Assembly (NCBI GenBank): GCA_903952435.1
Contig: CAJBFN010000001.1
Location: 62,001-126,000, forward strand
Reading direction: 5' to 3'
From: an uncultured bacterium
GTDB lineage: Bacteria; Patescibacteriota; Saccharimonadia; Saccharimonadales; Saccharimonadaceae
Length of the DNA: 64,000 nt
The position numbers and the translations under genes were made by a program. This document shows positions 1 through 64,000 of this stretch, one piece after another; within the stretch, counting starts at the first letter, position 1; each line of letters starts with the position of its first letter. The notes beneath the pieces are model-generated. The model had not been told where the DNA came from and did not search any database. It saw only the letters and a list, made by a program, of their open reading frames with translations.

Positions 1-14
1 ATTTTTCAGGCACC

Positions 15-980
15 ATGTATCGTGTCAGTATAGATAAAATTATTCATCCTCAACCTGGTGACATCGCGCGGCAAATTCGTGATTGGTTTGCTGATTCAAT
101 TCGGCGAGTAATTCCAGCGCCCGAATCAAGTTTGGGGATTGGTTTTTTAGTTGGTCAGCGTCGGGCTTTGCCGGCAGATTTAGTTTTAGCTTTGCAAATG
201 GTCGGTCTGACTCATGTTGTCGTGGCTAGCGGCTATAATTTAACGATACTAGTTAGATTGGCTAGGCGTTTGTTTAAAAAGATATCAAAATATTTGTCGG
301 CATTGTCAGCCAGTTTAATGATATTTAGTTTTATAGCGATAACGGGCTTAAGCCCAAGTATGTCTAGGGCTGGATTGGTTTCAGCGCTTAGCTTATTGGC
401 TTGGTATTATGGACGAAAATTTCACCCGATAGTTTTATTGTTAATCGCTGTTGCGGCGACTGTTTTAATTAACCCAAGTTACGCCTGGGGTGATTTAGGC
501 TGGCAATTATCATTTATGTCTTTTGCCGGCGTAATGATTTTAGCGCCACTTGCCTGTCATTATTTTTTTGGTGATGAAAAACCTAAGTTTATCGCTCAGA
601 TTTTAATCGAAACCATGTCGGCATTTATAATGACAGCGCCGATTTTGATTATGGCTTTTGGGCAGCTATCAAATGTTTCGCTATTTGCTAATTTATTGGT
701 TTTGCCTTTAGTACCACTGGCGATGTTGCTGACATTTATCGCTGGAATTTTCAGTTTGATTTTGCCTTTCATAGGTTGGATTATCGCTGCGCCTGCAACA
801 TGGCTGCTGAAATACATGATTGGTGTGGCCGATTATTTAGCCGCTTTGCCATGGGCGGTTAGTAAAATTGATATGCAGTGGTGGGGTATTGGGCTTATTT
901 ATCTGGCAATATCGGCGGCTTGTTTTTATATGTGGCGGGTGACTAAATATAATTTGCGCGAAGTTAACATTGTTGAATAA
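15..980 (+). CDS. comEC: ComEC/Rec2-family competence membrane protein (C-terminal competence domain; probably truncated at the left window edge)
   Basis: Translation has GIGFLVGQRRALPADLVLALQMVGLTHVVVASGYNLTIL, typical of the ComEC competence domain, plus many TM helices. Confidence 0.85.
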   Translation: MYRVSIDKIIHPQPGDIARQIRDWFADSIRRVIPAPESSLGIGFLVGQRRALPADLVLALQMVGLTHVVVASGYNLTILVRLARRLFKKISKYLSALSASLMIFSFIAITGLSPSMSRAGLVSALSLLAWYYGRKFHPIVLLLIAVAATVLINPSYAWGDLGWQLSFMSFAGVMILAPLACHYFFGDEKPKFIAQILIETMSAFIMTAPILIMAFGQLSNVSLFANLLVLPLVPLAMLLTFIAGIFSLILPFIGWIIAAPATWLLKYMIGVADYLAALPWAVSKIDMQWWGIGLIYLAISAACFYMWRVTKYNLREVNIVE

Positions 981-1003
981 TTTCTAGTTTAGTTCGTATT
1001 CTT

Positions 1004-1104
1004 GACTATCAATTATTTAAGATAGGGCTTCGCTCCGGGTTCGACAAGAGCCCCGAGCGCCAGCGTCAAACTCGGGCTGCAGATTATCTTAAATAATTAT
1101 AGTC
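1004..1104. repeat. Intergenic inverted repeat (arms 1004-1024 / 1085-1104) enclosing a GC-rich hairpin
   Basis: GACTATCAATTATTTAAGATA ... TATCTTAAATAATTATAGTC, with internal CCCGAG...CTCGGG. Confidence 0.7.
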
Positions 1105-1148
1105 GCGACTACTCTAGTGCGTCTCTATAGGTTATAATATATTTCGAT

Positions 1149-1871
1149 ATGTCAGGACACAGTAAATGGTCAACAATTAAACGCGAAAAAGGCCTCAAGG
1201 ATGCTAAACGGGGTGCTGTTTTTACTAAGCTTGGAAATTTAATTGCGATTGCGGCGCGCGGCGGCATTGACCCGACCATTAATTCGACACTTTATATGGC
1301 GATTGAAAAAGCTAAACAGGCAAATATGCCGGCAGCTAATATTCAGCGGGCGATTGATCGGATTGCTGATAAAAATGCGGCTGTTATGGAAGAGACAGCT
1401 TACGAGGCGATGGGGCCTGGGGGTGTCGGTTTGATTATTGAGACTGCGACCGATAATAAAAATCGAACATTTCCTGAAGTTAAAAACGCCTTATCAAAAA
1501 ATGGCGGCCGAATTGCTGATGCTGGCAGTGTGATGTTTCAGTTTACTCGCAAGGGCGTAATTAATGTTGCGGCAACTGGCGAGGATGCACTGCTAGCGAT
1601 TTTGGATGCTGGTGCAGAGGATGCTGTCGAAGAAGAGGGCGATATTATTGTTTATACCGAACAAAAAGATTTAGCAAAAGTTCGTAGGGCGATTGTTGAT
1701 GCTGGCTTGACCGTTACTGGCGCTGAATTGCAGTATGTCCCAAATCATTCGGTTGAAGTTAGTGATCCTGAAATAGCTGCAAAAGTTATTAAACTACTGG
1801 ACGCGCTAGATGATTTGGATGATGTGGTAAATGTTCATAATAATGCTGACATTACGGCCGAAATATCTTAA
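1149..1871 (+). CDS. yebC: YebC/PmpR family transcriptional regulator / translation factor
   Basis: MSGHSKWSTIKREKGLKDAKRGAVFTKL N-terminal signature. Confidence 0.97.
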   Translation: MSGHSKWSTIKREKGLKDAKRGAVFTKLGNLIAIAARGGIDPTINSTLYMAIEKAKQANMPAANIQRAIDRIADKNAAVMEETAYEAMGPGGVGLIIETATDNKNRTFPEVKNALSKNGGRIADAGSVMFQFTRKGVINVAATGEDALLAILDAGAEDAVEEEGDIIVYTEQKDLAKVRRAIVDAGLTVTGAELQYVPNHSVEVSDPEIAAKVIKLLDALDDLDDVVNVHNNADITAEIS

Positions 1872-1918
1872 CATATAACTAGTTTGTAATTTATTCAAAA
1901 ATTGTTTATATTTAATTT

Positions 1919-3619
1919 ATGCATAAGCTTTATTTAGCTTTGTTAGTCTTTTTTATATTTTTTACGGCGGTTATTTTTGGGCAGGATGCTGGGGCAACTA
2001 ATGCCGGGGTTGCTATTTATCAGGTCCAGGCTGGTGATGCATCTAATACGACTGAAAACGGCTTTATTACTACTCCGGCTACTAGGGAATTTATATCTAT
2101 TTATAATAATACCGATCAAGAGGTTGATATAACTGATTGGTGTTTGCTTAATAAATCAGATAAATCAATAATTTGTTTTAATACACCTGCGTTAAATATA
2201 TATTTTCACATACCTGGCTATTCTTATGTAACAATTTCTTCTGATAATTTTGCTTCGGATCATAAATATGAGCCAGATTTCGATTATTTAACAACCAATA
2301 CCGTTTCTGGATCAATCGTAGCTAGTAGCGATACTATAAAATTAGTTGACGCAAACGGGACTTCGATAGATGAAATATCATGGTCATCTAGTTTATCTGG
2401 CGGCTCTTTATATCAGCGCAACAAAGAACCTTTGCCGTCACAAAAATTAATCGATACAGATTCTTTGACCGATTTTACAAAAATCTCATTATTAGTTATT
2501 CCGGTAAACCATACATTACAGGAATTTGAAGTCTTTGATGCTTGTAAGAATATTAGCGGCATTCAGCTTACGGTACCATATGGTTATGAAGTTGATAATT
2601 TAGGTAATTGCATCTTGCCGCTAGCTGATATTTGTTCAAATTTAGCTGGTTTACAAATAGCTTTGCCGGTTGGATATTTATTGGACGAAAACGGCGACTG
2701 TCAACATGATGTGTGTTTAAATATAGACGGTTTGCAGTTAGTGACTCCAGATGGAATGGTTAGTGACGATGATGGTAAATGTTATACAAGACCTTTGCCG
2801 TTACGAATCACGGAAATTTTGCCAAATCCGTCGGGTAGCGATATAGGCAATGAATTTATTGAAATTTATAATCCAAATTCTGTTGATATTGATCTGGTGG
2901 TTTATGGTTTTTATGTTGGTGGTGACTATGACCATAAATATACTTTTGCAGTAGGCGCCCATATTGGCCCTGGTCAATATTTAGCTTTTTACAATGATGA
3001 TATTAAATTTACGCTAGTAAATACGGCTAGCTCTGTCCGGCTGGTAGCTTTGAGCAATTTATTGATAGATGAGACTATTGCCTATGAAGATGCTGGCGAC
3101 GGTACGACCTGGGCTTTGATTGATAAGACTTGGCAATGGACTAATCAGCTGACACCGAATAAAATTAATTTGCCATCTTTGATCGAGGCCAAGGTCGATG
3201 TGATTATTCCAACCTTGACATTAGTTCCGTGTAAAGATGGCCAGTATCGCAGCGAGGAGACTCATCGCTGTCGCAATATAATTAGCGACGTGGCGGATTT
3301 GGTGCCTTGTGCTGAGGGCCAAGAGCGCAATCCGGCGACCAATCGTTGTCGCTCAATTGCGACGGCTGTTTTGGGCGATAGTACTTTAAAGCCTTGCGAC
3401 CCAGGTCAAGAAAGAAATCCTGAAACTAATCGTTGTCGAAATATTATCGCCACTATGCCGACGGCTGATTATGCGCCCGAACAAGTTAATGTTAAAAACG
3501 AAGATTACACCAGCTGGTATATAATGGGTGGCCTAGGATTAGTCGCTGTTGGTTATGCTGTTTGGGAGTGGCGGGTTGATTTTAGCCGATTGTTTAAAAA
3601 ATTATTTAAAATCAAATAG
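1919..3619 (+). CDS. Secreted/anchored lamin-tail-domain (LTD) protein with two families of Cys-containing repeats and a C-terminal TM
   Basis: N-terminal signal-like helix; LRITEILPNPSGSDIGNEFIEIYNPNSVDIDL (LTD); three CxxGQxRxxxTxRCR repeats; C-terminal TM followed by basic tail. Confidence 0.8.
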   Translation: MHKLYLALLVFFIFFTAVIFGQDAGATNAGVAIYQVQAGDASNTTENGFITTPATREFISIYNNTDQEVDITDWCLLNKSDKSIICFNTPALNIYFHIPGYSYVTISSDNFASDHKYEPDFDYLTTNTVSGSIVASSDTIKLVDANGTSIDEISWSSSLSGGSLYQRNKEPLPSQKLIDTDSLTDFTKISLLVIPVNHTLQEFEVFDACKNISGIQLTVPYGYEVDNLGNCILPLADICSNLAGLQIALPVGYLLDENGDCQHDVCLNIDGLQLVTPDGMVSDDDGKCYTRPLPLRITEILPNPSGSDIGNEFIEIYNPNSVDIDLVVYGFYVGGDYDHKYTFAVGAHIGPGQYLAFYNDDIKFTLVNTASSVRLVALSNLLIDETIAYEDAGDGTTWALIDKTWQWTNQLTPNKINLPSLIEAKVDVIIPTLTLVPCKDGQYRSEETHRCRNIISDVADLVPCAEGQERNPATNRCRSIATAVLGDSTLKPCDPGQERNPETNRCRNIIATMPTADYAPEQVNVKNEDYTSWYIMGGLGLVAVGYAVWEWRVDFSRLFKKLFKIK

Positions 3620-3633
3620 TCTATACTAAAGAT

Positions 3634-4110
3634 ATGCGAATAATCGGAATTGATCCTGGCACTGGAATTTTAGGCTTTGGTGTAATTGAAATAACAAACG
3701 GCAAAATAAAAATGATTGATGCCGGCGTGATTACAACGCCCGCTCATACACCACTGGATGAGAGGCTGGAAGATATCTTCGACGGTTTGACTGAAATTAT
3801 TAAATCCACAAAACCTGATGCTATGTCGATTGAAAAATTATTCTTTGCTCAAAATGTAACTACGGCAATGAGCGTGTCGCATGCTAGGGGCGTGGCGATG
3901 TTGGCAGGACGAAAAGGTGGATTGCCAATTCATGAATATACGCCACTGCAGATTAAGCAAACCGTTACTGGCTATGGCAAGGCTGATAAAAAGCAGATTC
4001 AGGAAATGGTGCGAGTTCAACTTGGATTAAAAGAAGTCCCAAAACCAGATGACTGCGCTGATGCCCTAGCAGCTGCAATAACTTATTATTGTATGTCCCG
4101 CGTAGAATAG
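3634..4110 (+). CDS. ruvC: Holliday junction resolvase RuvC
   Basis: MRIIGIDPGTGILGFGVI; upstream of ruvA and ruvB. Confidence 0.97.
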   Translation: MRIIGIDPGTGILGFGVIEITNGKIKMIDAGVITTPAHTPLDERLEDIFDGLTEIIKSTKPDAMSIEKLFFAQNVTTAMSVSHARGVAMLAGRKGGLPIHEYTPLQIKQTVTGYGKADKKQIQEMVRVQLGLKEVPKPDDCADALAAAITYYCMSRVE

Positions 4111-4163
4111 ATATTCTTCACAAAGCTGGCGATTGATGCAATTTGGTGTCATAATGGGGTTAT

Positions 4164-4739
4164 ATGATAGCGCATGTTTTTGGGGTAGTGGTTGAAAAAT
4201 TTGGATCATCTGTAATTGTTGATGTTAATGGCGTTGGCTATGAAGTTAATGTCGCTTTGGGCGACTTTGACGATACTGTACTTGATTCGAAAATTAAATT
4301 TTATACCTATCATCATATCCGCGAGCAATCCCAAGAATTATTTGGCTTTTCAAGTTTGATCGCCAAGAAGCTATTTGAACTGCTAATAACCGTTCAGGGT
4401 GTTGGTCCAAAAGCTGCGCTAGCGATTTTATCGCTAGGTGATAGCGAAACAGTTCGAAATTCAATCGCGATTGGCGACGCGGTATTTATTGCCAAGGCTA
4501 GTGGTGTTGGTAAAAAAACGGCCGAGCGGGTTGTAGTAGATTTGTCGGATAAAGTTGGCCACGCAACGCGTATAAATAATACTGTGATACAAAGTGCAAT
4601 TTTAAGTAATGATGAAGCATTGGAGGCTTTGATGACCTTGGGTTATAACATAAGTGACGCCACTAAAGCCCTGGAGGGTATTTCACTCGACCTGCCTACT
4701 GCCGAGCGTGTAACTAGGGCGCTGAAAGGTGTAAAATAA
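4164..4739 (+). CDS. ruvA: Holliday junction DNA helicase subunit RuvA
   Basis: [34 protein letters not shown] HhH motifs. Confidence 0.97.
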
Positions 4740-5773
4740 TGGCAATTGAGCGAATTACTGATGCGACCATGCACGATGATGATACGACAGAGCAACAAAT
4801 TGAAGTTACTTTGCGACCAAAAACTTTCGATGATTATATCGGTCAGGATAGATTAAAAAATAACCTAAAACTGGCGATTGATGCTGCTAAAAAGCGTGGC
4901 GAGCCAGTTGATCACGTTTTGTTGTATGGCCCGCCTGGATTAGGTAAGACTACTATGGCGACAGTGATTGCTAACGAAATGGGTACAAATATCCGCATTA
5001 CGGCTGGTCCAGCGATTGAACGAGCCGGTGATTTAGCTAGTATTTTAACTAATTTAAAAGATGGCGATATTTTATTTATTGACGAAATCCATCGATTGGG
5101 CCGGGCAGTCGAAGAGGTATTATATAGTGCCATGGAAGATTTTAAATTGGACATTATGATTGGCAAGGGCCCAGCCGCGCGTAGCGTACGTTTAGACCTG
5201 CCAAAATTTACGATTATTGGTGCGACAACCAGAACTGGGGCGTTAGCGGCGCCGCTGCGAGACAGATTTGGTTTAATTCATCGTTTAGAATTCTATACCA
5301 ATGATGAGATTGCAAAGATTATTAATCGAGCTGCAAAAATATTGGAAAGTAAAATTAGTGATAGCGCGTCTGCGATGCTTTCGACTAGGGCCAGATTGAC
5401 TCCGAGAATTGCTAATCGGTTGTTGAAACGAGTTCGTGACTATGCCGATGTTAATGGTGATGGAATTATTGATGAAAAAACTGCCAAATTAGCCTTGGAA
5501 TTATTAGAAATCGATGAGCTAGGACTGGATCCGGGAGATCGAAATTTGCTGGTTAGTATTATTAATAACTATGGTATTAATCCGGTTGGTCTGAATACCA
5601 TTGCAGCGCTGACTGGTGATGAGGCGACTACGATTGAAGATTTTTATGAACCATATTTATTGCAAATTGGCTTTATCGAGCGGACGCCAAGGGGACGCCG
5701 AGTCACCGCTAAAGCTTATAAACATCTAGGTAAAAATTACCAAAAAGACGAAAGTCAGCAGATTTTGGTATAA
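4739..5773 (+). CDS. ruvB: Holliday junction branch migration helicase RuvB
   Basis: [42 protein letters not shown]-terminal winged helix. Confidence 0.98.
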
Positions 5774-5780
5774 TATAACC

Positions 5781-6491
5781 ATGGACGAGTTAGACAAGCC
5801 AGTAGATTACAGCCAACCAGTCGCCTATGATACGAATGGCCAGCCTTTATATGCTCATCCGCCAGTTGCTGAAAATTTGCATAATGATAATCGACCAGAA
5901 AAAGTAGTCATAAGTGATGCCGATAAAATAAAGCATATGAAATCCAAGAAAGTTTTTCCGGAACTTAACTTAAGCGAAGGCGATTATGTTATAACATCAG
6001 TCAGGCGACATCTAATTGGTATGTTGGCGCCTGTTGCTGTTGGGGTTTTGTTGATATCTTTGTCGTTTGTCGCTTTATTTAACTATGATATCGTACTTAG
6101 AATATTCCAAGTTACTAGCCCGGTGATTGATCAGTCGGCAGTTTTTTGGACAGTTATATTATTTACGGTTTTTGTGATGACTGCCGAATATGTGATTTAT
6201 TATGTCTATGCTAGTAATAAATTCTTTCTTACGAACGACAGTATTGTTCAGCAAGTTCAAACCGGTCTTTTTTCTAATAGTGAGCATATTATAAATCTAG
6301 GCAATATCAAAGATACTAGTTACTCTCAAACTGGAATCGTACAACAGTTATTTAATTACGGTGTGATACGGTTAAGTACTGAGGGTGACGAAACTGAATA
6401 TAAATTTACCTATGTGGCTAATCCAAAAAGGTATGTCGAGATAATAGATAACGCAATTGAAAATTACAAAAACTGTCAAAGAGATTGTTAG
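5781..6491 (+). CDS. PH-domain (bPH2-like) membrane protein
   Basis: Two TM segments followed by YYVYASNKFFLTNDSIVQQVQTGLFSNSEHIINLGNIKDTSYSQTG. Confidence 0.65.
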   Translation: MDELDKPVDYSQPVAYDTNGQPLYAHPPVAENLHNDNRPEKVVISDADKIKHMKSKKVFPELNLSEGDYVITSVRRHLIGMLAPVAVGVLLISLSFVALFNYDIVLRIFQVTSPVIDQSAVFWTVILFTVFVMTAEYVIYYVYASNKFFLTNDSIVQQVQTGLFSNSEHIINLGNIKDTSYSQTGIVQQLFNYGVIRLSTEGDETEYKFTYVANPKRYVEIIDNAIENYKNCQRDC

Positions 6492-6901
6492 TTATTTCGG
6501 CTAGTTTTTGCAAAATCTGCTTCGTTTTCAAGACTGGATTTTAAAGTATAACTTTTGCATTTTTGGTCAACGCAATTAGTTGGTTCGTATGTATAAAGAC
6601 TGCCAGTCTCACCGATTTTTACGCCGTTACTGTCGATAAATAAGTCAGGATCGACTGATTTTAGATTATCACTGCTAATTGTTTGCGGATAATATTTGTT
6701 TGTGGCATAAAAAACCTCTTCCAAGCTGTAATACATAGCATTAATGGATGTTTTTCTTTTATCGTCTCGAGATATCACTGATAGATCATTTTTTTGAATA
6801 AAAAATAACACACTGGCTGTGCCAAGTAACACAGCAATAAATGATATTTCAATAACCGTAAAGCCTTTGGACTGTTTTTTCATATTGTTTCCATTATACA
6901 C
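6488..6901 (-). CDS. Prepilin-type N-terminal cleavage/methylation domain protein
   Basis: MKKQSKGFTVIEISFIAVLLGTASVLFF class III signal peptide. Confidence 0.85.
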   Translation of the reverse strand: MYNGNNMKKQSKGFTVIEISFIAVLLGTASVLFFIQKNDLSVISRDDKRKTSINAMYYSLEEVFYATNKYYPQTISSDNLKSVDPDLFIDSNGVKIGETGSLYTYEPTNCVDQKCKSYTLKSSLENEADFAKTSRNN

Positions 6902-7066
6902 GGGTTAGTGTAAAGATTATAGATTGTGGCCTATGAAATGAATGTCTATTTCTAAGGTCGGACCTTGAAAATGATTGGTTTCATAATCGTTGATATGGCA
7001 AGCTCTTATTTGCTTGTATTGTAGTATCAAAGTATAATTAGAATAGATTTAAGAGAGAGGGGTTAT

Positions 7067-8107
7067 ATGTCAGCAAAAAAATCACCTAAACCTGAAATGG
7101 CTGAAAAGTCGGTTGCATCTGAGGGTAAACTAAAAGCGCTAGGTTTGGCGCAAGAACAGATAAATAAACAATTTGGTGATGGGGCTATACGTAGGTTAGG
7201 CGATACAAAGACTGTAGATGTTGAGTTGTTTAGTAGCGGCTCATTGTCGATTGACTTGGCGCTAGGAGGTGGCTTTCCAAAGGGTAGGATTTTGGAAATT
7301 TTTGGGCCAGAATCGTCTGGTAAAACTACTTTAGCGCTTCATGCAATTGCCGAGATTCAAAAACATGGCGGTGCAGCGGCTTTTATTGATGCCGAGCATG
7401 CTCTTGATCCAGCCTATGCTAAAAAATTAGGCGTAGATGTCGATAATTTACTTGTTTCTCAGCCAGATAATGGCGAGCAAGCATTGGAAATTTGCGAAAC
7501 ACTAGTTAGATCAAACGCTGTTGATATTGTGGTTGTTGACTCGGTTGCGGCACTTGTTCCGCAGGCTGAAATTGATGGCGATATGGGTGATAGCCACATG
7601 GGGCTGCAGGCTAGATTGATGAGTCAGGCTTTGCGTAAGCTAACTGGTATTATTAATAAATCACACACCACGGTTATATTTATTAATCAGATTCGTATGA
7701 AGATTGGCGTTATGTTTGGTAACCCTGAAACTACAACTGGCGGTAACGCTTTGAAGTTTTATGCTTCAATTCGCGTAGATATTAGAAGGACTGGTCAAAT
7801 AAAATCCGGTGAGGATATTGTCGGTAACAGAACTAAGGTTAAGGTTGTTAAAAATAAAATTGCTCCACCATTTAGGGTTGCAGAATTTGACATAATGTAT
7901 GGCGAAGGCATTAGTCGCACAGGTGATGTCTTGGATTTGGCGGTTTTACATAATATTGTAGGTAAATCTGGCGCTTGGTTTGATTATAATGAGGCCAAGA
8001 TTGGTCAAGGCCGTGAAGCTACAAAAGAATATCTAAAAAAGAATCCTGAAATCTTGGATGAGATTGACAAGAAAGTTCGTGACAAGGTAGTCGAAGAAGC
8101 TTTGTAA
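7067..8107 (+). CDS. recA: Recombinase RecA
   Basis: [57 protein letters not shown]. Confidence 0.99.
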
Positions 8108-8115
8108 TATATTAG

Positions 8116-8757
8116 ATGAAAATAACGAGCATATCGCCCCAAATTAAAGATAATAATAGGGTTAATATATCAGTTGACGGCAAATACAGGTTTAGCTTGG
8201 ATATTTTTCAATTGGTCGATTTAGGTATTAAGATTGGTGGTGAATTTGATGAGGCCGAGTTATTGGTATTAGAGCAAGAAAGCCAATTTGGTAAGTTGTA
8301 TGGGCGAGCCTTAGAATATTGCCTGATGCGCCTACACAGCGCCAAAGAGGTAAAAGATTATTTGTATCGCAAAACCAGGCCGTTTAAAAATAAATTGGGC
8401 GAGCTGCAACCGGGGGTATCTTTTGAGATAACAACTAGGGTTTTTGATAGGCTGGTTGAAAAAGGTTATATAGACGATGAAAAGTTTGCAAAATATTGGG
8501 CTGAAAATAGGTGTGTTGCTAAGGGTGTAAGCTTTAAAAAATTAAAAAGTGAGCTTTTTTCAAAGGGTATAAATTCGTCAATCATTAATCAGGTTTTAGA
8601 TAAAACCGAGCGTGATGATAAAACTGAATTGCAGAAAATTATAATAAAAAAACGATCACATTATCAGGACGATAAAAAGTTTGTATCATATTTGGCTAGA
8701 TTGGGCTTTAATTATGATGATATAAAACAAGCGCTATCAATTAATGAAGATTTTTAA
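8116..8757 (+). CDS. recX: Regulatory protein RecX
   Basis: Directly after recA; RAKEVKDYL.../YIDDEKFAKYWAENR RecX-type repeats. Confidence 0.9.
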   Translation: MKITSISPQIKDNNRVNISVDGKYRFSLDIFQLVDLGIKIGGEFDEAELLVLEQESQFGKLYGRALEYCLMRLHSAKEVKDYLYRKTRPFKNKLGELQPGVSFEITTRVFDRLVEKGYIDDEKFAKYWAENRCVAKGVSFKKLKSELFSKGINSSIINQVLDKTERDDKTELQKIIIKKRSHYQDDKKFVSYLARLGFNYDDIKQALSINEDF

Positions 8758-9326
8758 TTGTCGCGATTATTTACAGTTTCGGTTGATCTGAATGGATTCA
8801 TGTAGCTAAGTTTGCCTGGTTTAACCATTGGCTCTAATTTTTTGGCAGCTGATTTTACGATTATTTCACGGTCATTTATCTCGACAATCTGAGAGCGGTG
8901 TATTAATAGGCCAGCGTCAGATAAGCTTTTTATTAATCCTTGAGCAATATTTAATTGTTGGATGATAAAACTATCAGAGTCGATATTATAACTTTCGACT
9001 TTACCTAATTTATTCTTTTTCTCGTCGATTACATTTAGACCAACCAGTTCAAAGCCTAGATTATAAATTGCCTTAATTTTAATTACATCATCAAGACCTA
9101 TAAATTCATCGCTACTATCTATGATCATTCCTATATTGCTGATTTCGCGTATATCGGCAATCCTTAAAAAAGATGGATTATCAGTTAGTAGTGGACCTTC
9201 AATCTCATATGCCACGATTTTTAAGTTGGAAGGATCGATAATAGGAGTCTTGGTTATGGCAAGTCTAGTGCCAGTTTGTAGGCCCATTATTGGCATTCCG
9301 ATTAATCTTGCTCCGATTAATAACAT
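8754..9326 (-). CDS. PRC-barrel domain protein
   Basis: Tandem PRC-barrel-like segments (LIGMPIMGLQTGTRLAITKTPIIDPSNLKIVAYEI; VGLNVIDEKKNKLGKVESYNID). Confidence 0.75.
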   Translation of the reverse strand: MLLIGARLIGMPIMGLQTGTRLAITKTPIIDPSNLKIVAYEIEGPLLTDNPSFLRIADIREISNIGMIIDSSDEFIGLDDVIKIKAIYNLGFELVGLNVIDEKKNKLGKVESYNIDSDSFIIQQLNIAQGLIKSLSDAGLLIHRSQIVEINDREIIVKSAAKKLEPMVKPGKLSYMNPFRSTETVNNRDN

Positions 9327-9364
9327 ATATTTATAGTATAAGCATTTTTAATCATTACTGCCAA

Positions 9365-9646
9365 TTATTCTGTAAAATTCCAGAAAGGATTGATTCTGCC
9401 TGATGGTAATTGAATATCGTTTTGGTTCTCGGTGCTGGGCTTTAATGCTGAAAGTTTTGACTTTGTAGATGCGTCAAATGATGTTTGATTTGGGCTTATT
9501 TCGACACTGTTAATGTTGCTGCTAGCTGTTTGGCTTAAAGTTTGATTGATTGATATGACGCAAAAAGCCAAAAGCCCGATTATCACAACTAAAAAAATGA
9601 TAGTATTAAATTTTAAGAATATATTTTTAAATGAGTGCAGCCACAT
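9365..9646 (-). CDS. Small single-TM protein of the pilus operon
   Basis: N-terminal TM; co-directional with pilO/N/M. Confidence 0.5.
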   Translation of the reverse strand: MWLHSFKNIFLKFNTIIFLVVIIGLLAFCVISINQTLSQTASSNINSVEISPNQTSFDASTKSKLSALKPSTENQNDIQLPSGRINPFWNFTE

Positions 9647-9648
9647 AA

Positions 9649-10206
9649 TTATTTTACATAAACCTCCATAGTTATTGGTCTTACGGCTACGTCGCCTATA
9701 TTGGCGTTAGTATTGTTTAGCTCCAGACTGGTTATTTGTATCTTTGGAGCGTTAGTTTCGACTGATTTTAAAAACTTCATTAGACTAGTAAAACGCAATG
9801 GGCTGCCAAGGGTGACAATTACTTTTTCTGACTTTACAGCGCCATTTTTGTAGATTGAAGTTAATGTGTTATTTTGTACGCTTATGTCGGTTATATCAAT
9901 GCCGGCGCTGGCAGCATAACTATTTAGGTCATTTTTTATCGAACTCTGTAAAGTGGCAGCGTTATAAATTAAACTACTAGCTTTGTCGGCCAGTTTTTTT
10001 GTTTCGGCATCGCTAATTGAAGATATCTCGGGGCTGTTTGTGACAAGGTCGGCTTTTTGGCTAGCTACCGAATTAGCTTCGATTACAAGCTGACTTATCA
10101 TATCTTGGGCTCGATAGAATCCAAAACCACTAACCGCTAATAGTATAAAAATTATTACAAGCAACATGTTTCTTAAAAATTTAGGCTTTATTTCTTCACT
10201 TTTCAT
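9649..10206 (-). CDS. pilO: PilO-like type IV pilus assembly protein
   Basis: One N-terminal TM plus coiled coil, position downstream of pilM-pilN. Confidence 0.6.
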   Translation of the reverse strand: MKSEEIKPKFLRNMLLVIIFILLAVSGFGFYRAQDMISQLVIEANSVASQKADLVTNSPEISSISDAETKKLADKASSLIYNAATLQSSIKNDLNSYAASAGIDITDISVQNNTLTSIYKNGAVKSEKVIVTLGSPLRFTSLMKFLKSVETNAPKIQITSLELNNTNANIGDVAVRPITMEVYVK

Positions 10207-10751
10207 ATGTCGGTTTTCCTTATTTGTAATTTATACCGAACAATATAGCCAGATTGATCGGCTGTTTGGGTGATTTTGTCTGGGTTGCTGTTTATTGTAA
10301 GTAAGTTTCGGACTATTAGGTTATTGGTTATCATCGGTATCATCATATTTGAATTTGACTTTATTTCAACTTCAAATGGCTGATTCAATATGTCTTGGTT
10401 TAATGCCAGTACGCTCATACTGGCGCCGTTAGGAAAGCTTGCTCCTATATCCATAATTAACTTACTGTAAGATAACTGACGGCTAAAAATAGTCTGGGTG
10501 TTGGCTATGACTGTGCCTATATCGTCAGTGCTGCTGCTTGTTTCGCCAGTTTTTATACTATTTTCGTCTGCTTGTTTTTTTGAGTTAAGCGATAGATATG
10601 TTGAGGCGCAGAATATAGCCAAAAAGATAATAGCTATGCTAAGAAATATAATTAATTTTACCAGCACCACATTTATTCTGGCGGCATCAATATTATCTTT
10701 ATCTTTATCTGGCAACAGATTAATCATTAGATATTTCCTTTGGCGGTACAA
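10203..10751 (-). CDS. pilN: PilN-like type IV pilus assembly protein
   Basis: INLLPDKDKDNIDAARINVVLVKL..., single TM, position after pilM. Confidence 0.65.
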   Translation of the reverse strand: MYRQRKYLMINLLPDKDKDNIDAARINVVLVKLIIFLSIAIIFLAIFCASTYLSLNSKKQADENSIKTGETSSSTDDIGTVIANTQTIFSRQLSYSKLIMDIGASFPNGASMSVLALNQDILNQPFEVEIKSNSNMMIPMITNNLIVRNLLTINSNPDKITQTADQSGYIVRYKLQIRKTDI

Positions 10752-11802
10752 TAGCTAGTCCTGCCACAGTTATATACCTAGGTTTAAGTTGGCGGGCTGG
10801 TTCGGGTAATTTACCAAAATCAAGTTTTTGCCAAGGGCTAGCGACTCTTGCTGGCATGACTAGGCTATCGGTAAAAAACTCACCTATACCTGGCATATTA
10901 CTACCGCTTCCGACAACCAGAAGTTGTTCTAGCTTGCGATCATCGCTGATTCGTTCATTGTAATATCTGATAACTTTTCTGGTTTCGGTTAGAAGTTTTT
11001 TTAGCGTTTCTTCTGTGGCTTTTTTGATTTTTTCTTGTCTTGGGCTAGCGCTTAGTCCGTTAAAAACTTTAAGTTGGTGAGCATTTTCGACTGTTATACC
11101 GAGCTTTCTGGCGATATCTAAAGTTAATGTATTACCACCAACTGATATGCCGCTAGTAACGCGTATTCGAGAGTTATCAACTACGGCTATGTCGGTATTT
11201 TCTGGGCCGATATCGACAATTACGGTTGGTAAATTACCTTCTTCGGTTTTAGTTAATAATCTCGATACGGATATAATGCTTGGCTCTATAAAGACAACCT
11301 CAAGCCCGGCTTCTTCTGCCGCCTTGGTGCACTTATCTACAATAACTCTTGGTATAGCGCTCATTAGAACTGTTATTTCTTTTGCGCCTCTTTCGATTAT
11401 TTCGTAATCTAAATAAAGTGTTGATGTCGGTATAGGTATATATTGATCAGCTTCTAGAGTTACGGCATCTTTTAGTGACTTTTCGACGCTAATTGGTAGA
11501 TTAAATGTTCTTGAATAGCTACGGGCTGTCGGTATTGCTATCGCTACACTATTGCTCGGTAATTCTCCAACGATAGAATTTTTTAGTAAATCCTTTATAT
11601 TCTCGGCTAGGAAGTTACTGGTGCCTTCTAAAGATTCTTTCATTTTTGCTGGGTCTAAATCTAGTGAACCATAGCCAATAACTAGCCACTTTTTTGTGTC
11701 AATCGCCATAATCTTGATACCAGTACTGCTGACGTCAAGGCCTATAATTGGTTTGTCTTTATAAAATAATCTCGTCATGGTGCCCACTAGTAATTCTAAC
11801 AC
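10720..11802 (-). CDS. pilM: Type IV pilus assembly actin-like ATPase PilM
   Basis: IIGLDVSSTGIKIMAID, TVIVDIGPENTDIAVVDNSRIRVTSGISVGGNTLT. Confidence 0.9.
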   Translation of the reverse strand: MLELLVGTMTRLFYKDKPIIGLDVSSTGIKIMAIDTKKWLVIGYGSLDLDPAKMKESLEGTSNFLAENIKDLLKNSIVGELPSNSVAIAIPTARSYSRTFNLPISVEKSLKDAVTLEADQYIPIPTSTLYLDYEIIERGAKEITVLMSAIPRVIVDKCTKAAEEAGLEVVFIEPSIISVSRLLTKTEEGNLPTVIVDIGPENTDIAVVDNSRIRVTSGISVGGNTLTLDIARKLGITVENAHQLKVFNGLSASPRQEKIKKATEETLKKLLTETRKVIRYYNERISDDRKLEQLLVVGSGSNMPGIGEFFTDSLVMPARVASPWQKLDFGKLPEPARQLKPRYITVAGLAIVPPKEISND

Positions 11803-11834
11803 TTATTATAGCACGAGCACGTTTGGTTTTAGGC

Positions 11835-13064
11835 TTATTTAACGCTTTGAGCAAGGCCTGCAATCGGCAACATAACACTAGCGGCAATAAGCCCGACCAT
11901 GCCGCCCATTATGACTATCATGATGGGCTCGATGATTGAACTTAATCCTTGAATCGCGGTGTCAACTTCTTCTTCGTAAAATTCAGCGACTTTGACTAAG
12001 ATTTTGTCGGTCTGGCCGGTTTCTTCACCGACTGAAAGCATCTGAGATACTATTGGCGGGAAAATTGGGTTGGCCTCTATGATTGATGATAATGATTTGC
12101 CATTTTTAACTTCCTCTTCAGCCTTCATTAAAGCGTCTTCATAAATAACATTTCCAACAGCTCTAGATGTTACGGCTAGGGCCTCTAGAACGGCCACACC
12201 AGCCTCAATAAGAGCAGAAAAAGTTCTAGCAAAACGAGCTGTTATGACTTTTATAACAATGACCTTAAGGATCGGCGTTTTTAGAATTATGTAGTGTAGC
12301 TGGTGTCTGCCAAATGCGGTTTTTGAATAGACCATAATGCCATAAATTAATGCGGCTAGGCCGATTATTACAAAATACCAATAATTGATTATAAACTTAC
12401 TTGTTTCTAGCATGAATATGGTTATTTCTGGTAATTTGGCATCTGGTCCGCCGAGGTCTGTCATGACCGTTCCTAGTTGCGGAACAATAAATATCATTAG
12501 TCCAAAAAATGCTAGGACGGTTATGGAAAGCAACACCATCGGATATATCATGGCACTTTTAATTTTTTTCTTAATTGCCATGCTTTTTTCTTGTTGCAAG
12601 GCTAGGCGTTTTAGAATCTCCTCCATAATACCAGCTGCCTCGCCAGCTCTAACCATATTCACATAAATATCATTAAATACATTTGGGTATTTTCCCATGG
12701 CATCACCAAGCGTGGCGCCAGCTTCGATATCGGTAATTATATTTTTTATTATTTTTTTTAGATTAGGGCTTTCGGTTATGTGGTCAGACAGGGCAGTTAA
12801 AGCTCGTAAAAGTGGAACTCCGGCACCGACCATGGCGCTTAATTGGCGGGTAAACATGGTCAGATGATCAGACTTTACTTTTCCAACCGAAAATAAATTA
12901 TCCATCTGTATGCCGAATGAAATCTTTTTTGACTCTTTAATACTAACAGGTCGTAAGCCTTGTCTGGCTAATTCTTGGATTACGCTGTTGCGATCGGGTT
13001 GTTCAATGATGCCATTGACCGGTTCGCCTTTCTGATTTATTGATACATATGAGAATTTTGGCAT
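11835..13064 (-). CDS. pilC: Type II secretion F / PilC family inner-membrane platform protein
   Basis: TMFTRQLSAMVGAGVPLLRALTAL, ARTFSALIEAGVAVLEALAVTSRAVGN. Confidence 0.95.
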   Translation of the reverse strand: MPKFSYVSINQKGEPVNGIIEQPDRNSVIQELARQGLRPVSIKESKKISFGIQMDNLFSVGKVKSDHLTMFTRQLSAMVGAGVPLLRALTALSDHITESPNLKKIIKNIITDIEAGATLGDAMGKYPNVFNDIYVNMVRAGEAAGIMEEILKRLALQQEKSMAIKKKIKSAMIYPMVLLSITVLAFFGLMIFIVPQLGTVMTDLGGPDAKLPEITIFMLETSKFIINYWYFVIIGLAALIYGIMVYSKTAFGRHQLHYIILKTPILKVIVIKVITARFARTFSALIEAGVAVLEALAVTSRAVGNVIYEDALMKAEEEVKNGKSLSSIIEANPIFPPIVSQMLSVGEETGQTDKILVKVAEFYEEEVDTAIQGLSSIIEPIMIVIMGGMVGLIAASVMLPIAGLAQSVK

Positions 13065-13069
13065 AATAT

Positions 13070-14854
13070 TTATTCCTTGGTTGCCCTTATAATCTCTTCA
13101 ATAGTAGTTTCGCCTCGGAGGGCCTTTATTAGTCCATCAGCTTGCATTGTTATCATACCCTCAGCTACCGCTTGCTCCTGTATTTGGTTGCTAGTGGCGT
13201 TGTTCATGATTAATTTTTGGATATTTACTGAATTATGTAAAACTTCATAAATACCGACTCGGCTAAGGTAGCCAGCGGTTGCTCCGTTTATATTGTCGTC
13301 TTTATCAGCCAACCATAGGTTTTTTATACCATTCTCATCTGTGCCTAAAGGTGTATCGCCACCAATACCTTCAGCTGCGGCTTGTTTTTCTAGTTCGTGG
13401 ATATAGCTAAAATTCTGCCCAGGCTTTAACTTGAATAATTTCACTATCATTTGCTTTTCTTGTTCAGTTGGCTGATATAATTTTCGGGTTTTTTTGTTTA
13501 GGCACCTTACTAGCCTTTGCCCAACTACTACCCGTATAGTGCTGGCAATTAGAAATGGCTCAATCCCCATGTCAAGCAATCGAGGCAAACAGGTTGCGGC
13601 ATCATTGGTGTGTAGTGTGGAGAATACTAGGTGGCCAGTTAGAGCGGCCTGGACGCTTAAATCGGCTGTTTCGCTGTCTCGAACCTCTCCAACCATTATT
13701 ATGTTTGGATCTTGACGCAGTAGTGAACGTAGGCCGTTCGCAAATGTCATACCAGCTTTATCGTTAGTTTGGGTTTGGTTAACGCCGGGTATTCGATATT
13801 CAACTGGGTCTTCGATGGTTGATATATTTACGCTTGGAGTGTTAAGGCTTGATAATATGCTAAATAAACTTGTAGATTTACCGCTGCCGGTAGGGCCAGT
13901 AACTAAGACCATTCCATTTGGGCTAGTTATAGCTTCTTTTAGGAGCTTGAGTGGTTGTCCCCATGGACCTAAAGATTCTAGCCTAACCGCCTGGTTAGAT
14001 TCGTCTAAAATACGCATAACCAGCTTTTCGCCATCAGCGACGGGCAAAGTGCTGACGCGCAAGGCATATTGCTTGCCGGCAACATTGATTTTAAAACGAC
14101 CATCTTGAGGTATTCGATGTTCGTCAATTTTCAAATTACTTAAGATTTTTATACGACTAATTAATGCGCTTAGCACATTCTTGGGCAGTCTATTTACCTC
14201 TTTTAATATGCCGTCGATGCGATATCTTATTTGGACAAAGTTTTCACGAGGTTCGATATGGATATCACTAGTATTTGATCTGATGGCATATTCCAGTAAA
14301 ATATTTACAGTTTTGGCGATTGGGGATTTTTCATCAATATCAGCAGTTGATACTTTTTCATTTTGAGAATTATCAGGCTGGATAGCTATATCCATAACTT
14401 TATCTAGTTCATCGTTAACGTTGCTATGGTAAGCCTCTAGGGCTGCTACTATATTTTGACTAGTGGCAATATATATTTTTGTATTGGCGCCAATTTCTTT
14501 TTCTAGAAAATTTACGGCCTGAATATCATCTGGATCATCCATAGCAAGATGGTTTGTACCATCTGGGTCGATTTTGAAAAGGACGGCCCGGTATTGTCTG
14601 GCGACTTGCTCTGGTATTTTATTTAGAACGTCAACTGGTATTTCGCGCGGAGTTAATTCAATATATGGTATCTGTAGATACTGTGCAAAGGCTTTTGTCA
14701 AAGTTGTTTCATCGGTTATCTTTTTTTTCAAAACAACTTCTTGAATTGACGATTTTAAATCAATAGCCTCTTGCTTTAGAGCATCAATTTGCTCCGCGGC
14801 GATAAGACCACTACTGGTTAAGATTTTTTCGATTGTTGTGTCTGAGATGCGCAT
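13070..14854 (-). CDS. pilB: GspE/PilB family type IV pilus extension ATPase
   Basis: GMVLVTGPTGSGKSTSLFSILSSLN, ISTIEDPVEYRIPGVNQTQ, LRSLLRQDPNIIMVGEVRDSETA. Confidence 0.97.
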   Translation of the reverse strand: MRISDTTIEKILTSSGLIAAEQIDALKQEAIDLKSSIQEVVLKKKITDETTLTKAFAQYLQIPYIELTPREIPVDVLNKIPEQVARQYRAVLFKIDPDGTNHLAMDDPDDIQAVNFLEKEIGANTKIYIATSQNIVAALEAYHSNVNDELDKVMDIAIQPDNSQNEKVSTADIDEKSPIAKTVNILLEYAIRSNTSDIHIEPRENFVQIRYRIDGILKEVNRLPKNVLSALISRIKILSNLKIDEHRIPQDGRFKINVAGKQYALRVSTLPVADGEKLVMRILDESNQAVRLESLGPWGQPLKLLKEAITSPNGMVLVTGPTGSGKSTSLFSILSSLNTPSVNISTIEDPVEYRIPGVNQTQTNDKAGMTFANGLRSLLRQDPNIIMVGEVRDSETADLSVQAALTGHLVFSTLHTNDAATCLPRLLDMGIEPFLIASTIRVVVGQRLVRCLNKKTRKLYQPTEQEKQMIVKLFKLKPGQNFSYIHELEKQAAAEGIGGDTPLGTDENGIKNLWLADKDDNINGATAGYLSRVGIYEVLHNSVNIQKLIMNNATSNQIQEQAVAEGMITMQADGLIKALRGETTIEEIIRATKE

Positions 14855-14915
14855 AATGCTTACGTTCTATTGTAATCTACAGATTAAAAAAACACCAGGT
14901 GTTATAATAAATGAA

Positions 14916-15374
14916 ATGTTTTTAAATATAATTGATGAAAATGAAATGAAGCTTTTTGGCAACAAGCTCGGCTTGTTATTGTCTGGTGGCGAGGTCGTCG
15001 AACTAATCGGTGATGTCGGTTCTGGAAAGACAACTTTAACCAAGGGGATTGCTGTTGGCCTTGGTGTGTCGGATTATGTTCAAAGTCCAAGTTTTACGAT
15101 TAGTCGTGTTTACGACTGTCGAGATAATCTAAAATTAGCGCACTATGATTTTTACAGGCTTGATGATGTTGGCTTGATGCAGGATGAATTAAACGAGACT
15201 ATGTCAGATAATGGGATAATTACGATTATTGAGTGGGCTGGACTGGTTGCTGGAGTTTTGCCGGTTGATAGGTTATCTATAAAAATCAATCCATTAACCG
15301 AAAACTCAAGGCAGCTTGAAATCATTGCCGGTGGTCTAAAAAGTCAGAAAGTCTTAGACGGGTTAAATTTATGA
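14916..15374 (+). CDS. tsaE: tRNA threonylcarbamoyladenosine biosynthesis ATPase TsaE (start revised from 14838)
   Basis: VVELIGDVGSGKTTLTKGIAVGLGVSDYVQSPSFTI; TATAAT 8 nt upstream of ATG 14916. Confidence 0.93.
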   Translation: MFLNIIDENEMKLFGNKLGLLLSGGEVVELIGDVGSGKTTLTKGIAVGLGVSDYVQSPSFTISRVYDCRDNLKLAHYDFYRLDDVGLMQDELNETMSDNGIITIIEWAGLVAGVLPVDRLSIKINPLTENSRQLEIIAGGLKSQKVLDGLNL

Positions 15375-15757
15375 TTTTACTTTTAGATACCAGCTCACCA
15401 ATATGTTATTTGACTGTTATTAACGGTGATCAAAAAAATAATTATCAATGGCAGTCTGATAGGTCACTGGCAAAAGGGTTATTATCTTTTCTGAAAGAAA
15501 AATTAGAGGCTGACAATAAAACTTGGTCTGACATCTCTGGGATTGGAATTTATAAAGGCCCTGGTAGTTTTACGGGTTTAAGGATTGGTATTACAGTTAT
15601 GAATACAATTGCCGATGCTAGTAATATCCCAATTGTCGGTTGTCTTGGTGACAATTGGCAAGATGAAGCTGTTTCTGAATTAAAATCTGGCGCTAATGAC
15701 AAAATAGTTCTTCCTTTTTATGGCAGTGAAGCCCGCATTACTCAGGCCAGAAAATAA
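15371..15757 (+). CDS. tsaB: TsaB-like protein (short)
   Basis: ILLLDTSSPICYLTVI..., GIGIYKGPGSFTGLRIGITVMN; overlaps tsaE stop. Confidence 0.9.
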   Translation: MILLLDTSSPICYLTVINGDQKNNYQWQSDRSLAKGLLSFLKEKLEADNKTWSDISGIGIYKGPGSFTGLRIGITVMNTIADASNIPIVGCLGDNWQDEAVSELKSGANDKIVLPFYGSEARITQARK

Positions 15758-15912
15758 ATAACTTGCAAGCAGCATTGAAAAAAAGGTATTATATAGTTAG
15801 TCTATTTTAAGACTTTGAATAATTTTTGAAACTAACGCTGAACATTACTGATTTTTGATAATAATTTAATAATAAATAAAAACACCAGGATTTCGGCGAG
15901 GAAAGGACAAAT

Positions 15913-17400
15913 ATGATAGAGATTATTATCGCTATAGTTGCGGCTTTTGCTGGAATTGGCGGAACAATCGTGTATGAAAAGCAAAGGCAAGCTACAGGTA
16001 AGGCTAAAGCCGACAAAGAGGTCGCAAATGCCAAAACTAAAGCCGGAGATATTATATTAAAGGCTAAAGACGAAATCGTCGAGATGGAAAATGAACGACG
16101 CAAAGAGTGGAAACGTGTCGAGACTCGTTTGGTTGAGCGTGAAACATCGCTTGATAAAAAACTTGATGATTTAGATAAACGATCTGAAAAACTACGCGCT
16201 CAAGAACGTGATGTTGAAAGCTTGAAAAATGAAATTCGTGATATTCGCACCAAGCAACAGGATAAGTTAGAAAAAATTGCTAAACTCAGTAAAAAAGAAG
16301 CGGCCGATAAGTTACTAGAAATGACTGAGCGTGATATTAAGCAAGATATGGTTGGTCTTGTTAATAAACTGCAAAATGACGCCAAAGAGGATGCTGAAGA
16401 AATTGCTCAAACGATTCTAGTTACGGCCATGGAGCGAATGTCATCTGAAGTCACTGCCGAACGTACTGTTACGGCAATTAAATTAGTTGACGAAGAGATG
16501 AAAGGTCGCATTATTGGTAAAGAAGGTCGTAATATTCAATCCTTGCAACGAGCCACTGGTGTTGACATTTTGGTTGATGATACGCCAGGTATGATTGTGC
16601 TGAGTTCGTTTGACCCAGTCCGTCGCCAAATTGCTCGAATGAGCTTGGAATTATTAATGAAAGATGGCCGTATCCATCCAGGCCGAATTGAAGAAGTTGT
16701 TGCCAAAGCTGAAGTTGAAATTAATAAGGAAGTAAATCGTGCCGGTGAAGATGCGGCTCGCGAACTTGGTATTGTTGGTATTCCAAAAGAGATTTTGCGA
16801 CTGCTTGGTGAATTAAAATATCGCACTAGCTATGGTCAAAATGTTTTAATGCACAGTGTCGAGATGGCCCATATGGCTGGACTAATTGCCGAAGAAATCG
16901 GTGCCGATGTTCGCGTTACTAAGACCGCCACATTGCTTCATGATATAGGCAAAGCTGTAACCCACAAGATGGAAGGTAAGCACCATCACATTGCTGGTGA
17001 ATTGGCTCGTAAATATGGCATGACCGAAGATGTGGCCCATGCTATCGAAGCTCACCATGATGATGTAGAAGCTACAACACCTGAAGCATTGATAGTTCGT
17101 ATTTGTGACGGTTTGTCGACAACTCGTCCTGGAGCTCGCAATATTAGTTCGGAAAACTTTGCCGAAAGAATGCGCGATCTTGAGAATATTGCGCTTGGCT
17201 TTAATGGTATCGACAAAGCCTATGCGATTAGTGCTGGCCGTGAAGTTCGCGTTATCGTTAGCCCTAAGGCAATTGATGATTTATCGGCTATAAAACTAGC
17301 GCGTGACATCGCCGTCAAGATTGAAAGCACAATGCAGTATCCAGGCACAATCAAGGTCAATGTGATTCGTGAAACTAGAGCGATTGAATTTGCTAAATAG
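15913..17400 (+). CDS. rny: Ribonuclease Y
   Basis: N-terminal TM, coiled coil, KH domain GRIIGKEGRNIQSLQRATGVDILVDDTP, HD domain LLHDIGKAVTHK. Confidence 0.97.
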   Translation: MIEIIIAIVAAFAGIGGTIVYEKQRQATGKAKADKEVANAKTKAGDIILKAKDEIVEMENERRKEWKRVETRLVERETSLDKKLDDLDKRSEKLRAQERDVESLKNEIRDIRTKQQDKLEKIAKLSKKEAADKLLEMTERDIKQDMVGLVNKLQNDAKEDAEEIAQTILVTAMERMSSEVTAERTVTAIKLVDEEMKGRIIGKEGRNIQSLQRATGVDILVDDTPGMIVLSSFDPVRRQIARMSLELLMKDGRIHPGRIEEVVAKAEVEINKEVNRAGEDAARELGIVGIPKEILRLLGELKYRTSYGQNVLMHSVEMAHMAGLIAEEIGADVRVTKTATLLHDIGKAVTHKMEGKHHHIAGELARKYGMTEDVAHAIEAHHDDVEATTPEALIVRICDGLSTTRPGARNISSENFAERMRDLENIALGFNGIDKAYAISAGREVRVIVSPKAIDDLSAIKLARDIAVKIESTMQYPGTIKVNVIRETRAIEFAK

Positions 17401-17467
17401 TTTTAACTTTTAATATCTAAAATTAATATAATATTTTTTGTGGGTTTATTAGTGTTAAAATGTATAA

Positions 17468-19951
17468 ATGAATACTAATCAAATGCGCGGTCTTTCTGAA
17501 AAAGAAGTAAAAATAAGGCAAGATAAGTTTGGTTTTAACGAGCTTCCAGATAAACATAAAAAAAATTTCTTGAAGTTTGTTATTGGGTTATTAACCGAGC
17601 CTATAATCTTTTTGTTAATCGTAACGGTCGTTATTTATTTTTTTCTTGGTGACAAAAATGAAGCTTTGCTGCTTTTGACTTCATTTGTTGGAATTATCGG
17701 AATAGAGATTTATCAAGAATTAAAAACCGAAAAGTCTTTAGCTGCTCTTAGGAGTCTGTCTAACCCAACGTCGGTTGTTATGCGCGATGGGGCTAGATTA
17801 ACTATTCCTAGTCGCGAAGTTGTCGTTGGGGATATTATATTTTTATCCGAAGGCAGCAGAATTTCGGCTGATGCTAAATTATTATCAGTTGATAATTTAG
17901 AGGTTGACGAGTCGTTACTTACTGGCGAATCGGCTCCAGTAATGAAGCATACTCGAAGTACAAAAGATAACAATGGTAATTTTGTTTTTTCTGGCACTTT
18001 GGCAGTTAAGGGGCACGCGACGGCTGAAGTGGTTGGTATAGGTATTGACACCGAGATAGGTGAAATAGGTAAGTCGCTTAATTCAATTGAGACCGAAAAG
18101 ACTTTATTGCAGAAAGAAGTTAATAAGGTCGTAAAATTTGTTGCTGTTTTGGCGGCTTCGGCGTCACTAATTTTAACGGCTGTTTATTGGCTTGGTAGCG
18201 GTGACTTGACCAGGGGCTTTTTGGCTGGCTTGACACTTGCTATCGCCATACTGCCAGAAGAATTTCCGGTTGTCTTGACTATATTTCTGACGCTTGGGGC
18301 TTGGCGGCTTGCAAAAAATAATATATTAGCGCGTCGATCGCATACAATCGAAACACTTGGCAGCGCAAATGTTCTTTGTGTTGATAAAACCGGCACCCTA
18401 ACTGAAAATAAAATGCAGATTGAAAGTATTATTGATGCTGACGGTAATGCTCATATTGATGATTTTGACTATGCGGCTGATGTCGTAGAATATGGCGTTT
18501 TGGCGTCTCAAAAAGATCCATTTGATCCGATGGAAGAAGCGTTTATTATTGCCGGCAAGAAAGTTTTTCGTGATATTGATGATATTTACAAAAATCAGCA
18601 AATTATAAAAGAATATCCGTTAGAAGATAGTTCGCTTTCGGTTGTTTATGTTTGGGGTGATGGTGGTATAGTAAAAGCGGTTGCTTTAAAGGGCGCCCCA
18701 GAGACTGTTTTTAATTTATGTCATCTTGATGATGATAAAAAAACTAGGTTTGAAAAAGATGTTAAAAAATTAGCAAGTAAGGGGCTTCGGGTGATTGCGG
18801 TAGCCAAGGGAAAGATTAGGGCCGATATTCCTGCTGACCGCCATGATTTTAAGTTTGAGTTTCTTGGACTTGTTGGCTTGGTTGACCCAGTAAGGCCTGA
18901 AGTGGTGCCGGCGATTAGGATGTGCAAAGAAGCCGGTATTAGAGTTATTATGTTGACCGGTGACTATCCAGAGACTGCGGTAAGAGTTGCTAAGAACATC
19001 GGACTAGATTGGCATAATGCAATAACTGGCGAAGAGTTTGAAAAATTAAGTGAATCCGAAAGAGCTGAATCAATTAAAAATATATCTGTTTTCAGTCGTG
19101 TCAGGCCGGCTAATAAACTAACGATAATCAAAGCTCTAAAAGCTAACGGCGATATTGTGTCTATGACTGGTGATGGTGTTAATGATGCGCCGGCGCTTAA
19201 GGCGGCGCACGTAGGTATCGCTATGGGTAAAAATGGTACGGATGTGGCCAGGGAGGCCGCCAGTATAGTCTTGCTGGATGATAATTTTGCCTCTATTGTG
19301 CACGGCGTAAAAATCGGTCGTCGAATTTATGATAATTTGCAAAAAGCTATGTCTTATATTATTTCTGTCCATATTCCAATTGCCCTATTGTCACTTTTGC
19401 CGGTTATATTTAAGTGGCCGATAGTTTTGATTCCGGCACACATTGTATTTTTGGAGTTTGTGATTGATCCAAGCTGCACGATTATATTCGAGAACGAAAA
19501 AGAAGGTAAGGGTATTATGAGCCGCCCACCTCGTAAGCTATCGGCGCCAATTTTTAATAAAAAGATGATAATGGGTAGTTTGTTGCAGGGCTTGGTTGTG
19601 GCGGTGATTGTAGTTGCGTCCTTTAAAATATTGCTTGATATGGGCTGGAGTGAAGATAAGTCTCGCAGTATGACATTTTTGATTTTGGTGGTCTCAAACC
19701 TGTTCCTTGTGTTTGGCATAGCTGGCAAGCAGGCGATTGCGGACATAATCCATTTTGAAAATAAGGCGATGTTATTGATATTGCTAATGACGTCAATATC
19801 TTTGGCATTAGTGCTTTGCGTGCCTTTCTTGAGAGATTTATTCCATTTCGCGCCACTAGCTTTAAATGAAGCCTCTGTCGGCGTTTTGATTGGGGTTTTG
19901 TATATATTAGGTATATTGCCTATGAAGAGGCTGGCTAGTAGGATTTTTTAA
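17468..19951 (+). CDS. Cation-translocating P-type ATPase
   Basis: VDKTGTLTENKM, ILPEEFPVVLTIFLTLGAWRLAKNNILARR, MTGDGVNDAPALKAAHVGIAMG. Confidence 0.95.
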   Translation: MNTNQMRGLSEKEVKIRQDKFGFNELPDKHKKNFLKFVIGLLTEPIIFLLIVTVVIYFFLGDKNEALLLLTSFVGIIGIEIYQELKTEKSLAALRSLSNPTSVVMRDGARLTIPSREVVVGDIIFLSEGSRISADAKLLSVDNLEVDESLLTGESAPVMKHTRSTKDNNGNFVFSGTLAVKGHATAEVVGIGIDTEIGEIGKSLNSIETEKTLLQKEVNKVVKFVAVLAASASLILTAVYWLGSGDLTRGFLAGLTLAIAILPEEFPVVLTIFLTLGAWRLAKNNILARRSHTIETLGSANVLCVDKTGTLTENKMQIESIIDADGNAHIDDFDYAADVVEYGVLASQKDPFDPMEEAFIIAGKKVFRDIDDIYKNQQIIKEYPLEDSSLSVVYVWGDGGIVKAVALKGAPETVFNLCHLDDDKKTRFEKDVKKLASKGLRVIAVAKGKIRADIPADRHDFKFEFLGLVGLVDPVRPEVVPAIRMCKEAGIRVIMLTGDYPETAVRVAKNIGLDWHNAITGEEFEKLSESERAESIKNISVFSRVRPANKLTIIKALKANGDIVSMTGDGVNDAPALKAAHVGIAMGKNGTDVAREAASIVLLDDNFASIVHGVKIGRRIYDNLQKAMSYIISVHIPIALLSLLPVIFKWPIVLIPAHIVFLEFVIDPSCTIIFENEKEGKGIMSRPPRKLSAPIFNKKMIMGSLLQGLVVAVIVVASFKILLDMGWSEDKSRSMTFLILVVSNLFLVFGIAGKQAIADIIHFENKAMLLILLMTSISLALVLCVPFLRDLFHFAPLALNEASVGVLIGVLYILGILPMKRLASRIF

Positions 19952-19960
19952 GGCTTTTGA

Positions 19961-20611
19961 TTAATCTAGTTCTTTTAATACATCGCGCAAATCGTTTGTG
20001 ATATGGTCGGCTTTTTGAGTTGGTTCGTGTTTGCGATGGGGGTGTTTGTAGAAGTAGTTAATGGCGCCGATTTCGCGACCAAAGGCTAGGTCGCTTTCAA
20101 AATCACCAACCACTACGATTTTTTCAAAGTTTTTGTATTTCAAAAAGTATTTTACAGCATCTAATTTAGAATTATGATTTTGATGTGCGTTAACGCCAAT
20201 TATTTCATCTTGTTTAAAAAAATCATTTACACCGATAGCGCCTAAAAACCAAATCAAGTCATTTTGTCTGGTGTTAGAAACTACAATTTGTTGGCTTCCG
20301 GATTTAGAAATTTTTGAGAGTACTTCAATTACATGATTATTTGGCTTGATGTGTTTAGCTAATATCCCTAAATCATTTTCAGCATACCGAAAGCAGGCGG
20401 CTTGCAATTCAATGCATTTTTCCTTTGTTAAATTTGGTAGTAGCTTTTCAAAATACTGATACCATTTTAAACCGTAAAATCTTTCGTTGTCCTTTTTGGT
20501 GAATCTTTCATTAAAGCCAGAGTCCTTAAGGACTTGGTTGGATATCTCAATAACGGCATTTTCGTTGCCTTTTTCAAGCACACCATGGAAGTCCCAGATG
20601 AATAAAATCAT
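19961..20611 (-). CDS. HAD-superfamily hydrolase
   Basis: MILFIWDFHGVLEKGN, IVVSNTRQNDLIWFL, VVVGDFESDLAFGREIGA. Confidence 0.8.
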   Translation of the reverse strand: MILFIWDFHGVLEKGNENAVIEISNQVLKDSGFNERFTKKDNERFYGLKWYQYFEKLLPNLTKEKCIELQAACFRYAENDLGILAKHIKPNNHVIEVLSKISKSGSQQIVVSNTRQNDLIWFLGAIGVNDFFKQDEIIGVNAHQNHNSKLDAVKYFLKYKNFEKIVVVGDFESDLAFGREIGAINYFYKHPHRKHEPTQKADHITNDLRDVLKELD

Positions 20612-20640
20612 ATATTTAGGATATCATAAAATAAGGTAAT

Positions 20641-20771
20641 GACATTGCCTTGCTTTGCTCGTCTCCTACGCTTGCTCATAAAAATATGTAAACACATTTT
20701 TATTTCACTGCGCTGCGCCAAACTTCGACCTACAAATTTTGCTGGGGCAAAATTTGGGTCGAAGGTTTGAG
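20641..20771 (-). repeat. tRNA-tail element downstream of tRNA-Pro (inverted T-arm copy 20757-20771, second T-arm copy 20719-20730, conserved GCGCAGTG/GTTTAC/GCAAGCG module)
   Basis: 20757-20771 GGTCGAAGGTTTGAG is the exact reverse complement of tRNA T-arm 20847-20861; distal module shared with the elements at 28963-29081 and 37262-37372. Confidence 0.8.
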
Positions 20772-20788
20772 GTATTTAAACCCAAGGT

Positions 20789-20832
20789 CCAAATAAAAAA
20801 TACCATTCAGCCGAATGGTATTTTTTATTTGG
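20789..20832 (-). terminator. Hairpin terminator with the tRNA-Pro CCA end inside the stem
   Basis: CCAAATAAAAAATACCATTC-ggct-GAATGGTATTTTTTATTTGG, perfect 20-bp stem. Confidence 0.8.
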
Positions 20833-20905
20833 TCGGGGTGAAAGGACTCAAACCTTCGACCTCACGGTCCCAAACCGCGCGCGCTATCAACTGCGCCACA
20901 CCCCG
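20830..20905 (-). tRNA. tRNA-Pro(TGG), CCA encoded
   Basis: CGGGGTGTGGCGCAGTTGATAGCGCGCGCGGTTTGGGACCGTGAGGTCGAAGGTTTGAGTCCTTTCACCCCGACCA; anticodon TGG. Confidence 0.93.
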
Positions 20906-20983
20906 ATGGTGTTTACTTGATGAATTATACCGCACTTAAGAGATGATTTCTAGCCCTAAATAGTGGTATAGTATTAAATAACT

Positions 20984-22552
20984 ATGTTTAATAAATTTTT
21001 ATTGAAAAAAAGAAATATATTTGGTTTAGAGATTAAGGATTGGGCGTTGCTGGTAATTGGCTTATCGGTTTTTGTTGGTATATCGCTTTGGACAATTACA
21101 AAATCATCAATCTGGTTTGATGAGGCTTTTGGTGCTTATATGATTCGCTTTAATTTTTGGGAGATTGCCAGATATACCGGCACTGACGTTCATCCGCCTC
21201 TTTATTATTGGCTATTAAAATGTTGGGGTATGATGTTTGGGAATACTGAGCTAGCACTTCGGTCTATGAGTGTATTTTTTGGCGGAATTGCTATAATCTT
21301 TGGATATTTGTTAACAAACAAATTATTTAACAAAAATGCGGCTCGGATTAGTTTAATATTCATGTCGTTATCGCCAATGCTGGTTCGTTACGCTCAAGAA
21401 ATGCGTATGTATACATTAGTGGCTGCAATCGCCCTAGCCGCGACTTATGTTTTGGTTATTGCGTTGGAATCAAAGAAAAAGCTACCATGGGCTATATACG
21501 GAATTTTGGTTGCGCTTGGTATGTGGACGCATTATTTTTCGGCAATTGTTTGGATTGCGCATTGGATTTGGAGAGCCGATAATGTGCGTCGCATTTCCCG
21601 TAAGGGTAAATTTATAAAAGAGTTCTTCTCGAAACAATGGATAATGGCTTATGTGACTGCAATTTGTGTATACGCGGCTTGGATACCGGTGTTCCTCATT
21701 CAATCACAGGTTGTTCAATATTTTGGTTTTTGGATACCAGCTGTAACTCCCGACACATTGATCAATTTCTTGACCAATACTATTTACTATCAGGATGTCA
21801 GTCAGGTTAATGGCTGGTTTGCTTTATGCTTGGTTGGCATTATTGCTTTATTATCTTGGTTGTCTTCAAAAATTTATAAATCACAAAATGATAAACAAAA
21901 ACAAAGTTATAGATTAATTATGGCATTAGCGTTTGTGCCGTCGATTATTATATTTCTTCTTTCGATGCCGCCACTTCGATCGATGTTTGTTGATCGTTAT
22001 CTTGTGCCTTCGGTACTTTTTATCGCAATTTTTATTGGCGTAACTTTATCACTTGGGTCTGATTTTATAAAATCAAAATGGCGGATTTTGGCAATAGTCT
22101 TAGTGGCCTTTTTTATGATGGTTGGTGTCGGCAACGTTTGGTATTACGGTAATTACAGTAAAACCTCAAATGCTTCTAATAATACCAAGGATATTTTTAA
22201 TGAAGTAGTGGCCAAGTCTGAGGTTGGCCAACCAATAATCGCTGACTCGCCGTGGTTGTTCTATGAAGCTTCATTTTACAGTACCGACCAGCATCCAGTT
22301 TATTTTATAGATGCTAATACTTCATATGGTTTTGGCTCGCTTGATATGTTGAAATATAACGACCGGTCAAAAATCAAAAACATAAAACAATTCACTAACG
22401 ACCATCCAATTGTCTGGTATATGGGCTTGCCAAGAGGTGGTGATTTTAGTGCACCATATTCGGACTGGCAGGTTGTTCAAACAATTGAAACTCACGATAC
22501 AATTAACGGCAAGCCGTCCTACAAGGCTATTCAGTATAAAGTTTCAAATTAA
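20984..22552 (+). CDS. GT39/ArnT-like membrane glycosyltransferase
   Basis: SIWFDEAFGAYMIRFNFWEIARYTGTDVHPPLYYWLLKCWGMMFGNTELALRSMSVFFG; multi-TM. Confidence 0.85.
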   Translation: MFNKFLLKKRNIFGLEIKDWALLVIGLSVFVGISLWTITKSSIWFDEAFGAYMIRFNFWEIARYTGTDVHPPLYYWLLKCWGMMFGNTELALRSMSVFFGGIAIIFGYLLTNKLFNKNAARISLIFMSLSPMLVRYAQEMRMYTLVAAIALAATYVLVIALESKKKLPWAIYGILVALGMWTHYFSAIVWIAHWIWRADNVRRISRKGKFIKEFFSKQWIMAYVTAICVYAAWIPVFLIQSQVVQYFGFWIPAVTPDTLINFLTNTIYYQDVSQVNGWFALCLVGIIALLSWLSSKIYKSQNDKQKQSYRLIMALAFVPSIIIFLLSMPPLRSMFVDRYLVPSVLFIAIFIGVTLSLGSDFIKSKWRILAIVLVAFFMMVGVGNVWYYGNYSKTSNASNNTKDIFNEVVAKSEVGQPIIADSPWLFYEASFYSTDQHPVYFIDANTSYGFGSLDMLKYNDRSKIKNIKQFTNDHPIVWYMGLPRGGDFSAPYSDWQVVQTIETHDTINGKPSYKAIQYKVSN

Positions 22553-22553
22553 T

Positions 22554-23276
22554 TTATCTTGGTCGTTTGATTGCGCTTTTGCGAGCTAATTCGGTTAAAC
22601 TATCGTCAATTTGTTTTTTATCAAATTTGCCATATTTTTTTATTACGGCTTGTTCGATTAAAAAGTCGGCTATTTTAGGATTTTTAGGCAACAATGAACC
22701 GTGCAAATAAGTCCCGATTACATTACTATATCTAGCACCTTCGGTTCCTTCGACCATATTATTGCCAGCACCTAATCTGACTTGCCCCAGTGGAATTACA
22801 CCTTTGCCCAAGAAAGTCTGGCCGCTGTGGTTTTCGTAGCCAATAATATAGCCAAAGTCTTCGCTGTTGGTGATTATGTTGCCGATTAATCTCTCGGGTT
22901 TGCCATAGGTTTCAATATCTAGTATGTCAATGCCTTCGATTTTTTCGCCTTCTGCTGTTTTGAAGAATTTTCCAAACAATTGGTACAGTCCGCAAATAAC
23001 TAACATTGGCGTGCCACTATCGGCTAATTTCTGTAATTTTGGCCCAATTTTCAGCAAATCTTTTTGGATTTTATTTTGGCCGCTGTCTTGTCCGCCACCA
23101 CCAACGATGATATCCGCTTCTATTGGAAATTTATCGCCTGGATTATACTCTATGATTTCTGGCTTATAGCCATATCGTTCGAGTCGTTTTTGCAAGACCA
23201 ATATATTACCACGATCGCCGTAAATATTCATATCGTGTGAGTATAAATGTAAAATCTTAATAATTTTTTCTTTCAT
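22554..23276 (-). CDS. gatD: Lipid II isoglutaminyl synthase glutamine amidotransferase subunit GatD (CobB/CobQ-like)
   Basis: HLYSHDMNIYGDRGNILVLQKRLERYGY, catalytic LVICGLYQLFGK, VIGTYLHGSLLPKNP; paired with murT. Confidence 0.92.
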   Translation of the reverse strand: MKEKIIKILHLYSHDMNIYGDRGNILVLQKRLERYGYKPEIIEYNPGDKFPIEADIIVGGGGQDSGQNKIQKDLLKIGPKLQKLADSGTPMLVICGLYQLFGKFFKTAEGEKIEGIDILDIETYGKPERLIGNIITNSEDFGYIIGYENHSGQTFLGKGVIPLGQVRLGAGNNMVEGTEGARYSNVIGTYLHGSLLPKNPKIADFLIEQAVIKKYGKFDKKQIDDSLTELARKSAIKRPR

Positions 23277-24544
23277 CGTATTGCCTTCGCATTAGTTATT
23301 CGAGATAGAGATTTTCGAATCGTAATCATTGCAGTATAGGTGCAATAAATTCGTTTTGAGCTTTTTGGATATTTTTTTATAAAGTTATTTAAGGCTTTTT
23401 TCAGATCTGGATCAACATTTTTAAACGGTACGTCGTCATAATTTAGTCGTAAGGCCATATCATATGCGCGAGTTCCGGAAATTTCAGCTACTCCTGTGTT
23501 GTTCAGGCTGGAAAAATCTACATCCCATAACCATGACATATCTCGGCCATCAGCGTATTCGTCGTTAATTGCTATCATAGTGGCATATTTATATGGGCTG
23601 AATGATTTTAGCCCTAGCCTAAATCCTGATGGGTTTTTAACTAAAACTAAATCAATTGGATGGCCGTTTAGGACTAGCCTTTCGCCACGACCGAAAGCTG
23701 GTTCGATTTTTGATAAATCTTTAATTAACCTTGTTTGGTTGGTTTTGTTGCCTAATATTGTCATTACAGTAGTCAGCGCGGCTGCTGCATTCAGGGCATT
23801 ATAAACGCCGGTTAACATCAAATTAGTCTCTACTTTTTGGTTATTTATAACAAACGAAGCGCTCTTTGGCTCAACTTTTTTTAGGACGACGGTGGCTTTT
23901 ATATTATTATTTTTTTGTGATGCGTTATGATGCAGGTTGTCATCACCGGGAAACATTCCTAAAAGCTTTTGGTCTGCACCAAAGAAACTAGTCTTTTGGC
24001 CGTCTAGCGACATGGCGATTTGGGCTATCTTTTCATCATCGCGATTTAATATTACCGTATCAGTTGTTTTGTTGGCGACATGTCGTAAAAGTTTAGCGGT
24101 ATAATCTATTTCGCCAAATCTATCTAGTTGGTCGCGCATAACATTTAGTATTAGACTGTATTTTGGTGGTATTTTGTCGACAAAATGCACAGCGTGAGCT
24201 TCGTCAAGTTCAAGCACGGCGATGTCGGCGCTTAGGTTGCCTTTTATATCAATTTCGCCAAGTAGGGCAGCAGCTATCCCGCGGCTAAAATTGCTGCCAG
24301 TTCGATTGGTGAATACTTTTAGCCCCTGTCCTTGTAGTAGTTCGACAATTATCTTAGTTGTAGTTGTTTTACCGTTTGTGCCACTAACAACGACAACGCC
24401 AAATGGTAATGACTTTAGGTAATGGCTGACAAAATCTGGGTCGATTCGCTCGACTATTAATCCTGGCAAGGCAGAGCCGCCGCCGCGTAATCTGGCAACA
24501 TGTTTAATTGTTTTACCTAAAATAGTAACGAAGGCCTTTGGCAT
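23273..24544 (-). CDS. murT: Lipid II isoglutaminyl synthase Mur ligase subunit MurT
   Basis: GGGSALPGLIVERIDP, VVVSGTNGKTTTTKIIVELL; overlaps gatD. Confidence 0.92.
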   Translation of the reverse strand: MPKAFVTILGKTIKHVARLRGGGSALPGLIVERIDPDFVSHYLKSLPFGVVVVSGTNGKTTTTKIIVELLQGQGLKVFTNRTGSNFSRGIAAALLGEIDIKGNLSADIAVLELDEAHAVHFVDKIPPKYSLILNVMRDQLDRFGEIDYTAKLLRHVANKTTDTVILNRDDEKIAQIAMSLDGQKTSFFGADQKLLGMFPGDDNLHHNASQKNNNIKATVVLKKVEPKSASFVINNQKVETNLMLTGVYNALNAAAALTTVMTILGNKTNQTRLIKDLSKIEPAFGRGERLVLNGHPIDLVLVKNPSGFRLGLKSFSPYKYATMIAINDEYADGRDMSWLWDVDFSSLNNTGVAEISGTRAYDMALRLNYDDVPFKNVDPDLKKALNNFIKKYPKSSKRIYCTYTAMITIRKSLSRITNAKAIR

Positions 24545-24580
24545 ATGGTCTATTATAGCGTAACCGGTTATAATAAAGAC

Positions 24581-24955
24581 ATGTTTTTGGTGGGTATATT
24601 GTCTTGGTGGTATAAGGATGGAATTTTAAATCGGATTCGAATTGCTCAAAATCGTCTTGTTATGTCAGCTGATTTATTCTCAATCAAGCTATTGATTAGG
24701 ACTTTATTTAACCCATTTCGTCAGATTTCAGCTGACACTTCAGGGTCATCTTTCCCTGAAAAATTTAGAGCTTTTTTTGATAGGTTATTGTCGCGCGTAA
24801 TTGGCGCAGTTGCGCGTTCATTTATGGTTATATTTGGTTCGATAGTTATATTTTTACAGGTTATATTTGAGTTTTCCTTTATGATATTTTGGTTATTAAT
24901 GCCTATTTTGCCAATATTGGGGGCGATTTTAATGGCCCTAGATTGGAAGATTTAA
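24581..24955 (+). CDS. Small multi-TM protein overlapping the Clp-like ATPase start
   Basis: Open frame from ATG 24581; TAATG overlap with the next gene. Confidence 0.6.
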   Translation: MFLVGILSWWYKDGILNRIRIAQNRLVMSADLFSIKLLIRTLFNPFRQISADTSGSSFPEKFRAFFDRLLSRVIGAVARSFMVIFGSIVIFLQVIFEFSFMIFWLLMPILPILGAILMALDWKI

Positions 24956-27405
24956 TGGCGGATTTAAAAATAAATTATCAAAGTTTGCGCAGTGAAAAAG
25001 CACGCATTAGTGCTAGATTTAATGATATTTGGAGCGGTATTTTAATTGCTTTTGCTATTTTATTTGTTTTATCTGGTGTCGGCCTAATTTTTATTAAGAT
25101 GCCAATTGGTTGGTTTTTGCTTGGTCTAGTTGCATGGCCAATTATGATGATTAATTGGTATGACGGAGATTTGAAACACTTAGCTATTTCAAATAACTTT
25201 AAAAATATGGATGATATTATTTCGGCTGAAGTTTTAGGTCGCCTGTCGTCAAATTTAACTCCAAAAATATTGGCTGGTATTTTAAGCGATTTGCCTGGTG
25301 GGCATTTTTTTGCAGTTCGTTTTGGAATAGGTTCAAGCTTTTTGCAGGATTTATCATCTGATAATGTGTCGGATATTTCGGCTATTTGGCAAGAAGCCAT
25401 TAATCTACAAGAGGCTACTGGCAGTAAAAATATATCAGCTGTAGTTTTAATTGTCGCCTTGATAAATTGTAATCCAAGCAGCCAAAACTTGATTAGCCGT
25501 TTGCAATTGAGTTTGGAAGATTTGGTTGACGGTATAAAATGGTTTAATCACCTTCGCGCCATAGTTGAAGAGACTCGTAAGCCAAAGCTAACTGGAGGTA
25601 TCGCCAGAGATTGGTCTTTTGGTTGGACGCCACTACTTAATCGATTCGGCCAAAACGCCAGTCAGAAAATTGACAGTGTATCTCTGCTGACTTTGCCATC
25701 TCATGATCAAGCGATTGATAAAATTATGAATATTTTTGATAAGAATGGTCGCCAAAATGTAGTTTTAGTCGGCCCATCGGGAGTTGGAAAAACCAGGATT
25801 GTTCACTCTTTTGCGTCAAAATTGGTTGATGGTAAATCCAATGTTCCGCGTAGCCTTAAATACAATCAAGTTTTTATTTTAGATGCCTCGTCATTGATTG
25901 CGGCGGCACCTGAAAGGGGTGGACTTGAAAAGCTAATACCTCAACTTATAAACGAAGCATTGAAGGCAAAAAATATGATTATATGTCTGGATAACGCTCA
26001 TCTTTTCTTTGAGGAGGGTATTGGTTCGGTTGATATTTCTAATGTTATATTACCGATTATCGAATCAAGTCGGTTGCGTATAATATTGGCGGTTGACGAG
26101 CAAAGGTTTTTACAGATTAGTATGCGTCATCCCGAAGTTGCCAACGCATTAAATCAAATAGTTATTGAGCCGTCCAGTCGAGACGAGACGATTGCAATTA
26201 TGCAAGATAGGTCAGTTTTAATAGAGTATCAGAATAACGCAATTTATATGTATCAGGCACTTATCGAGGCTTATCGATTGGGCGATAGATATGTTTTTGA
26301 TTTATCTATGCCGGGTAAGGCTTTGAAATTGATGGAGGCGGCTGCAAATTACAATAATGATGGAGTTGTCAGTGCTGAATCTGTTCGTCAGTCAATTCAA
26401 AAAACTCTTGGTATAAAGATTAGCGTCGCTAGTGAAGAAAATGATCGTAAAAAATTATTGAATCTAGAAGATCTGATCCATCGGCGCATGATTAATCAAA
26501 CTAGGGCTGTCGGCGTTGTAAGTGACGCTTTGAGGCGCGCCAGGGCGGGTGTTCGCAATCAAGATCGACCAATCGGCACATTCTTATTCTTGGGCCCAAC
26601 GGGCGTAGGTAAAACAGAGTTGGCAAAATCTTTGGCTGAAGTTTATTTTGGTGGCGAAGGGCGAATGATTAGGCTGGATATGAATGAATATGTCGAGGCT
26701 GGCGATGTGGCGCGGTTGGTGGCTGATGGGGCGGATAATCCGAACAGTTTAACGACTCAGGTTATGAAACAGCCCTTTAGCGTTGTTCTGCTAGATGAAA
26801 TAGAAAAAGCCCATCCAAATGTATTGTCGGCTTTACTGCAATTATTAGATGAGGGCGTTTTAAGGGACATAAAGAATCGTGAAGTTAGTTTTCGTGATGC
26901 GATTTTAATTGCCACCAGCAACGCTGGTGCTGATAAGATTCGCGAGCATATCGAGCGGGGGATTGATATTATTCAATACGAACCGCAATTTATTGATGAG
27001 CTGATTAGTAGCAATCAATTTAGGCCAGAGTTTTTAAATCGTTTTGATGAAATTGTTATTTTTAGGCCACTTAACAAACCTGAGTTATTACAGGTTGTGG
27101 ATTTGATGATTAAGAGTGTCAATAAAACCTTGGCTTTGCAAAAGGTTAGTGTTAATGTTGCACCTGACGCCAAAGGATATCTGGTCGAGCATGGTTACGA
27201 CCCAAGACTCGGCGCTCGTCCAATGCGTCGAGTTGTACAAAAGGCAGTTGAAAACACTGTTGCTAAACAAATGTTATCTGGCAATGTCGAGCCGGGTAGT
27301 ATGATTGAAATTAGTTTAGAGCAAGTTCAGCAAATATTAGGATCGGTTTCTAAATCTATTTTAGAACCAGGTGCCACCATAGATCAAAGCGCCGATAATA
27401 ACTAA
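24955..27405 (+). CDS. Membrane-anchored ClpB/ClpC-like double AAA+ ATPase
   Basis: Two TM segments, D1 Walker A LVGPSGVGKTRI, D2 Walker A FLGPTGVGKTELAKSL and Walker B VVLLDEIEKAHPN, ClpB C-terminal domain YDPRLGARPMRRVVQKAVEN. Confidence 0.9.
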   Translation: MADLKINYQSLRSEKARISARFNDIWSGILIAFAILFVLSGVGLIFIKMPIGWFLLGLVAWPIMMINWYDGDLKHLAISNNFKNMDDIISAEVLGRLSSNLTPKILAGILSDLPGGHFFAVRFGIGSSFLQDLSSDNVSDISAIWQEAINLQEATGSKNISAVVLIVALINCNPSSQNLISRLQLSLEDLVDGIKWFNHLRAIVEETRKPKLTGGIARDWSFGWTPLLNRFGQNASQKIDSVSLLTLPSHDQAIDKIMNIFDKNGRQNVVLVGPSGVGKTRIVHSFASKLVDGKSNVPRSLKYNQVFILDASSLIAAAPERGGLEKLIPQLINEALKAKNMIICLDNAHLFFEEGIGSVDISNVILPIIESSRLRIILAVDEQRFLQISMRHPEVANALNQIVIEPSSRDETIAIMQDRSVLIEYQNNAIYMYQALIEAYRLGDRYVFDLSMPGKALKLMEAAANYNNDGVVSAESVRQSIQKTLGIKISVASEENDRKKLLNLEDLIHRRMINQTRAVGVVSDALRRARAGVRNQDRPIGTFLFLGPTGVGKTELAKSLAEVYFGGEGRMIRLDMNEYVEAGDVARLVADGADNPNSLTTQVMKQPFSVVLLDEIEKAHPNVLSALLQLLDEGVLRDIKNREVSFRDAILIATSNAGADKIREHIERGIDIIQYEPQFIDELISSNQFRPEFLNRFDEIVIFRPLNKPELLQVVDLMIKSVNKTLALQKVSVNVAPDAKGYLVEHGYDPRLGARPMRRVVQKAVENTVAKQMLSGNVEPGSMIEISLEQVQQILGSVSKSILEPGATIDQSADNN

Positions 27406-27657
27406 AGTGTTAAATATGAAATATAGGCCTTGATAAACTAATACAACCTTTTCTTTATTAACGATCGAATACCAAATCCAGATTACGGTTAGTACATTGA
27501 AACCAATCCAAGTCGTTAGTGATATGTCGGCCGCATTTTGGTTTTTGAATATTATATAAGCTTGAGGCAATGTAAATAAGGGTTCAATTATTGCAGCCGC
27601 TAGGATGATTTTGTTGACGAAAAACGTGCGCTGGTTTTTATGTTTATGCTTTGGCAT
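27361..27657 (-). CDS. PQ-loop/SemiSWEET-like small membrane protein (start revised to 27657)
   Basis: PQAYIIFKNQNAADISLTTWIGFNVLTVIWIWYSI; three TM segments. Confidence 0.7.
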   Translation of the reverse strand: MPKHKHKNQRTFFVNKIILAAAIIEPLFTLPQAYIIFKNQNAADISLTTWIGFNVLTVIWIWYSIVNKEKVVLVYQGLYFIFNTLVIIGALIYGGTWF

Positions 27658-27769
27658 ATGAATATAATAGCAGAAAAATATTGTTAGTGGGTTGTAGATT
27701 TGCAAGCATCCTCCGCTTGTTTGCGAAAAAAACATTTGGGTTGTTAGGCGGTCCGATCCATCCGGATTA

Positions 27770-27811
27770 CCAAAATAAAATAACCATCTTTCGATGGCTA
27801 TTTTATTTTGG
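27770..27811 (-). terminator. Hairpin terminator including the tRNA-Arg CCA end
   Basis: CCAAAATAAAATAGCCATC-gaaa-GATGGTTATTTTATTTTGG. Confidence 0.8.
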
Positions 27812-27884
27812 TACCCCGGGTTGGAATCGGACCAACGACCTTAGGCTTAGAAGTCCTCTGCTCTATCCACTGAGCTACCGGGGC
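27809..27884 (-). tRNA. tRNA-Arg(TCT), CCA encoded
   Basis: GCCCCGGTAGCTCAGTGGATAGAGCAGAGGACTTCTAAGCCTAAGGTCGTTGGTCCGATTCCAACCCGGGGTACCA. Confidence 0.93.
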
Positions 27885-27956
27885 ATAGCTGATATTATAT
27901 CAGATTGAACTGGCGTCAAGAATAGGAGTATAATTAAATTAAAGGGGATTTAAAAA

Positions 27957-28484
27957 ATGAAGTTAAAGTATAAAATTTATTTTTCAATCGCAATTTTATT
28001 AACCGTAACTAGTTGGCTTATAGCATTATATTTTTGGGATAAGTTACCATCTATAATTCCTGTCCATTTTGGTATATCTGGCCAGGCAGACAGTTGGGCC
28101 GATAAGTCATTTTGGTATGCGTTCCTGTTGCCTATGTTGCAAACTTTTATGACTGGATTATTTATATTTTTGTACTATAAGCCTCAATATACCAATATGC
28201 CATCAACCATGTGGTTGACCATGCTTGATAAAAAACACCGCGATCGTGCCTTTGATTTAATTCGCAGTATGATGGCTGGAACTATTATTATAGTTGGGCT
28301 TTTATTTACTTATATGTCTTATGGTATGAATAACTCTGCGCTTAATACCGCTGTTGGATTATTGCCATGGGTAATGATTACATTCCTGATTATTCTGTTT
28401 TCATGGATTGGATATTGGTATGTCAAAATATATAAAGAAACAGGACTATCGGTAAAAGACTTTAATAAAAAGGAGAAAAAATAA
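27957..28484 (+). CDS. DUF1648/SdpI-like membrane protein
   Basis: LYFWDKLPSIIPVHFGISGQADSWADKSFWY. Confidence 0.8.
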   Translation: MKLKYKIYFSIAILLTVTSWLIALYFWDKLPSIIPVHFGISGQADSWADKSFWYAFLLPMLQTFMTGLFIFLYYKPQYTNMPSTMWLTMLDKKHRDRAFDLIRSMMAGTIIIVGLLFTYMSYGMNNSALNTAVGLLPWVMITFLIILFSWIGYWYVKIYKETGLSVKDFNKKEKK

Positions 28485-28485
28485 A

Positions 28486-28905
28486 ATGGCAAATATAACT
28501 GATAATGGCCCAGCGCCGTTGGTCGCTAATATCGAGCAAGATACAATTGAAAATACTAATTATCGAACAACACTTTGGACTGGCGCTAATTTACAAATTA
28601 CATTGATGTCAATCGAGGTTGGTAGTGATATCGGTTTGGAAGTTCATGATACCCATGATCAATTTTTGCGTATCGAACAAGGTACAGCCAAGGTTTCAAT
28701 GGGTCCAAGCGCCGAACAATTACAAACCTGGCAGGCAAGTGCCAGTGACGCTGTTGTCGTACCGGCTGGAACATGGCACAATCTTGAAAGTGTTGGTGAC
28801 GTGCCTTTGAAGGTTTATTCAATCTACGCTCCGTCTCAACATCTACATGGCACGGTCCATGTCACACAAGAGGAGGGCGAAGCGGCCGAAGCCGCACAGC
28901 AGTAG
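28486..28905 (+). CDS. Cupin-domain protein
   Basis: EVGSDIGLEVHDTHDQFLRIEQGTAKVSMG...VVPAGTWHNLESVGDVPLKVYSIYAP. Confidence 0.9.
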   Translation: MANITDNGPAPLVANIEQDTIENTNYRTTLWTGANLQITLMSIEVGSDIGLEVHDTHDQFLRIEQGTAKVSMGPSAEQLQTWQASASDAVVVPAGTWHNLESVGDVPLKVYSIYAPSQHLHGTVHVTQEEGEAAEAAQQ

Positions 28906-28913
28906 TAAAATAA

Positions 28914-28941
28914 AAAAACCGTATCAGCCGATACGGTTTTT
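28914..28941 (-). terminator. Hairpin terminator attached to a duplicated tRNA-Gly 3' end
   Basis: AAAAACCGTATC-agcc/ggct-GATACGGTTTTT, immediately next to TTGGTGCGGGCG. Confidence 0.65.
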
Positions 28942-28962
28942 AATTGGTGCGGGCGAAGAGAA
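28938..28962 (-). repeat. Duplicate of the tRNA-Gly 3' end (direct repeat of 29121-29145, 1 mismatch in 25)
   Basis: ttttaattggtgcgggcgaagagaa vs ttttaattggtgcgggcggagagaa, 183 bp apart. Confidence 0.85.
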
Positions 28963-29081
28963 GGCGGTCATTATGCTTCCTACTTCCGCTTGCTTATAAA
29001 ATAAGTAAACTGATTTTGTTGCACTGCGCTTCACGAACTCTCATCTGGTTCGCTTTGCTCGCTGATGAGAGTTCAAATCTC
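28963..29081 (-). repeat. tRNA-tail element downstream of tRNA-Gly (inverted T-arm copy 29064-29081, second T-arm copy 29035-29045, conserved module)
   Basis: GATGAGAGTTCAAATCTC mirrors T-arm GATGAGAGTTCGATTCTC; shares GCGCAGTG...GTTTAC...AAGCAAGCG with the tRNA-Pro element. Confidence 0.8.
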
Positions 29082-29089
29082 AACACATG

Positions 29090-29130
29090 CCAATTAAAAA
29101 ATCGTACTCAAGGTACGATATTTTAATTGG
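29090..29130 (-). terminator. Hairpin terminator including the tRNA-Gly CCA end
   Basis: CCAATTAAAATATCGTACC-ttga-GTACGATTTTTTAATTGG. Confidence 0.8.
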
Positions 29131-29202
29131 TGCGGGCGGAGAGAATCGAACTCTCATCGTTTGCTTGGAAGGCAGACATATTAGCCTTTATACGACGCCC
29201 GC
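29128..29202 (-). tRNA. tRNA-Gly(TCC), CCA encoded
   Basis: GCGGGCGTCGTATAAAGGCTAATATGTCTGCCTTCCAAGCAAACGATGAGAGTTCGATTCTCTCCGCCCGCACCA. Confidence 0.93.
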
Positions 29203-29283
29203 GTATTTTTATATTATAACAATAATTAACATATTTTCATAATAGTTTTTATCTGTTACAATAACAAAGTCAATATAATATAT

Positions 29284-29361
29284 GGCGAATGTAGCTCATC
29301 TGGTTAGAGCGTCGGGTTGTGGTTCCGAAGGTAGTGGGTTCGATCCCCATCATTCGCCCCA
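29284..29361 (+). tRNA. tRNA-His(GTG) with G-1, CCA encoded
   Basis: G-GCGAATGTAGCTCATCTGGTTAGAGCGTCGGGTTGTGGTTCCGAAGGTAGTGGGTTCGATCCCCATCATTCGCCCCA. Confidence 0.93.
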
Positions 29362-29565
29362 AAATATTAAAATCAGGCTTAATGCCTGGTTTTATTATTT
29401 TGAAGCAATTGATTTGGGGATCGACCCACGAAGTAGTGGGTGAGAACTGCCAGTGGCAGTTCGCAAGGCCGGAAGCTAGATGGCGACTTGTCGCCACCAA
29501 CTGAGGCGGGGTCGCGAAAAATTCAGGATGAATTTTATCGTGACCGATCCCCATCATTCGCCCCA
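29341..29565 (+). repeat. 21-bp direct repeats of the tRNA-His 3' end flanking a 183-bp structured insert (inverted T-arm copy at 29415-29429)
   Basis: CGATCCCCATCATTCGCCCCA at 29341-29361 and 29545-29565; TGGGGATCGACCCAC mirrors the T-arm. Confidence 0.9.
29359..29402 (+). terminator. Hairpin terminator including the tRNA-His CCA end
   Basis: CCAAAATATTAAAATCAGGC-ttaa-TGCCTGGTTTTATTATTTTG. Confidence 0.75.
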
Positions 29566-29651
29566 TTAAACCAAAATTAAAAACAGCTTATGTATAAAAT
29601 ATATTTAAAATGATACAATGATTACATCTATAAAAAAGAAGGGTTTTAATA

Positions 29652-30365
29652 ATGGAAAAACAATTTCTTAACGAAAATAAATATCAAAAAGCTAAAAAAG
29701 GTTTAATTGTAGTTGCGGTTACAATTATGGTTACGGCTGTCACTATTAGCGGTGTTTTTTTATTGTATCCTGGGTTTAGTAAATTAAGCGAAGCTAATAA
29801 TAGAACCGACCTTGATGTAAAATATGAGGCTTTGGCTGCGCCCATACAATCGCAAATTACAACCTTAAGCAGACAAAATTCCCAAGTATTTATGTCGGAG
29901 GGATTTAGCGCAAACTACTATACGTTAAAAGACCAAGAGACGGCCTTGCAGAGCCAATTAAGCAAGATAAATAAACAGAAGTCTGATGAATTCATGTCGC
30001 AGGGTGAGGCTGCGCCATATATTGCCGGGGGTGTAATGTTGATATTGTTAGGTTTTGGTGTAGGGGCACAACTATTATTATTGGCCTTTGGTCGCAATAT
30101 ATTTGCTTTTGGCGCTCAAAGCACCGTTCCTGTCGCCAAGGAAGTTATTGAAGATGTTGCGCCAACAATCGGTAAGGCCTATGGCGACGCCGCCAAAGCC
30201 GCTGCCCCTGGTCTTGGTGAAGCTATCGGTACATTTATAAAAGGCGCTTCGCCTGCAATAGGCGATGCCTCAAAAAATATGGGCCCTGCGTTCGGCTCAA
30301 TAGCCAAAGAAGTTTCTAAAGGTATAAAAGAAGGCCTTAGTGACGACAAAAAACGTAAAGAATAG
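29652..30365 (+). CDS. Two-TM membrane protein of unknown function
   Basis: ATG with upstream AAGAAGGG; two TM segments. Confidence 0.6.
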   Translation: MEKQFLNENKYQKAKKGLIVVAVTIMVTAVTISGVFLLYPGFSKLSEANNRTDLDVKYEALAAPIQSQITTLSRQNSQVFMSEGFSANYYTLKDQETALQSQLSKINKQKSDEFMSQGEAAPYIAGGVMLILLGFGVGAQLLLLAFGRNIFAFGAQSTVPVAKEVIEDVAPTIGKAYGDAAKAAAPGLGEAIGTFIKGASPAIGDASKNMGPAFGSIAKEVSKGIKEGLSDDKKRKE

Positions 30366-30435
30366 AAATTAGATTTTATAAATCACAAAAGAAGGTCCGC
30401 ACAGGATCTTCTTTTGTAGTAAAATTAAAAGCAAT

Positions 30436-30714
30436 ATGGCCATAAGTAAGCGTTTAATCAAAATCAACGAAAGACCTTTTCATACCAGTGCTTATGCTCA
30501 AACGGTAAATGCTGGTCGGGTTGGGGCCACATCGACCGTGTCTTTTGAAAGGCGTCAGCAAATCGAACAAAATCGTCAAAAAGTAGGTGGATATAGGCAC
30601 TCATCACTAGGCAGAACGGTTAGTGAATTTAAACCAAAAACAATTACAAACTTAACAGTTTCCATTCCTACAACACCAGCTGAAGCATCAAAACCATATA
30701 ATCCTTACGGATAA
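30436..30714 (+). CDS. Small basic hypothetical protein
   Basis: Intact 92-aa ORF in a gap between genes; no recognised family. Confidence 0.45.
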   Translation: MAISKRLIKINERPFHTSAYAQTVNAGRVGATSTVSFERRQQIEQNRQKVGGYRHSSLGRTVSEFKPKTITNLTVSIPTTPAEASKPYNPYG

Positions 30715-32244
30715 TTAAATCTCGCGCAAAGTTTCTATTTCGGCGCCAAGCATATTTAGGCGGTTGGCAAAATCTTCATAACCACGATTAATCGAATAAA
30801 CATCGCGCAGTGTTGAAACTCCAGGTGTTGCTAACATCGCTAGTAATATAACAACTGATGGTCGAAGGGCTGGTGGAGCGATAATATCGGCTGGCTTCCA
30901 TTTTGTTGGCCCTTTGATATATACACGGTGTGGATCAACTAGCTCGATATTAGCATTTAATTTAGTTAATTCCGTAAAGTAAATCGCGCGGGTTTCATAT
31001 GACCAGTCGTGTAGTAATGTCCGGCCTTTGGCTACTGTGGCAATTAGGCCTAACAGTGGTAAATTATCCATATTAACACCAGGGAATGGCATGCTGTGTA
31101 ATTTATCTTTTGGTGCAACTAGTTTAGATTCTAATAATTTAATATTTACTAGTCGAGTTTCGTCGTTTTTAGCTTTATATTCGTCGCTAATTTCGTATTG
31201 TAACCCCATGCCTTTTAATATTGCCATCTCGATTTCAATAAATTCGATTGGGGCGCGCTTGATAGTTATTTCGGAATTAGTCACAATCCCCGCAGCTACC
31301 AGGCTCATAGCCTCGATTGGGTCTTCGCTGACATAATATTCGACATTGCGATTTATTGTGCTAAGGCCGCGAATTTGAAGTGTTGTTGTGCCAATACCAT
31401 CAATCTTGACGCCTAATTTTTGCAAATAAAAACATAAATCCTGAACCATATAATTTGGACTGGCATTACGTATCATTATTTCGCCATCATAAAGAGCTGC
31501 GGCCATAATTACATTCTCAGTTGCGGTATCACTGCGCTCAGTTAATAGAATAGTTTTATCTATGGTCTTTTTACTAACGACAACCTTGTATGAATCGTTA
31601 GTAGCGGTTACTTGCAGACCAAATGGGGCAAGGCCGGCCATATGAGGTTCGATTGTGCGGTTTCCTAATTTGCATCCACCAGCAAATGGTAATTCAAAGT
31701 TTTTGTATTGTTGCATTAATGGACCAAGCAACATAATGACCGATCGGGTTCGTTTGGCGGCTTCAGCATTGATATCAGCAAGTTTTAGGCGGGCTGGCGG
31801 TGTAATTTCAAGATCGTTACGATCGTTTAGCCAGCGGACTTTAACGCCGATACTTTGTAAAACTTCAATTATACGATTAACTTCTTCGATACGGGCAACG
31901 TGTCGCAGGGTAGTAGTACCGTGATTAAGTAAGCTAGCACATAACAATCCGACAGCAGCGTTTTTACTGGTTTTGACTTCTATTTCGCCTGATAGTTTTT
32001 TGCCACCGTTAATTCGGAAATTAATTTTGCCAGGTTTATTTAAACTGACAATTTCACTTGACAAAACATCGCTGATGCGGGCCAACATCTCAAGGCTGAT
32101 ATTTTGTCCACCTTTTTCGATGCGATTTATAGCGCTTTGGCTGGTCTTTAGGGCTTCAGCTAATTGACTTTGTGTTAATCCTCGTGCCTGTCTTGTCTCT
32201 TGAATGAGCATTCCAATTTTAATCTTATAGTCTTCATTTGTCAT
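30715..32244 (-). CDS. murA: XRE-type HTH domain fused to UDP-N-acetylglucosamine 1-carboxyvinyltransferase (MurA) (start revised to 32244)
   Basis: IGMLIQETRQARGLTQSQLAEALKTSQSAINRIEKGGQNISLEML (HTH) then FRINGGKKLSGEIEVKTSKNAAVGLLCASLL and GGCKLGNRTIEPH (MurA). Confidence 0.93.
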   Translation of the reverse strand: MTNEDYKIKIGMLIQETRQARGLTQSQLAEALKTSQSAINRIEKGGQNISLEMLARISDVLSSEIVSLNKPGKINFRINGGKKLSGEIEVKTSKNAAVGLLCASLLNHGTTTLRHVARIEEVNRIIEVLQSIGVKVRWLNDRNDLEITPPARLKLADINAEAAKRTRSVIMLLGPLMQQYKNFELPFAGGCKLGNRTIEPHMAGLAPFGLQVTATNDSYKVVVSKKTIDKTILLTERSDTATENVIMAAALYDGEIMIRNASPNYMVQDLCFYLQKLGVKIDGIGTTTLQIRGLSTINRNVEYYVSEDPIEAMSLVAAGIVTNSEITIKRAPIEFIEIEMAILKGMGLQYEISDEYKAKNDETRLVNIKLLESKLVAPKDKLHSMPFPGVNMDNLPLLGLIATVAKGRTLLHDWSYETRAIYFTELTKLNANIELVDPHRVYIKGPTKWKPADIIAPPALRPSVVILLAMLATPGVSTLRDVYSINRGYEDFANRLNMLGAEIETLREI

Positions 32245-32300
32245 ATTACTTATGATATACCTGTGGTGATATAAAATCAACAGATGTTATAATGTAATCA

Positions 32301-33512
32301 ATGATGAAAGATAAATTAGTAGCCGATTTAATTGTGGCCGAAGAAAAACGCCAAAAAAGCGTTATTAACTTAATTGCTAGTGAAAATATTGCCAGTGATG
32401 ATGTTCGCGAAGCTTTAGGTAGTGTTTTTACTAATAAATACGCCGAAGGTTATCCTGGTATGCGCTATTACGGAGGTCAAGAGTTTACAGACAAGCTAGA
32501 ACAGTTAGCGATTGATCGCGCCAAAAAGCTATTTCGTGCTGATCATGCCAATGTGCAACCACATTCTGGTGCGCCGGCTAACGATGCTGTTTATAGTGCC
32601 TGGCTAGAACCTGGCGACACAGTGCTGGCAATGCGTTTAGATCATGGTGGCCATTTAACACACGGTGCAAAAAATACTAGAACTGCCAAGTTATATAATT
32701 TTGTTCATTATGGAATTAAAGATGTCGAAACGGGCGAGATTGATTACGAACAGATGCGTGAGCTAGCCTTAAAACATCGTCCAAAAATTATTATTGCTGG
32801 TTTTAGTTCATATCCACGCAGTTTAGATTATGCTAAATTCGTTGAAATTGGTAATGAAGTTGGTGCACTATTAATGGCAGATATGGCACATATGGCCGGG
32901 CTAATTGCTGGTGGTGTAGCTGATAATCCATTAGACTTTGGCTTTCATGTTATGACGATGACGACACATAAGACTTTACGTGGTCCAAGAAGCGGTATGA
33001 TATTGTCCATGGGCAAGGTTGGTAGTCCGCTAAAAGCACCAGAAAAAACAATTGAAAATATCCCGACATTAATCGATCGGTCTGTTTTTCCTGGAATTCA
33101 AGGTGGCCCACATATGAATGTGATTGCTGCCAAGGCAGTTTGTTTATATGAAGCTGCGCAGCCAAGTTTTAGAAAATATATTAAAGATGTGGTTGAAAGT
33201 GCTAAATTATTAGCCGAAGAATTAAAAAAACAAGGCTTTGTCGTAGTAACCGGCGGCACGGATAATCATATTGTGCTGGTTGATGTTTACAAAACCTGCG
33301 GAATTGACGGCAAAGAAGCACAAGAACGTCTAGAGAAGTCGGGCATAATAGTTAATGCTAATGCTGTGCCGAATGATCCATTGCCGCCTTATAGGCCCAG
33401 TGGGATAAGATTAGGGTTGCCATTCTTAATTAGCTCTTATGATTATAAATATATCAGCACAAGTTTGTGTCAAGTTCTTAGTATGATAAATGATATATTA
33501 ATAAGCAAATAG
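32301..33512 (+). CDS. glyA: Serine hydroxymethyltransferase
   Basis: LIASENIASDDVREALGSVFTNKYAEGYPGMRYYGGQE, TTHKTLRGPRSGMI. Confidence 0.98.
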   Translation: MMKDKLVADLIVAEEKRQKSVINLIASENIASDDVREALGSVFTNKYAEGYPGMRYYGGQEFTDKLEQLAIDRAKKLFRADHANVQPHSGAPANDAVYSAWLEPGDTVLAMRLDHGGHLTHGAKNTRTAKLYNFVHYGIKDVETGEIDYEQMRELALKHRPKIIIAGFSSYPRSLDYAKFVEIGNEVGALLMADMAHMAGLIAGGVADNPLDFGFHVMTMTTHKTLRGPRSGMILSMGKVGSPLKAPEKTIENIPTLIDRSVFPGIQGGPHMNVIAAKAVCLYEAAQPSFRKYIKDVVESAKLLAEELKKQGFVVVTGGTDNHIVLVDVYKTCGIDGKEAQERLEKSGIIVNANAVPNDPLPPYRPSGIRLGLPFLISSYDYKYISTSLCQVLSMINDILISK

Positions 33513-33520
33513 TACATAAA

Positions 33521-33570
33521 CAAAAAGTTAATCTATAAACATAACTTTTTGTTAGTTCATAGATTAACTT
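33521..33570 (+). terminator. Overlapping inverted repeats downstream of glyA (two mutually exclusive hairpins)
   Basis: CAAAAAGTTA/TAACTTTTTG and AAGTTAATCTAT/ATAGATTAACTT share the AAGTTA segment. Confidence 0.6.
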
Positions 33571-33626
33571 CTGTAAATTTATTTCAGTACAAACTTGAAA
33601 TATCGTATTTATTTTAAATTGATCTT

Positions 33627-34148
33627 TTATGAGGCGGTGTAGAAACAGTTTACTGCCGTAGGGGTTCCTGATACTAAGACTGTACCTGAAACTGTCCCTG
33701 TTGATAATATTGCCTGGGCTGGTGTTGTATCATAGTCCCAATAACCGACTTTCACTCCTGTCGCATTTGTAGCTGTTGTTAGGGCCAATGTTGTCGCCGT
33801 TGAGCATATTTGATAAGAAACTTTGTTTGGTGTTATATTTGTTGCGTTTAATGCTGCTGCACCATTGCCTATGGTTATTCCAGAAAGAGCTGCAGAGGAA
33901 GTACCAGCTGCTATAGCGCTTGCAAGGGTTAGCGGATATGAATTCGATGGACTATCTGCTACATAAATATCCACCTTACTTATTACATTATTAGCAGTCG
34001 ATTTTGCACTTGAGCCGTTTGCTCTTTGAGTTACTCCAGTATAAGAAACAACTGAAATTGCAGCCAAAATACCGATGACTACGATAACAACCAAAAGCTC
34101 TACGATTGTAAAACCTCTGCTTTTAGATTTAATATTTAAATTTGTCAT
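33627..34148 (-). CDS. Type IV pilin-like protein
   Basis: KSRGFTIVELLVVIVVIGILAAISVVSYTGVTQRA. Confidence 0.93.
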   Translation of the reverse strand: MTNLNIKSKSRGFTIVELLVVIVVIGILAAISVVSYTGVTQRANGSSAKSTANNVISKVDIYVADSPSNSYPLTLASAIAAGTSSAALSGITIGNGAAALNATNITPNKVSYQICSTATTLALTTATNATGVKVGYWDYDTTPAQAILSTGTVSGTVLVSGTPTAVNCFYTAS

Positions 34149-34240
34149 TTTGCCCCCTATTAGATTTTGTTAATGTTAATGACTTAAATATACTATAACG
34201 CTTATGTAAATACAAGTTTTTTGGGTTGATATTGTATTAA

Positions 34241-35008
34241 TTAATTGGCGTTAATTGCACTAATTGTGCCGGATTTGGTAATGCTTCGACCAGCAACTGT
34301 CGATGTGGCTTTGATAGTGACGGTTATTGCTCCGGGTTTAATTGATCCGGCGAATTCATCATACACAATGTTAAACCCATCAGAGTCCAGGCCTTCAATA
34401 AGTTTTTCGTCGTTGGTTTTACAAAATAGATCTATCGACCCAATACTGCAACTTGGTATCTGCCAGGGCGTGCCACAACCAACAGAATTATAATCTGCCG
34501 GCATTATAACTCGTCGCCATAATGTATTAATGTTATTAATACTCCTGACAAAATAGACAATATTCAGTGTTAGTGGTATGTTTTGATATTTTTCGGTACT
34601 GTTGCATAGGTTAGGTGTGTCTTTTTTATATATAATACTTCTAGTTGGCGATAACGGGCTGTCGCTTGTTGCATAGGATTCGACTATTAATGGGCTAAAA
34701 GGTAATATTGGTGTTGTAAATTTCGTGCTATCGTTTAGGCGACCTTGTGGTGTTGAAATATCAAAACTATTGGTACTGAGATATCCTTTGCTAATTCTAA
34801 AATCCGCCTCAATTCGGTTCAAAGTATCTTGAATATTATAAGCCAAGACATTTGCAGCACGGCCGGCCATTACATCACCAGTCATTGTGACGATTGCGTA
34901 TATAAATGTGCCAATGACTAATATAACCACAGGTGCAACAACCGCCATCTCGACAAGTGTAAAACCTTTTTGTATATGATTTTTATTTTTTGTTGACATA
35001 TGTTGCAT
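34241..35008 (-). CDS. Prepilin-type N-terminal domain protein
   Basis: QKGFTLVEMAVVAPVVILVIGTFIYAIV. Confidence 0.88.
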   Translation of the reverse strand: MQHMSTKNKNHIQKGFTLVEMAVVAPVVILVIGTFIYAIVTMTGDVMAGRAANVLAYNIQDTLNRIEADFRISKGYLSTNSFDISTPQGRLNDSTKFTTPILPFSPLIVESYATSDSPLSPTRSIIYKKDTPNLCNSTEKYQNIPLTLNIVYFVRSINNINTLWRRVIMPADYNSVGCGTPWQIPSCSIGSIDLFCKTNDEKLIEGLDSDGFNIVYDEFAGSIKPGAITVTIKATSTVAGRSITKSGTISAINAN

Positions 35009-35399
35009 CTGTTATCTGTTGTTGAGGATTGTTATATGTAACAGTAATACTTAACTTTGATATGCTTTTTGTATAATCTGATGCGGATGAATAAGGGCAC
35101 GTAAAAGAAGGTGTTATAGTTACGTTCGATAAACCGTCGATTGCTGGCGTTACTGGGTTTGTAAGTATCGTAGGGTTGGTAGCGCAGTTTATAGCGTTGT
35201 CATTCTTATATTTATCCTTGTATTGTTGAAGATATTGATATGCTACATTAACCGCCTTTGCTCTGGCGCTGGCTTCACCGTTATTCTTAATAATCATGGC
35301 ATACAGTTGGTATCCTGACATCAAAAAAGCTGCCGCAACAAATAGGGTGACTAAAAGTTCTACTGTCGTAAAGCCTGATTGTTTATTTATTTTTTTCAT
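34983..35399 (-). CDS. Prepilin-type N-terminal domain protein
   Basis: KQSGFTTVELLVTLFVAAAFLMSGYQLY. Confidence 0.88.
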   Translation of the reverse strand: MKKINKQSGFTTVELLVTLFVAAAFLMSGYQLYAMIIKNNGEASARAKAVNVAYQYLQQYKDKYKNDNAINCATNPTILTNPVTPAIDGLSNVTITPSFTCPYSSASDYTKSISKLSITVTYNNPQQQITDATYVNKK

Positions 35400-35926
35400 T
35401 GGTGCCTGCTCGATACTTTAAATGCAGTAGTGCCATTAATGATAGTTTCGGTTTTATAATATATATTGAATTTTCTGCATTCTTGCGTTGGCGTTGTCCG
35501 GTTACCGCTATCGTCACATAATGAACCGTCGCTTTGAAGTGGTTGATATACGTATTTATTTATATCGGTAGCGATGCTGGACTCAGTAGTGTTATTCGAC
35601 GTTGCGGCAATTAAGGATAATGTATCAGTTGTTGACGGGGCTTGTAGGGCCTTTGTATCTGTATCTTTAATAATATTAGTAGGATCTGGTAATAAATCTG
35701 CCGTTGATGGGTATTGACCAGTCTTTTGGCTGTTGTCTTTTGAAGTATAGCCGGAATTGTAAAATGACTCTAGTGCTGTCGCGATTGTCTCGACATCACT
35801 TTTTCGTTCGGCATCACGAGCATTAGCTTGTGAGCTGTTCAGATTAACAACTCCAAGGACTAATAATATCCCCATGATTGTGATAACAATTATCAACTCA
35901 ACGATAGTAAAGCCGCGTTTAACCAT
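35396..35926 (-). CDS. Prepilin-type N-terminal domain protein
   Basis: VKRGFTIVELIIVITIMGILLVLGVVNLNSSQANARDAERKSDV. Confidence 0.92.
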   Translation of the reverse strand: MVKRGFTIVELIIVITIMGILLVLGVVNLNSSQANARDAERKSDVETIATALESFYNSGYTSKDNSQKTGQYPSTADLLPDPTNIIKDTDTKALQAPSTTDTLSLIAATSNNTTESSIATDINKYVYQPLQSDGSLCDDSGNRTTPTQECRKFNIYYKTETIINGTTAFKVSSRHQ

Positions 35927-35962
35927 ATTATTAGCATAAGGTTTTTAGGGTTAAATCGCAAG

Positions 35963-36985
35963 TTATTGAATTTCGTTTGGCTCTTGTTCAATCTCGACAC
36001 GGAATATATCGCGTATTTTGCGAATTATTTGGTTTTTGGCTATTTCCAAGTCATTATATGAAGTTGCCGATTCGTTAACTAGAACAAGCGCATTTTTGTC
36101 ATAAACTCGGATACCGTTGATTAATTGGCCTTTAAATCCAGCTTGTTCAATCAGCCAGCCGGTTGGAATTTTGAATTTGCCATCGCCCATATCATATGTT
36201 GGTATATCTGGATATTTATTCTTAATCTCGTCCAGCTGCCATTTTTCGGCAATGGCATTTTTGAAAAATGACCCGCTATTTGCCATAATTTTAGGATCAG
36301 GCAGTTTAGAGGCGCGGATTTTTATAACTGCGTCACGAATGGTTTGCTGAGTGTAGATTTTGATATTATTTTCGTCCAGATATTTTTGTAAAGAATCATA
36401 AAAGGGCGGTGTAGGTTGGTTTTTAGATAATTTTAAGGTAATCGAGGTTATAATATAGCGGCCCTTGTCTAGACTGTTAAATATGCTTTTGCGATAACTA
36501 AAATTGCAATCTTCGTGGGTCAGGTTTACGAATTCTTCATTTTCAGTATCGTAGGCTTCAAGCGATATTAAAGTGTCGGCAATTTCTTGGCCATAGGCTC
36601 CAATATTCTGAACCGGGGCAGCGCCAATAGTGCCCGGTATTGCCGACATAGCTTCGATACCACTAAGGCTCATATCAACGGTTCGTTTTACGACCGAGTC
36701 CCAATCTTCGCCAGCGCCAATTTTAATAGTGGTTGAATTTATGTCGTCGGCCATCTTTTCAAAACCTGGTATTTTAATCTTTAAAATTATGCCGTTATAG
36801 CCTTCATCGCGAGCGATTAAATTACTGCCGCCGCCCATTATAAAAATAGGTAAGTTTTGAGCTTTTGCGTTTTGGAAGATTTTTGCGATATCCTCGGTTT
36901 TAAATATATCAGTCATAAATCTAGCTTTACCACCTAGCCGCATAGTCGTGAAGTTTTTAATTGGAATGTTTGTGTGAATTTCCAT
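35963..36985 (-). CDS. murB: UDP-N-acetylmuramate dehydrogenase
   Basis: TNIPIKNFTTMRLGGKARF, FIMGGGSNLIARDEGYNGIILKI, NSGSFFKNAI. Confidence 0.96.
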   Translation of the reverse strand: MEIHTNIPIKNFTTMRLGGKARFMTDIFKTEDIAKIFQNAKAQNLPIFIMGGGSNLIARDEGYNGIILKIKIPGFEKMADDINSTTIKIGAGEDWDSVVKRTVDMSLSGIEAMSAIPGTIGAAPVQNIGAYGQEIADTLISLEAYDTENEEFVNLTHEDCNFSYRKSIFNSLDKGRYIITSITLKLSKNQPTPPFYDSLQKYLDENNIKIYTQQTIRDAVIKIRASKLPDPKIMANSGSFFKNAIAEKWQLDEIKNKYPDIPTYDMGDGKFKIPTGWLIEQAGFKGQLINGIRVYDKNALVLVNESATSYNDLEIAKNQIIRKIRDIFRVEIEQEPNEIQ

Positions 36986-37133
36986 ATATAATTATTATAT
37001 CCTAAATTATAAAATAAGCTTAAGCTAAACTTTAGAAGGACGGACCTTCTAAAATGATCTTTTGTGTTATAGTATATTTTTTGTCGTGTTGTAATAACAG
37101 TGGTAAAGATATATAATCGGTTAGTAAATGTAC

Positions 37134-37210
37134 GCACCCGTAGCTCAGCTGGATAGAGTATTTGGCTTCGAACCAAAGGGTCGGCGGTTCGAATCCGTCC
37201 GGGTGTACCA
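37134..37210 (+). tRNA. tRNA-Arg(TCG), CCA encoded
   Basis: GCACCCGTAGCTCAGCTGGATAGAGTATTTGGCTTCGAACCAAAGGGTCGGCGGTTCGAATCCGTCCGGGTGTACCA. Confidence 0.94.
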
Positions 37211-37249
37211 AAATAAATTGACGAGTGAAAACTCGTCTATTTATTTTGG
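37208..37249 (+). terminator. Hairpin terminator including the tRNA-Arg CCA end
   Basis: CCAAAATAAATTGACGAGT-gaaa-ACTCGTCTATTTATTTTGG. Confidence 0.8.
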
Positions 37250-37261
37250 TAAATCCGCAGA

Positions 37262-37372
37262 GGATTTGAACCGCCGATTGGGTTTTGTTTACAAAATCCA
37301 AGGTCGACGGTTCGGCGTAGCGATTGAAGCGAAAAAGTGTTTACATTTTTTCGTGAATGAGCGAAGAAGGCT
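37262..37372 (+). repeat. tRNA-tail element downstream of tRNA-Arg(TCG) (inverted T-arm copy 37262-37277, direct copy 37302-37314, conserved module)
   Basis: GGATTTGAACCGCCGA mirrors TCGGCGGTTCGAATCC; GGTCGACGGTTCG repeats GGTCGGCGGTTCG; followed by AAAAAGTGTTTACATTTTTTCG and GAGCGAAGAAGG. Confidence 0.8.
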
Positions 37373-37416
37373 TTAGCCGCTATCCGTTCGGAATAAAACC
37401 TGATAACATAACTAGT

Positions 37417-38214
37417 ATGTCTATCTTAAACGCAATAATTATGGGTTTGGTGCAGGGTATAACGGAATTTTTACCAATTAGTAGTTCGGGTCATTTGGTT
37501 ATCTTTAGTAAAATTTTAGATCTTGGCAATGTTTTTATTTTTGATGTTCTACTTAATTTTGGATCGTTACTGGCGCTGATTATTTATTATCGCAAGCGAA
37601 TTTTGTCAATTATTGTCAGGATTTTTAGTGGCAAAGAGTGGCTGTTAGTTGCCAAGGTTGTGGCCGCCACTATTCCAGCGGTTTTGATTGGTTTGGTCTT
37701 TAATGACCAAATTGAAAAATTAAACAGTTTGATATGGGTCGTGATTACTACTTTAATGTTGGTTGGCATTTTAATGATTGTCGCTGGTAATGCTAAAAAA
37801 GGCGCTGATGATCGAGAGATTGAAAAATCTGTTGGTTGGAGATTGGCGGTAAAAACTGGGCTTGCTCAGGCTTTAGCTTTAATCCCTGGTGTATCTAGGT
37901 CTGGAATTACGATTTTAACTGGACTGCGTAATAATCTAAGCGCTGCCAGAGCGGCTGAGTTTAGTTTTTTGTTGGCCATTCCGATAATTGCCGGTGCTAG
38001 CTTTAAGATGCTAGTTTCTACAGAGGGGATTGATTTTATAAAAAATAATATGGCAGCTTTTGTGGTTGGCAACATTGTTTCGTTTGTTTCGGGGATCTTA
38101 GCGATTGGTTTTTTGATTAATCTAATCTCAAAGCGCGGACTTAAAGATTTTGGCTGGTATAGGGTTGGGTTGGCGTCGCTGCTGATTGTTTTGTGTTTGT
38201 TTGGGGCTTTTTAA
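37417..38214 (+). CDS. uppP: Undecaprenyl-diphosphate phosphatase (start revised from 37357)
   Basis: MGLVQGITEFLPISSSGHLVIFSKIL, LIPGVSRSGITILTGLRNNLS. Confidence 0.96.
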   Translation: MSILNAIIMGLVQGITEFLPISSSGHLVIFSKILDLGNVFIFDVLLNFGSLLALIIYYRKRILSIIVRIFSGKEWLLVAKVVAATIPAVLIGLVFNDQIEKLNSLIWVVITTLMLVGILMIVAGNAKKGADDREIEKSVGWRLAVKTGLAQALALIPGVSRSGITILTGLRNNLSAARAAEFSFLLAIPIIAGASFKMLVSTEGIDFIKNNMAAFVVGNIVSFVSGILAIGFLINLISKRGLKDFGWYRVGLASLLIVLCLFGAF

Positions 38215-38245
38215 TTGTAATTAAGTTCCAATCTAATTTCGGCTA

Positions 38246-38284
38246 AATCAAAATACCCATCTTAAGATGAGTATTTTAATTTGG
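38246..38284 (-). terminator. Hairpin terminator including the tRNA-Lys CCA end
   Basis: CCAAATTAAAATACTCATC-ttaa-GATGGGTATTTTGATTT. Confidence 0.75.
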
Positions 38285-38358
38285 TGGGTCAGGTGGGACT
38301 CGAACCCACGACATTCTGCTTAAGAGGCAGACGCTCTAACCAGCTGAGCTACTGACCC
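38282..38358 (-). tRNA. tRNA-Lys(CTT), CCA encoded
   Basis: GGGTCAGTAGCTCAGCTGGTTAGAGCGTCTGCCTCTTAAGCAGAATGTCGTGGGTTCGAGTCCCACCTGACCCACCA. Confidence 0.93.
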
Positions 38359-38413
38359 ATTCAACAACCATTGATTGTACACTATTACCCCTGTTGGCAC
38401 AATATATAAAGGA

Positions 38414-39622
38414 CTATTGACTTTTAATAATTACTAGACCTGAGCCGATTCTGTCTCCGGCTGTATTGGATTGATTATCGCCACCATTAAACGAACCGCC
38501 ACCGCCACCATTTCCGGAAGAAGACGAAAGCCAACCACCAGCACCACCACCAGAATAACCTCCACCACCGCCTCCGCCAGCATATGCACCGCCACCTCCG
38601 CCAAAACCACCATCAATAGTCGGAGTAAGGCGGTCGCTCCTATATCCAACTCCGCCCTCGCCGTTATTACTGAACGATTTTCCACCTTTACCATAGTTAG
38701 TAGAATCTATTCCATTTGTCAGCCATCCGCCTCCTCCTCCAGAATAAGTACTGGTGCCGCCTCCTGCACCACTAATTCCTCCGGCAACAAAAGATGGGCC
38801 TGGTCCTTTGGTTCCTGATCCGCCGTCAGTCCCGGATTGACCATTTGCGGCTGGAGTAGTCACATATTGACCAGCTCCACCTCCGCCGCCAGCAGCAATA
38901 AGCAATGTGCCGTCTTCTTTATTAGTTATGAAAGTTCCACCGCCTCCACCGCCGGCACGGAAATTATTTGCATAATCGTAGCCTGGCTGGCCTACTAAAA
39001 TACTAATTACCTGACCAGCCGTAAGGTTAAATGTACCTTTAATCCATGCACCCTTGCCTCCTGGATTAATAGTATTAGTGGATAAAAGGTAGCTATAACC
39101 ACCTTGTGCACCATACGCATCTATCACGTAACTTCCAGTTATGGGCACAGTCCAGGTTTGGATAGTCCCGGTTGAGCCAGTAGATGTGGCATTGAATGTT
39201 TGATTAACTTCAGATGTTGGTATGGCGTTTTTGTCGGTAATATACTTTTCAATACCATTAGCATTAGATTCGGTTAATGTAAAAGATGGTGGGTTTGTAT
39301 TAGCTTTATAGGTAAATGTATTGTCGTTACTAGCCTTTAGACATATTTCAGTTGGACTAGTCGTGGGGCATTTATTGGCTGTTGGATAAGCTCCGTTTTC
39401 TATTTTATACATTTCTAATTGTTTTGATGCATTACTTAGATCTGATTGTAATGATGCCACTACGGCTTTAGATGTTATTCCGTTGTAAGATATTGTAGAG
39501 ATAGCTGCTAATATGCCAATCACAACGATTACCACTAATAACTCAACAATCGTGAAAGCGGGAGAGTAAGATATATTTCTTGGGCATGCTTTAAATGCCA
39601 CATAGTTTTTCATCTTATGCAT
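38414..39622 (-). CDS. Pilin-like protein with a C-terminal glycine-rich domain
   Basis: SPAFTIVELLVVIVVIGILAAISTISYNGI then FNATSTGSTGTIQTWTVPITGSYVIDAYGAQGG...GGGGGGTFITNKEDGTLLIAAGGGGGAG... Confidence 0.88.
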   Translation of the reverse strand: MHKMKNYVAFKACPRNISYSPAFTIVELLVVIVVIGILAAISTISYNGITSKAVVASLQSDLSNASKQLEMYKIENGAYPTANKCPTTSPTEICLKASNDNTFTYKANTNPPSFTLTESNANGIEKYITDKNAIPTSEVNQTFNATSTGSTGTIQTWTVPITGSYVIDAYGAQGGYSYLLSTNTINPGGKGAWIKGTFNLTAGQVISILVGQPGYDYANNFRAGGGGGGTFITNKEDGTLLIAAGGGGGAGQYVTTPAANGQSGTDGGSGTKGPGPSFVAGGISGAGGGTSTYSGGGGGWLTNGIDSTNYGKGGKSFSNNGEGGVGYRSDRLTPTIDGGFGGGGGAYAGGGGGGGYSGGGAGGWLSSSSGNGGGGGSFNGGDNQSNTAGDRIGSGLVIIKSQ

Positions 39623-39738
39623 ACCTTAATTATAACATAAGCATAATTAATGGCGAGATAACATAATTTTATTATTACGCCTAGAATATTAGTTGGAAAT
39701 AGTCTAGCTGGTTAATAATAGGCTATAATAAAAAATAT

Positions 39739-40266
39739 ATGATTTATTTTATTCGTCATGGGGAAAGTCAAGCAAATGCAGATAATATTTTTGGCGGTCC
39801 AGACTCGCCGTTAACCGATAAAGGTAGATTACAGGTCAGGGCAGCTGGTGAAAAATTAAAGGCCGAGGGTATTATTATTGATCGAATCACAGCGTCGACT
39901 TACAGACGGTCGATTGATACCGCTAGGATAATTGCTGAAGTTATTGGTTTTGATCAGGCGCAAATTAAATATGACTATCGTTTAGTTGAATATGATTGCG
40001 GCAAGGCAATTGGTCGGTCAATTGACAGTATGACTCAGGCTGAAATGATAAAAGGTCCAGGCGCTGAAGATCCAGAAAAATTCCGTGCTCGCGTATTAAA
40101 AGCTTTTGCTGAAATTGAATCTTTACCAAGTAATATTTTAGTTGTAAGCCATGCAGGTGTTGGTTGTATGATGCAAACAATAAAGCTAGGTTTGCCGCCT
40201 GAAAAATTTATCGAAATTCAAGATTATCCTAACGGTGAAGTTATTCAGCTAGAAGTTAAAATTTAA
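39739..40266 (+). CDS. Histidine phosphatase (phosphoglycerate mutase-like) family protein
   Basis: MIYFIRHGESQANADNIFGG, LVVSHAGVG. Confidence 0.92.
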   Translation: MIYFIRHGESQANADNIFGGPDSPLTDKGRLQVRAAGEKLKAEGIIIDRITASTYRRSIDTARIIAEVIGFDQAQIKYDYRLVEYDCGKAIGRSIDSMTQAEMIKGPGAEDPEKFRARVLKAFAEIESLPSNILVVSHAGVGCMMQTIKLGLPPEKFIEIQDYPNGEVIQLEVKI

Positions 40267-42602
40267 CTTCTTTTGCTCCATTGCCAATCATCGATTTCTG
40301 GCATATCTAAACCGTGCTCTTTTATGTATTCGGTATTAATGTTGATCTTTTGTTGATATTTTTCGATAATCTTTTGGCCTTCTTCGTAATCTATTTGGCC
40401 AATTTTCATTAGGTTTTCAAAGATTGCCATTACTAAATGGTATCGGCTAGTTTTGTTTCGAACGTGCATATCAAAAGGAGTGGTTGTACTGCCACATTCA
40501 ATATAGCCACGAATATCAAAGCGGGTTGCGTTTGTAGCATAGTTAAATAAAATTGACTTCATTGTTTCTGGATAGCCGTGGAAGTTAATAATAACTGGCT
40601 TGTCTGTTGTAAATTGGTGATTAAATTCAGCTTCGTCAATATAATTTTTGCCTTGGCCAAAACCGCGTGCAGTTAATGAGCTGACATTTACAAATCGTAG
40701 TCTTATGTTTGGCATTTCTGTTTTAGCCAGGTCGATTGCCGCCAAAGTTTCTTTGGTCGGATAATCGCCGATGCCAGCTAGGACTACGTCTGGATTATCA
40801 TCACTAGCAAAGTCCCAAGTCATTAACCCTGTTTGCATTTGGCGCCTGGCAAGTTGCGGTGTTAGCCATTGAGGCTCAATTGTTTTTCCAGCTACAACAA
40901 CATTAATTTGTTTAGTCGAGCTGAGCATTCGCTCAATCGCGACGAGCGTGCTATTAACATCGGCAGGAAAATAAACGTCAACAAAATCACCATGTCGTTG
41001 CAAAACGCCATCTATAAAACCAGGGTTTTGGTGGCTAAAACCGTTGTGATCTTGGCGCCAGCCAGAACTTGTTAAAATATAGTTAAATGACGGGAAAGTG
41101 CCGCGCCATGGAAAATCAAAAGTATGCTTTAGAAATTTCGCATATTGATCCATCATACTAGCGACAACCTGGATAAAGGCTTCGTAACTGGCAAAAACAG
41201 CGTGTCGGCCAGTCAAAACGTAGCCTTGAGTTAAGCCTTGAAGATTATGCTCGGATAACATTTCCATCGCTCGTCCGTCAGATGACATATCTTTATCCCA
41301 GGCTTCGTGCGGCCAGTTCCAAGCCCTAGTTGTATTTTTAAAGATGGCGTCTAGCTTGTTCGAATAAGTTTCATCTGGTGACATAAAGCGGAAATTACGG
41401 TTTTGTTCGTTCATTTTGAAAACCTCGGCCAGATATAGTCCGGTTTGAATCATACTACTAGACCCAGTTACGCCTGGCTGTTCGGCATTTTGAGTAAATT
41501 GTTCAATAGCTGGTAAGTTTAATGGTTTATAAACTGCGTCACCACCATGAGCGTGTGGAGTCATACCCATACGCTGAGCTTTTTCGGGTACTAGATTGTT
41601 AATAAAATCGCCAAAGCCTTTTTCACGATCAAACAACTCGTTAAATTTGTATGATTTTAGCCAATCTTCTAATAATTTCAACTGTTCTGGGTCGGTTTTT
41701 GCTTCCATTAAAACAACTTGATGTGATAGGCAATTACCTTCAACTTTTTGACCCTTTAATTCCTTAACTCCGCCCCAGCCCTTTAATGTCCTCATAATAA
41801 TCATTGGCATTCGTGGCGCAACTAATTCTTCGGTTGATTTTTTAATAGCCCAAATTGTTTGATGAGCCCAATCTAAAGTTTCCTCCATTTGCTGATCGAG
41901 GTTATCGCCGCTGACTATTCGTGGTTCGTAGCCGTAACCCCAGAATAATGCCTTTAATTCGTCATCACTCATACGTCCAAAGACAGTCGGTGCTGAAATT
42001 TTGTAGCCATTTAAGTGTAATATCGGCAAAACTGTGCCGTTAGTTTTTGGATCGACTAACTTATTTAAATGCCAGCTGGCAGATGCTGGTCCGGTTTCGG
42101 CCTCGCCATCTCCGACTAGACATGCAACTATCATATTTGGATTATCTAGGGCTGCGCCGTAAGCATTAGATAAAGAATAGCCTAGCTCGCCACCCTCTAG
42201 GATTACGCCAGGCGTACCTGGGTTAGAATGACTAGGAAAGCCATAGGGCCAGCTGAAGTTTTTGCAAATATATTCGATACCTTCGTAGGTATGAGTGGCT
42301 TTTGGGTAAAAATTACCCAAACTACCTTCAACAAAAAGGTTAGCTTGTAATGATGGGAAGGCGTGTCCTGGCCCTAAAACAAACATCATTTCTTGACCAT
42401 ATTTCTTGATTAGATTATTAAGGTGAACGTATGCCAAGTTCACGCCTGGTCCAGATCCCCAGTGGCCCAATAGTCTTGGTTTAATGTCATCAGCCGTTAA
42501 TGGTCGCTCTAATAAAAAGTTATCTTGCAAAAAAATTTGCGCAACTGTTAAATAATCTGTGACGCGTCTAAACTTCCCAAAATCTTCCAAATTGTTATTC
42601 AT
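40263..42602 (-). CDS. xfp: Xylulose-5-phosphate/fructose-6-phosphate phosphoketolase
   Basis: LLGHWGSGPGVNLAYVHLNNLI, GDGEAETGPASASWHLNKL, QDHNGFSHQNPGFID. Confidence 0.97.
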   Translation of the reverse strand: MNNNLEDFGKFRRVTDYLTVAQIFLQDNFLLERPLTADDIKPRLLGHWGSGPGVNLAYVHLNNLIKKYGQEMMFVLGPGHAFPSLQANLFVEGSLGNFYPKATHTYEGIEYICKNFSWPYGFPSHSNPGTPGVILEGGELGYSLSNAYGAALDNPNMIVACLVGDGEAETGPASASWHLNKLVDPKTNGTVLPILHLNGYKISAPTVFGRMSDDELKALFWGYGYEPRIVSGDNLDQQMEETLDWAHQTIWAIKKSTEELVAPRMPMIIMRTLKGWGGVKELKGQKVEGNCLSHQVVLMEAKTDPEQLKLLEDWLKSYKFNELFDREKGFGDFINNLVPEKAQRMGMTPHAHGGDAVYKPLNLPAIEQFTQNAEQPGVTGSSSMIQTGLYLAEVFKMNEQNRNFRFMSPDETYSNKLDAIFKNTTRAWNWPHEAWDKDMSSDGRAMEMLSEHNLQGLTQGYVLTGRHAVFASYEAFIQVVASMMDQYAKFLKHTFDFPWRGTFPSFNYILTSSGWRQDHNGFSHQNPGFIDGVLQRHGDFVDVYFPADVNSTLVAIERMLSSTKQINVVVAGKTIEPQWLTPQLARRQMQTGLMTWDFASDDNPDVVLAGIGDYPTKETLAAIDLAKTEMPNIRLRFVNVSSLTARGFGQGKNYIDEAEFNHQFTTDKPVIINFHGYPETMKSILFNYATNATRFDIRGYIECGSTTTPFDMHVRNKTSRYHLVMAIFENLMKIGQIDYEEGQKIIEKYQQKININTEYIKEHGLDMPEIDDWQWSKRS

Positions 42603-42686
42603 ACTTATGCTTATTTTATATCAGGTATCGGTGTTTGTAAAACTATAAATTATGAGGTTGTTCTGTTATCTGTTAAGATATAAAAC

Positions 42687-43508
42687 ATGAGATTATTGAA
42701 TGGAGCCGAGCTGGCCGATTACATAAAAGAGCGCCAGCTAAAGCAATCTAGGAACTTGATACAGGAATACAAGATTATTCCACGGCTAGCTATTATTAGG
42801 ACTGGCCAAAATACAGTGACTGATACATATTTACGATTAAAAACCAGTTATGGCGAAGATATTAATGTTGAGGTTGGTGTATATGAATCAGCTGACGAAG
42901 ATTTAATGGCGCTAATTAAGAAATTAAATGATGACGTCAACACGCACGGCATTATCATACAATTGCCGCTAGAGAACGCCGATCAAACTGATGCGGCAGT
43001 TAATGCTGTGGCACCAGAAAAAGATGTCGATGGCCTTGGTTTGATTGCTGATTTTACTCCAGCTACAGCTATGGCAATTGACTGGTTGTTGGTTGGCTAT
43101 AATGTTGATTTGGTTGGCAAAAAAATTGCAATTGTTGGTAATGGTCGTTTGGTCGGTGCGCCACTGGCTAAATTATGGCAGGGTATTGGTCGCGATGTTT
43201 CAGTTTATGATGATACAACTATCGACCTTGCGGATAAACTAAAAATTGCCGATATCATAGTTTCAGCGACTGGCATGCCTGGTTTGATAAAATCTAATAT
43301 GATTCGACAAAAAGCAGTTGTAGTTGATGCCGGTACAGCGTCTGAAAACGGCAAAATCGTTGGTGATGTTGCCGATGAAGTTCGCGATCGCCAAGATTTA
43401 ACAATTACGCCAATTCGTGGAGGCGTTGGCCCACTAACAATTGCTGCATTATTTGATAATTTGATAACCGCCGCTCGAAAAAGTATCGAGAAAAAAGTAT
43501 CTAAATAA
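42687..43508 (+). CDS. folD: Methylenetetrahydrofolate dehydrogenase/cyclohydrolase FolD
   Basis: GIIIQLPLENADQ, APEKDVDGLG, IVGNGRLVGAPLAKLW. Confidence 0.95.
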   Translation: MRLLNGAELADYIKERQLKQSRNLIQEYKIIPRLAIIRTGQNTVTDTYLRLKTSYGEDINVEVGVYESADEDLMALIKKLNDDVNTHGIIIQLPLENADQTDAAVNAVAPEKDVDGLGLIADFTPATAMAIDWLLVGYNVDLVGKKIAIVGNGRLVGAPLAKLWQGIGRDVSVYDDTTIDLADKLKIADIIVSATGMPGLIKSNMIRQKAVVVDAGTASENGKIVGDVADEVRDRQDLTITPIRGGVGPLTIAALFDNLITAARKSIEKKVSK

Positions 43509-43983
43509 GTTTAGCGTCTAAATTATCAATATTTATATATTCAACCAAAAAATTAATTTCCTCTGGTAATTCGGCGGAAATAAACTCTTTTAATATATAA
43601 ATCTTCTTTTTGTTGAAATATTGAGCGCAAGCAATCTCTTTCAGCGCACCCCAAGCATAGCCAACACAAACAAAAATTTCGCATTGTCTATTGAATTCAT
43701 CAGCTTGTTTATCCCAATCTTTACAATTAATAACTTCGCCAATTTCAGCGTTAAGATAGTTATTATAATCTTTTTCTTCGGTCGGGATGACTAACGATAT
43801 TTTTTTGCCACCAAACTCCATAAATTTATTGCCAAAATACTCTAACAGAGAATCTTTATCTGGGGTCAAGATTATTTTATTACCACTGTCGGCTATAATT
43901 TGCGCAACTTTATCTAATAGTATTTTTCGTTCATTAATATCACCAGAATAAATTTTATTTGGCCCAATTACGCCTATCTTCAT
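43501..43983 (-). CDS. Rossmann-like (LOG/TIGR00725-like) hypothetical protein
   Basis: MKIGVIGPNKIYSGDI...FVCVGYAWGALKEIACAQYF. Confidence 0.55.
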   Translation of the reverse strand: MKIGVIGPNKIYSGDINERKILLDKVAQIIADSGNKIILTPDKDSLLEYFGNKFMEFGGKKISLVIPTEEKDYNNYLNAEIGEVINCKDWDKQADEFNRQCEIFVCVGYAWGALKEIACAQYFNKKKIYILKEFISAELPEEINFLVEYINIDNLDAKLI

Positions 43984-44016
43984 ATTTTAATCATAGCATT
44001 TGCTATAATCATATCA

Positions 44017-44565
44017 ATGAAACAGATAACTTTAGTTACAAGCAATAGTAGAAAATTAGGAGAAGCGCAATTAGCGCTTAAAGATTTTGGCATAACCGTC
44101 CATAACAAACAATTTGATATCGATGAAATTCAGGCTCGTGATCCAATAGTTATAGCTAGGCATAAAGCTAAAGAAGCTTTCAAAATAGCCAAGGAGCCTA
44201 TAGTGGTAACCGATACCTCGTGGGATATCCCAGCGCTAAATGGTTTTCCAGGTGGATACATGAAGGATGTAGCCGACTGGCTGACGACTGATGATTTTAT
44301 TAATTTATTAAGAATCCATAAAGATAAAAGTATTAGTTTTACCGAAACAATTGCATATCAGGATGACAAGCAGAATAAGGTTTTTAGCCAGAAATTTATT
44401 GGAAAGTTAGCTAGTAAACCGCGCGGAACTGGTAATTCTATCGAGCAATTGGCCGAATTTGATGGTTTTACGATTGGCGAGCGCCAACAACAGGGAAGAT
44501 TCAGCCATGATCCAAAAGATTATGTTTGGTATAAATTTGCTCAGTGGTTTGTTGATTTAAATTAA
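44017..44565 (+). CDS. Non-canonical purine NTP pyrophosphatase (RdgB/HAM1 family)
   Basis: ITLVTSNSRKLGEAQLALKDFGI, VVTDTSWDIPALNGFPGGYMKDV. Confidence 0.9.
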   Translation: MKQITLVTSNSRKLGEAQLALKDFGITVHNKQFDIDEIQARDPIVIARHKAKEAFKIAKEPIVVTDTSWDIPALNGFPGGYMKDVADWLTTDDFINLLRIHKDKSISFTETIAYQDDKQNKVFSQKFIGKLASKPRGTGNSIEQLAEFDGFTIGERQQQGRFSHDPKDYVWYKFAQWFVDLN

Positions 44566-44948
44566 GCTATTTTAAGTGTTTCTTTAACTTGTTGCACAAC
44601 TTGTCGAGGGGTCAGGTTGGCTTTCACAATATAGCTATTAACACCTAGTGATTTCAATGATTTTGGTGCTTCTTCTAGGCCGACATTTGTCAGTATAATT
44701 ACAGGTACTGTTTTGCCCCAGTTGGCTTTTCGGATGATAGTCAATGCTTCTTCACCGTCCATTACTGGCATTTGTAAATCAAGTAATACGATATCGGGGC
44801 TAAAAGATTCAACCAAGGCGACACCTTCTTCGCCATTGTGGGCTAATTGCACATCAAACCCGTCAGATTCAAATTTCATTCGATACATTTGGCTGATAAC
44901 TGGATCGTCTTCGATGATAGCAATCTTTGTCATAATTTTATAATACAA
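44562..44948 (-). CDS. Single-domain response regulator
   Basis: KIAIIEDDPVISQMYRMKFESDGFDV...DIVLLDLQMPVMDGEEAL...VPVIILTN. Confidence 0.95.
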   Translation of the reverse strand: MYYKIMTKIAIIEDDPVISQMYRMKFESDGFDVQLAHNGEEGVALVESFSPDIVLLDLQMPVMDGEEALTIIRKANWGKTVPVIILTNVGLEEAPKSLKSLGVNSYIVKANLTPRQVVQQVKETLKIA

Positions 44949-45082
44949 CTTTATATCAAATTGCTCAAGTAGCTAATGGTTTTTATGTTTATAATATAAA
45001 AACCCAAATTACAAGCACCGTCCTTGCAATCCCAACAGAGATAAATAACCTAAAAACATTTTTATACTGCTATAATTTACTT

Positions 45083-46501
45083 ATGAATAAAAAAGCATTA
45101 GATCACTCAGTTAAATATATTAATTCATGGTTAGATCTTAGGTATGAAAATAATGATCTGCCAGGGTTTGTGGTCGCTATTTCCTATAAAGGAAAGATTC
45201 TTTTAAATAAAGCTTACGGATACGCGGATATTGATAAAAAAGTTAAATTAACACCAAATCATATCTTTAGAGTTGCTTCACACTCGAAAACTTTCACAGC
45301 GACAGCTCTTATGCAATTGCAAGAACAAGGTAAGCTAAAAATTGATGACTATGCAGTGACTTATTTGCCTTGGTTAAAAGATCATAAGGACAAGAAGTGG
45401 CAAAATGTTACCATTCGTCAGTTAATGTCTCATGGAGCTGGAATTATTAGAGATGGCCAAAATAGTAGTTTTTGGCAATTAGAGCGCCCATTTCCTAATG
45501 CCAAGCAATTAAAAGAAGAGATTTTACAATCAGACCTAGTTATCGATAATAATACAAAACTAAAGTACTCAAACTTTGGCTATTCGTTACTTGGTTTATT
45601 AATTGAAAGTATTTCTGGTAAGACATACAACAATTATGTATTAGAAAATATTAGTGAACCACTAGGACTCAAGAATACTGGACCAGATTATAAATCTGAA
45701 ATTGCGGATAAATTGGCGGTTGGCTACACTCGCAAGATTAATGGTTATCGTTTGCCGATTGATAATATCGAGACAAAAGCAATGTCAGCGGCAACAGGCT
45801 TTTATTCCACATCAGAAGACTTGTGTAATTACTTTACGGCTCAATTTGTGGGTTCGGAAAAACTTATCAATGATGAGTCAAAAAAAGAAATGCAAAGAAC
45901 ACATTGGCGCGCTACTAAACCGTTCCAGAACTTTCAAGAAGATTACGGACTTGGTATTGAAATTGAATATATTAATAATAGAAGAACTATTAGTCATGGA
46001 GGCGGTTTTCCAGGTTTCGCCACGAAAAGCATAGGAGACCCTAAAGATCAGCTAGTAGTCGTCGTGCTAACTAACTGTCACGATGGTTTATCGTCGATGA
46101 TTGCAAGAAACATTTTTCCAATAATCGATTATTTTCTAAATAATACTTCGACGGTTAAGCCAAAACATAATCTAAGTATTCTTGAAGGTCGCTATGTTGG
46201 GCGTTTAGGTTTTATCACCGACATAATCGTGACTGGCGATAAAATTGTTTCAAATTCTCCAAATAATTGGCAACCAATGCAAAATTTAGAGAGTTTAGAA
46301 TATATTGACGATACGACATTCAAGATTGTTGATGCAGACAGTTTCAGTAATGAAGGAGAGAAAGTGATCTTTAAGGTAATAGGCAGCAAAGTCGAGTCGA
46401 TCGATTATAGTGGAGTTATTATAAAACCCGAGAATATTTGGCGAAAAGACATAAAGGGACAAGAACGTATAAAATTGCTTGAACCAAAGCTAGATATGTA
46501 A
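45083..46501 (+). CDS. Serine hydrolase, beta-lactamase/class C-like family
   Basis: FRVASHSKTFTATALMQLQEQGKL (SxxK), YSNFGYSLLG (YxN), SHGGGFPGF. Confidence 0.93.
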   Translation: MNKKALDHSVKYINSWLDLRYENNDLPGFVVAISYKGKILLNKAYGYADIDKKVKLTPNHIFRVASHSKTFTATALMQLQEQGKLKIDDYAVTYLPWLKDHKDKKWQNVTIRQLMSHGAGIIRDGQNSSFWQLERPFPNAKQLKEEILQSDLVIDNNTKLKYSNFGYSLLGLLIESISGKTYNNYVLENISEPLGLKNTGPDYKSEIADKLAVGYTRKINGYRLPIDNIETKAMSAATGFYSTSEDLCNYFTAQFVGSEKLINDESKKEMQRTHWRATKPFQNFQEDYGLGIEIEYINNRRTISHGGGFPGFATKSIGDPKDQLVVVVLTNCHDGLSSMIARNIFPIIDYFLNNTSTVKPKHNLSILEGRYVGRLGFITDIIVTGDKIVSNSPNNWQPMQNLESLEYIDDTTFKIVDADSFSNEGEKVIFKVIGSKVESIDYSGVIIKPENIWRKDIKGQERIKLLEPKLDM

Positions 46502-46605
46502 TCACGCTAAAACGGTGCGTGAATAAGAACGATGCCTATTGTACCTATACAACATGGCGGGTATGGGATTTGAGTGTATAATCAAACTATATAAAAAGGA
46601 TATAA

Positions 46606-47088
46606 ATGAAGCCAGATTTACTAGATAGTTTTGAATTCCGCGGGGAGCATATTGATGTTGAGTGGTTTGATGTGTTGTCGAAGGATAAAATTCCTAATTT
46701 ACCATGGCAACAAGTTTATGTGATTGGTGATTTATCCGGCAAGGTGCCTATTGTCACTTACGAAAATGATAATGATAATTTACCTGGCGGTAAGACCGAG
46801 CCGGGCGAAACGCCTGATCAAACTATCAGGCGCGAGATACAAGAAGAGCTAAATTGTAATGTTATATCCTGGGAGCCATTGGGTTATCAGCGCTGTTCAA
46901 CTAAGGGTAAGAATGAGGTCTATCAATTAAGAGCTTTTGCGCGATTAGAAAAAATTGGCGAATTTGAATCCGATCCCGACGGAAGTGTAATCGGATATTA
47001 CACAATTGACTTAGGTGATTTAGATAAGGCAATTCAATGGGGATTAGTAGGCGAACGTTTGCAAAATATCGCAAAAAAGCATTTTTAG
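46606..47088 (+). CDS. NUDIX hydrolase
   Basis: LPGGKTEPGETPDQTIRREIQEELN (Nudix box). Confidence 0.95.
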   Translation: MKPDLLDSFEFRGEHIDVEWFDVLSKDKIPNLPWQQVYVIGDLSGKVPIVTYENDNDNLPGGKTEPGETPDQTIRREIQEELNCNVISWEPLGYQRCSTKGKNEVYQLRAFARLEKIGEFESDPDGSVIGYYTIDLGDLDKAIQWGLVGERLQNIAKKHF

Positions 47089-47164
47089 ATATATTTTCTG
47101 GATTATCTTATCATGAAATATAGATATAAAATATTATCTCGACCACTTTTGTTATAATGATTTT

Positions 47165-47614
47165 ATGGATGACAATATTGCAGGATTCTTTTTGGATGGT
47201 TGGTGTGTTTTTGATAATTTTGCGCCATTTCAGGTTGAGTGGAGGGGTAAATTATATCCAACGTCCGAACATGCATTTCAAGCTGCTCATTTTATTGAAG
47301 CATATCCAGAATTAGCCGAAAAAGTCAGACTGTGCCGGTCGCCTCGTCAAGCGTCTGATTTTGCTAATGAAAATTCTAATTTTGATGATCCGCAGTGGAA
47401 GCAAAAAAGAGTTAGCACTATGGAAGAGATTGTGAAGTGTAAATTTGATCAACATCTTTTTATAGCTGAAACTCTGAAATTATCTGGCAACAAAATAATA
47501 GTCGAAATGAATGATAATGATTCATTTTGGGGTTGGGGCCCAGATCACAACGGTAATAATGAACTTGGTAAGATTTGGATGAAGTTAAGAGATACGATGA
47601 TATGGAGCAATTAA
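47165..47614 (+). CDS. NADAR-family protein (YbiA-like)
   Basis: FDNFAPFQVEWRGKLYPTSEHAFQAAHF...FWGWGPDHNGNNELGKIWMKLRD. Confidence 0.92.
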   Translation: MDDNIAGFFLDGWCVFDNFAPFQVEWRGKLYPTSEHAFQAAHFIEAYPELAEKVRLCRSPRQASDFANENSNFDDPQWKQKRVSTMEEIVKCKFDQHLFIAETLKLSGNKIIVEMNDNDSFWGWGPDHNGNNELGKIWMKLRDTMIWSN

Positions 47615-48633
47615 AAAAAGAAATGGAAAATACTATATCACCCGTAGGTTGTGAAGCAGCCGCTAGTGAATTAGGATGTAACGTCTCTGATATTCAGGTC
47701 GTTGGAGTCGATGACGGTTACTCGCGTAATCGTCGATCTTTGGTGGGGTATGCGGATAAATGGATTTTTGCCAAAGAGGTTGACCATGATTTACTGCCAG
47801 GCGACGGCGTAGAGGAGATGAGATGGTTGCACAAAGATTTCGAGTGTACTAATGCTTTAAGGCAAACAGTCCCTGAGATTGTGCCCGAATGGGAAAAATT
47901 AACAGCAAATAATCACGTGCTTCTGATGCCGAGCTATAGGGTTGATGATGGATGGCTATGGTCTTTGCCGTTGAAGGCAGACGATCAATCTTTGTATATC
48001 CAAGCAGTGGTTGACGCTACAAAAAAGCTCGAGACTGTCAATTTTGATCAAAATGCCATAGATAATCTAAATTTAAGTCCATATTTTAGAGATAAACTCG
48101 CCCTGGATGATGGACTTGTTTTAATCCTGAAAAATGAAGATATTCGAAATCAACTCCAAGATAAATATACTGCGATGGAGCAGGATGATTCACTTATAAG
48201 TTTGCGCCATGCAATTCGTAAAATGCGCGACTTACTGAAGGACGAAGCGGCGCTTGATGATCTATCAAAAAAAGCAGCCTCACTTATCAACCAGCCAAAT
48301 AATTGTTTTGGGCACTGCGATGTTCGTAGCGATAATATTACCTTTAATCCGCTGACTGGTCAAGTAAAGTTTGTTGATTGGAACTGGGCGTCTTTTGCCA
48401 CTTCGGGATTTGGTGCGACGGAGTTTTTGATTGATATAGCAAGGCGCGGTGTTAATGTTGAGCCTTGGCTTGATAGTCTAAATATAGAAATGCTTGCCGC
48501 AACTGTGGGATTTTACGCAAAACGATGCCTTGAAGACCCACTTGCGCCAGGTAATACATTGCGCGATATGCAGGCTCAATCAGCTGCTGTTGCATTAGAT
48601 TTGTACGATATGGCCGTTAGCGCTAATAGATAA
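47602..48633 (+). CDS. Aminoglycoside phosphotransferase-like (APH) family protein
   Basis: NQPNNCFGHCDVRSDNITFNPLTGQVKFVDWNWAS (HxDxxxxN...DW). Confidence 0.85.
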   Translation: MEQLKKEMENTISPVGCEAAASELGCNVSDIQVVGVDDGYSRNRRSLVGYADKWIFAKEVDHDLLPGDGVEEMRWLHKDFECTNALRQTVPEIVPEWEKLTANNHVLLMPSYRVDDGWLWSLPLKADDQSLYIQAVVDATKKLETVNFDQNAIDNLNLSPYFRDKLALDDGLVLILKNEDIRNQLQDKYTAMEQDDSLISLRHAIRKMRDLLKDEAALDDLSKKAASLINQPNNCFGHCDVRSDNITFNPLTGQVKFVDWNWASFATSGFGATEFLIDIARRGVNVEPWLDSLNIEMLAATVGFYAKRCLEDPLAPGNTLRDMQAQSAAVALDLYDMAVSANR

Positions 48634-48655
48634 TAAAGGCCATACTATAATTAAT

Positions 48656-49153
48656 ATGCTAAAAATATACAAAAGCAAAAAGTCATTCGGCAAGTTATTT
48701 ATCAATACTAAAAAAGAATTAGAAAATATATTAGGCGATGATTGCATAATCGAGCATGTTGGCAGCACGGCAATACCTGGTGTTGATGGCAAGGGTATTA
48801 TTGATGTCTTGATAGGTTTTGATAATGAAGAGCAAATTATTAAGGCGGCCGATAAATTATTACGTCATGGTTATTTTTCTGCAAGAAAAAAATTAGAAGG
48901 TCGGAAGGATCGCGTATTTATGTCGTCCAGTAATGACGATACTACTATCGGTGACGTGCATTTACATATGGTTTTAAAAAATAGCGCAGATTTTATCGAT
49001 TTTATTAAAGTTAGAGATTTTCTTCGCCAAAATCCAGATGAAGCTGAAAAATACTCTGAATTAAAATATAAAATTGCAAAAGATGCTGGTTTTGACAGGG
49101 AAGAATATAAAAAACAGAAGAGTAAATTTATCGAAGAAATATTAAGGAAATAG
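48656..49153 (+). CDS. GrpB family (nucleotidyltransferase-fold) protein
   Basis: CIIEHVGSTAIPGVDGKGIIDVLIGF. Confidence 0.93.
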   Translation: MLKIYKSKKSFGKLFINTKKELENILGDDCIIEHVGSTAIPGVDGKGIIDVLIGFDNEEQIIKAADKLLRHGYFSARKKLEGRKDRVFMSSSNDDTTIGDVHLHMVLKNSADFIDFIKVRDFLRQNPDEAEKYSELKYKIAKDAGFDREEYKKQKSKFIEEILRK

Positions 49154-49227
49154 TTTAATTTTATAGGTATAGCATAAAAACTTGAATTGCAAGCACTGTC
49201 CTTGTTCTAAGGTGATATAATTCTTAT

Positions 49228-50214
49228 ATGATTATCCCAGATAAGTTAAAACTTGGTGACGAGATACGTGTGATTGCCCCTGCAAGATCAATGGGTATTT
49301 TAAGTGACGAATTAAAAGATATTGCCAATAAGCGTCTTTCGGAATTAGGTTATAAAGTTAGTTTTGGCAAAAATGTCGATGTTATGGACGATTTTAAATC
49401 TTCGAGCGTAGATTCCAGAGTTGCGGATTTGCACGATGCTTTTTCGGATAAGAATGTTAAGGGCATTCTTACGGTTATTGGGGGCTTTAATAGTAACCAG
49501 ATGCTTGATTATATTGACTGGGATTTAATAAAAAATAATCCAAAAATATTTTGTGGCTTCTCGGACATTACAATTTTAAATAATGCTTTTTATGCAAAGA
49601 CTGGCCTAGTTTCTTATTCTGGACCTCATTATTCAACTTTTGGTCAGAAATTATATTTTGGCTATACTCTGGATTATTTTAAAAAATGTTGTGTTGATAG
49701 TGCGCCTTTCATCATTGAAGCTTCTTCTGAATGGAGCGATGACCCATGGTATAAAGATCAGGATAGTAGGCAACCAGCAAAAAATAATGGCTTTCTAGTG
49801 ATTAATGAAGGTAAGGCAGAGGGTATTGTGATCGGGGCTAATTTATGCACTTTTAATCTATTACAAGGCACACCGTATATGCCGAGCCTAACTGATACGA
49901 TTCTATTTATTGAAGACGATGCCCATGCTGACGGAACGGACGTCATGGAGTTTGACAGGAACTTACAATCAATAATACAGCTTCCAGATTTCAAAAATGT
50001 AAAAGGTATTGTTATTGGCAGATTTCAAAAAGCTGCAAATATGACAAATGATTTATTAACTAAAATTATTAAAACCAAAAAAGAACTCAATAATATCCCT
50101 ATTATTGCAGGTGTTGATTTTGGCCATACGGACCCCAAGGTAACTTTACCTATAGGAGGCAAAGTTAAGATGGATACCGATAGTAAATCGTTATTGACGA
50201 TAATAGAACACTAG
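49228..50214 (+). CDS. S66-family LD-carboxypeptidase / microcin C7 immunity MccF-like peptidase
   Basis: VIAPARSMGILS, GILTVIGGFNSNQMLDYIDWDLIKNNPKIFCGFSDITIL, IEDDAHADGTDVMEFDRNL. Confidence 0.9.
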   Translation: MIIPDKLKLGDEIRVIAPARSMGILSDELKDIANKRLSELGYKVSFGKNVDVMDDFKSSSVDSRVADLHDAFSDKNVKGILTVIGGFNSNQMLDYIDWDLIKNNPKIFCGFSDITILNNAFYAKTGLVSYSGPHYSTFGQKLYFGYTLDYFKKCCVDSAPFIIEASSEWSDDPWYKDQDSRQPAKNNGFLVINEGKAEGIVIGANLCTFNLLQGTPYMPSLTDTILFIEDDAHADGTDVMEFDRNLQSIIQLPDFKNVKGIVIGRFQKAANMTNDLLTKIIKTKKELNNIPIIAGVDFGHTDPKVTLPIGGKVKMDTDSKSLLTIIEH

Positions 50215-50259
50215 ACTAAATAACCACTATCCTTGTTAAGATTATTTAATTATAGATGT

Positions 50260-51003
50260 CTATACCTTAGTAACAATTTCTAGCGCAATTTGAAATAGTT
50301 TTGCTGAATTTCGTTCGTTCTCTTGCGGGTTTTTGCCGTCGATGTTATCATCGGTGATTAAAAAGCTAGCAAAACTTATACTGCGAAACTGTGCAACAGC
50401 TAGCAGTGATGCCAGCTCCATATCAACAGCTACGCATCCATTATTCTTCATTGTCTGTAATTTTCCAGCCGTTTCTCGATACACGGCATCGGTTGTCCAG
50501 ACTTTGCCGTTTAGAAAAGGTATGCTATTTTCAGAAAATAATTTCTTCATTATATTTATTGAATTATCATTCTGGGCAACTTCATCGCTTGGTGATAAAT
50601 AATGATAGCTTACGCCCTCTTCGCGAAATGCAGAATTTGGAATAATAATAGTATTTTTGTTAATTTCTCTGTTTATTGCACCGCATGTGCCAAACGCGAC
50701 AATTTTGTTTATACCGCTTGCAATTAGTAGCTCCATGTCTGCAGCCGACATAGACGCACCGCCAGCTCCACTGGCTGGTGATACCAACAATATATTTTCT
50801 TGTTCATGCTGATACATAAGAAAATTATTAAAAACTCTTCCACTGGCATTTTTAGCTGGAAAAACTTCAATATTACCTTGTTCGCTTACATAATTTTCCC
50901 AAACTTCATCATCAAAAATCATTAAAGCTTTTTTGGGGCCGCCGAGAAGGTTAAGATTAGGCGGGTTAAATAAGGCATTTTTATCTGGGTCAAAGTTAAT
51001 CAT
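50260..51003 (-). CDS. Nucleoside phosphorylase (PNP/UDP family)
   Basis: LLIASGINKIVAFGTCGAINREI, GCVAVDMELASLLAVAQFRS. Confidence 0.9.
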   Translation of the reverse strand: MINFDPDKNALFNPPNLNLLGGPKKALMIFDDEVWENYVSEQGNIEVFPAKNASGRVFNNFLMYQHEQENILLVSPASGAGGASMSAADMELLIASGINKIVAFGTCGAINREINKNTIIIPNSAFREEGVSYHYLSPSDEVAQNDNSINIMKKLFSENSIPFLNGKVWTTDAVYRETAGKLQTMKNNGCVAVDMELASLLAVAQFRSISFASFLITDDNIDGKNPQENERNSAKLFQIALEIVTKV

Positions 51004-51116
51004 TTTTTATCCTTTTTGATTATAAAATTAATTATAACATCATGCACGTCTTATAATATTTGGCATAAGGTTAATTTGGGCTTTAGTTTATCTACGGCTT
51101 TGTTATAGTTATAGCT

Positions 51117-51668
51117 ATGAACGATATAATTTCAAAGGCCGGTAGCCTAAAAATAAAACTAACCAAACCAGATGTTAATCGTGATGCGCCTTTTGCCTTG
51201 GGTTGGTTCGAATCTATTCACGGAAAGCAAACATTATTACTTATGGGTAATGCTGAAAACGAAATAAAACCACCCACTCTTGAAGGTGAAAAGAAAACAC
51301 TTCAAAAATTTATCGAATTAGAAAAATCTAATGAACAGCTGACTTGGATGATTCAGGCTGATAATAAGACAATCGGAGCTGTATGGATTGAGCTGAAGGA
51401 TACTGAGTTTGTTAAGTCACCAGCCGTTCATATGATGATAGGTGATCCAGAATATCGAGGTCAGGGTATTGGTAGGGCTATTATGTTCGAGATGATTAAA
51501 TATGCAAAAGAAAAATTAAAATCTAGTGTTATATACTCTCGTCATCTCGTAAGTAATAAACCGGTCACAGCATTGCTAGACTCTTTTAGTTTTATTAATG
51601 ACGGTAAAAGTTATATTGATAGTAATAATCTTGAATGGCAAAATATTAAATTGACATTTGATATATAG
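51117..51668 (+). CDS. GNAT-family N-acetyltransferase
   Basis: HMMIGDPEYRGQGIGRAIMFEMIKYAKEKL. Confidence 0.9.
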   Translation: MNDIISKAGSLKIKLTKPDVNRDAPFALGWFESIHGKQTLLLMGNAENEIKPPTLEGEKKTLQKFIELEKSNEQLTWMIQADNKTIGAVWIELKDTEFVKSPAVHMMIGDPEYRGQGIGRAIMFEMIKYAKEKLKSSVIYSRHLVSNKPVTALLDSFSFINDGKSYIDSNNLEWQNIKLTFDI

Positions 51669-51695
51669 CAATTCGGCATTTAATAGCGTAAATGT

Positions 51696-51701
51696 TATAA
51701 T
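51696..51701 (+). promoter_or_regulatory. Putative -10 element (TATAAT) 8 nt upstream of the first ATG of the NRPS-containing operon
   Basis: gtTATAATaataaaATG; same spacing as at many other genes in the window. Confidence 0.5.
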
Positions 51702-51709
51702 AATAAAAT

Positions 51710-51976
51710 ATGAAGTGTAACCTCTGTAACTTTTTGGATTCTAATGGCCTTATAGAACAATGGCCATCAAAAAGGGCTAATCAGTTGGAAATTATAAAGT
51801 ATCTTGCAGATAAATTCCCTATTGGATCAACATATTCCGACAAAGAAATAAATCAAAAACTTAAGGATCTGCATACTTTTGGCGATTGGGCTATACTTCG
51901 TCGCGAATTGTGCGATCTTGGGTATTTTGAACGAGATAGAAATGGCACAATCTATATCAGAGTTGAAAGAGTATAA
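51710..51976 (+). CDS. DUF2087-domain protein
   Basis: LADKFPIGSTYSDKEINQKLKDLHTFGDWAILRRELCDLGYFERDRNGTIY. Confidence 0.85.
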   Translation: MKCNLCNFLDSNGLIEQWPSKRANQLEIIKYLADKFPIGSTYSDKEINQKLKDLHTFGDWAILRRELCDLGYFERDRNGTIYIRVERV

Positions 51977-51979
51977 TAA

Positions 51980-53014
51980 ATGTCTCCAGAAAAAATTGTT
52001 TATTATAATAAAGATCACGCAAACCACAAAGGTTGGATTGATAATGAAGGTAAGCCCTGGGATGTCCCCGAAAGACTTTTTAAGGTAGTTGACGCACTAT
52101 TAAGTGATGACAGCCTAAATATTGATTGGATGGTTTCGCCAGAGTTTCATAAAGAGACAATGGATCTTATATCAAAAGTACATTCAGTTGATATGATAAA
52201 GGCTATTAGCGACGCAAGCAAGAACGCCACATTGAACATCCCAGGTAAAACTTTCTACGATAAAGATGCTGAAGCTAATACATCTCTAATTTACCCAGGG
52301 ACTTTTGAGCAAGCTATTATGTCCGTCGAATGTGCGGTATCTGCCGCCGACTCATTGATAAATGGCGAGACAAATCTTGCTATTACTGTCAGTAGGCCAC
52401 CGGGACATCATGCTGGTAGGGAATTTTATCATGGGTTCTGTTATCTTAATAATGCCGCTGTCGCTGCCGAGGCTATGAAGAATAACAACAAGAAAGTCGC
52501 CATACTGGATATAGATGTTCACCATGGTGATGGCACTCAGGATATTTTTTTAAATGACCCAAATGTCATGTATGTATCTTTGCATGCTGACCCGAATTTA
52601 GTTATGCCAGGTACTGGATACAGCCATGAAATAGGTGTCGGCGAGGGTCTTGAAAGAACTGTTAATTTACCATTCCCAATAGGCATCGAGGCAAATGAAT
52701 ATATGAATCTATTAATAAACGCTCAAGAAAAAATAAAAGGGTTTGGCGCAGATTACTTAATCATCGAAGCGGGATTTGATGGTCATAAAAATGAATATCC
52801 TAATCTTCCACCTATTACGCAACTTGGAGATTCTGAATATAGAGAAATAGGGAGACATATTGGCGAACTTAATTTACCAAGCTTAGTTGTATTTAGTGGT
52901 GGCTACAACCAAGACGTTACCGCTCCTGCTTTTGTTTCTTACATAAAAGGCATGGAAGACTCATTACTTATAGATAGGCCGATAGTCCATACGACCGACG
53001 AATTAATACCCTAA
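51980..53014 (+). CDS. Histone deacetylase / acetylpolyamine amidohydrolase family protein
   Basis: TVSRPPGHHAGREFYHGFCYLNNAAVAAEAM, VAILDIDVHHGDGTQDIF, VVFSGGYNQDV. Confidence 0.95.
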   Translation: MSPEKIVYYNKDHANHKGWIDNEGKPWDVPERLFKVVDALLSDDSLNIDWMVSPEFHKETMDLISKVHSVDMIKAISDASKNATLNIPGKTFYDKDAEANTSLIYPGTFEQAIMSVECAVSAADSLINGETNLAITVSRPPGHHAGREFYHGFCYLNNAAVAAEAMKNNNKKVAILDIDVHHGDGTQDIFLNDPNVMYVSLHADPNLVMPGTGYSHEIGVGEGLERTVNLPFPIGIEANEYMNLLINAQEKIKGFGADYLIIEAGFDGHKNEYPNLPPITQLGDSEYREIGRHIGELNLPSLVVFSGGYNQDVTAPAFVSYIKGMEDSLLIDRPIVHTTDELIP

Positions 53015-53031
53015 CCAAAAGACTTACCAAA

Positions 53032-53616
53032 ATGATTGATATTTATATAGTAGAAAGAGCTAAATTAAAAAACGATTCTCGTAAAGTTATTCGTCGTATA
53101 GTTGAATGTATTCTAAGTTCACGCTTAAACTCAACCAGTCTTATAGGCATGTCATTCGATGAATATGGTAAACCATATATCAAGAAAAACTATAGAACAA
53201 ATTTTAATTATTCTCATTCCAAAAACATAGTAGCTATTTCTGTTGTTGCAGATACGGAAGATATTGGCATTGATACGGAACCGTTAGACAGGAGCGTTGA
53301 GATAAGTAAAATTGCACATAGTGCTTTTTCTGAAAGAGAGCTGTTAAAAATACCTAATGATAGATTTGTAAACGCTTGGTGTTTAAAAGAAGCGTCGGTG
53401 AAAATGGTAGGAAAAGGATTTAGAGAGGCGGATCCGTCAGAGTTTTCCATTGAACAAAATCAAAATAAATTTCTTTTACTGCAGGGATTAAGACAAATCG
53501 CCTGCGGTTACACGGAGACATGTATTTATCGTGAAGATGTTATCACGATATGTTCATCGAGTAAAATAGAAGGGATAAATATAATTTTATATAACATAGC
53601 TGATACAATATATTAA
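53032..53616 (+). CDS. Sfp-type 4'-phosphopantetheinyl transferase
   Basis: NFNYSHSKNIVAISV, IGIDTEPL, NAWCLKEASVKMVGKGF; directly upstream of the NRPS genes. Confidence 0.92.
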   Translation: MIDIYIVERAKLKNDSRKVIRRIVECILSSRLNSTSLIGMSFDEYGKPYIKKNYRTNFNYSHSKNIVAISVVADTEDIGIDTEPLDRSVEISKIAHSAFSERELLKIPNDRFVNAWCLKEASVKMVGKGFREADPSEFSIEQNQNKFLLLQGLRQIACGYTETCIYREDVITICSSSKIEGINIILYNIADTIY

Positions 53617-53632
53617 CAAGAGAGTTGACTTT

Positions 53633-55411
53633 ATGAGTAAAGATTTTTACGTACTTGGCTATAGTGGTTTAGATGGCTATCTAAAATATAAGAATAGCAA
53701 TATTATTAGCCTTTCAGATAGAGAGTCGCTCGTAAGTCAAGGAATGGATGCAGCTGCTGCGCTTTTGAAAAATGGCCAAATAATTGCCGCCTCAGCAGAA
53801 GAACGTTTTGGTACTATAAAACATACAGGTAACTTTCCGATGCATGCTATTAACGCTTGTTTAAATAAGGCGGGTATTAAGATATCTGATATTAGTTGCT
53901 TTGCTCATAATTTTAATTATGAACCATATAAAGAACTATTTTTTCTGAATGATTATTCTAAAAATTTATTTGATTCAATACTCAGCGATAAGGCCCAGAT
54001 CGATTTATTTAAATTAAATTACAATATAGATGTTAATGATAAATTCTTCGGCTTCGACCACCATATGTGCCATGCCGCATATGCGTTTGAAACAAGTGGG
54101 TATGAAGCGTCGCTAGTTATCATCGCAGATGGTTTAGGCGAATTTAATAGTATAAGCGTTTATAGTGGTGATAAAATTCAAGGCTTAAAACTGCTAAAAA
54201 CATATGGGCCATCAAGTTCACTGGGAATTTTATATTCTGCTGCAACCGATTATCTAGGGTTTCTTACAAACTCAGATGAGTATAAGATAATGGGCTTAGC
54301 TGCGTATGGAAACAAGACTGTATATAAAAAGCTTTTTGACGAGATTGTTGTGCTTTCTGATAATGGTAGAATTGAAATAAAAAATTTAGTTCCACAAAAA
54401 ATCAATAAACCAGAAGAACGAGAGACCTATGTGTATTTTAAGAGTTGGCTATCTCAATATATATTTAAAGAAAGAGACCCAAACGCTCCAGTCGAGCAGA
54501 AGCACAAAGACTTCGCGGCAGCCTTGCAAGAAAAAATCAATGAAGCAGTTCTGCATTTAGTTCGTCATTGGAGCCATACAACTGGTTTAAATAGTTTATG
54601 CATGGCTGGAGGTGTTGCGTTAAATTGTGTCGCAAATGAGCGCATTGCAAAATCAGGTTTGGTAAAAAGATTTTATGTAGCTCCAGCATCATCAGATGAC
54701 GGGACTTCACTTGGTGCAGCTCTAATAGCTATGCGAAATCGTGGGATATCTTTGAGTAAAAAACATTTTCTTGACATGCCTTTTTATGGCCCATCTATCG
54801 CAGAAGGTATCATAGATTATAGACTGCCAACTGAATTATCTGTTGAAAAACTTAAAGACGGCAAACTTATAGAAATCGTTGCTGATGCACTTGTGGATAA
54901 TAAAATAGTTGCGTGGGCACAGGGGAATATGGAATTTGGGCCACGAGCTCTAGGGCATAGAAGCATATTAGCGATTCCATGTGATGCTAAAATGCGCGAA
55001 AGATTAAATATAGTCACAAAACAACGAGAAAGCTTTAGACCGTTTGCGCCAATCGTGAAAAAAGAATCTATAAATAAATATTTTGAAACATATGATGGCG
55101 TTGTATATAAACATATGTTAGTAAATACCAAAGTACGAGAGAAATATCGTTCTAAACTCCAAGCCGTGATCCACATCGATGGTACTTCTAGAGCACAAGC
55201 AGTTGATAAAAAAGACTTACCATTATTATGGAAGCTTCTCGATGAAATCGAGCGACGAACTACAATTCCAGTACTTCTCAATACATCATTTAATTTAAAA
55301 TCTATGCCAATCGTATGTTATAAAAAGGATGCAATAGAATCGTATTTAAATTCAGATATTGATTTGCTAGTTATTAACAACGAAGTAATACGTAAGAGGC
55401 AAAAAAAGTGA
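53633..55411 (+). CDS. NodU/CmcH/TobZ-family O-carbamoyltransferase
   Basis: FGFDHHMCHAAYAFETSGYEASLVIIADGLGE, SLCMAGGVALNCVANERI, WAQGNMEFGPRALGHRSILAIP. Confidence 0.95.
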   Translation: MSKDFYVLGYSGLDGYLKYKNSNIISLSDRESLVSQGMDAAAALLKNGQIIAASAEERFGTIKHTGNFPMHAINACLNKAGIKISDISCFAHNFNYEPYKELFFLNDYSKNLFDSILSDKAQIDLFKLNYNIDVNDKFFGFDHHMCHAAYAFETSGYEASLVIIADGLGEFNSISVYSGDKIQGLKLLKTYGPSSSLGILYSAATDYLGFLTNSDEYKIMGLAAYGNKTVYKKLFDEIVVLSDNGRIEIKNLVPQKINKPEERETYVYFKSWLSQYIFKERDPNAPVEQKHKDFAAALQEKINEAVLHLVRHWSHTTGLNSLCMAGGVALNCVANERIAKSGLVKRFYVAPASSDDGTSLGAALIAMRNRGISLSKKHFLDMPFYGPSIAEGIIDYRLPTELSVEKLKDGKLIEIVADALVDNKIVAWAQGNMEFGPRALGHRSILAIPCDAKMRERLNIVTKQRESFRPFAPIVKKESINKYFETYDGVVYKHMLVNTKVREKYRSKLQAVIHIDGTSRAQAVDKKDLPLLWKLLDEIERRTTIPVLLNTSFNLKSMPIVCYKKDAIESYLNSDIDLLVINNEVIRKRQKK

Positions 55412-57135
55412 TAGCAAAACAATTACAAATAATCGTTAATTCAAATCCCAATAAAATATCCATAGATGATTGCAATGGAGGAGAGATTAGCTATAGGCAA
55501 TTATGGGAATTAGTTTGTACTTTTTCTGCAGCAATAGATGATTTTGCTCAAGACGATAAATATATTGGCTTAATAGCCGACCAAGATGCATACGCCGTTA
55601 TCGCTCTAGTTTCGACGATATTAAATGGTAGGACTATTATTCCTATAGATCCTAGGCTAAGCGCATTAGAGATTGAAGAAATATTGTCACCTTTTACTTG
55701 CAAGATTATATGCCGAAATATAGACACCCGTATTTTTAGTAAGCGCTTTGTCGCTTTAGAATGTGAAGATCTGATATCTAGAGAGTCTACTAACTATTGC
55801 TTTAAAGATGAAGATACCGATGCATATATTATCCATACATCGGGTACTACTGGCAAACCAAAACCAGTTCTTGCCAAGCAGGGAGCCTTGTTGCATGTTG
55901 TGACTGAGTTAATTTCAAGATATTATATTGACAATAATTCCAATGTTCTGCAATTCGCTTATATGAGCTTTGACTCGTCTTTAGCAGAAATCTTTAGTAC
56001 ATTTCTTTCTGGTGGCACCTTGATAATTCCAGGCTGCCAATTGAGAAATGATGCATATAGCGTTCTTGAGACTTTACTAATGCGTAAAGCTATATCTGTA
56101 GCAACGTTACCTCCGTCATTTGCCCTGGGCTGTAAGACTACCGCGCTATCAAATTTAGATACATTGATTTTAGCTGGTGAAGAATGCCCTATAAATCTAG
56201 CAAATAGTTTATATAAAAAAGTAAAGCACCTAATAAACGCCTATGGACCCACTGAGTCAATTATATGTGCGACTACCTATGAGATAAAGTCCCTACAAAA
56301 TATTTGCAGAGTTCCAATTGGTACGCCTCTAAACGGCATGCGAATCGAGATCGCTAATATAAAAGAAAATTGTAGCGATACGCCAGGATCCGGTGAGATG
56401 TTATTATTCAGTGACTATTTAGCACAAGGTTATCCAGGTCACAAGAGAGAAACATCAGAAAAATTCAAAGTCAATCCAAAAACGAATGCTATTTACTATA
56501 CAACCGGAGATATTGGCCACATAAATGATGATGGCAACTACGAGTTTTTGGGAAGAATAGATAATCAGATAAAAATCAATGGCCAACGGATTGAGCTAGA
56601 AAGTATTGAATCTAACATTAAAAGAATCACCGGCATTACCGAGCTGATTGTAATTTATGACGGCCATCTATATTGCGCATACAAAAATAATGGAGCAGCC
56701 CAATCCTTTGATATTAGGGGTTCATTGTCTGGTAAAATGTCTCTTCATACAATTCCAAATGTATTTATTTTGGTTGATTCAATCCTGCTTGATGGTAATG
56801 GTAAAATAAATCGTCGCGATATGCTTAATAAAATAAAAGAACAATTGCGTAGTACAAAAACTATAAATAAAACCGATAATAATTTTTGTAATGAAATGAT
56901 TATTCTCTGGGAAGCAACAATATCTGCATCTAATTCAATGATTAACGATAATTCAGACTTCTTTGAAGTTGGCGGTGATTCGTTATCTGCTCTAAGACTC
57001 GTCAAGGCTATAAACGACAAATATTTAATAAATATTAAATTAGCAGAAATCCTACAGGGCACCGTAACCCCTTTAAAAATGAGTTCAATAGTAGAGAATA
57101 AGCTTATCTTGACGAGAACATTGAATGATAACTAA
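55408..57135 (+). CDS. NRPS loading-type module: A-PCP (GTG start)
   Basis: A3 IIHTSGTTGKPKPVLAK; A5 NAYGPTESI; A7/A8 YYTTGDIGHINDDGNYEFLGRIDNQIKINGQRIELESIE; A10 NGKINRR; PCP DFFEVGGDSLSALRLV. Confidence 0.96.
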   Translation: MIAKQLQIIVNSNPNKISIDDCNGGEISYRQLWELVCTFSAAIDDFAQDDKYIGLIADQDAYAVIALVSTILNGRTIIPIDPRLSALEIEEILSPFTCKIICRNIDTRIFSKRFVALECEDLISRESTNYCFKDEDTDAYIIHTSGTTGKPKPVLAKQGALLHVVTELISRYYIDNNSNVLQFAYMSFDSSLAEIFSTFLSGGTLIIPGCQLRNDAYSVLETLLMRKAISVATLPPSFALGCKTTALSNLDTLILAGEECPINLANSLYKKVKHLINAYGPTESIICATTYEIKSLQNICRVPIGTPLNGMRIEIANIKENCSDTPGSGEMLLFSDYLAQGYPGHKRETSEKFKVNPKTNAIYYTTGDIGHINDDGNYEFLGRIDNQIKINGQRIELESIESNIKRITGITELIVIYDGHLYCAYKNNGAAQSFDIRGSLSGKMSLHTIPNVFILVDSILLDGNGKINRRDMLNKIKEQLRSTKTINKTDNNFCNEMIILWEATISASNSMINDNSDFFEVGGDSLSALRLVKAINDKYLINIKLAEILQGTVTPLKMSSIVENKLILTRTLNDN

Positions 57136-60100
57136 TTTAACACCAATAGAACAAGCATTCTGGTATCAACACAAGCTTAACCCTAAAAGTGACAGCAATA
57201 ACATAGTGCATAAGATTATGTTTAGTCGGCCGTTATCTAAGGTTGATCTTGATTGTTGCCTTGAGAATATGTGCAATAAATATCCCATTCTGAAATCTAG
57301 ATTTATTGACATAGACGGGACGCCCGTAAGAAAAGCTATTGGGCGCGGTTACGATATCGAGATATCAGCCGACCCGTTATCATCTATAGACAAAGCCCAA
57401 AAACAATTTGATCTTGAAAATGATAATTTGTTACGCTGCGTGCTACTCGATAGTAAAGTATTGTATGTGACAGTACCTCATATAATATTTGACGAAATTT
57501 CTTGGAATATATTCGTTAAAGATCTTTGCAAATACATCAAAGGAGATAATAATAAAACATTTGAAATCACCAAAGATACTAATTATATTCCATCAGATTT
57601 AAATACGGACATACGAATATATTGGAAGAACGAGTTAATAGGCGCCAGTGATCGAGTTGGTTTGATGAGCAATAATAGAATAATCTCAGATGGTGACAAG
57701 GACCTCTCGTTTTTCAAGCACAAGATAGATAAAGAGACGAGCAGGAAGTTAAAACAGCTTGCGATTTCACTACATTCATCGATGAATAGTATGTTGATGA
57801 CGCTGTTTTGTGTCACTTTAAATAAAACCACCTCAGACAATGACATAGTAATTGGAACGCCCGTTACAATTCGAGACGAACAATCAGAAGATCAAATAGG
57901 TTGCTATATAAATGTATTACCTTGTAGATTTATTATTAAAAATGAAGATCAAATAAATAATTTTATAAGTAAGAAATCAATGGACATGTGGAGTCATCTA
58001 GACATGCGCAACTTCTCACTACCAGAACTTTTGCGCGACCTGAAACTTGATCAAAATGACGAACTTAGGGGTTTGTATAATGTGATATTTGAGTATGTCC
58101 CACAAAAACTAGAGCAAGATAAATTAATCGTTTCTGATGATATCCTACCTAATTTAGCCGTTAAATTAGACTTAATGGTAAGCCTTTTTGAATCATTAAA
58201 CGGTACAGATATTTACGTCGAATATCGTAATACTCAATATTCCAAAGAATATATTGAAAATATTATTAAACGATTTATTAACGTCTGCGATCACACGATA
58301 ACTAATCCTGACTCAAAAATTAAGGACATATCAATATTATTTAGAGGCGAGGATAAAACTCTAATTGAGATAGGATGTGGCGATAAACGAGTCATTAAAG
58401 CCCCATATATTTGGAATAGATTCCAGACTAATGCATTTGCTAACCACGATAGTATTGCAGTAAAAAGTAATTACAAAACGTTAACTTATTCTGAGCTTGA
58501 ATATCTTTCTGCATCTTATGCAGATAAACTAGAAGAGTTAGGTGCTAGCGAAGGTTCGATTATTGGAGTATATATGAATCGTTCGGTTGAATATGTCGCA
58601 ACCATGCTAGCCATCTGGTCGCTTGGAGCCATTTATGTACCGCTCGATATTAATCAGCCAAGCGAGCGCATAACAAGTATGATTACCCAAGCCAATATAG
58701 GTTTTATTGTAACCAATTCGGATAATCGAAAAAGTATTAATGTATCTGTTCCATTTTATATTATAGATAGTCCACTAACGTTAGAATTGAAAAAAAATAG
58801 GAAAATCACGCGGAAGTATGAACCAACAGCAAATGACGTCGCATATATAATCTTTACTTCAGGGTCTACTGGATTACCGAAGGGGGTTATGATAAAACAC
58901 CAAGGATTTATGAATCATCTAGAGATAATGATCCATGAACTAGGCCTCAATAAATCCAGTGTTGTCGCTCAGACGGCCGAGGTATCATTCGATATATCAG
59001 TATGGCAACTAATATGCCCACTTCTTACTGGCGGTGCAGTGCGTATATGCAATAAGGATGACGTAACTAGTGTCCAAAAAATATACAATATTATTAATAA
59101 AGATAGAATATCCGTATTAGAAATAGTCCCATCGTTATTGTCTGTTTATCTCGAAGCTGAACAATCCAATTTGGTAGATAGAAAATGCTTAAAAAACACA
59201 ATAATTATCACTACTGGCGAGGCTATTAGCCCTTCAATTGTAAAGCAATGGTTTAATATCTATCAAAATAAACCTCTCTTAAACGCATACGGCCCAGCTG
59301 AGGCGTCTGATGATACCCATTTTTACCATATTAAGACAGATTCTAGCATTGAACAGACTATACCGATTGGACACCCGTTATTTAACATTGAAACCTACAT
59401 CCTTAATAATGATATGCAATTATGCCCGATTGGGATAATAGGGGAAATACATATTGGCGGAATCGCTGTTGCTGATGGATATATTAACGACAAAAAACTT
59501 ACAGATAAGGTTTTTATAGATAATCCTTTTTTAAATAACAAGAGCAAAATGTACAAAACTGGTGATTATGGAATGTGGCGCAATGACGGCGCACTAAACT
59601 TTTTAGGCAGGAAGGACTATCAGGTAAAGATAAACGGACAACGGCTTGAACTTGGTGAAATAGAAAACAAGATTCTTAATCTTGATTATGTAAAAGATGC
59701 AGCGGTTATATTTGAAGACACGCCTAGCGGTAAGCGTCTTCGAGGATATGTTACCTTCAAAGACAAAGCCCATGGCAATGATGATATAAAACGAGATCTT
59801 GAAAACAAACTACCTAGTTTCATGATTCCAAGAAGCATAGAAATAATTGATAATATCCCAAGAAATTCTAACGGAAAACTTGATCGAAAATATTTAGAGA
59901 GTTTAAGAGATACGGTAGTAAAAGACGAATGCCTTTATCAAATCAATAACACGACGCTCAATAATATTATAAGAATATGGTCAGACAATATTGGGCGTTC
60001 AATTAAACCAGACACAAATTATTTTGATGCTGGCGGCGATTCTCTACTTAGTGTAAAAATAGTTAATAACCTGAACAAAGCAGGAGTCCCCGTAAGTGTT

Positions 60101-61408
60101 AGGGATATATTAATGTATCAGACACCAGAAGAACTGGCAGCCACCGTTGAAGATAGGCAACTGGAGCAATTTAATCCCAATATGAAGCTTAGCGGTGATA
60201 CGCCCATACAGCTTGATTATCTAGAAGAATCAGGTAAGTATAGAGAATATGGAGAGATTCAGGCAGCTTTATTACGTTTTAGGATTAATAAAAAAGATAT
60301 CAATTTTGAAAATGTTATCTCAAGAATGTTACAAACGCATTCGTCCCTTAATCCGAAGGATCTTAAGAACATACTCAAAAGAGATGACAGTCTGGCTATA
60401 TTATCAGTAGAGCAGATTGAGAATATGGTTGAATTAATGCGTAAAGATGTCAATATTGAGCATCGACCAGCTACCTTGCGTTGGACTATATCGGATGGGA
60501 TTATATATTTATTAATAGTAACACATCATTTTGTGATAGATTATTATTCATGGAAAATCATATATGATGATATCTCATTATTATTAAACGGCATAACTCC
60601 AGAAATACATAATGATCAAATTATTAAGATATGGCTTGGAAATCGACTAAATAATTTGAGCGTGAGGAACCAAAGTAGTGATGAGTTTAAAAATAACTCA
60701 AATACAAATATCATTCACACTAAAAATAAACAGCTGATATTAGCGAGTGATACTAAAATTATTTATCACAATTTTTCTGTAGGCTATGACATAGAACTGC
60801 TATTATCAGAGAATGATATGGATATTAATAGTTTCGTCTGTTATTCAATAGCTAAAGCATATATCCAGATAACTGGTGATTCTATGTTCGAATACAATAT
60901 TGAGGCCTCAATTCGACAACTCGATAAGTCTAATATACTAAGTAAAGAGATCGGATGGATGACTTATAAATACCCCAGAGTAATTAATCATAACGACAGT
61001 GCTGCGGAAGTTTATAATGACCTGTCTAATAGTATAAATAGCGGAGTAGATTATGGGCTAATGAAATACAATATTGACTATGACGAAAGCCCAAGAATAA
61101 CCAACCCATTATGGACTATCAATTACATAGGAAAAACACTAAACGAGAATGATGATCTTAAAATTATAAAAACAAAATCCTATAAGGAAGTACCTTATAT
61201 TGAACTAGACATTATCAATAGTGGGGATCATATTACCTTTGAATGTATGACAAATACCAATCTAAGCGATAGATTTTTTGGTGATTTATGGGAAAAAATG
61301 GATAATATCATGCATACTATTTTGAACGACCTACGCACGCCCAATATAGCTATAAATCTAAGTAGCAATCGCGAAAAGAATATTTTAGATAGGATCAAAA
61401 ATGGATAA
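57125..61408 (+). CDS. NRPS extension module: C-A-PCP-E
   Basis: C motif VPHIIFDEISW; A3 IIFTSGSTGLPKGVMIKHQG; A5 NAYGPAEAS; A8 GRKDYQVKINGQRLELGEIE; PCP NYFDAGGDSLLSVKIV; E-domain motifs THHFVIDYYSW, EIGWMTYKYPRVI, YGLMKYN, INYIGK. Confidence 0.96.
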   Translation: MITNLTPIEQAFWYQHKLNPKSDSNNIVHKIMFSRPLSKVDLDCCLENMCNKYPILKSRFIDIDGTPVRKAIGRGYDIEISADPLSSIDKAQKQFDLENDNLLRCVLLDSKVLYVTVPHIIFDEISWNIFVKDLCKYIKGDNNKTFEITKDTNYIPSDLNTDIRIYWKNELIGASDRVGLMSNNRIISDGDKDLSFFKHKIDKETSRKLKQLAISLHSSMNSMLMTLFCVTLNKTTSDNDIVIGTPVTIRDEQSEDQIGCYINVLPCRFIIKNEDQINNFISKKSMDMWSHLDMRNFSLPELLRDLKLDQNDELRGLYNVIFEYVPQKLEQDKLIVSDDILPNLAVKLDLMVSLFESLNGTDIYVEYRNTQYSKEYIENIIKRFINVCDHTITNPDSKIKDISILFRGEDKTLIEIGCGDKRVIKAPYIWNRFQTNAFANHDSIAVKSNYKTLTYSELEYLSASYADKLEELGASEGSIIGVYMNRSVEYVATMLAIWSLGAIYVPLDINQPSERITSMITQANIGFIVTNSDNRKSINVSVPFYIIDSPLTLELKKNRKITRKYEPTANDVAYIIFTSGSTGLPKGVMIKHQGFMNHLEIMIHELGLNKSSVVAQTAEVSFDISVWQLICPLLTGGAVRICNKDDVTSVQKIYNIINKDRISVLEIVPSLLSVYLEAEQSNLVDRKCLKNTIIITTGEAISPSIVKQWFNIYQNKPLLNAYGPAEASDDTHFYHIKTDSSIEQTIPIGHPLFNIETYILNNDMQLCPIGIIGEIHIGGIAVADGYINDKKLTDKVFIDNPFLNNKSKMYKTGDYGMWRNDGALNFLGRKDYQVKINGQRLELGEIENKILNLDYVKDAAVIFEDTPSGKRLRGYVTFKDKAHGNDDIKRDLENKLPSFMIPRSIEIIDNIPRNSNGKLDRKYLESLRDTVVKDECLYQINNTTLNNIIRIWSDNIGRSIKPDTNYFDAGGDSLLSVKIVNNLNKAGVPVSVRDILMYQTPEELAATVEDRQLEQFNPNMKLSGDTPIQLDYLEESGKYREYGEIQAALLRFRINKKDINFENVISRMLQTHSSLNPKDLKNILKRDDSLAILSVEQIENMVELMRKDVNIEHRPATLRWTISDGIIYLLIVTHHFVIDYYSWKIIYDDISLLLNGITPEIHNDQIIKIWLGNRLNNLSVRNQSSDEFKNNSNTNIIHTKNKQLILASDTKIIYHNFSVGYDIELLLSENDMDINSFVCYSIAKAYIQITGDSMFEYNIEASIRQLDKSNILSKEIGWMTYKYPRVINHNDSAAEVYNDLSNSINSGVDYGLMKYNIDYDESPRITNPLWTINYIGKTLNENDDLKIIKTKSYKEVPYIELDIINSGDHITFECMTNTNLSDRFFGDLWEKMDNIMHTILNDLRTPNIAINLSSNREKNILDRIKNG

Positions 61409-63998
61409 CAATATAAACATAGAAAAAGTACTGCCAATATTGCCAGTACAGAGTGGCATGATAGCTGATAGCGCAGCTGGCACCGACGGCTATTACATTG
61501 AGCAGATTTGCATACAATTAAAACCAAGTATAAACGACAAAATATTATTATCGCGTATTAAGAGAATCGTTGAATCAAATGAAATCCTTAGAACAGTTTT
61601 TGACTGGTCGGAAGACAACGCAATACAGGTCATTATATCAGGGATAGAGCCTATCACAGCCATAATGTCCATAAATTCAGATATAGAACTAGACGCTATA
61701 TTAAATAAAGAAAGACAAACTTTAAAACCGATTAATATAGCTCCGCCGATCCGCTTTGCTATTGTTCATAATAAGGCAATCCAATATTTAGTCGTTACTT
61801 ATCACCATGTACTTTTAGATGGCCCTAGTGTAAACAGTCTACTTGATATTCTATGCACAGATGGCGGTTACTCAAAGAACTCAACAGAACAATATATTAA
61901 ATGGCAAAATGATAACACGTCGAGGCAACAACACATAGGAACATGGCAGGGATTATTAGACGGATTAATACCAGAGGACGGAATATTACCGATATCTCGT
62001 GACAATAAGGGTAAGTTAGCTATATCAAAAATTATGGTAGATATTGATTTTCGAGATAAATTGATTAAAAAAACAAAATCAATGAGCCTTACTCCAGCAG
62101 TTTGCATGCAAGTTCTCTGGGGGCAATGGTTAGCTTCTTATTTTTCCAAAAATAAGTTACTGTATGGGCTAGTAGTTAGTACTCGCATCAATGGGATCAA
62201 CGATCGGGCAATTGGCCCGTATATAGCGACTATACCATGTCTTGATAAATTAATGATCGGTAGTAGTTTTGTCGAAGTTAGTAAAAAGAAGCAAGAAGAT
62301 GTTCTTGCAATCGATATAGCTAAACATATTTCACTAAGGAATATTACACAAAATGTATCGCCATATACTGGACTATTTGATGCAATTCTTAACATAACGA
62401 CACATCCCGTAGTAAGCAAAAAATATTATGAGGTAATAAATACTTATGAGAATACAGGATATAAGCTTAGCGCTGATATTATAATTACCGACAATATCGA
62501 AATATTGTTTTCTTCATCTTGTCTAAAGAATAATCAGCTTAATGATGCTATACGGTCATTTTCGGAATATTGTTCTGTGCAGATAGAACAAGAAAATATA
62601 ATCGACATAGATCAAAAATATAAGATACATAAAATTAATCATATAAATGATAAAAAAACCATTAAAGATATCGACGTATTAGTTGCCCAATCTATTAATA
62701 TAGAGCCAAAAGTTGTCGATATGGAGATGTCATTCATCGAAAATGGCGGCGACTCAATAAATGCCCTTCGTCTGGTAAATTTATTACAAGCAAGAGACAT
62801 AGCCTGTTCTGTTGGTGATATCCTAAGAGCTAAGTCACTAAATAACATAACTGATAAAAATGCTGATAATGTTGGCATTCAGACACAGAAAAAAAATAAC
62901 AGCAAAGTAGAATACGAGGTAGACGTATTAAATATTCCATTTTCAACACAGCGTATAATCGACGCTTACAAAACGGGTTACGGACAGGACTATCACGAAC
63001 AAACTGCGTTTAAGCTTGCATCCGACCTTGATGTTAACATAATGAAGCTGGCATTATATGAACTTGGCATGGAAATACCAACTTTACGCTTGAAGTACTC
63101 AGAAGGGCATATAAACAAACAGAAACTAACCAATAAGCCCCGCATAAGCCTAAAGAATATTAAAAGAAATACAACTTTTGATGATTTTATCAAAAGAGTC
63201 TCCGATGATGATATGAAGCATGAAATTAATATTAACCATGGAGATTTATTTAGAGTAGTAATGCAATCATATAAAAATGGCTATTACTTCCTCATAGGTT
63301 TTTCAGCACTGGTAACCGACGGATGGTCTTTTTCAAAATTATTATCGAGGTTATTCGAAATTTATGGAGATATATCAAAAAATTGCCATACACGTCGTGT
63401 GGATGTATCTTATATTAATTACTGTAAACAATATCAAACCGACAACACTCAAATAGAGCAAGATCTACCTATAAAAAAATTATCATATTCATTTGATGTA
63501 TCTCAAAAAAAATATTATATAAATAAGGCACAAACTAATAAGATAATTAGTAACTGTAAATCTAAGAATCTAACTATTAATGATTATTTATTAAAACAAG
63601 CCATATCTATTCTTACCGGTCGAGATTTTTCAAATCTTGAAATTTATGAAAATGGTCGCAACAATTTCAGTCTTTATGATTCTGTGGGGCCGTATAGTCA
63701 TTTATTAACAAAAACAATAAATAACGTAATATCAAATAGGGCATATTTTGTTTTTGAGAATTACCCAAAAGATGATGAAAATCGCTTAAGAAATAATATG
63801 ATAGAGAATTTTAAAGAAAACGGCAATTGGCGACGCACATTATTGCCACCAGCTACAATATTAGGCTTATCGTTTGAAACAACAGAAGACGAGATTATTG
63901 TGCTAATCGCGGCTCGTAGAGGAAGTGACATTAAAATTAATGATTACTGGGAGGACTTAATTAATATTATAAATAAGGAGGATAAATATGGATTTTGA
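61401..63998 (+). CDS. NRPS protein lacking an A domain: C-PCP-C(degenerate)
   Basis: C motif YHHVLLDGPS; PCP MSFIENGGDSINALRLVNLL; second C-like domain FSTQRIIDAY...FSALVTDGWSF without the HH; TGA stop at 63996-63998. Confidence 0.92.
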   Translation: MDNNINIEKVLPILPVQSGMIADSAAGTDGYYIEQICIQLKPSINDKILLSRIKRIVESNEILRTVFDWSEDNAIQVIISGIEPITAIMSINSDIELDAILNKERQTLKPINIAPPIRFAIVHNKAIQYLVVTYHHVLLDGPSVNSLLDILCTDGGYSKNSTEQYIKWQNDNTSRQQHIGTWQGLLDGLIPEDGILPISRDNKGKLAISKIMVDIDFRDKLIKKTKSMSLTPAVCMQVLWGQWLASYFSKNKLLYGLVVSTRINGINDRAIGPYIATIPCLDKLMIGSSFVEVSKKKQEDVLAIDIAKHISLRNITQNVSPYTGLFDAILNITTHPVVSKKYYEVINTYENTGYKLSADIIITDNIEILFSSSCLKNNQLNDAIRSFSEYCSVQIEQENIIDIDQKYKIHKINHINDKKTIKDIDVLVAQSINIEPKVVDMEMSFIENGGDSINALRLVNLLQARDIACSVGDILRAKSLNNITDKNADNVGIQTQKKNNSKVEYEVDVLNIPFSTQRIIDAYKTGYGQDYHEQTAFKLASDLDVNIMKLALYELGMEIPTLRLKYSEGHINKQKLTNKPRISLKNIKRNTTFDDFIKRVSDDDMKHEININHGDLFRVVMQSYKNGYYFLIGFSALVTDGWSFSKLLSRLFEIYGDISKNCHTRRVDVSYINYCKQYQTDNTQIEQDLPIKKLSYSFDVSQKKYYINKAQTNKIISNCKSKNLTINDYLLKQAISILTGRDFSNLEIYENGRNNFSLYDSVGPYSHLLTKTINNVISNRAYFVFENYPKDDENRLRNNMIENFKENGNWRRTLLPPATILGLSFETTEDEIIVLIAARRGSDIKINDYWEDLINIINKEDKYGF

Positions 63999-64000
63999 GA
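63988..64000 (+). CDS. Start of a further operon gene overlapping the NRPS stop (cut by the window edge)
   Basis: AAGGAGGATAAATATGGATTTTGAGA: strong RBS plus ATG overlapping the upstream TGA. Confidence 0.6.

What the first reader, a model, noticed from the sequence alone, without database searches (positions are those of the whole stretch)
28938..29202. tRNA-Gly with the same tail element plus a second copy of its 3' end and terminator 183 bp away
The inverted T-arm copy (29064-29081), second T-arm copy (29035-29045) and GCGCAGTG...GTTTAC...AAGCAAGCG module match the tRNA-Pro element. In addition a 25-nt duplicate (1 mismatch) of the tRNA 3' end with CCA recurs at 28938-28962, followed by another hairpin. 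This resembles att-site duplication by insertion of a ~180-bp non-coding element into the tRNA 3' end.
Basis: seen in the sequence. Interest (0 to 1): 0.75.

Follow-up and report, generated by a model that had tools for sequence, protein, structure and literature searches.

The report
Tiny mobile elements inserted in tRNA genes
In this very small bacterium about half of the tRNA genes carry a roughly 180-base non-coding element that broke into the tRNA gene, replaced the end it displaced and left a folded insert behind; these look like a lineage-wide family of miniature, cassette-like mobile elements that nobody appears to have described.

Summary
Downstream of tRNA-Gly (29128-29202, minus) lie a second 3' end (28938-28962, 24/25 nt, 183 bp away), an inverted copy and a second direct copy of the T-arm, and its own terminator. 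It is one of a family. In the host genome (686 kb, 40 tRNAs) 17 tRNA genes carry such elements, and all 18 covariance-model hits lie within 109 bp of a tRNA. Layout: tRNA with CCA, terminator 1, inverted T-arm piece, T-arm 5' half, folded insert (INS), T-arm 3' half with CCA, terminator 2. INS interrupts the second copy exactly in the T-loop, or more rarely in the D-loop or at position 26. Relatives show empty, filled, tandem and decayed sites at the same tRNAs, so insertion with a regenerated tRNA is well supported. Two INS families exist: type A nearly confined to the genus, type B across the class. Both fold strongly on the tRNA-sense strand (type B: 24 of 31 pairs with double-sided changes). 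The host genome has no reverse transcriptase, no IS110 and one Xer recombinase. Best reading: short non-coding cassettes integrating at tRNA genes, probably by recombination of a folded single strand as in integrons. The enzyme is unproven.

The parts
29128..29202 (-). Intact (regenerated) tRNA-Gly(tcc), CCA encoded
   Evidence: ARAGORN; Rfam RF00005 57.2 bits
29121..29145 (-). Block B: T-arm 3' half to CCA and first bases of T1, belonging to the intact tRNA
   Evidence: direct repeat D1
29090..29130 (-). T1: terminator-like hairpin directly after CCA, ending in an inverted copy of the CCA flank (TTGG)
   Evidence: inverted repeat I1, 18 nt, 94%
29064..29081 (+). Inverted T-arm piece (A-rc); base of a hairpin with the second A copy
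   Evidence: I2; cognate rank 1/40
29034..29045 (-). Second direct copy of the T-arm 5' half (A copy)
   Evidence: D2, 12/12
28957..29039 (-). Type A INS: structured insert in the T-loop of the second copy, with the GTTTAC hairpin and AAGCAAGCG module
   Evidence: covariance model R1 hit G000:C1:90957-91039, E 7e-11 (this sequence was in the model's training set)
28938..28962 (-). Displaced original 3' end of tRNA-Gly (second B copy)
   Evidence: 24/25 identity; aligns with empty site of G008
28914..28941 (-). T2: original terminator of tRNA-Gly
   Evidence: I3; homologous to the terminator after the empty tRNA-Gly of G008
29285..29361 (+). tRNA-His(gtg), neighbouring target
29433..29554 (+). 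Type B INS in the T-loop of the second tRNA-His copy
   Evidence: model R2 hit G000:C1:91433-91554, E 1.8e-29 (training member)
29545..29565 (+). Displaced tRNA-His 3' end (21/21)
20638..20724 (-). Type A INS behind tRNA-Pro (20830-20905)
   Evidence: R1 hit C1:82638-82724
37309..37387 (+). Type A INS behind tRNA-Arg(tcg) (37134-37210)
   Evidence: R1 hit C1:99309-99387
27700..27772 (-). Decayed element behind tRNA-Arg(tct) (27809-27884); orthologues are filled by type A or type B

Best explanation
The tRNA-Gly tail is one copy of a family of short (about 150-250 bp), usually gene-less integrative elements that use tRNA genes as their target. Each copy splits the tRNA gene in the T-loop (sometimes the D-loop or position 26) and brings its own copy of the displaced part: the 3' half plus terminator, or the 5' half plus promoter. 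The working tRNA is thereby regenerated and the old half is pushed aside, with a folded insert (INS) in its loop. Later events stack next to the tRNA and give tandem arrays, a few of which hold genes. Insertion and regeneration are shown by comparison. That the moving form is a circle whose sense strand folds (T1 hairpin, A-rc/A hairpin, INS hairpins) and is recombined with the tRNA T-arm by a Xer-type tyrosine recombinase, as integron cassettes are at attI, is inference.
For: Empty, filled, decayed and tandem states at orthologous Gly, His and Arg(tct) genes (alignment to an empty site). Cognate specificity: tails match their own tRNA best of 40. Mapped breakpoints: the second copy is interrupted between about positions 54 and 59 of the tRNA, or in the D-loop or at position 26. 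All 18 hits in the host genome lie 42-109 bp from a tRNA, a zone of 1.7% of the genome. 24 of 28 genus genomes have type A; type B is in 39 of 147 genomes of the class. Folding is under selection on one strand: type B 95.2% of cells paired, 24/31 pairs with double-sided changes, slid controls 39-50%; G-U versus A-C 79:15 (type B) and 70:9 (type A). The circular unit folds with z = -4.7 to -8.6. Arrays with cargo: REase plus MTase between two units. The single tyrosine recombinase scores above the cut-off of the XerA/integron-integrase model.
Against: No recombinase inside or beside the elements. The Xer gene is also in genomes without elements, so it does not discriminate. No integron attI/attC consensus was identified. 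The element-borne tRNA part is different for each isoacceptor, so one recombinase must accept many cores. One-strand folding could equally mean a functional RNA. Only two or three arrays with genes were seen, and they might be secondary insertions. The covariance alignments were fitted to the tested structure.
Confidence: 0.5

Rival explanations
1. The tails are not mobile DNA but a functional structured RNA or DNA device belonging to tRNA genes, for example a decoy T-arm or a processing or termination element, copied together with its tRNA.
For: Strand-specific covariation in both INS families; almost always the same strand as the tRNA; always tRNA-associated.
Against: Patchy presence at orthologous tRNAs, many decayed copies, type A and type B alternating at the same tRNA (Arg-tct, Gln-ctg), inverted inserts at Ser genes. 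The tail lies behind a strong terminator.
Confidence: 0.15
2. Att remnants of ordinary tRNA-targeting islands or phages (tyrosine integrases or large serine recombinases) whose cargo was deleted.
For: T-loop is a known integrase target (PMC1762012). Large serine recombinase genes lie next to tRNA 3' ends in several genomes of the class.
Against: No INS within the 1.5-kb flanks of 30 such recombinase genes (type B model only). A conserved multi-hairpin insert of constant size at over 20 different tRNAs is not expected of random deletions. No tail match in the phage collection, and for the tRNA-His element none in the plasmid collection.
Confidence: 0.15
3. RNA-level origin: INS is a ribozyme or intron-like RNA that reverse-splices into tRNA loops and is copied back into DNA.
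For: Sense orientation, insertion in tRNA loops, strand-specific fold with a nearly invariant G-U pair.
Against: No reverse transcriptase in the host genome or in element-rich G004, G022, G009. Inverted inserts at tRNA-Ser genes. Units also carry DNA-only parts (promoter, terminator). No Rfam match.
Confidence: 0.1
4. REP/RAYT-like elements moved by the Y1 (REP-associated) transposase as single-strand hairpins.
For: A RAYT-like gene exists in the host genome right behind tRNA-Met; palindromic elements; single-strand folding.
Against: Element-rich G004, G006, G009, G012 and G015 show no Y1 hit. No conserved GTAG foot. RAYT genes are mostly not near elements. REPs are not tRNA-specific.
Confidence: 0.1

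Closest known systems
Genomic islands in tRNA genes (Islander; PMC4383910) and class II (T-loop) integrases such as phage Ms6 (PMC1762012)
   Same: Target gene split and restored by the element; displaced fragment marks the far end; T-loop as crossover place.
   Different: 183 bp, non-coding, no integrase; a conserved folded insert inside the displaced copy; dozens of isoacceptor-specific versions in one genome.
Integron gene cassettes (attC x attI; PMC4792948)
   Same: Cassette-like units stacked at one anchor, recombination site recognised by fold rather than sequence, one-strand folding; some units hold genes.
   Different: Anchor is a tRNA gene, no IntI/attI platform found, most units empty, INS is not attC by sequence.
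REP/REPIN elements with RAYT transposase
   Same: Small palindromic non-autonomous DNA; a RAYT-like gene is in the genome.
   Different: No RAYT in several element-rich relatives, no GTAG foot, strict tRNA-loop location.
Palindromic or double-hairpin elements (Rickettsia RPE, fungal mitochondrial DHE; from memory)
   Same: Short hairpin elements inserted in or near RNA genes.
   Different: No tRNA regeneration or cognate tRNA parts known in those, as far as recalled.

Membership tests
tRNA-integrated genomic island | Intact tRNA plus displaced fragment of the same tRNA as end points | tested here: met
tRNA-integrated genomic island | Precise empty site in relatives | tested here: met
   (other species of the genus, not strains)
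tRNA-integrated genomic island | Integrase gene within the island | tested here: not met
   element is 183 bp; one Xer-type gene in the genome, far from here
Integron cassette | IntI gene and attI platform | tested here: not met
   integron-integrase models TIGR02249 and NF011946 below cut-off; XerA-type NF040815 above cut-off; no platform seen
Integron cassette | Recombination site conserved as a folded single strand | tested here: inconclusive
   strand-specific covarying fold; recombination not tested
Integron cassette | Arrays of units with genes in one orientation | tested here: inconclusive
   empty tandem arrays; genes between units in L075 (one orientation) and L076 (mixed)
REP/RAYT | RAYT gene in genomes with elements | tested here: not met
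   absent in G004, G006, G009, G012, G015
IS110 bridge-RNA elements | IS110 transposase | tested here: not met
   0 in host genome, 2 of 28 in genus
Retroelement / reverse-spliced intron | Reverse transcriptase available | tested here: not met
   none in host genome, G004, G009, G022
Known structured RNA family | Rfam match over cut-off | tested here: not met
   only tRNA matches

The most novel reading that the evidence does not exclude
A class-wide, integron-like system of Saccharimonadia in which tRNA genes serve as the anchor: mini-circles of folded single-stranded DNA insert into tRNA loops, regenerate the tRNA, stack into arrays and occasionally carry genes such as a restriction-modification system.
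Probability: 0.3. Interest if true: 0.88.

Novelty: new variant of a known kind. Interest (0 to 1): 0.74.

Why it matters
It would be one of the smallest known families of integrative elements that target tRNA genes and restore them. It has a fold-conserved insert, reaches about half of all tRNA genes in one genome, and sits in ultra-small episymbionts whose gene gain is poorly understood. It offers specific, testable junctions and folds, a possible single-strand recombination route outside integrons, and a caution that tRNA 3' flanks in these genomes are mobile DNA rather than regulatory sequence.

Tried and rejected
Rfam at gathering and permissive thresholds: no family besides tRNA. RNA splicing or retro-copying: no reverse transcriptase in the host genome and inverted inserts. 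IS110 bridge RNA: absent. RAYT: not co-distributed. Large serine recombinases: next to several tRNAs in the class, but no type B INS beside 30 of them (type A not tested there). Phage and plasmid collections match only the tRNA part. Viral-contig pattern scans failed because the machine gave no answer, so an autonomous viral partner is untested. Phylum-wide type B search: good hits only in the class; five borderline hits elsewhere were not followed. Literature searches found no description.

Full report
Observation. The window lies in contig C1 of a 686-kb, 11-contig genome with 40 tRNAs. tRNA-Gly(tcc) is at 29128-29202 on the minus strand. Reading from it: CCA, a hairpin terminator T1 (29130-29090), a spacer, an inverted T-arm piece (29081-29064), a second direct T-arm 5' half (29045-29034), a structured stretch, a second tRNA 3' end (28962-28938, 24 of 25 nt, 183 bp from the first) and a second terminator T2.

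A family, not a single oddity. All 40 tRNAs with their 3' flanks were read and compared with their own tails. About 20 tails contain an inverted and/or direct copy of the adjacent tRNA that scores best for that tRNA out of 40. The second direct copy is a tRNA 3' half whose T-loop is replaced by an insert, INS. Two INS families were modelled from this genome: type A (model R1, 12 sequences) and type B (model R2, 6 sequences). In this genome R1 has 11 hits and R2 has 7, at 17 different tRNA genes. All lie 42-109 bp from a tRNA, a zone of 1.7% of the genome. In the window: Pro, Gly, Arg(tcg) carry type A, His carries type B, Arg(tct) a remnant, Lys(ctt) none.

Distribution. Type A occurs in 24 of 28 genomes of the genus, 1-13 copies each, and sporadically in the order. 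Type B occurs in 39 of 147 genomes of the class, up to 14 per genome; in a phylum-wide sample only weak, unchecked hits fall outside the class. The low copy counts of fragmented genomes are lower bounds.

Insertion. Using the cupin gene downstream of tRNA-Gly as a tag, 18 genomes of the genus were compared. tRNA-Gly is empty (CCA, then terminator and other sequence) in ten relatives, filled by type A in the host genome, L112, L115 and L118, and decayed in L114 and L124. The empty site of L116 aligns with the window's displaced copy, T2 and the cupin end. tRNA-His and Arg(tct) are also filled in some species and empty in others, and Arg(tct) has type A in L115 but type B in L112 and L118. tRNA-His of L113 and L122 carries tandem units. 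These are gains and losses between species, not strains, so the direction is inferred from the regenerated tRNA.

Where INS sits. Mapping the flanks of 93 hits onto nearby tRNAs shows that the left flank typically stops at about tRNA position 54 and the right flank resumes at 58-59, so the T-loop centre is replaced. Some type B units lie upstream of the tRNA, with INS in the D-loop (Glu L131, L133, L090; Gln L151) or at the D-stem/anticodon-stem junction (Trp L153; Gly L171; Gln-ctg in the host genome). There the element supplies a new promoter and 5' half. The insert is on the tRNA strand in nearly all cases; exceptions are tRNA-Ser(gct) in the host genome and G007, Ser(tga) in G018, and Phe in L154. 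Host tRNA-Gln(ctg) has three inserts. Full-length tRNA copies with INS but no adjacent intact partner also occur (L134; L045, decayed).

Fold. For 32 type B sequences, 95.2% of cells are paired, 24 of 31 pairs change on both sides, and no shuffle reaches the observed values; partners slid by 1-3 columns give 39-50%. One helix is the tRNA T-stem itself and varies with the tRNA, so it is not independent evidence; the other helices also covary. G-U pairs outnumber A-C 79 to 15 (one nearly invariant G-U column contributes 30) and 70 to 9 for type A. This says that one strand, the tRNA-sense strand, is the one that folds, as RNA or as single-stranded DNA. The alignments were fitted to the models, which favours G-U somewhat. 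Circular units fold better than shuffles by z = -4.7 to -8.6.

Cargo. At tRNA-Asn of G007 (L076) two nearly identical units flank a TdeIII-like restriction enzyme and a D12-class methyltransferase. At tRNA-Asn of G027 (L075) three units are separated by genes all on the unit strand (DUF2177, DUF1295, DUF1697, a MORN-like protein, then prepilin-like proteins). This suggests cassettes but is too little to prove it.

Enzyme. The host genome has one tyrosine recombinase, best described as Xer-like and above the cut-off of the XerA/integron-integrase model. It has no reverse transcriptase, no IS110, one RAYT-like gene and two large serine recombinase hits. None co-varies convincingly with the elements.

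Reading. Shown: a dispersed, isoacceptor-specific, presence/absence-variable family that splits and regenerates tRNA genes and carries a strand-specifically folded insert. Inferred: that the moving form is a mini-circle recombined as a folded single strand, as attC sites are (PMC4792948), with the T-arm as partner; the T-loop is a known crossover place for class II integrases (PMC1762012). Partial tRNA copies are a normal trace of integration (PMC9897764; PMC4383910, abstract read), but for gene-bearing elements of kilobases. No description of this family was found in the papers searched; that search is limited to open-licence papers.

Noticed in passing
L076:4561-6434 (G007, tRNA-Asn array): TdeIII-like restriction endonuclease plus D12-class adenine methyltransferase lie between two nearly identical tRNA-associated units.
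   Followed up: partly
L195-L205, L171:3714-5276: Large serine recombinase genes lie just beyond the 3' end of tRNA genes (Lys, Phe, Leu, Gln, Gly, Asn) in several Saccharimonadia genomes, as if tRNAs were their targets.
   Followed up: partly
L105:1303-1923 (G000:C1, about 33.6 kb, outside the window): A RAYT-like (REP-associated tyrosine transposase) gene sits directly behind the decayed tail of a tRNA-Met gene.
   Followed up: partly
L087, about positions 590-780 (G003:C4): Hammerhead-like motif CTGATGAGTCCAAAAGGACGAAA upstream of a broken tRNA-Trp-like 3' end and a type A unit; a possible tRNA-Trp intron or ribozyme.
   Followed up: no
L134/L175 (G022:C3:251258-251364): Otherwise nearly complete tRNA (anticodon reads GAC) with a type B insert in its T-loop and CAA instead of CCA; another intact tRNA-Val(gac) exists in that genome.
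   Followed up: partly
window 33627-39622: Cluster of several prepilin-like proteins with type IV pilin N-terminal motifs around tRNA-Arg and tRNA-Lys.
   Followed up: no
L003 (G000:C2, about 22.4 kb): Short stem copy TATGGGGCAGAACAGGCGAAAGTCTGAACTGCTCCACCA right after tRNA-Ala, a possible miniature variant of the same design; similar in G022.
   Followed up: no

What the first reader, a model, noticed from the sequence alone, without database searches (positions are those of the whole stretch)
29341..29565. tRNA-His 3' end duplicated as a 21-bp perfect repeat around a 183-bp structured insert
CGATCCCCATCATTCGCCCCA occurs at 29341-29361 and 29545-29565. The insert contains a CCA-containing terminator hairpin, an inverted T-arm copy (29415-29429), and further hairpins (CTGCCAGTGGCAG, GGCGACTTGTCGCC, AAAATTCAGGATGAATTTT). 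Two tRNA loci ~100 bp apart, in opposite orientations, both show 3'-end duplication at similar spacing.
Basis: seen in the sequence. Interest (0 to 1): 0.72.

Follow-up and report, generated by a model that had tools for sequence, protein, structure and literature searches.

The report
tRNA-linked structured RNA element family
Next to a tRNA gene of a tiny symbiotic bacterium (Saccharibacteria) sits one copy of a previously unlisted, tightly folded ~90-105-base RNA element that is scattered up to about 20 times per genome, nearly always beside tRNA genes and wedged inside a broken extra copy of that same tRNA, which suggests a new kind of mobile RNA element that homes to tRNA genes.

Summary
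In detail: a perfect 21-bp repeat (tRNA-His positions 56-76) flanks a highly structured 183-bp insert, and tRNA-Gly beside it has the same layout. It is not a one-off attachment-site scar. Window 29440-29544 is one copy of a structured RNA family (three hairpins, strong compensatory covariation, no Rfam match) found in 76 of 294 sampled Saccharimonadia genomes (44 of 128 genera). In a sampled closed genome about 17 of 20 copies lie beside 12 of 32 tRNAs. All 102 copies with a matching neighbour tRNA lie on its strand. Each core sits inside a partial copy of that tRNA, usually in the T-loop, after a G with exactly two tRNA nucleotides missing. A short antisense copy of the same tRNA arm lies between the intact tRNA and the split copy. 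An unrelated core family (the tRNA-Gly insert) uses the same layout. Cores also sit inside other cores, and the tRNA-His site is occupied in some species and empty in others, so cores are mobile or were. Reverse transcriptase, TnpB and IS110 are not required; an IS200-like Y1 transposase and serine recombinases correlate incompletely. Best reading: a non-autonomous, RNA-structured mobile element family that invades tRNA genes by an unidentified mechanism.

The parts
29285..29361 (+). intact tRNA-His(GTG), host gene of the element
   Evidence: ARAGORN and Rfam RF00005
29363..29401 (+). terminator-like hairpin of tRNA-His
   Evidence: sequence; followed directly by the next gene in element-free relatives
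29416..29429 (+). A': antisense copy of the tRNA-His T-arm; can pair with 29433-29441 and 29545-29552
   Evidence: sequence; fold; across 49 copies antisense matches own tRNA about 90% at positions 46-52 and 54-58 but only 14/49 at position 53
29433..29439 (+). A''5': second sense copy of variable loop and T-stem 5' strand (about tRNA 46-52)
   Evidence: sequence; 3p layout in most copies
29440..29544 (+). structured RNA core, type A (hairpins H1 29444-29462, H2 about 29469-29505, H3 about 29511-29544)
   Evidence: R1 match 51.6 bits, E 5e-10; homologues genus- and class-wide; covariation
29545..29565 (+).
29128..29202 (-). tRNA-Gly(TCC), host of a second element
29064..29081 (-). A' antisense T-arm copy of tRNA-Gly
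   Evidence: inverted repeat I2
29034..29045 (-). A''5' sense T-arm copy of tRNA-Gly
28963..29033 (-). family C core (GTGAAGCGCAGTGC..GTTTAC..CAAGCGGAAG..)
   Evidence: relatives beside Gly, Arg, Phe, Gln, Leu tRNAs
28945..28962 (-). A''3' second copy of tRNA-Gly 3' end
   Evidence: D2 repeat
20650..20773 (-). family C element downstream of tRNA-Pro(TGG) with antisense and sense T-arm copies (approximate ends)
37263..37390 (+). family C-like element downstream of tRNA-Arg(TCG) (approximate ends)

Best explanation
The insert core (29440-29544) is one copy of a dispersed, non-autonomous mobile element whose conserved identity is an RNA fold of three hairpins with fixed joints GUGAG, GCAAGG, GGGGUC and GUGAC. 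It invades tRNA genes. It enters after a G in an arm of the tRNA sequence (mostly G53 of the T-loop; also the D-arm/anticodon-arm junction, the anticodon loop and the D-loop), and two target nucleotides are lost. What survives is an arrangement in which an intact tRNA is retained next to a partial tRNA copy split by the core, with a short inverted copy of the same arm between them. Shown: the anatomy, the strand rule, the 2-nt rule, the covariation, the tRNA linkage, presence/absence at one syntenic locus, nesting, and restriction essentially to Saccharimonadia. Inferred: that cores move as RNA-structured units (or did so in the past) rather than being host genes, that the tRNA duplication and inversion arise during insertion and are kept because the tRNA is essential, and that an unidentified enzyme acting in trans makes the insertion. 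The conserved G.U pair on the tRNA strand argues that the element acts as RNA; nearly every observed insertion is in a structured-RNA gene (a tRNA, a tRNA remnant or another core), which is compatible with insertion at RNA level but does not prove it.
For: Covariation: type B core 96.7% of cells paired, 190 double-change cells versus 42 in shuffles; type A 190 versus 45; G.U conserved in 39/42 and 52/53 copies. A model from type B finds the window type A copy. 76/294 genomes of the class; essentially none outside it. 102 of 102 copies with a matching neighbour tRNA on the same strand; exactly 2 nt replaced in 86 of 95 measurable cases. Closed genome G069 (800 of 910 kb searched): about 20 cores, 17 beside 12 of 32 tRNAs. 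Presence/absence at syntenic tRNA-His. A core nested inside another core's GGGG|TC|GCGG site in L260, L263 and L106 and in G069 beside the Asn and Gln tRNAs. A second family in the same niche.
Against: No moving enzyme identified: reverse transcriptase does not correlate, TnpB and IS110 are absent, Y1 transposase is missing from 6 of 15 element-bearing genomes. No excised form or recent burst seen; copies in one genome are typically well diverged. Antisense arms that track the local tRNA are not needed by an ordinary transposon and could mean a host function.
Confidence: 0.55

Rival explanations
1. Host-functional tRNA-linked RNAs: each element is a leader or trailer RNA whose antisense arm A' can pair either with the adjacent tRNA arm or with the split sense copy, regulating maturation or stability of that tRNA.
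For: A' tracks its own tRNA at positions 46-52 and 54-58; helix A'/A''5' tolerates G.U; same strand and adjacent in 102 of 102; five of six tRNAs of the window show the layout.
Against: Patchy between sister species at the same tRNA, absent from about three quarters of sampled genomes of the class, cores nested in cores, core type differs at the same tRNA between species.
Confidence: 0.2
2. Miniature integrative element using the tRNA 3' end as attachment site, integrated and excisable at the direct repeat by an integrase or large serine recombinase in trans.
For: 21-bp identity block 56-76, sometimes including the terminator copy; tandem units; serine recombinases with 2-bp overlap are common in these genomes and 10 of 12 inspected genes run into a tRNA gene.
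Against: Serine recombinase hits above cut-off do not separate element-bearing from element-free genomes (13/15 versus 9/14, p = 0.2; none in G042 with 13 copies); in the two resolved serine-recombinase elements only the last 7-9 nt of the tRNA are displaced, not position 56; nested copies lack the repeats.
Confidence: 0.15
3. IS200/REP-like single-strand DNA elements mobilised by a Y1 (RAYT) transposase.
For: Y1 in 9/15 element-bearing and 0/14 element-free genomes, p = 0.0007; hairpin ends, no target duplication in nested copies.
Against: Y1 absent from closed or near-complete rich genomes such as G069, G123, G004, G113, G042; several Y1 genes are bounded by palindromes of their own; the conserved G.U pair favours RNA over DNA.
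Confidence: 0.1

Closest known systems
REP/BIME elements and RAYT (IS200/IS605-like) MITEs
   Same: short, hairpin-rich, dispersed, non-coding, no own enzyme
   Different: three-hairpin RNA fold with covariation and G.U, strict tRNA linkage, 2-nt loss, antisense arm; Y1 gene absent from several rich genomes
tRNA-targeting integrative elements (identity block at tRNA 3' end)
   Same: intact tRNA kept, 3' end duplicated beyond the insert
   Different: unit of about 200 bp without genes; other copies sit in 5' parts of tRNAs; antisense arm present; core also inserts into itself
Archaeal tRNA introns and group III/twintron introns (from memory)
   Same: size about 90-110 nt, several tRNA positions, intron-in-intron nesting
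   Different: two tRNA nucleotides are lost, so removal could not restore the tRNA; host copy is partial; an intact tRNA lies beside it
IS110 bridge RNA (from memory)
   Same: structured RNA next to a segment complementary to both sides of a central dinucleotide of the target
   Different: no IS110 transposase in any of 29 genomes; guide differs at every copy and matches only the local tRNA
Integron attC sites (from memory)
   Same: folded recombination sites, insertion after a G
   Different: no integron integrase or cassette genes looked for or seen; ends lack the paired core-site boxes; structure conserved as RNA

Membership tests
Any Rfam family | match at or above the family's gathering score | tested here: not met
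   only tRNAs hit; nothing for the core even at E up to 5
IS200/IS605 or REP/RAYT | Y1 transposase in the genome | tested here: inconclusive
   9/15 element-bearing versus 0/14 element-free genomes, but absent from 6 rich genomes
tRNA integrative element | own integrase between the repeats | tested here: not met
   183-bp insert; the only ORF is an antisense frame through tRNA
tRNA integrative element | intact tRNA with displaced duplicate of its 3' end | tested here: met
Serine recombinase element | serine recombinase in every carrier genome, crossover at the split site | tested here: not met
   none in G042; displaced tRNA piece begins near position 68-70 in two cases
Retroelement or group II intron | reverse transcriptase available | tested here: not met
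   RVT_1 in 3/15 element-bearing and 4/14 element-free genomes
OMEGA/TnpB | TnpB/Cas12-like nuclease | tested here: not met
   PF07282 0/29
IS110 bridge RNA | IS110 DEDD transposase | tested here: not met
   PF01548 0/29
tRNA intron | removal restores the tRNA | tested here: not met
   2 nt of the tRNA missing; split copy usually partial
Integron attC | IntI-type integrase and paired core-site boxes | not tested
   all genomes have 1-2 tyrosine recombinases; subtype not examined

The most novel reading that the evidence does not exclude
An RNA-level mobile element: the core RNA inserts into tRNA transcripts (and into its own RNA) after a G, guided by or helped by antisense tRNA-arm segments, and the chimera is copied into the chromosome beside the tRNA gene without an element-encoded or identifiable reverse transcriptase. 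This would be a new class of programmable tRNA-invading element.
Probability: 0.15. Interest if true: 0.95.

Novelty: categorically new. Interest (0 to 1): 0.8.

Why it matters
Saccharibacteria have genomes of about 1 Mb or less, yet many carry 5-20 copies of a structured RNA element at their tRNA genes that is in neither Rfam nor any paper found here. If mobile, it is a bacterial element class with tRNA-specific sense and antisense arms and no recognisable enzyme. If functional for the host, it is a new layer of tRNA-by-tRNA regulation. Cultured Saccharibacteria exist, so if any of them carry it, the question is testable now.

Tried and rejected
Chance repeat: rejected. Known Rfam RNA: none. 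Phage or plasmid cargo: no match in phages or plasmids; an exact-pattern scan of viral contigs found none. Reverse transcriptase, TnpB, IS110 as movers: rejected by occurrence. Y1 transposase: strong correlation at first sight, weakened because 6 rich genomes lack it and several Y1 genes have palindromes of their own. Large serine recombinase as mover: its integration sites in tRNA-Pro lie elsewhere; it does explain two of the copies without a neighbouring tRNA, which were carried away from tRNA-Pro by an integrated element. Fixed distance between core and intact site: suggestive by eye (about 83-118) but the spread is not clearly smaller than the distance to the tRNA end once tandem and nested copies are included, so not claimed. 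A long A'/A''3' stem kept by compensation: only 16 double changes, and pairing decays beyond position 59, so only the hairpin before the core and a short closing stem look maintained. Searching downstream of tRNAs for the antisense arm alone has little power.

Full report
Observation. Repeat copy 1 is positions 56-76 of an intact tRNA-His(GTG); copy 2 follows the insert. The insert folds far more stably than shuffles (z -6.3). The tRNA-Gly insert on the other strand is also structured (z -4.9). No Rfam family matches either insert, even with permissive settings.

Relatives. The part 29438-29551 recurs as a dispersed element in most genomes of the genus, at loci other than tRNA-His. I extracted 102 candidate copies from 28 genomes and a few outside the genus. 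All share GTGAG-H1-GCAAGG-H2-GGGGTC-H3-GTGAC, with minor variation. Type A has about 102 nt and type B about 88 nt. Covariation is overwhelming: in type B 96.7% of cells pair and 190 cells carry changes on both sides against 42 in shuffles; type A gives 190 against 45. One H3 pair is G.U in 39/42 and 52/53 copies, which would be A.C on the other strand, so the tRNA strand is the functional RNA strand. A covariance model from type B finds the window type A copy at E 5e-10, so the two types are one family.

Range. The model finds the family in 76 of 294 sampled Saccharimonadia genomes and 44 of 128 genera, with up to 15 copies listed per genome, a cap of the search. In a phylum-wide sample the only hit outside the class was one weak match at a contig end. 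Named records are mostly Candidatus Saccharibacteria or unnamed bacteria; one MAG labelled Parcubacteria also carries it. It is absent from phage and plasmid collections, and an exact-pattern scan of viral contigs found none.

Place. Copies lie beside tRNA genes of many isotypes. Of 120 copies, 102 have a neighbouring tRNA whose sequence matches the core's flanks, and in all 102 the core is on the tRNA's strand: 74 downstream and 28 upstream (that script looked for matching tRNAs on the core's own strand, and the earlier unrestricted listing shows the same pattern, with the opposite-strand tRNAs listed there being neighbours of a same-strand host). Where both junctions can be read, the core replaces exactly two nucleotides after a G in 86 of 95: mostly 53|56 in the T-loop, else 23-25|26-28, 37|40, or the D-loop. 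In the first 800 kb of a closed genome of another family (G069), about 20 cores were found and 17 lie within 265 bp of 12 of the 32 tRNAs. Several remaining copies elsewhere sit next to remnants of a tRNA 3' end; two of these (G003, G007) were separated from tRNA-Pro by an integrated serine-recombinase element.

Anatomy. Downstream form: intact tRNA, its terminator, an antisense copy of its T-arm (A'), a short loop, the sense V-loop and T-stem 5' strand (A''5'), the core, then the sense remainder from position 56 (A''3'), sometimes up to CCA and a second terminator. Upstream form: tRNA 5' part with core, then a palindromic segment, then the intact tRNA. A' matches its own tRNA about 90% at 46-52 and 54-58 but only 14/49 at 53, which is the random level (p about 1e-9 against each neighbour). 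So the nucleotide opposite the core's first G is free while its neighbours are held. The helix A'/A''5' tolerates G.U; the A'/A''3' helix decays beyond position 59 and shows few double changes. This is consistent with a hairpin before the core and a short closing stem.

Mobility. At the syntenic tRNA-His locus the element is present in about ten and absent in about fourteen species of the genus, and the core type differs between species. Complete cores are nested inside other cores at GGGG|TC|GCGG, again with loss of about two nucleotides and without flank duplication (L106, L260, L263; G069 beside the Asn and Gln tRNAs). Tandem units occur. A second, sequence-unrelated core family (the tRNA-Gly insert) occupies the same niche beside Glu, Gly, Arg, Phe, Gln, Leu, Val, Met and Pro tRNAs, 14 of 14 on the same strand. 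In L249 a family C core sits beside the remnant right end of a family A/B element.

Mechanism. No enzyme could be assigned. RVT_1 does not correlate, TnpB and IS110 are absent from 29 genomes, tyrosine recombinases are universal at 1-2 per genome, and serine recombinases do not separate carriers from non-carriers. Y1_Tnp is present in 9 of 15 carriers and 0 of 14 non-carriers, but 6 carriers including closed genomes lack it and several Y1 genes are bounded by palindromes of their own. I therefore commit to a non-autonomous, RNA-structured mobile element moved in trans by an unidentified activity, and rate host regulation as the main rival.

Comparison. Known kinds share single features (REP/MITE, tRNA integrative elements, tRNA introns, bridge RNAs) but each fails a tested defining feature or is inconclusive on it. 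Eight literature searches of the open PMC library found no description; subscription papers were not searchable.

Limits. The phylum and class searches used strict filters and a capped number of candidates per genome, so copy numbers are lower bounds. The 15 versus 14 genome comparison is not phylogenetically corrected. Copies share ancestry, so the counts of independent insertions are smaller than the counts of copies.

Noticed in passing
window 20650-20773 (-), 27690-27808 (-), 37263-37390 (+): tRNA-Pro, tRNA-Arg(TCT, decayed) and tRNA-Arg(TCG) also carry family C elements with antisense and sense T-arm copies, so 5 of 6 tRNAs of the window show the layout.
   Followed up: partly
L321, L322, L323, L324, L325, L326, L328, L329, L331, L332: Large serine recombinase genes in Saccharibacteria very often end inside or overlap a tRNA gene on the opposite strand (10 of 12 inspected), suggesting tRNA-targeting integrative elements whose integrase C-terminus is partly encoded by the tRNA region.
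   Followed up: partly
L324 1162-9533: About 8-kb element integrated in tRNA-Pro of G003 with a serine recombinase and a neighbouring DNA methyltransferase-like gene; a 3' end fragment of tRNA-Pro is displaced to the far end.
   Followed up: partly
L270, L273, L279: Y1 (RAYT-like) transposase genes bounded by palindromic repeats of their own (for example AGAAGGTCCGTCCTTCTAAA).
   Followed up: no
L030 1455-1625: A complete tRNA-Val(GAC) gene is split by a core in the T-loop with no intact copy nearby; possible tRNA pseudogene or a real interrupted tRNA.
   Followed up: no
L249, L254: Hybrid loci with a family C core beside the remnant right end of a family A/B element, suggesting successive occupation of one tRNA site.
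   Followed up: no

Follow-up and report, generated by a model that had tools for sequence, protein, structure and literature searches.

We propose that an uncultured Saccharibacterium has gained a complete nonribosomal peptide pathway by horizontal transfer and carries it in its chromosome; the product of the pathway would be a peptide containing L-2,4-diaminobutyrate (Dab) converted to its D form. We put the probability of this reading at roughly 0.6. Saccharibacteria have very small genomes and live on other bacteria. The evidence comes from the genes of the pathway and their setting, from the motifs of the encoded domains, and from a second, strongly diverged cluster in another genus of the same family.

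A nine-gene operon and its chromosomal setting

The analysed stretch (the window, 64,000 nucleotides) corresponds to positions 62001-126000 of a 168,677-base contig. Using Pfam and NCBIfam, nine intact co-directional genes were identified on this one contig, extending from 51,710 to 64,000 of the window and then to about 65,773, in the order DUF2087, HDAC/acetylpolyamine-type deacetylase, Sfp-type PPTase, NodU/TobZ carbamoyltransferase, NRPS A-T, NRPS C-A-T-E, NRPS C-T-C*, EctB and GNAT. No exporter gene was found inside the operon. The second cluster, with which the proteins are compared below, lies in a genome termed G103 (public record JAUIGH010000001.1, isolate Co_bin.139). The features are as follows:

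51117..51668, + strand: GNAT acetyltransferase (GNAT-b), probable cluster member; Pfam Acetyltransf_1; 49% identity to the broken GNAT in the G103 island
51673..51709, + strand: promoter-like site TCGGCA-17-TGxTATAAT, candidate operon promoter; consensus match only
51710..51976, + strand: DUF2087 protein, possible small regulator; Pfam PF09860, 76.7 bits; counterpart in the G103 island
51980..53014, + strand: HDAC-family (acetylpolyamine amidohydrolase-type) deacetylase; Pfam Hist_deacetyl, 207.7 bits; PDB relatives; 59% identity to G103
53032..53616, + strand: Sfp-type 4'-phosphopantetheinyl transferase (PPTase); Pfam ACPS, 39.2 against a cut-off of 25
53633..55411, + strand: NodU/TobZ-type carbamoyltransferase; Pfam Carbam_trans_N and C; PDB matches
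55408..57135, + strand: NRPS A-T; Pfam and NCBIfam; A code DSATIAAICK
57125..61408, + strand: NRPS C-A-T-E; Pfam and NCBIfam; A code DIWEITADDK
61401..63998, + strand: NRPS C-T-C*; Pfam and domain motifs
63988..65235 (beyond the window; L004:289-1536), + strand: EctB, diaminobutyrate-2-oxoglutarate transaminase; TIGR02407, 612.7 bits against an equivalog cut-off of 552.2
65270-65773 (L004:1571-2074): GNAT (GNAT-a), 3' of EctB; 48% identity to the G103 copy

The gene boundaries given in the initial annotation proved exact at every junction (51976/51980, 53014/53032, 53616/53633) and overlap (55408-55411, 57125-57135, 61401-61408 and 63988-63998), and the PPTase, the carbamoyltransferase and the three NRPS proteins that it had named were recovered with ACPS, Carbam_trans, AMP-binding, PP-binding and Condensation domains above the Pfam cut-offs. 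Following the contig further to the right, as had been recommended there, identified the gene at 63988 as EctB, the first 11 bases of which are shared with the end of the last NRPS gene; the GNAT gene comes next. The deacetylase gene at 51980 is a member of the cluster. The promoter-like site lies 8 bases 5' of the DUF2087 start codon; 17 such sites were observed in the region against 12.6 expected. Judged from the sequence, the operon is not due to chance, since nine intact genes run in one direction and their content is kept in a second genus.

The genome comprises 686,464 bases and is 97.9% complete. Its 16S gene, assigned to bacterial SSU rRNA by Rfam, contains the exact site of what we take to be primer TM7-580F (C2:20794), which presumably identifies the 16S of Saccharibacteria (TM7), and the genome belongs to a large family of 0.7-1.1-Mb genomes, in agreement with Saccharibacteria. 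On the left, the operon is flanked by genes for RuvABC, RecA, Rny, MurA, GlyA and type IV pili (named by eye except RuvB), and on the right by those for PGK, TPI, UvrD, MetG, AlaS and Obg (named by eye). The size of 686 kb, the primer site and these CPR-type core genes thus support the earlier view that the contig is a Patescibacteria/Saccharibacteria chromosome.

We consider it extremely improbable that the operon is DNA of some other bacterium, wrongly attached to a CPR contig in assembly or binning. The operon is somewhat richer in AT than the rest of the window (GC 0.347 vs 0.386). However, low GC extends over a broad stretch of about 44-71 kb with no sharp step at the operon edges, and CPR-type genes occur on the same contig both to the left (window 1-44 kb) and over about 30 kb to the right. 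Against host genes, the operon has a codon-use correlation of r 0.77, which falls within the range seen for individual host genes (0.43-0.89); the G103 homologues, compared with the window-host genes, give 0.22-0.38 and fall outside it. Furthermore, a homologous cluster was assembled independently in a second member of the family. A composition break, named in the initial annotation as a sign of chimeric assembly, was therefore not seen in codon use or in GC at the operon. Since CPR-type genes lie on both sides, codon use fits and the AT-rich stretch is broad, a chimeric contig appears unlikely.

NRPS domains, predicted product and precursor supply

The conserved GGDS serine is present in all three T domains, Lys517 of the A domains is conserved, and the first C domain of the C-T-C* protein has an intact HHVLLDG motif. 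The E domain, which is not separated out by Pfam and was recognised by motif and alignment, retains HHxxxDxxSW (HHFVIDYYSW) and its Glu, and can be aligned with the corresponding domain of a homologue. The C-T-C* protein contains a T domain without an A domain of its own. Its last C domain had been marked C* at the outset, rightly so, as it lacks both His residues of HHxxxDG (FSALVTDG); the C* of G103 lacks the second, catalytic His of the motif (SFHILVTDG). No TE or R release domain was found in the Pfam scan, the final domain being the His-less C*; such release domains are common in NRPS but not required. An AlphaFold model of C* built from a two-row alignment had a pLDDT of 31 and was left unused.

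The specificity codes were read from the two A domains. The first (A1) gives DSATIAAICK in the window and DGSVVAAICK in G103. The former resembles the GrsA code for Phe, DAWTIAAICK, which the reference stretch that we take to be that of GrsA yields in the same read-out, and the substrate of A1 is probably aromatic or hydrophobic. The second (A2) gives the identical code DIWEITADDK in both clusters, for which a search of the available literature by code letters gave no match to a known Dab code. The second A domain of a Paenibacillus sonchi NRPS encoded directly upstream of EctB reads DVGEISAIDK and has 6 of 10 positions in common with A2 (Asp235, Glu278, Ile299, Ala322, Asp331 and Lys517). Because of the linkage to EctB, together with Glu278 and Asp331 shared with this domain, activation of Dab is our best guess for A2. 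Linkage to EctB does not by itself fix the substrate, since an Agrobacterium vitis NRPS adjoining EctB has a different code, DAEVVGAVAK; an NRPS beside EctB on a Nostoc plasmid ends before the code positions. The E domain predicts the D form of Dab. The DIWEITADDK code shared by the second A domains of the two clusters, and the formation of Dab by EctB, make a short D-Dab-containing peptide the most likely product.

The accessory enzymes carry the expected motifs. Only three PP-binding domains were found in the 0.69-Mb genome, namely the three NRPS T domains, and the PPTase is therefore without another evident substrate; its best NCBIfam match is the AusB PPTase, below the equivalog cut-off of that family. 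The carbamoyltransferase matches NovN, GdmN and TobZ in the PDB, with the metal-site motifs HHxxH and DG.GE conserved. The deacetylase has the Zn-site and HH motifs, and its best single-domain bacterial relatives in the PDB are acetylpolyamine amidohydrolases (APAHs). In the 97.9% complete genome, we found no OTC/ATC, Asd or large subunit of carbamoyl-phosphate synthase and no member of the amino-acid kinase family (aspartokinase, carbamate kinase, UMP kinase), and so no source of carbamoyl phosphate or of aspartate semialdehyde, while the control searches gave a match in 14 of 14 genomes each time. The host may therefore supply these compounds, or the operon's enzymes may work with different ones.

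A second cluster, its mobility and the rarity of the pathway

The initial annotation had proposed that the operon be looked for in other Saccharibacteria, and this search led to the cluster in G103. There, A-T-C-A-T-E is fused in one protein and accompanied by a C-T-C* protein, so that the domain order is as in the window, with NRPS identities of 24-31%. The G103 cluster also encodes a PPTase, the deacetylase (59% identity), GNAT-a (48%) and DUF2087 (41%). The carbamoyltransferase has no match in the G103 region, and an FAD-dependent amino-acid-oxidase-like gene is present in this cluster. The order of the genes is shuffled between the two clusters. Their content is conserved despite this shuffling and strong divergence, which is good evidence that the cluster genes work together. 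EctB and GNAT-b are present in G103 as broken genes, and supply of Dab by EctB would thus not be obligatory there.

These broken genes, together with the degenerate C* and the precursor genes not found, are what might be expected of a partly decayed pathway, the product of which is no longer made. We regard such a remnant as quite unlikely, since all nine operon genes of the window are intact with tight overlaps, and the T serines as well as the A, E and first-C (C-T-C*) motifs are conserved. In addition, the deacetylase and GNAT-a retain 59 and 48% identity between genera, indicating that they are held by selection.

The G103 cluster is bounded on one side by a tRNA-Gln gene and on the other by a repeat of 17 bases from the 3' end of that gene, TCGAATCCCTCCACCCC, for which 0.0005 occurrences are expected by chance in the stretches compared. 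The enclosed segment spans about 16.9 kb, has a GC content of 0.43-0.51 compared with 0.51-0.59 outside, and contains a broken serine recombinase (Recombinase) gene. By its tRNA-Gln target, the 17-bp repeat, the GC step and the recombinase remnant, the locus is a genomic island integrated at the tRNA-Gln gene. At the window locus, no tRNA was found at the edges and no convincing flanking repeat, only the AT-rich stretch of 44-71 kb. An 18-bp repeat at 45012 and L004:19139 was considered as an att site and rejected, being a dispersed intergenic element with a 15-base core also at L005:18507. The presence of the gene set on a mobile island in a distant relative suggests that Saccharibacteria are able to trade chemical tools.

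The rarity of NRPS assembly lines in CPR bacteria, pointed out in the initial annotation, was borne out. Condensation domains were found in 2 of the 295 sampled genomes of the family, the window genome and G103. Above the cut-off, the window genome was the only one to have them in a sample of 392 genomes of the class, and again in a sample of 379 genomes of the phylum; the two samples overlap and both include the window genome. Condensation matches in two further genomes (G464 and G483) were weak, short, interrupted by stops and below the cut-off, and were discarded. When searched for alone in the same 295 genomes, the deacetylase was found in exactly the same two as the NRPS. In the available literature, biosynthetic clusters are presented as a rarity in CPR and belong for the most part to RiPP, terpene or single-enzyme types (PMC7298704, PMC11794875, PMC12153355), with LAP, lantipeptide and terpene clusters (PMC7298704) and an AzeJ clade (PMC11794875) among those reported, and two cultured Saccharibacteria are given as having no NRPS/PKS (PMC8694215). 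An unremarked NRPS call in some other CPR genome may exist elsewhere in the literature.

EctB also occurs in three relatives without NRPS genes, beside MurE-like and FemX-like genes and, in two of the three, also beside aspartokinase and Asd (all named by eye); these Saccharibacteria probably put Dab into their cell wall.

Such neighbours raise the alternative that peptidoglycan or Dab salvage is the actual task of EctB and the deacetylase, which would simply adjoin the NRPS genes. We hold this to be improbable given that EctB overlaps the last NRPS gene, that of 295 genomes only the two with NRPS have the deacetylase, and that a broken EctB lies in the G103 island and pairs with that of the window, weakly, in the EctB tree. 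In this tree, the pairing has values of 75/85, and the two copies stand apart from two relatives that form their own clade. With a pairing this weak, recruitment of the operon EctB from a cell-wall EctB is unsupported.

Proposed mechanism and relation to known systems

For the assembly line with its linked EctB, we propose the following route. The PPTase would activate the three T domains, A1 would load a residue that is probably aromatic or hydrophobic, and EctB would supply L-2,4-diaminobutyrate for loading by A2, after which the E domain would invert this residue to the D form. The third T domain could be loaded in trans or carry the dipeptide to C*, and the His-less C* could recruit a partner or release the product in some unusual way. 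The carbamoyltransferase would decorate the product or a building block, so that the operon would yield a short, cationic, carbamoylated peptide with D-Dab. Some precursors would be obtained from the host, because genes for their synthesis were not found. Acetylation is a known mechanism of self-protection, and here the GNAT would acetylate the free side-chain amine and render the product inert inside the cell, with the deacetylase reversing the modification. We infer this reversible acetylation from gene content, that is, from the conservation of GNAT and deacetylase in both clusters. The most likely targets of the product would be the host or competitors, in keeping with the role in host interaction or antagonism suggested in the initial annotation.

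Dab also occurs in NRPS siderophores such as pyoverdine, and the peptide might instead be a metallophore or nutrient-scavenging compound, the Dab amines and carbamoyl group of which bind or mimic a nutrient for the cell or its host. The predicted peptide is short, and no obvious toxin target or dedicated exporter was seen, in line with this reading. However, neither genes for a catechol, hydroxamate or hydroxy-acid ligand nor siderophore uptake genes were seen beside the operon, and protection explains the GNAT and deacetylase better, so we judge this function unlikely.

In its A, C, T and E domains, catalytic motifs and operon PPTase, the system resembles LgrA (linear gramicidin), the tyrocidine and gramicidin synthetases, and AusA with the AusB PPTase, from which it differs in having no TE or R domain and ending in C-T-C* with a His-less C*. 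In contrast to the hosts of multimodular bacterial NRPS, its host is a 0.69-Mb Saccharibacterium, and its NRPS are only 24-31% identical even to those of the G103 cluster. The carbamoyltransferase has both Pfam domains and the metal-site residues of the O-carbamoyltransferases TobZ, NovN and GdmN, but is at best 41% identical to plasmid relatives and is encoded in a genome with no carbamoyl-phosphate source found. EctB adjoins NRPS genes also on a Paenibacillus sonchi plasmid and on the Nostoc C052 plasmid pC052_C, the latter cluster having a carbamoyltransferase as well. Unlike the window operon, these EctB-linked NRPS/PKS clusters have exporters, PKS or TE parts, and the NRPS and carbamoyltransferase of pC052_C are only distant relatives of the window proteins. 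The deacetylase shares its Zn-site and HH motifs with the acetylpolyamine amidohydrolase/class II HDAC family, but is tied to an NRPS cluster and reaches an identity of at most 42% among the plasmid relatives listed. The CPR clusters described in PMC7298704 and PMC11794875 are likewise rare accessory biosynthesis in reduced genomes, but comprise RiPP, terpene and azetidine-carboxylate enzymes, whereas the window encodes NRPS.

Taken together, our results place NRPS assembly lines in a lineage that almost entirely lacks them (2/295 family genomes). A compact, intact and apparently mobile pathway provides a concrete molecule to look for in the chemistry between Saccharibacteria and their hosts, and the missing precursor genes make the feeding of a biosynthetic pathway by the host testable. 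A further, tentative and on the whole doubtful suggestion is that the cluster serves obligate epibionts as a mobile nonribosomal peptide weapon or for manipulating their hosts, combining an exchanged island, host precursors and reversible acetylation of a D-Dab peptide. If this were true, Saccharibacteria would exchange an island-borne assembly line that is run on precursors from the host cell.

Sequences flanking the operon

The NRPS and carbamoyltransferase operon is preceded by an accessory AT-rich stretch (window 45083-51003), which carries genes for a beta-lactamase-family protein, NUDIX, NADAR, kinase-like and GrpB proteins, an S66 (LD-carboxypeptidase/MccF-like) peptidase and a nucleoside phosphorylase. 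Several of these resemble resistance or detoxification genes. The intergenic palindrome-like repeat CAAGCACCGTCCTTGCAA, a candidate terminator or uptake-type element, is dispersed along the same contig, which continues in L004 and L005, and its 15-base core was present in all three places:

window 45012-45029
L004:19139
L005:18507

Two loci beyond the operon stand out:

L004:2206-2925, 239-aa protein with an HEALH motif and no family match, directly after the operon's GNAT gene
L004:4214-6852, PaaK-like ligase gene overlapping a ThiF/E1-like gene, a few kb downstream

The former is possibly a metallopeptidase. The ThiF/E1-like gene best matches the Rv1355c family, and the latter two genes could form a second small biosynthetic pair.

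EctB within and outside NRPS clusters

In the sister-cluster island of G103, a member of another genus, EctB and the GNAT-b gene are broken by frameshifts and stops (L010:5464-7217), which may reflect assembly error, the contig being of low coverage. EctB was also found on a Nostoc C052 plasmid and in three relatives without NRPS:

L034:14196-22938, carbamoyltransferase, DevBCA-type exporter, EctB and truncated NRPS beside PKS genes (Nostoc)
L027:8298-11913, EctB, MurE-like and FemX-like genes
L028:4226-11855, the same three
L029:7821-14043, the same three

The whole genome under study (G000) yielded no match to the amino-acid kinase family, to which UMP kinase PyrH belongs; all 14 control genomes were positive. 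Aspartokinase and Asd genes also grouped with EctB in two of the three NRPS-less relatives. The EctB/MurE-like/FemX-like grouping likely represents a diaminobutyrate pathway for peptidoglycan in Saccharibacteria.

Follow-up and report, generated by a model that had tools for sequence, protein, structure and literature searches.

A terminal NRPS subunit with an A-less carrier and a His-less condensation-like end domain in a Saccharibacterium

Trans-loaded NRPS modules without an A domain of their own and non-catalytic domains that resemble condensation (C) domains are each already known. The A-less carrier of CmnI has been shown to be loaded in trans with L-Dap by CmnA-A1, and the same paper reviews the fungal enzymes SidC, SidD, and Nps6, in which an A domain located upstream fills the A-less units (PMC12400406). 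The BGCs described in CPR bacteria are rare and of the LAP, lantipeptide, and terpene types, none of them being an NRPS (PMC7298704), and in two cultured Saccharibacteria NRPS/PKS genes were sought and were absent (PMC8694215). The literature that we searched contains no description of a Saccharibacterial NRPS, although one may exist elsewhere. Here, we analyse an NRPS gene cluster located in a window of 64,000 nucleotides (C1:62001-126000, C1 being a contig of a 686,464-base genome with 11 contigs and 97.9% completeness) and focus on its terminal subunit, which carries a degenerate condensation-like domain, designated Cdeg, at its C-terminal end (Table 1).

Table 1. Features of the gene cluster; positions refer to the window or, where indicated, to locus L004.
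Feature	Position	Strand	Basis and remarks
GNAT acetyltransferase 1, possible cluster edge	51117..51668	+	Pfam; not seen in the G103 cluster
HDAC / acetylpolyamine amidohydrolase-like deacetylase	51980..53014	+	Pfam; 58% identity to G103 cluster protein
4'-phosphopantetheinyl transferase (Sfp/AusB-like)	53032..53616	+	Pfam
NodU/TobZ-type carbamoyltransferase	53633..55411	+	Pfam; PF02543 has no match in the G103 genome
A1-T1 subunit, 575 aa, probable initiation	55408..57135	+	Pfam
C1-A2-T2-E subunit, 1427 aa	57125..61408	+	Pfam; E groups with E domains
C2-T3-Cdeg terminal NRPS subunit, 865 aa	61401..63998	+	Pfam, ORF, alignment
C2 condensation domain, HHVLLDG intact at 61803-61823	61422..62657	+	Pfam, tree
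T3 carrier domain, GGDS, Ser452 at 62754-62756	62679..62852	+	Pfam; no A domain in cis
Cdeg, degenerate condensation-like domain; SALVTDG at 63303-63323	62940..63995	+	alignment
EctB-type diaminobutyrate-2-oxoglutarate aminotransferase, start	63988..64000	+	continues past the window, L004 11989-13236
GNAT2, next after EctB-type gene	L004 13271-13774		50% identity to G103 GNAT

The terminal subunit is encoded by an ORF that starts with ATG and contains no internal stop codon. A Pfam search of the whole ORF yields Condensation matches over two stretches and a single PP-binding domain (residues 427-484), but no AMP-binding domain. The order C-PCP-C-like without an A domain, as put forward in the initial annotation, is thus borne out, also by the spacing of about eight residues between C2 and T3, which leaves no room for an A-domain remnant. 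The C2 motif, in full YHHVLLDG, and the GGDS motif of T3 are conserved, as is typical of an NRPS terminal subunit, and in the domain tree, whose references are plasmid-borne NRPSs labelled by domain context, C2 lies on the DCL side at an open fork, as expected for a C domain that follows an E domain. The ORF overlaps its 5' neighbour by 8 nt, and the ATG of the next gene, preceded by AAGGAGGA, overlaps the stop of the ORF by 11 nt, so the gene lies within an operon, which, as had been claimed, continues at ATG 63988.

A homologous cluster is present in a second genome, G103 (JAUIGH010000001.1, MAG Co_bin.139), which belongs to another genus of the same family. It comprises genes for a GNAT, a fused A-T-C-A-T-E protein, a C-T-Cdeg protein (949 aa), a PPTase, and an HDAC-like protein, the NRPS parts being 31% (A1), 32% (C-A-T-E), and 21% (C-T-Cdeg) identical to those of the window. 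The NRPS of the window consists of three modules, and as A1-T1-C-A2-T2-E is a single polypeptide in G103, this fusion supports the module order A1-T1, C1-A2-T2-E, C2-T3-Cdeg that we infer for the three separate genes of the window. In G103 the GNAT gene and an ectB-like gene precede the NRPS genes; the latter (L009, C49:14007-15216, minus strand) is broken by frameshifts, which reflect either real decay or an assembly error in this fragmented MAG. The C1 motif reads PHIIFDE in the window and HHIVLSA in G103 (L012 5761-6990), where both His residues are kept and the motif Asp is replaced.

Cdeg is related to the C domains, from one of which it descended, but is degenerate. Its motif (residues 635-641) lies in the context FSALVTDGWSF, i.e. 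both motif His residues are substituted, whereas the Asp, the Gly, and the trailing WSF are retained. The loss of both His residues had been noticed before and withstands closer inspection, since alignments to eight C/E domains, drawn from this cluster and its G103 relative, place SALVTDG in the motif columns, ruling out a misread motif. Cdeg from G103 is of full length and has HILVTDG at this position in the alignment. Thus, the second, catalytic His of the HHxxxDG motif of catalytic C domains is replaced by Ala (window) or Ile (G103), and the C-T-Cdeg design together with the loss of the second His is conserved in two genera. The window copy lacks about 43 aa at about 63738, which are present in the G103 homologue between 'VGPYSHLL' and 'FVFENYP' and belong to the second half of the domain; the other reading frames contain no out-of-frame remnant of this stretch, so that a frameshift hiding it is ruled out.

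Nevertheless, Cdeg still has the hallmarks of a condensation-domain fold, as PF00668 matches it with 51 bits, above the cut-off, and all Foldseek top matches of the AlphaFold models of both copies are C/E-type domains, although these models are too weak (mean pLDDT 48 and 55) for a pocket to be discerned. In the domain tree the two C1 domains group with LCL domains, and C2 of both clusters and Cdeg from G103 lie on the DCL side at the open fork. Cdeg of the window sits on a long branch and is unplaced, but falls outside the starred clade of E domains, which includes the E domains of both clusters, and with its lack of His it does not qualify as an epimerisation domain. A single clade of the two Cdeg copies is not rejected by the AU test (p-AU 0.43). 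Overall, Cdeg is probably a scaffold or a release aid rather than a catalyst of peptide bond formation.

How, then, is T3 charged? The initial annotation had proposed loading either in trans or by a downstream protein. The second possibility finds no support, as the adjoining genes are not NRPS genes: inspection of the downstream genes, which had been recommended, reveals the diaminobutyrate aminotransferase gene followed by the GNAT2 gene, and neither a canonical module with an A domain nor a TE or reductase follows. Loading in trans, by contrast, agrees with a carrier that has no A domain in cis and with A domains encoded elsewhere in the cluster. Genome-wide, PF00501 detects only two AMP-binding domains, which lie upstream within the same cluster, and thus T3 probably borrows A1 or A2, which we consider the most likely route. 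The same genome contains three PF00668 matches, the E domain falling below that search, and a profile search finds no PF00975 thioesterase.

The pocket of A2 reads DIWEITADD(K), with D-I-W-E-I-T-A-D-D in both clusters, which we take to be a Dab-type code, and that of A1 reads DSATIAAIC(K) and is hydrophobic/aromatic-like. Hence, A2 probably activates diaminobutyrate (Dab), and there is a weak indication of a hydrophobic or aromatic substrate for A1, both calls being based on a visual reading of the pockets against specificity codes. No direct precedent for the Dab code was retrieved from the literature. Independent support for Dab comes from the EctB-type gene in the cluster, whose product scores 612.7 bits against the TIGR02407 equivalog model (cut-off 552.2).

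Based on these findings we favour, with moderate confidence, a model in which C2-T3-Cdeg terminates an NRPS of three modules, T3 being charged in trans by an upstream A domain and Cdeg being kept as a non-catalytic platform. A1-T1 would start the chain, C1-A2-T2-E would add an amino acid, probably Dab made by the EctB-type enzyme, and subsequently epimerise it, and C2 would join the resulting D-ending dipeptide to the residue on T3. This residue would be provided by A1 or A2, a twofold use of A2 being more likely, and Cdeg may dock on T3 to serve an A domain acting in trans, an enzyme for tailoring, or a nucleophile for release, although its exact role is a matter of guesswork.

Besides a platform, the reading we favour, Cdeg may represent a release aid that works without His, or a remnant. 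The genes present suggest no obvious enzyme for chain release, and Cdeg could catalyse this step through another residue. As an unorthodox releasing domain it would allow an amine to attack the peptidyl-T3 thioester without a catalytic His and thereby replace the missing TE. Its terminal position in both clusters with no TE following, the retention of the motif Asp and Gly and of WSF, and the fact that chain-releasing terminal C domains are known, with structures of enacyloxin and fungal CT domains among the fold matches, are all consistent with this idea. However, releasing C domains generally retain the second motif His, which both Cdeg copies have lost, and the window copy additionally lacks the 43-aa stretch of its C-terminal half. 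We thus regard release by Cdeg, for which free Dab, a polyamine, or an amine in a peptide side chain would be the candidate nucleophiles, as unlikely, if worth keeping in mind.

That Cdeg is a decaying, functionless leftover of a lost fourth module is an improbable explanation, even though the window copy is shortened, long-branched, and devoid of both His residues. Cdeg is found in both clusters, and the identity between the two genomes (18.2%) is close to that of the functional domains E (18.8%) and C1 (19.9%) and slightly lower than that of C2 (22.1%). As its divergence is similar to that of working domains, we argue that Cdeg is still constrained. Moreover, the ORF spans Cdeg up to the overlapping start codon, and 350 useless residues would be unexpected in a small, gene-dense genome.

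Very improbable is the assignment of Cdeg to the true X-domains or interface domains, which bring a specific oxidase to the carrier. A similar anatomy, i.e. a non-catalytic C-like domain adjoining the last carrier, speaks for the X-domain-like nature suggested in the initial annotation, but this assignment is not supported, as neither a P450 nor an Fe/2OG oxygenase that could act as partner is present among the cluster genes scanned, no TE follows, and X-domains rank at about 34-38 in the fold searches, amid ordinary C and E domains and without any preference.

Solved relatives of the HDAC-like deacetylase include acetylpolyamine amidohydrolases, and together with the GNATs this enzyme would be compatible with a cycle acting on amino groups, either as an acetyl guard or for self-protection; our literature search on HDAC-like enzymes in NRPS clusters found no direct precedent. 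The GNATs are not supported as EctA, the G103 GNAT giving a 17-bit match and none being listed for GNAT2. It is tempting, but a long shot, to combine these elements into one scheme in which a Dab-specific A2 serves twice, for T2 and, with docking by Cdeg, in trans for T3, the terminal Dab side-chain amine releases the product as a lactam without TE and His, the GNAT/HDAC-like pair attaches and removes a protective acetyl group on Dab, and the product acts on the host or competitors.

Several neighbouring genes are noted in passing. Just after the cluster (L004 13906-14625) a 239-aa protein is encoded that is not matched by Pfam and contains an HEALH motif of metal-binding-like type, and further downstream (L004 15914-18552, i.e. 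C1:129913-132551) follow a PaaK-like adenylate-forming protein (L004 15914-17440, 508 aa, undetected by Pfam), which might conceivably provide an activated substrate for T3, and, directly after it, a ThiF/E1-like protein of 376 aa, which scores 268 bits against the model of the Rv1355c family, under its cut-off. On the 5' side of the cluster a variable island (45083-51003) encodes a beta-lactamase-fold hydrolase, NUDIX, choline-kinase/phosphotransferase-like and GrpB proteins, an S66 LD-carboxypeptidase (MccF superfamily), and a PNP-family phosphorylase, which could function in self-protection or product processing.

The 16S sequence of the host matches four of four TM7-specific primers/probes exactly, identifying the host as a Saccharibacterium, a tiny and probably host-dependent one. 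C domains are rare in its relatives, being detected in one of 28 genomes of the genus (this genome), in two of 394 genomes of the family, and, above the cut-off, in one of 379 genomes of the phylum. A profile search with the subunit in 392 genomes of the order yielded this genome only, a scan of genome contigs returned G103 as the sole record, a scan of viral contigs found nothing, and plasmid searches gave distant C-domain matches only. Compared with its relatives, the cluster sits in a variable island, as the conserved flanks are about 25 kb apart here versus about 1, 4.9, and 8.5 kb in three further members of the genus; the downstream sensor kinase is matched in 28 of 28 genus genomes. In spite of the rarity of NRPS genes in Saccharibacteria, contamination or a chimeric contig is barely credible, as the cluster lies on a 169-kb contig between flanks whose synteny is kept in further genus members, has a homologue in a second genome of the family, and tracks the GC content of the host contig in both genomes (35% versus 38% for the whole window; 48% versus 54% for the rest of the contig in G103).

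Saccharibacteria are commonly viewed as organisms that have lost biosynthetic capacity and depend on other bacteria for their living. The surprise is the Saccharibacterial host, such machinery having hardly been seen in the group, while the new element, a variant of known themes, is the C-T-Cdeg combination with a His-less end domain shared by two genera. An intact NRPS in a cluster of about 13.8 kb (HDAC-like gene through GNAT2), i.e. 2% of the 686-kb genome, with a counterpart kept in a second genus of this family, suggests that some Saccharibacteria produce a dedicated small molecule, possibly directed at their hosts. Owing to its small size, the cluster could be expressed as a whole in a laboratory strain, and it constitutes a natural test case for the role of a His-less condensation-like domain beside an A-less module.

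The locus shares features with several known systems. The X-domain of glycopeptide synthetases (4TX2/4TX3) is, like Cdeg, a degenerate, non-catalytic C-like domain adjoining the last carrier, whereas in the cluster described here no P450 is seen, a TE is missing, and there is no preferential fold match. The releasing C domains of fungal CT type and of enacyloxin biosynthesis are terminal and work without TE, as would Cdeg, but they are generally known to keep the second motif His, which is Ala or Ile in Cdeg. The BGCs of CPR bacteria likewise represent secondary metabolism in ultrasmall genomes, although they are of other types and include no NRPS. SidC, SidD, and Nps6 resemble the T3 module in having an A-less unit, but are eukaryotic enzymes. 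CmnI and VioI, module 3 of capreomycin and viomycin synthesis, come from a different setting, CmnI being encoded in a much larger, actinomycete cluster and having its carrier followed by a C domain at the C terminus, whereas here an intact C domain precedes T3 and the trailing Cdeg lacks the His motif. Nevertheless, they share with C2-T3-Cdeg an A-less carrier in a separate subunit, a C domain after the carrier, diamino-acid chemistry, and, as we infer for T3, carrier loading by the A domain of another subunit.
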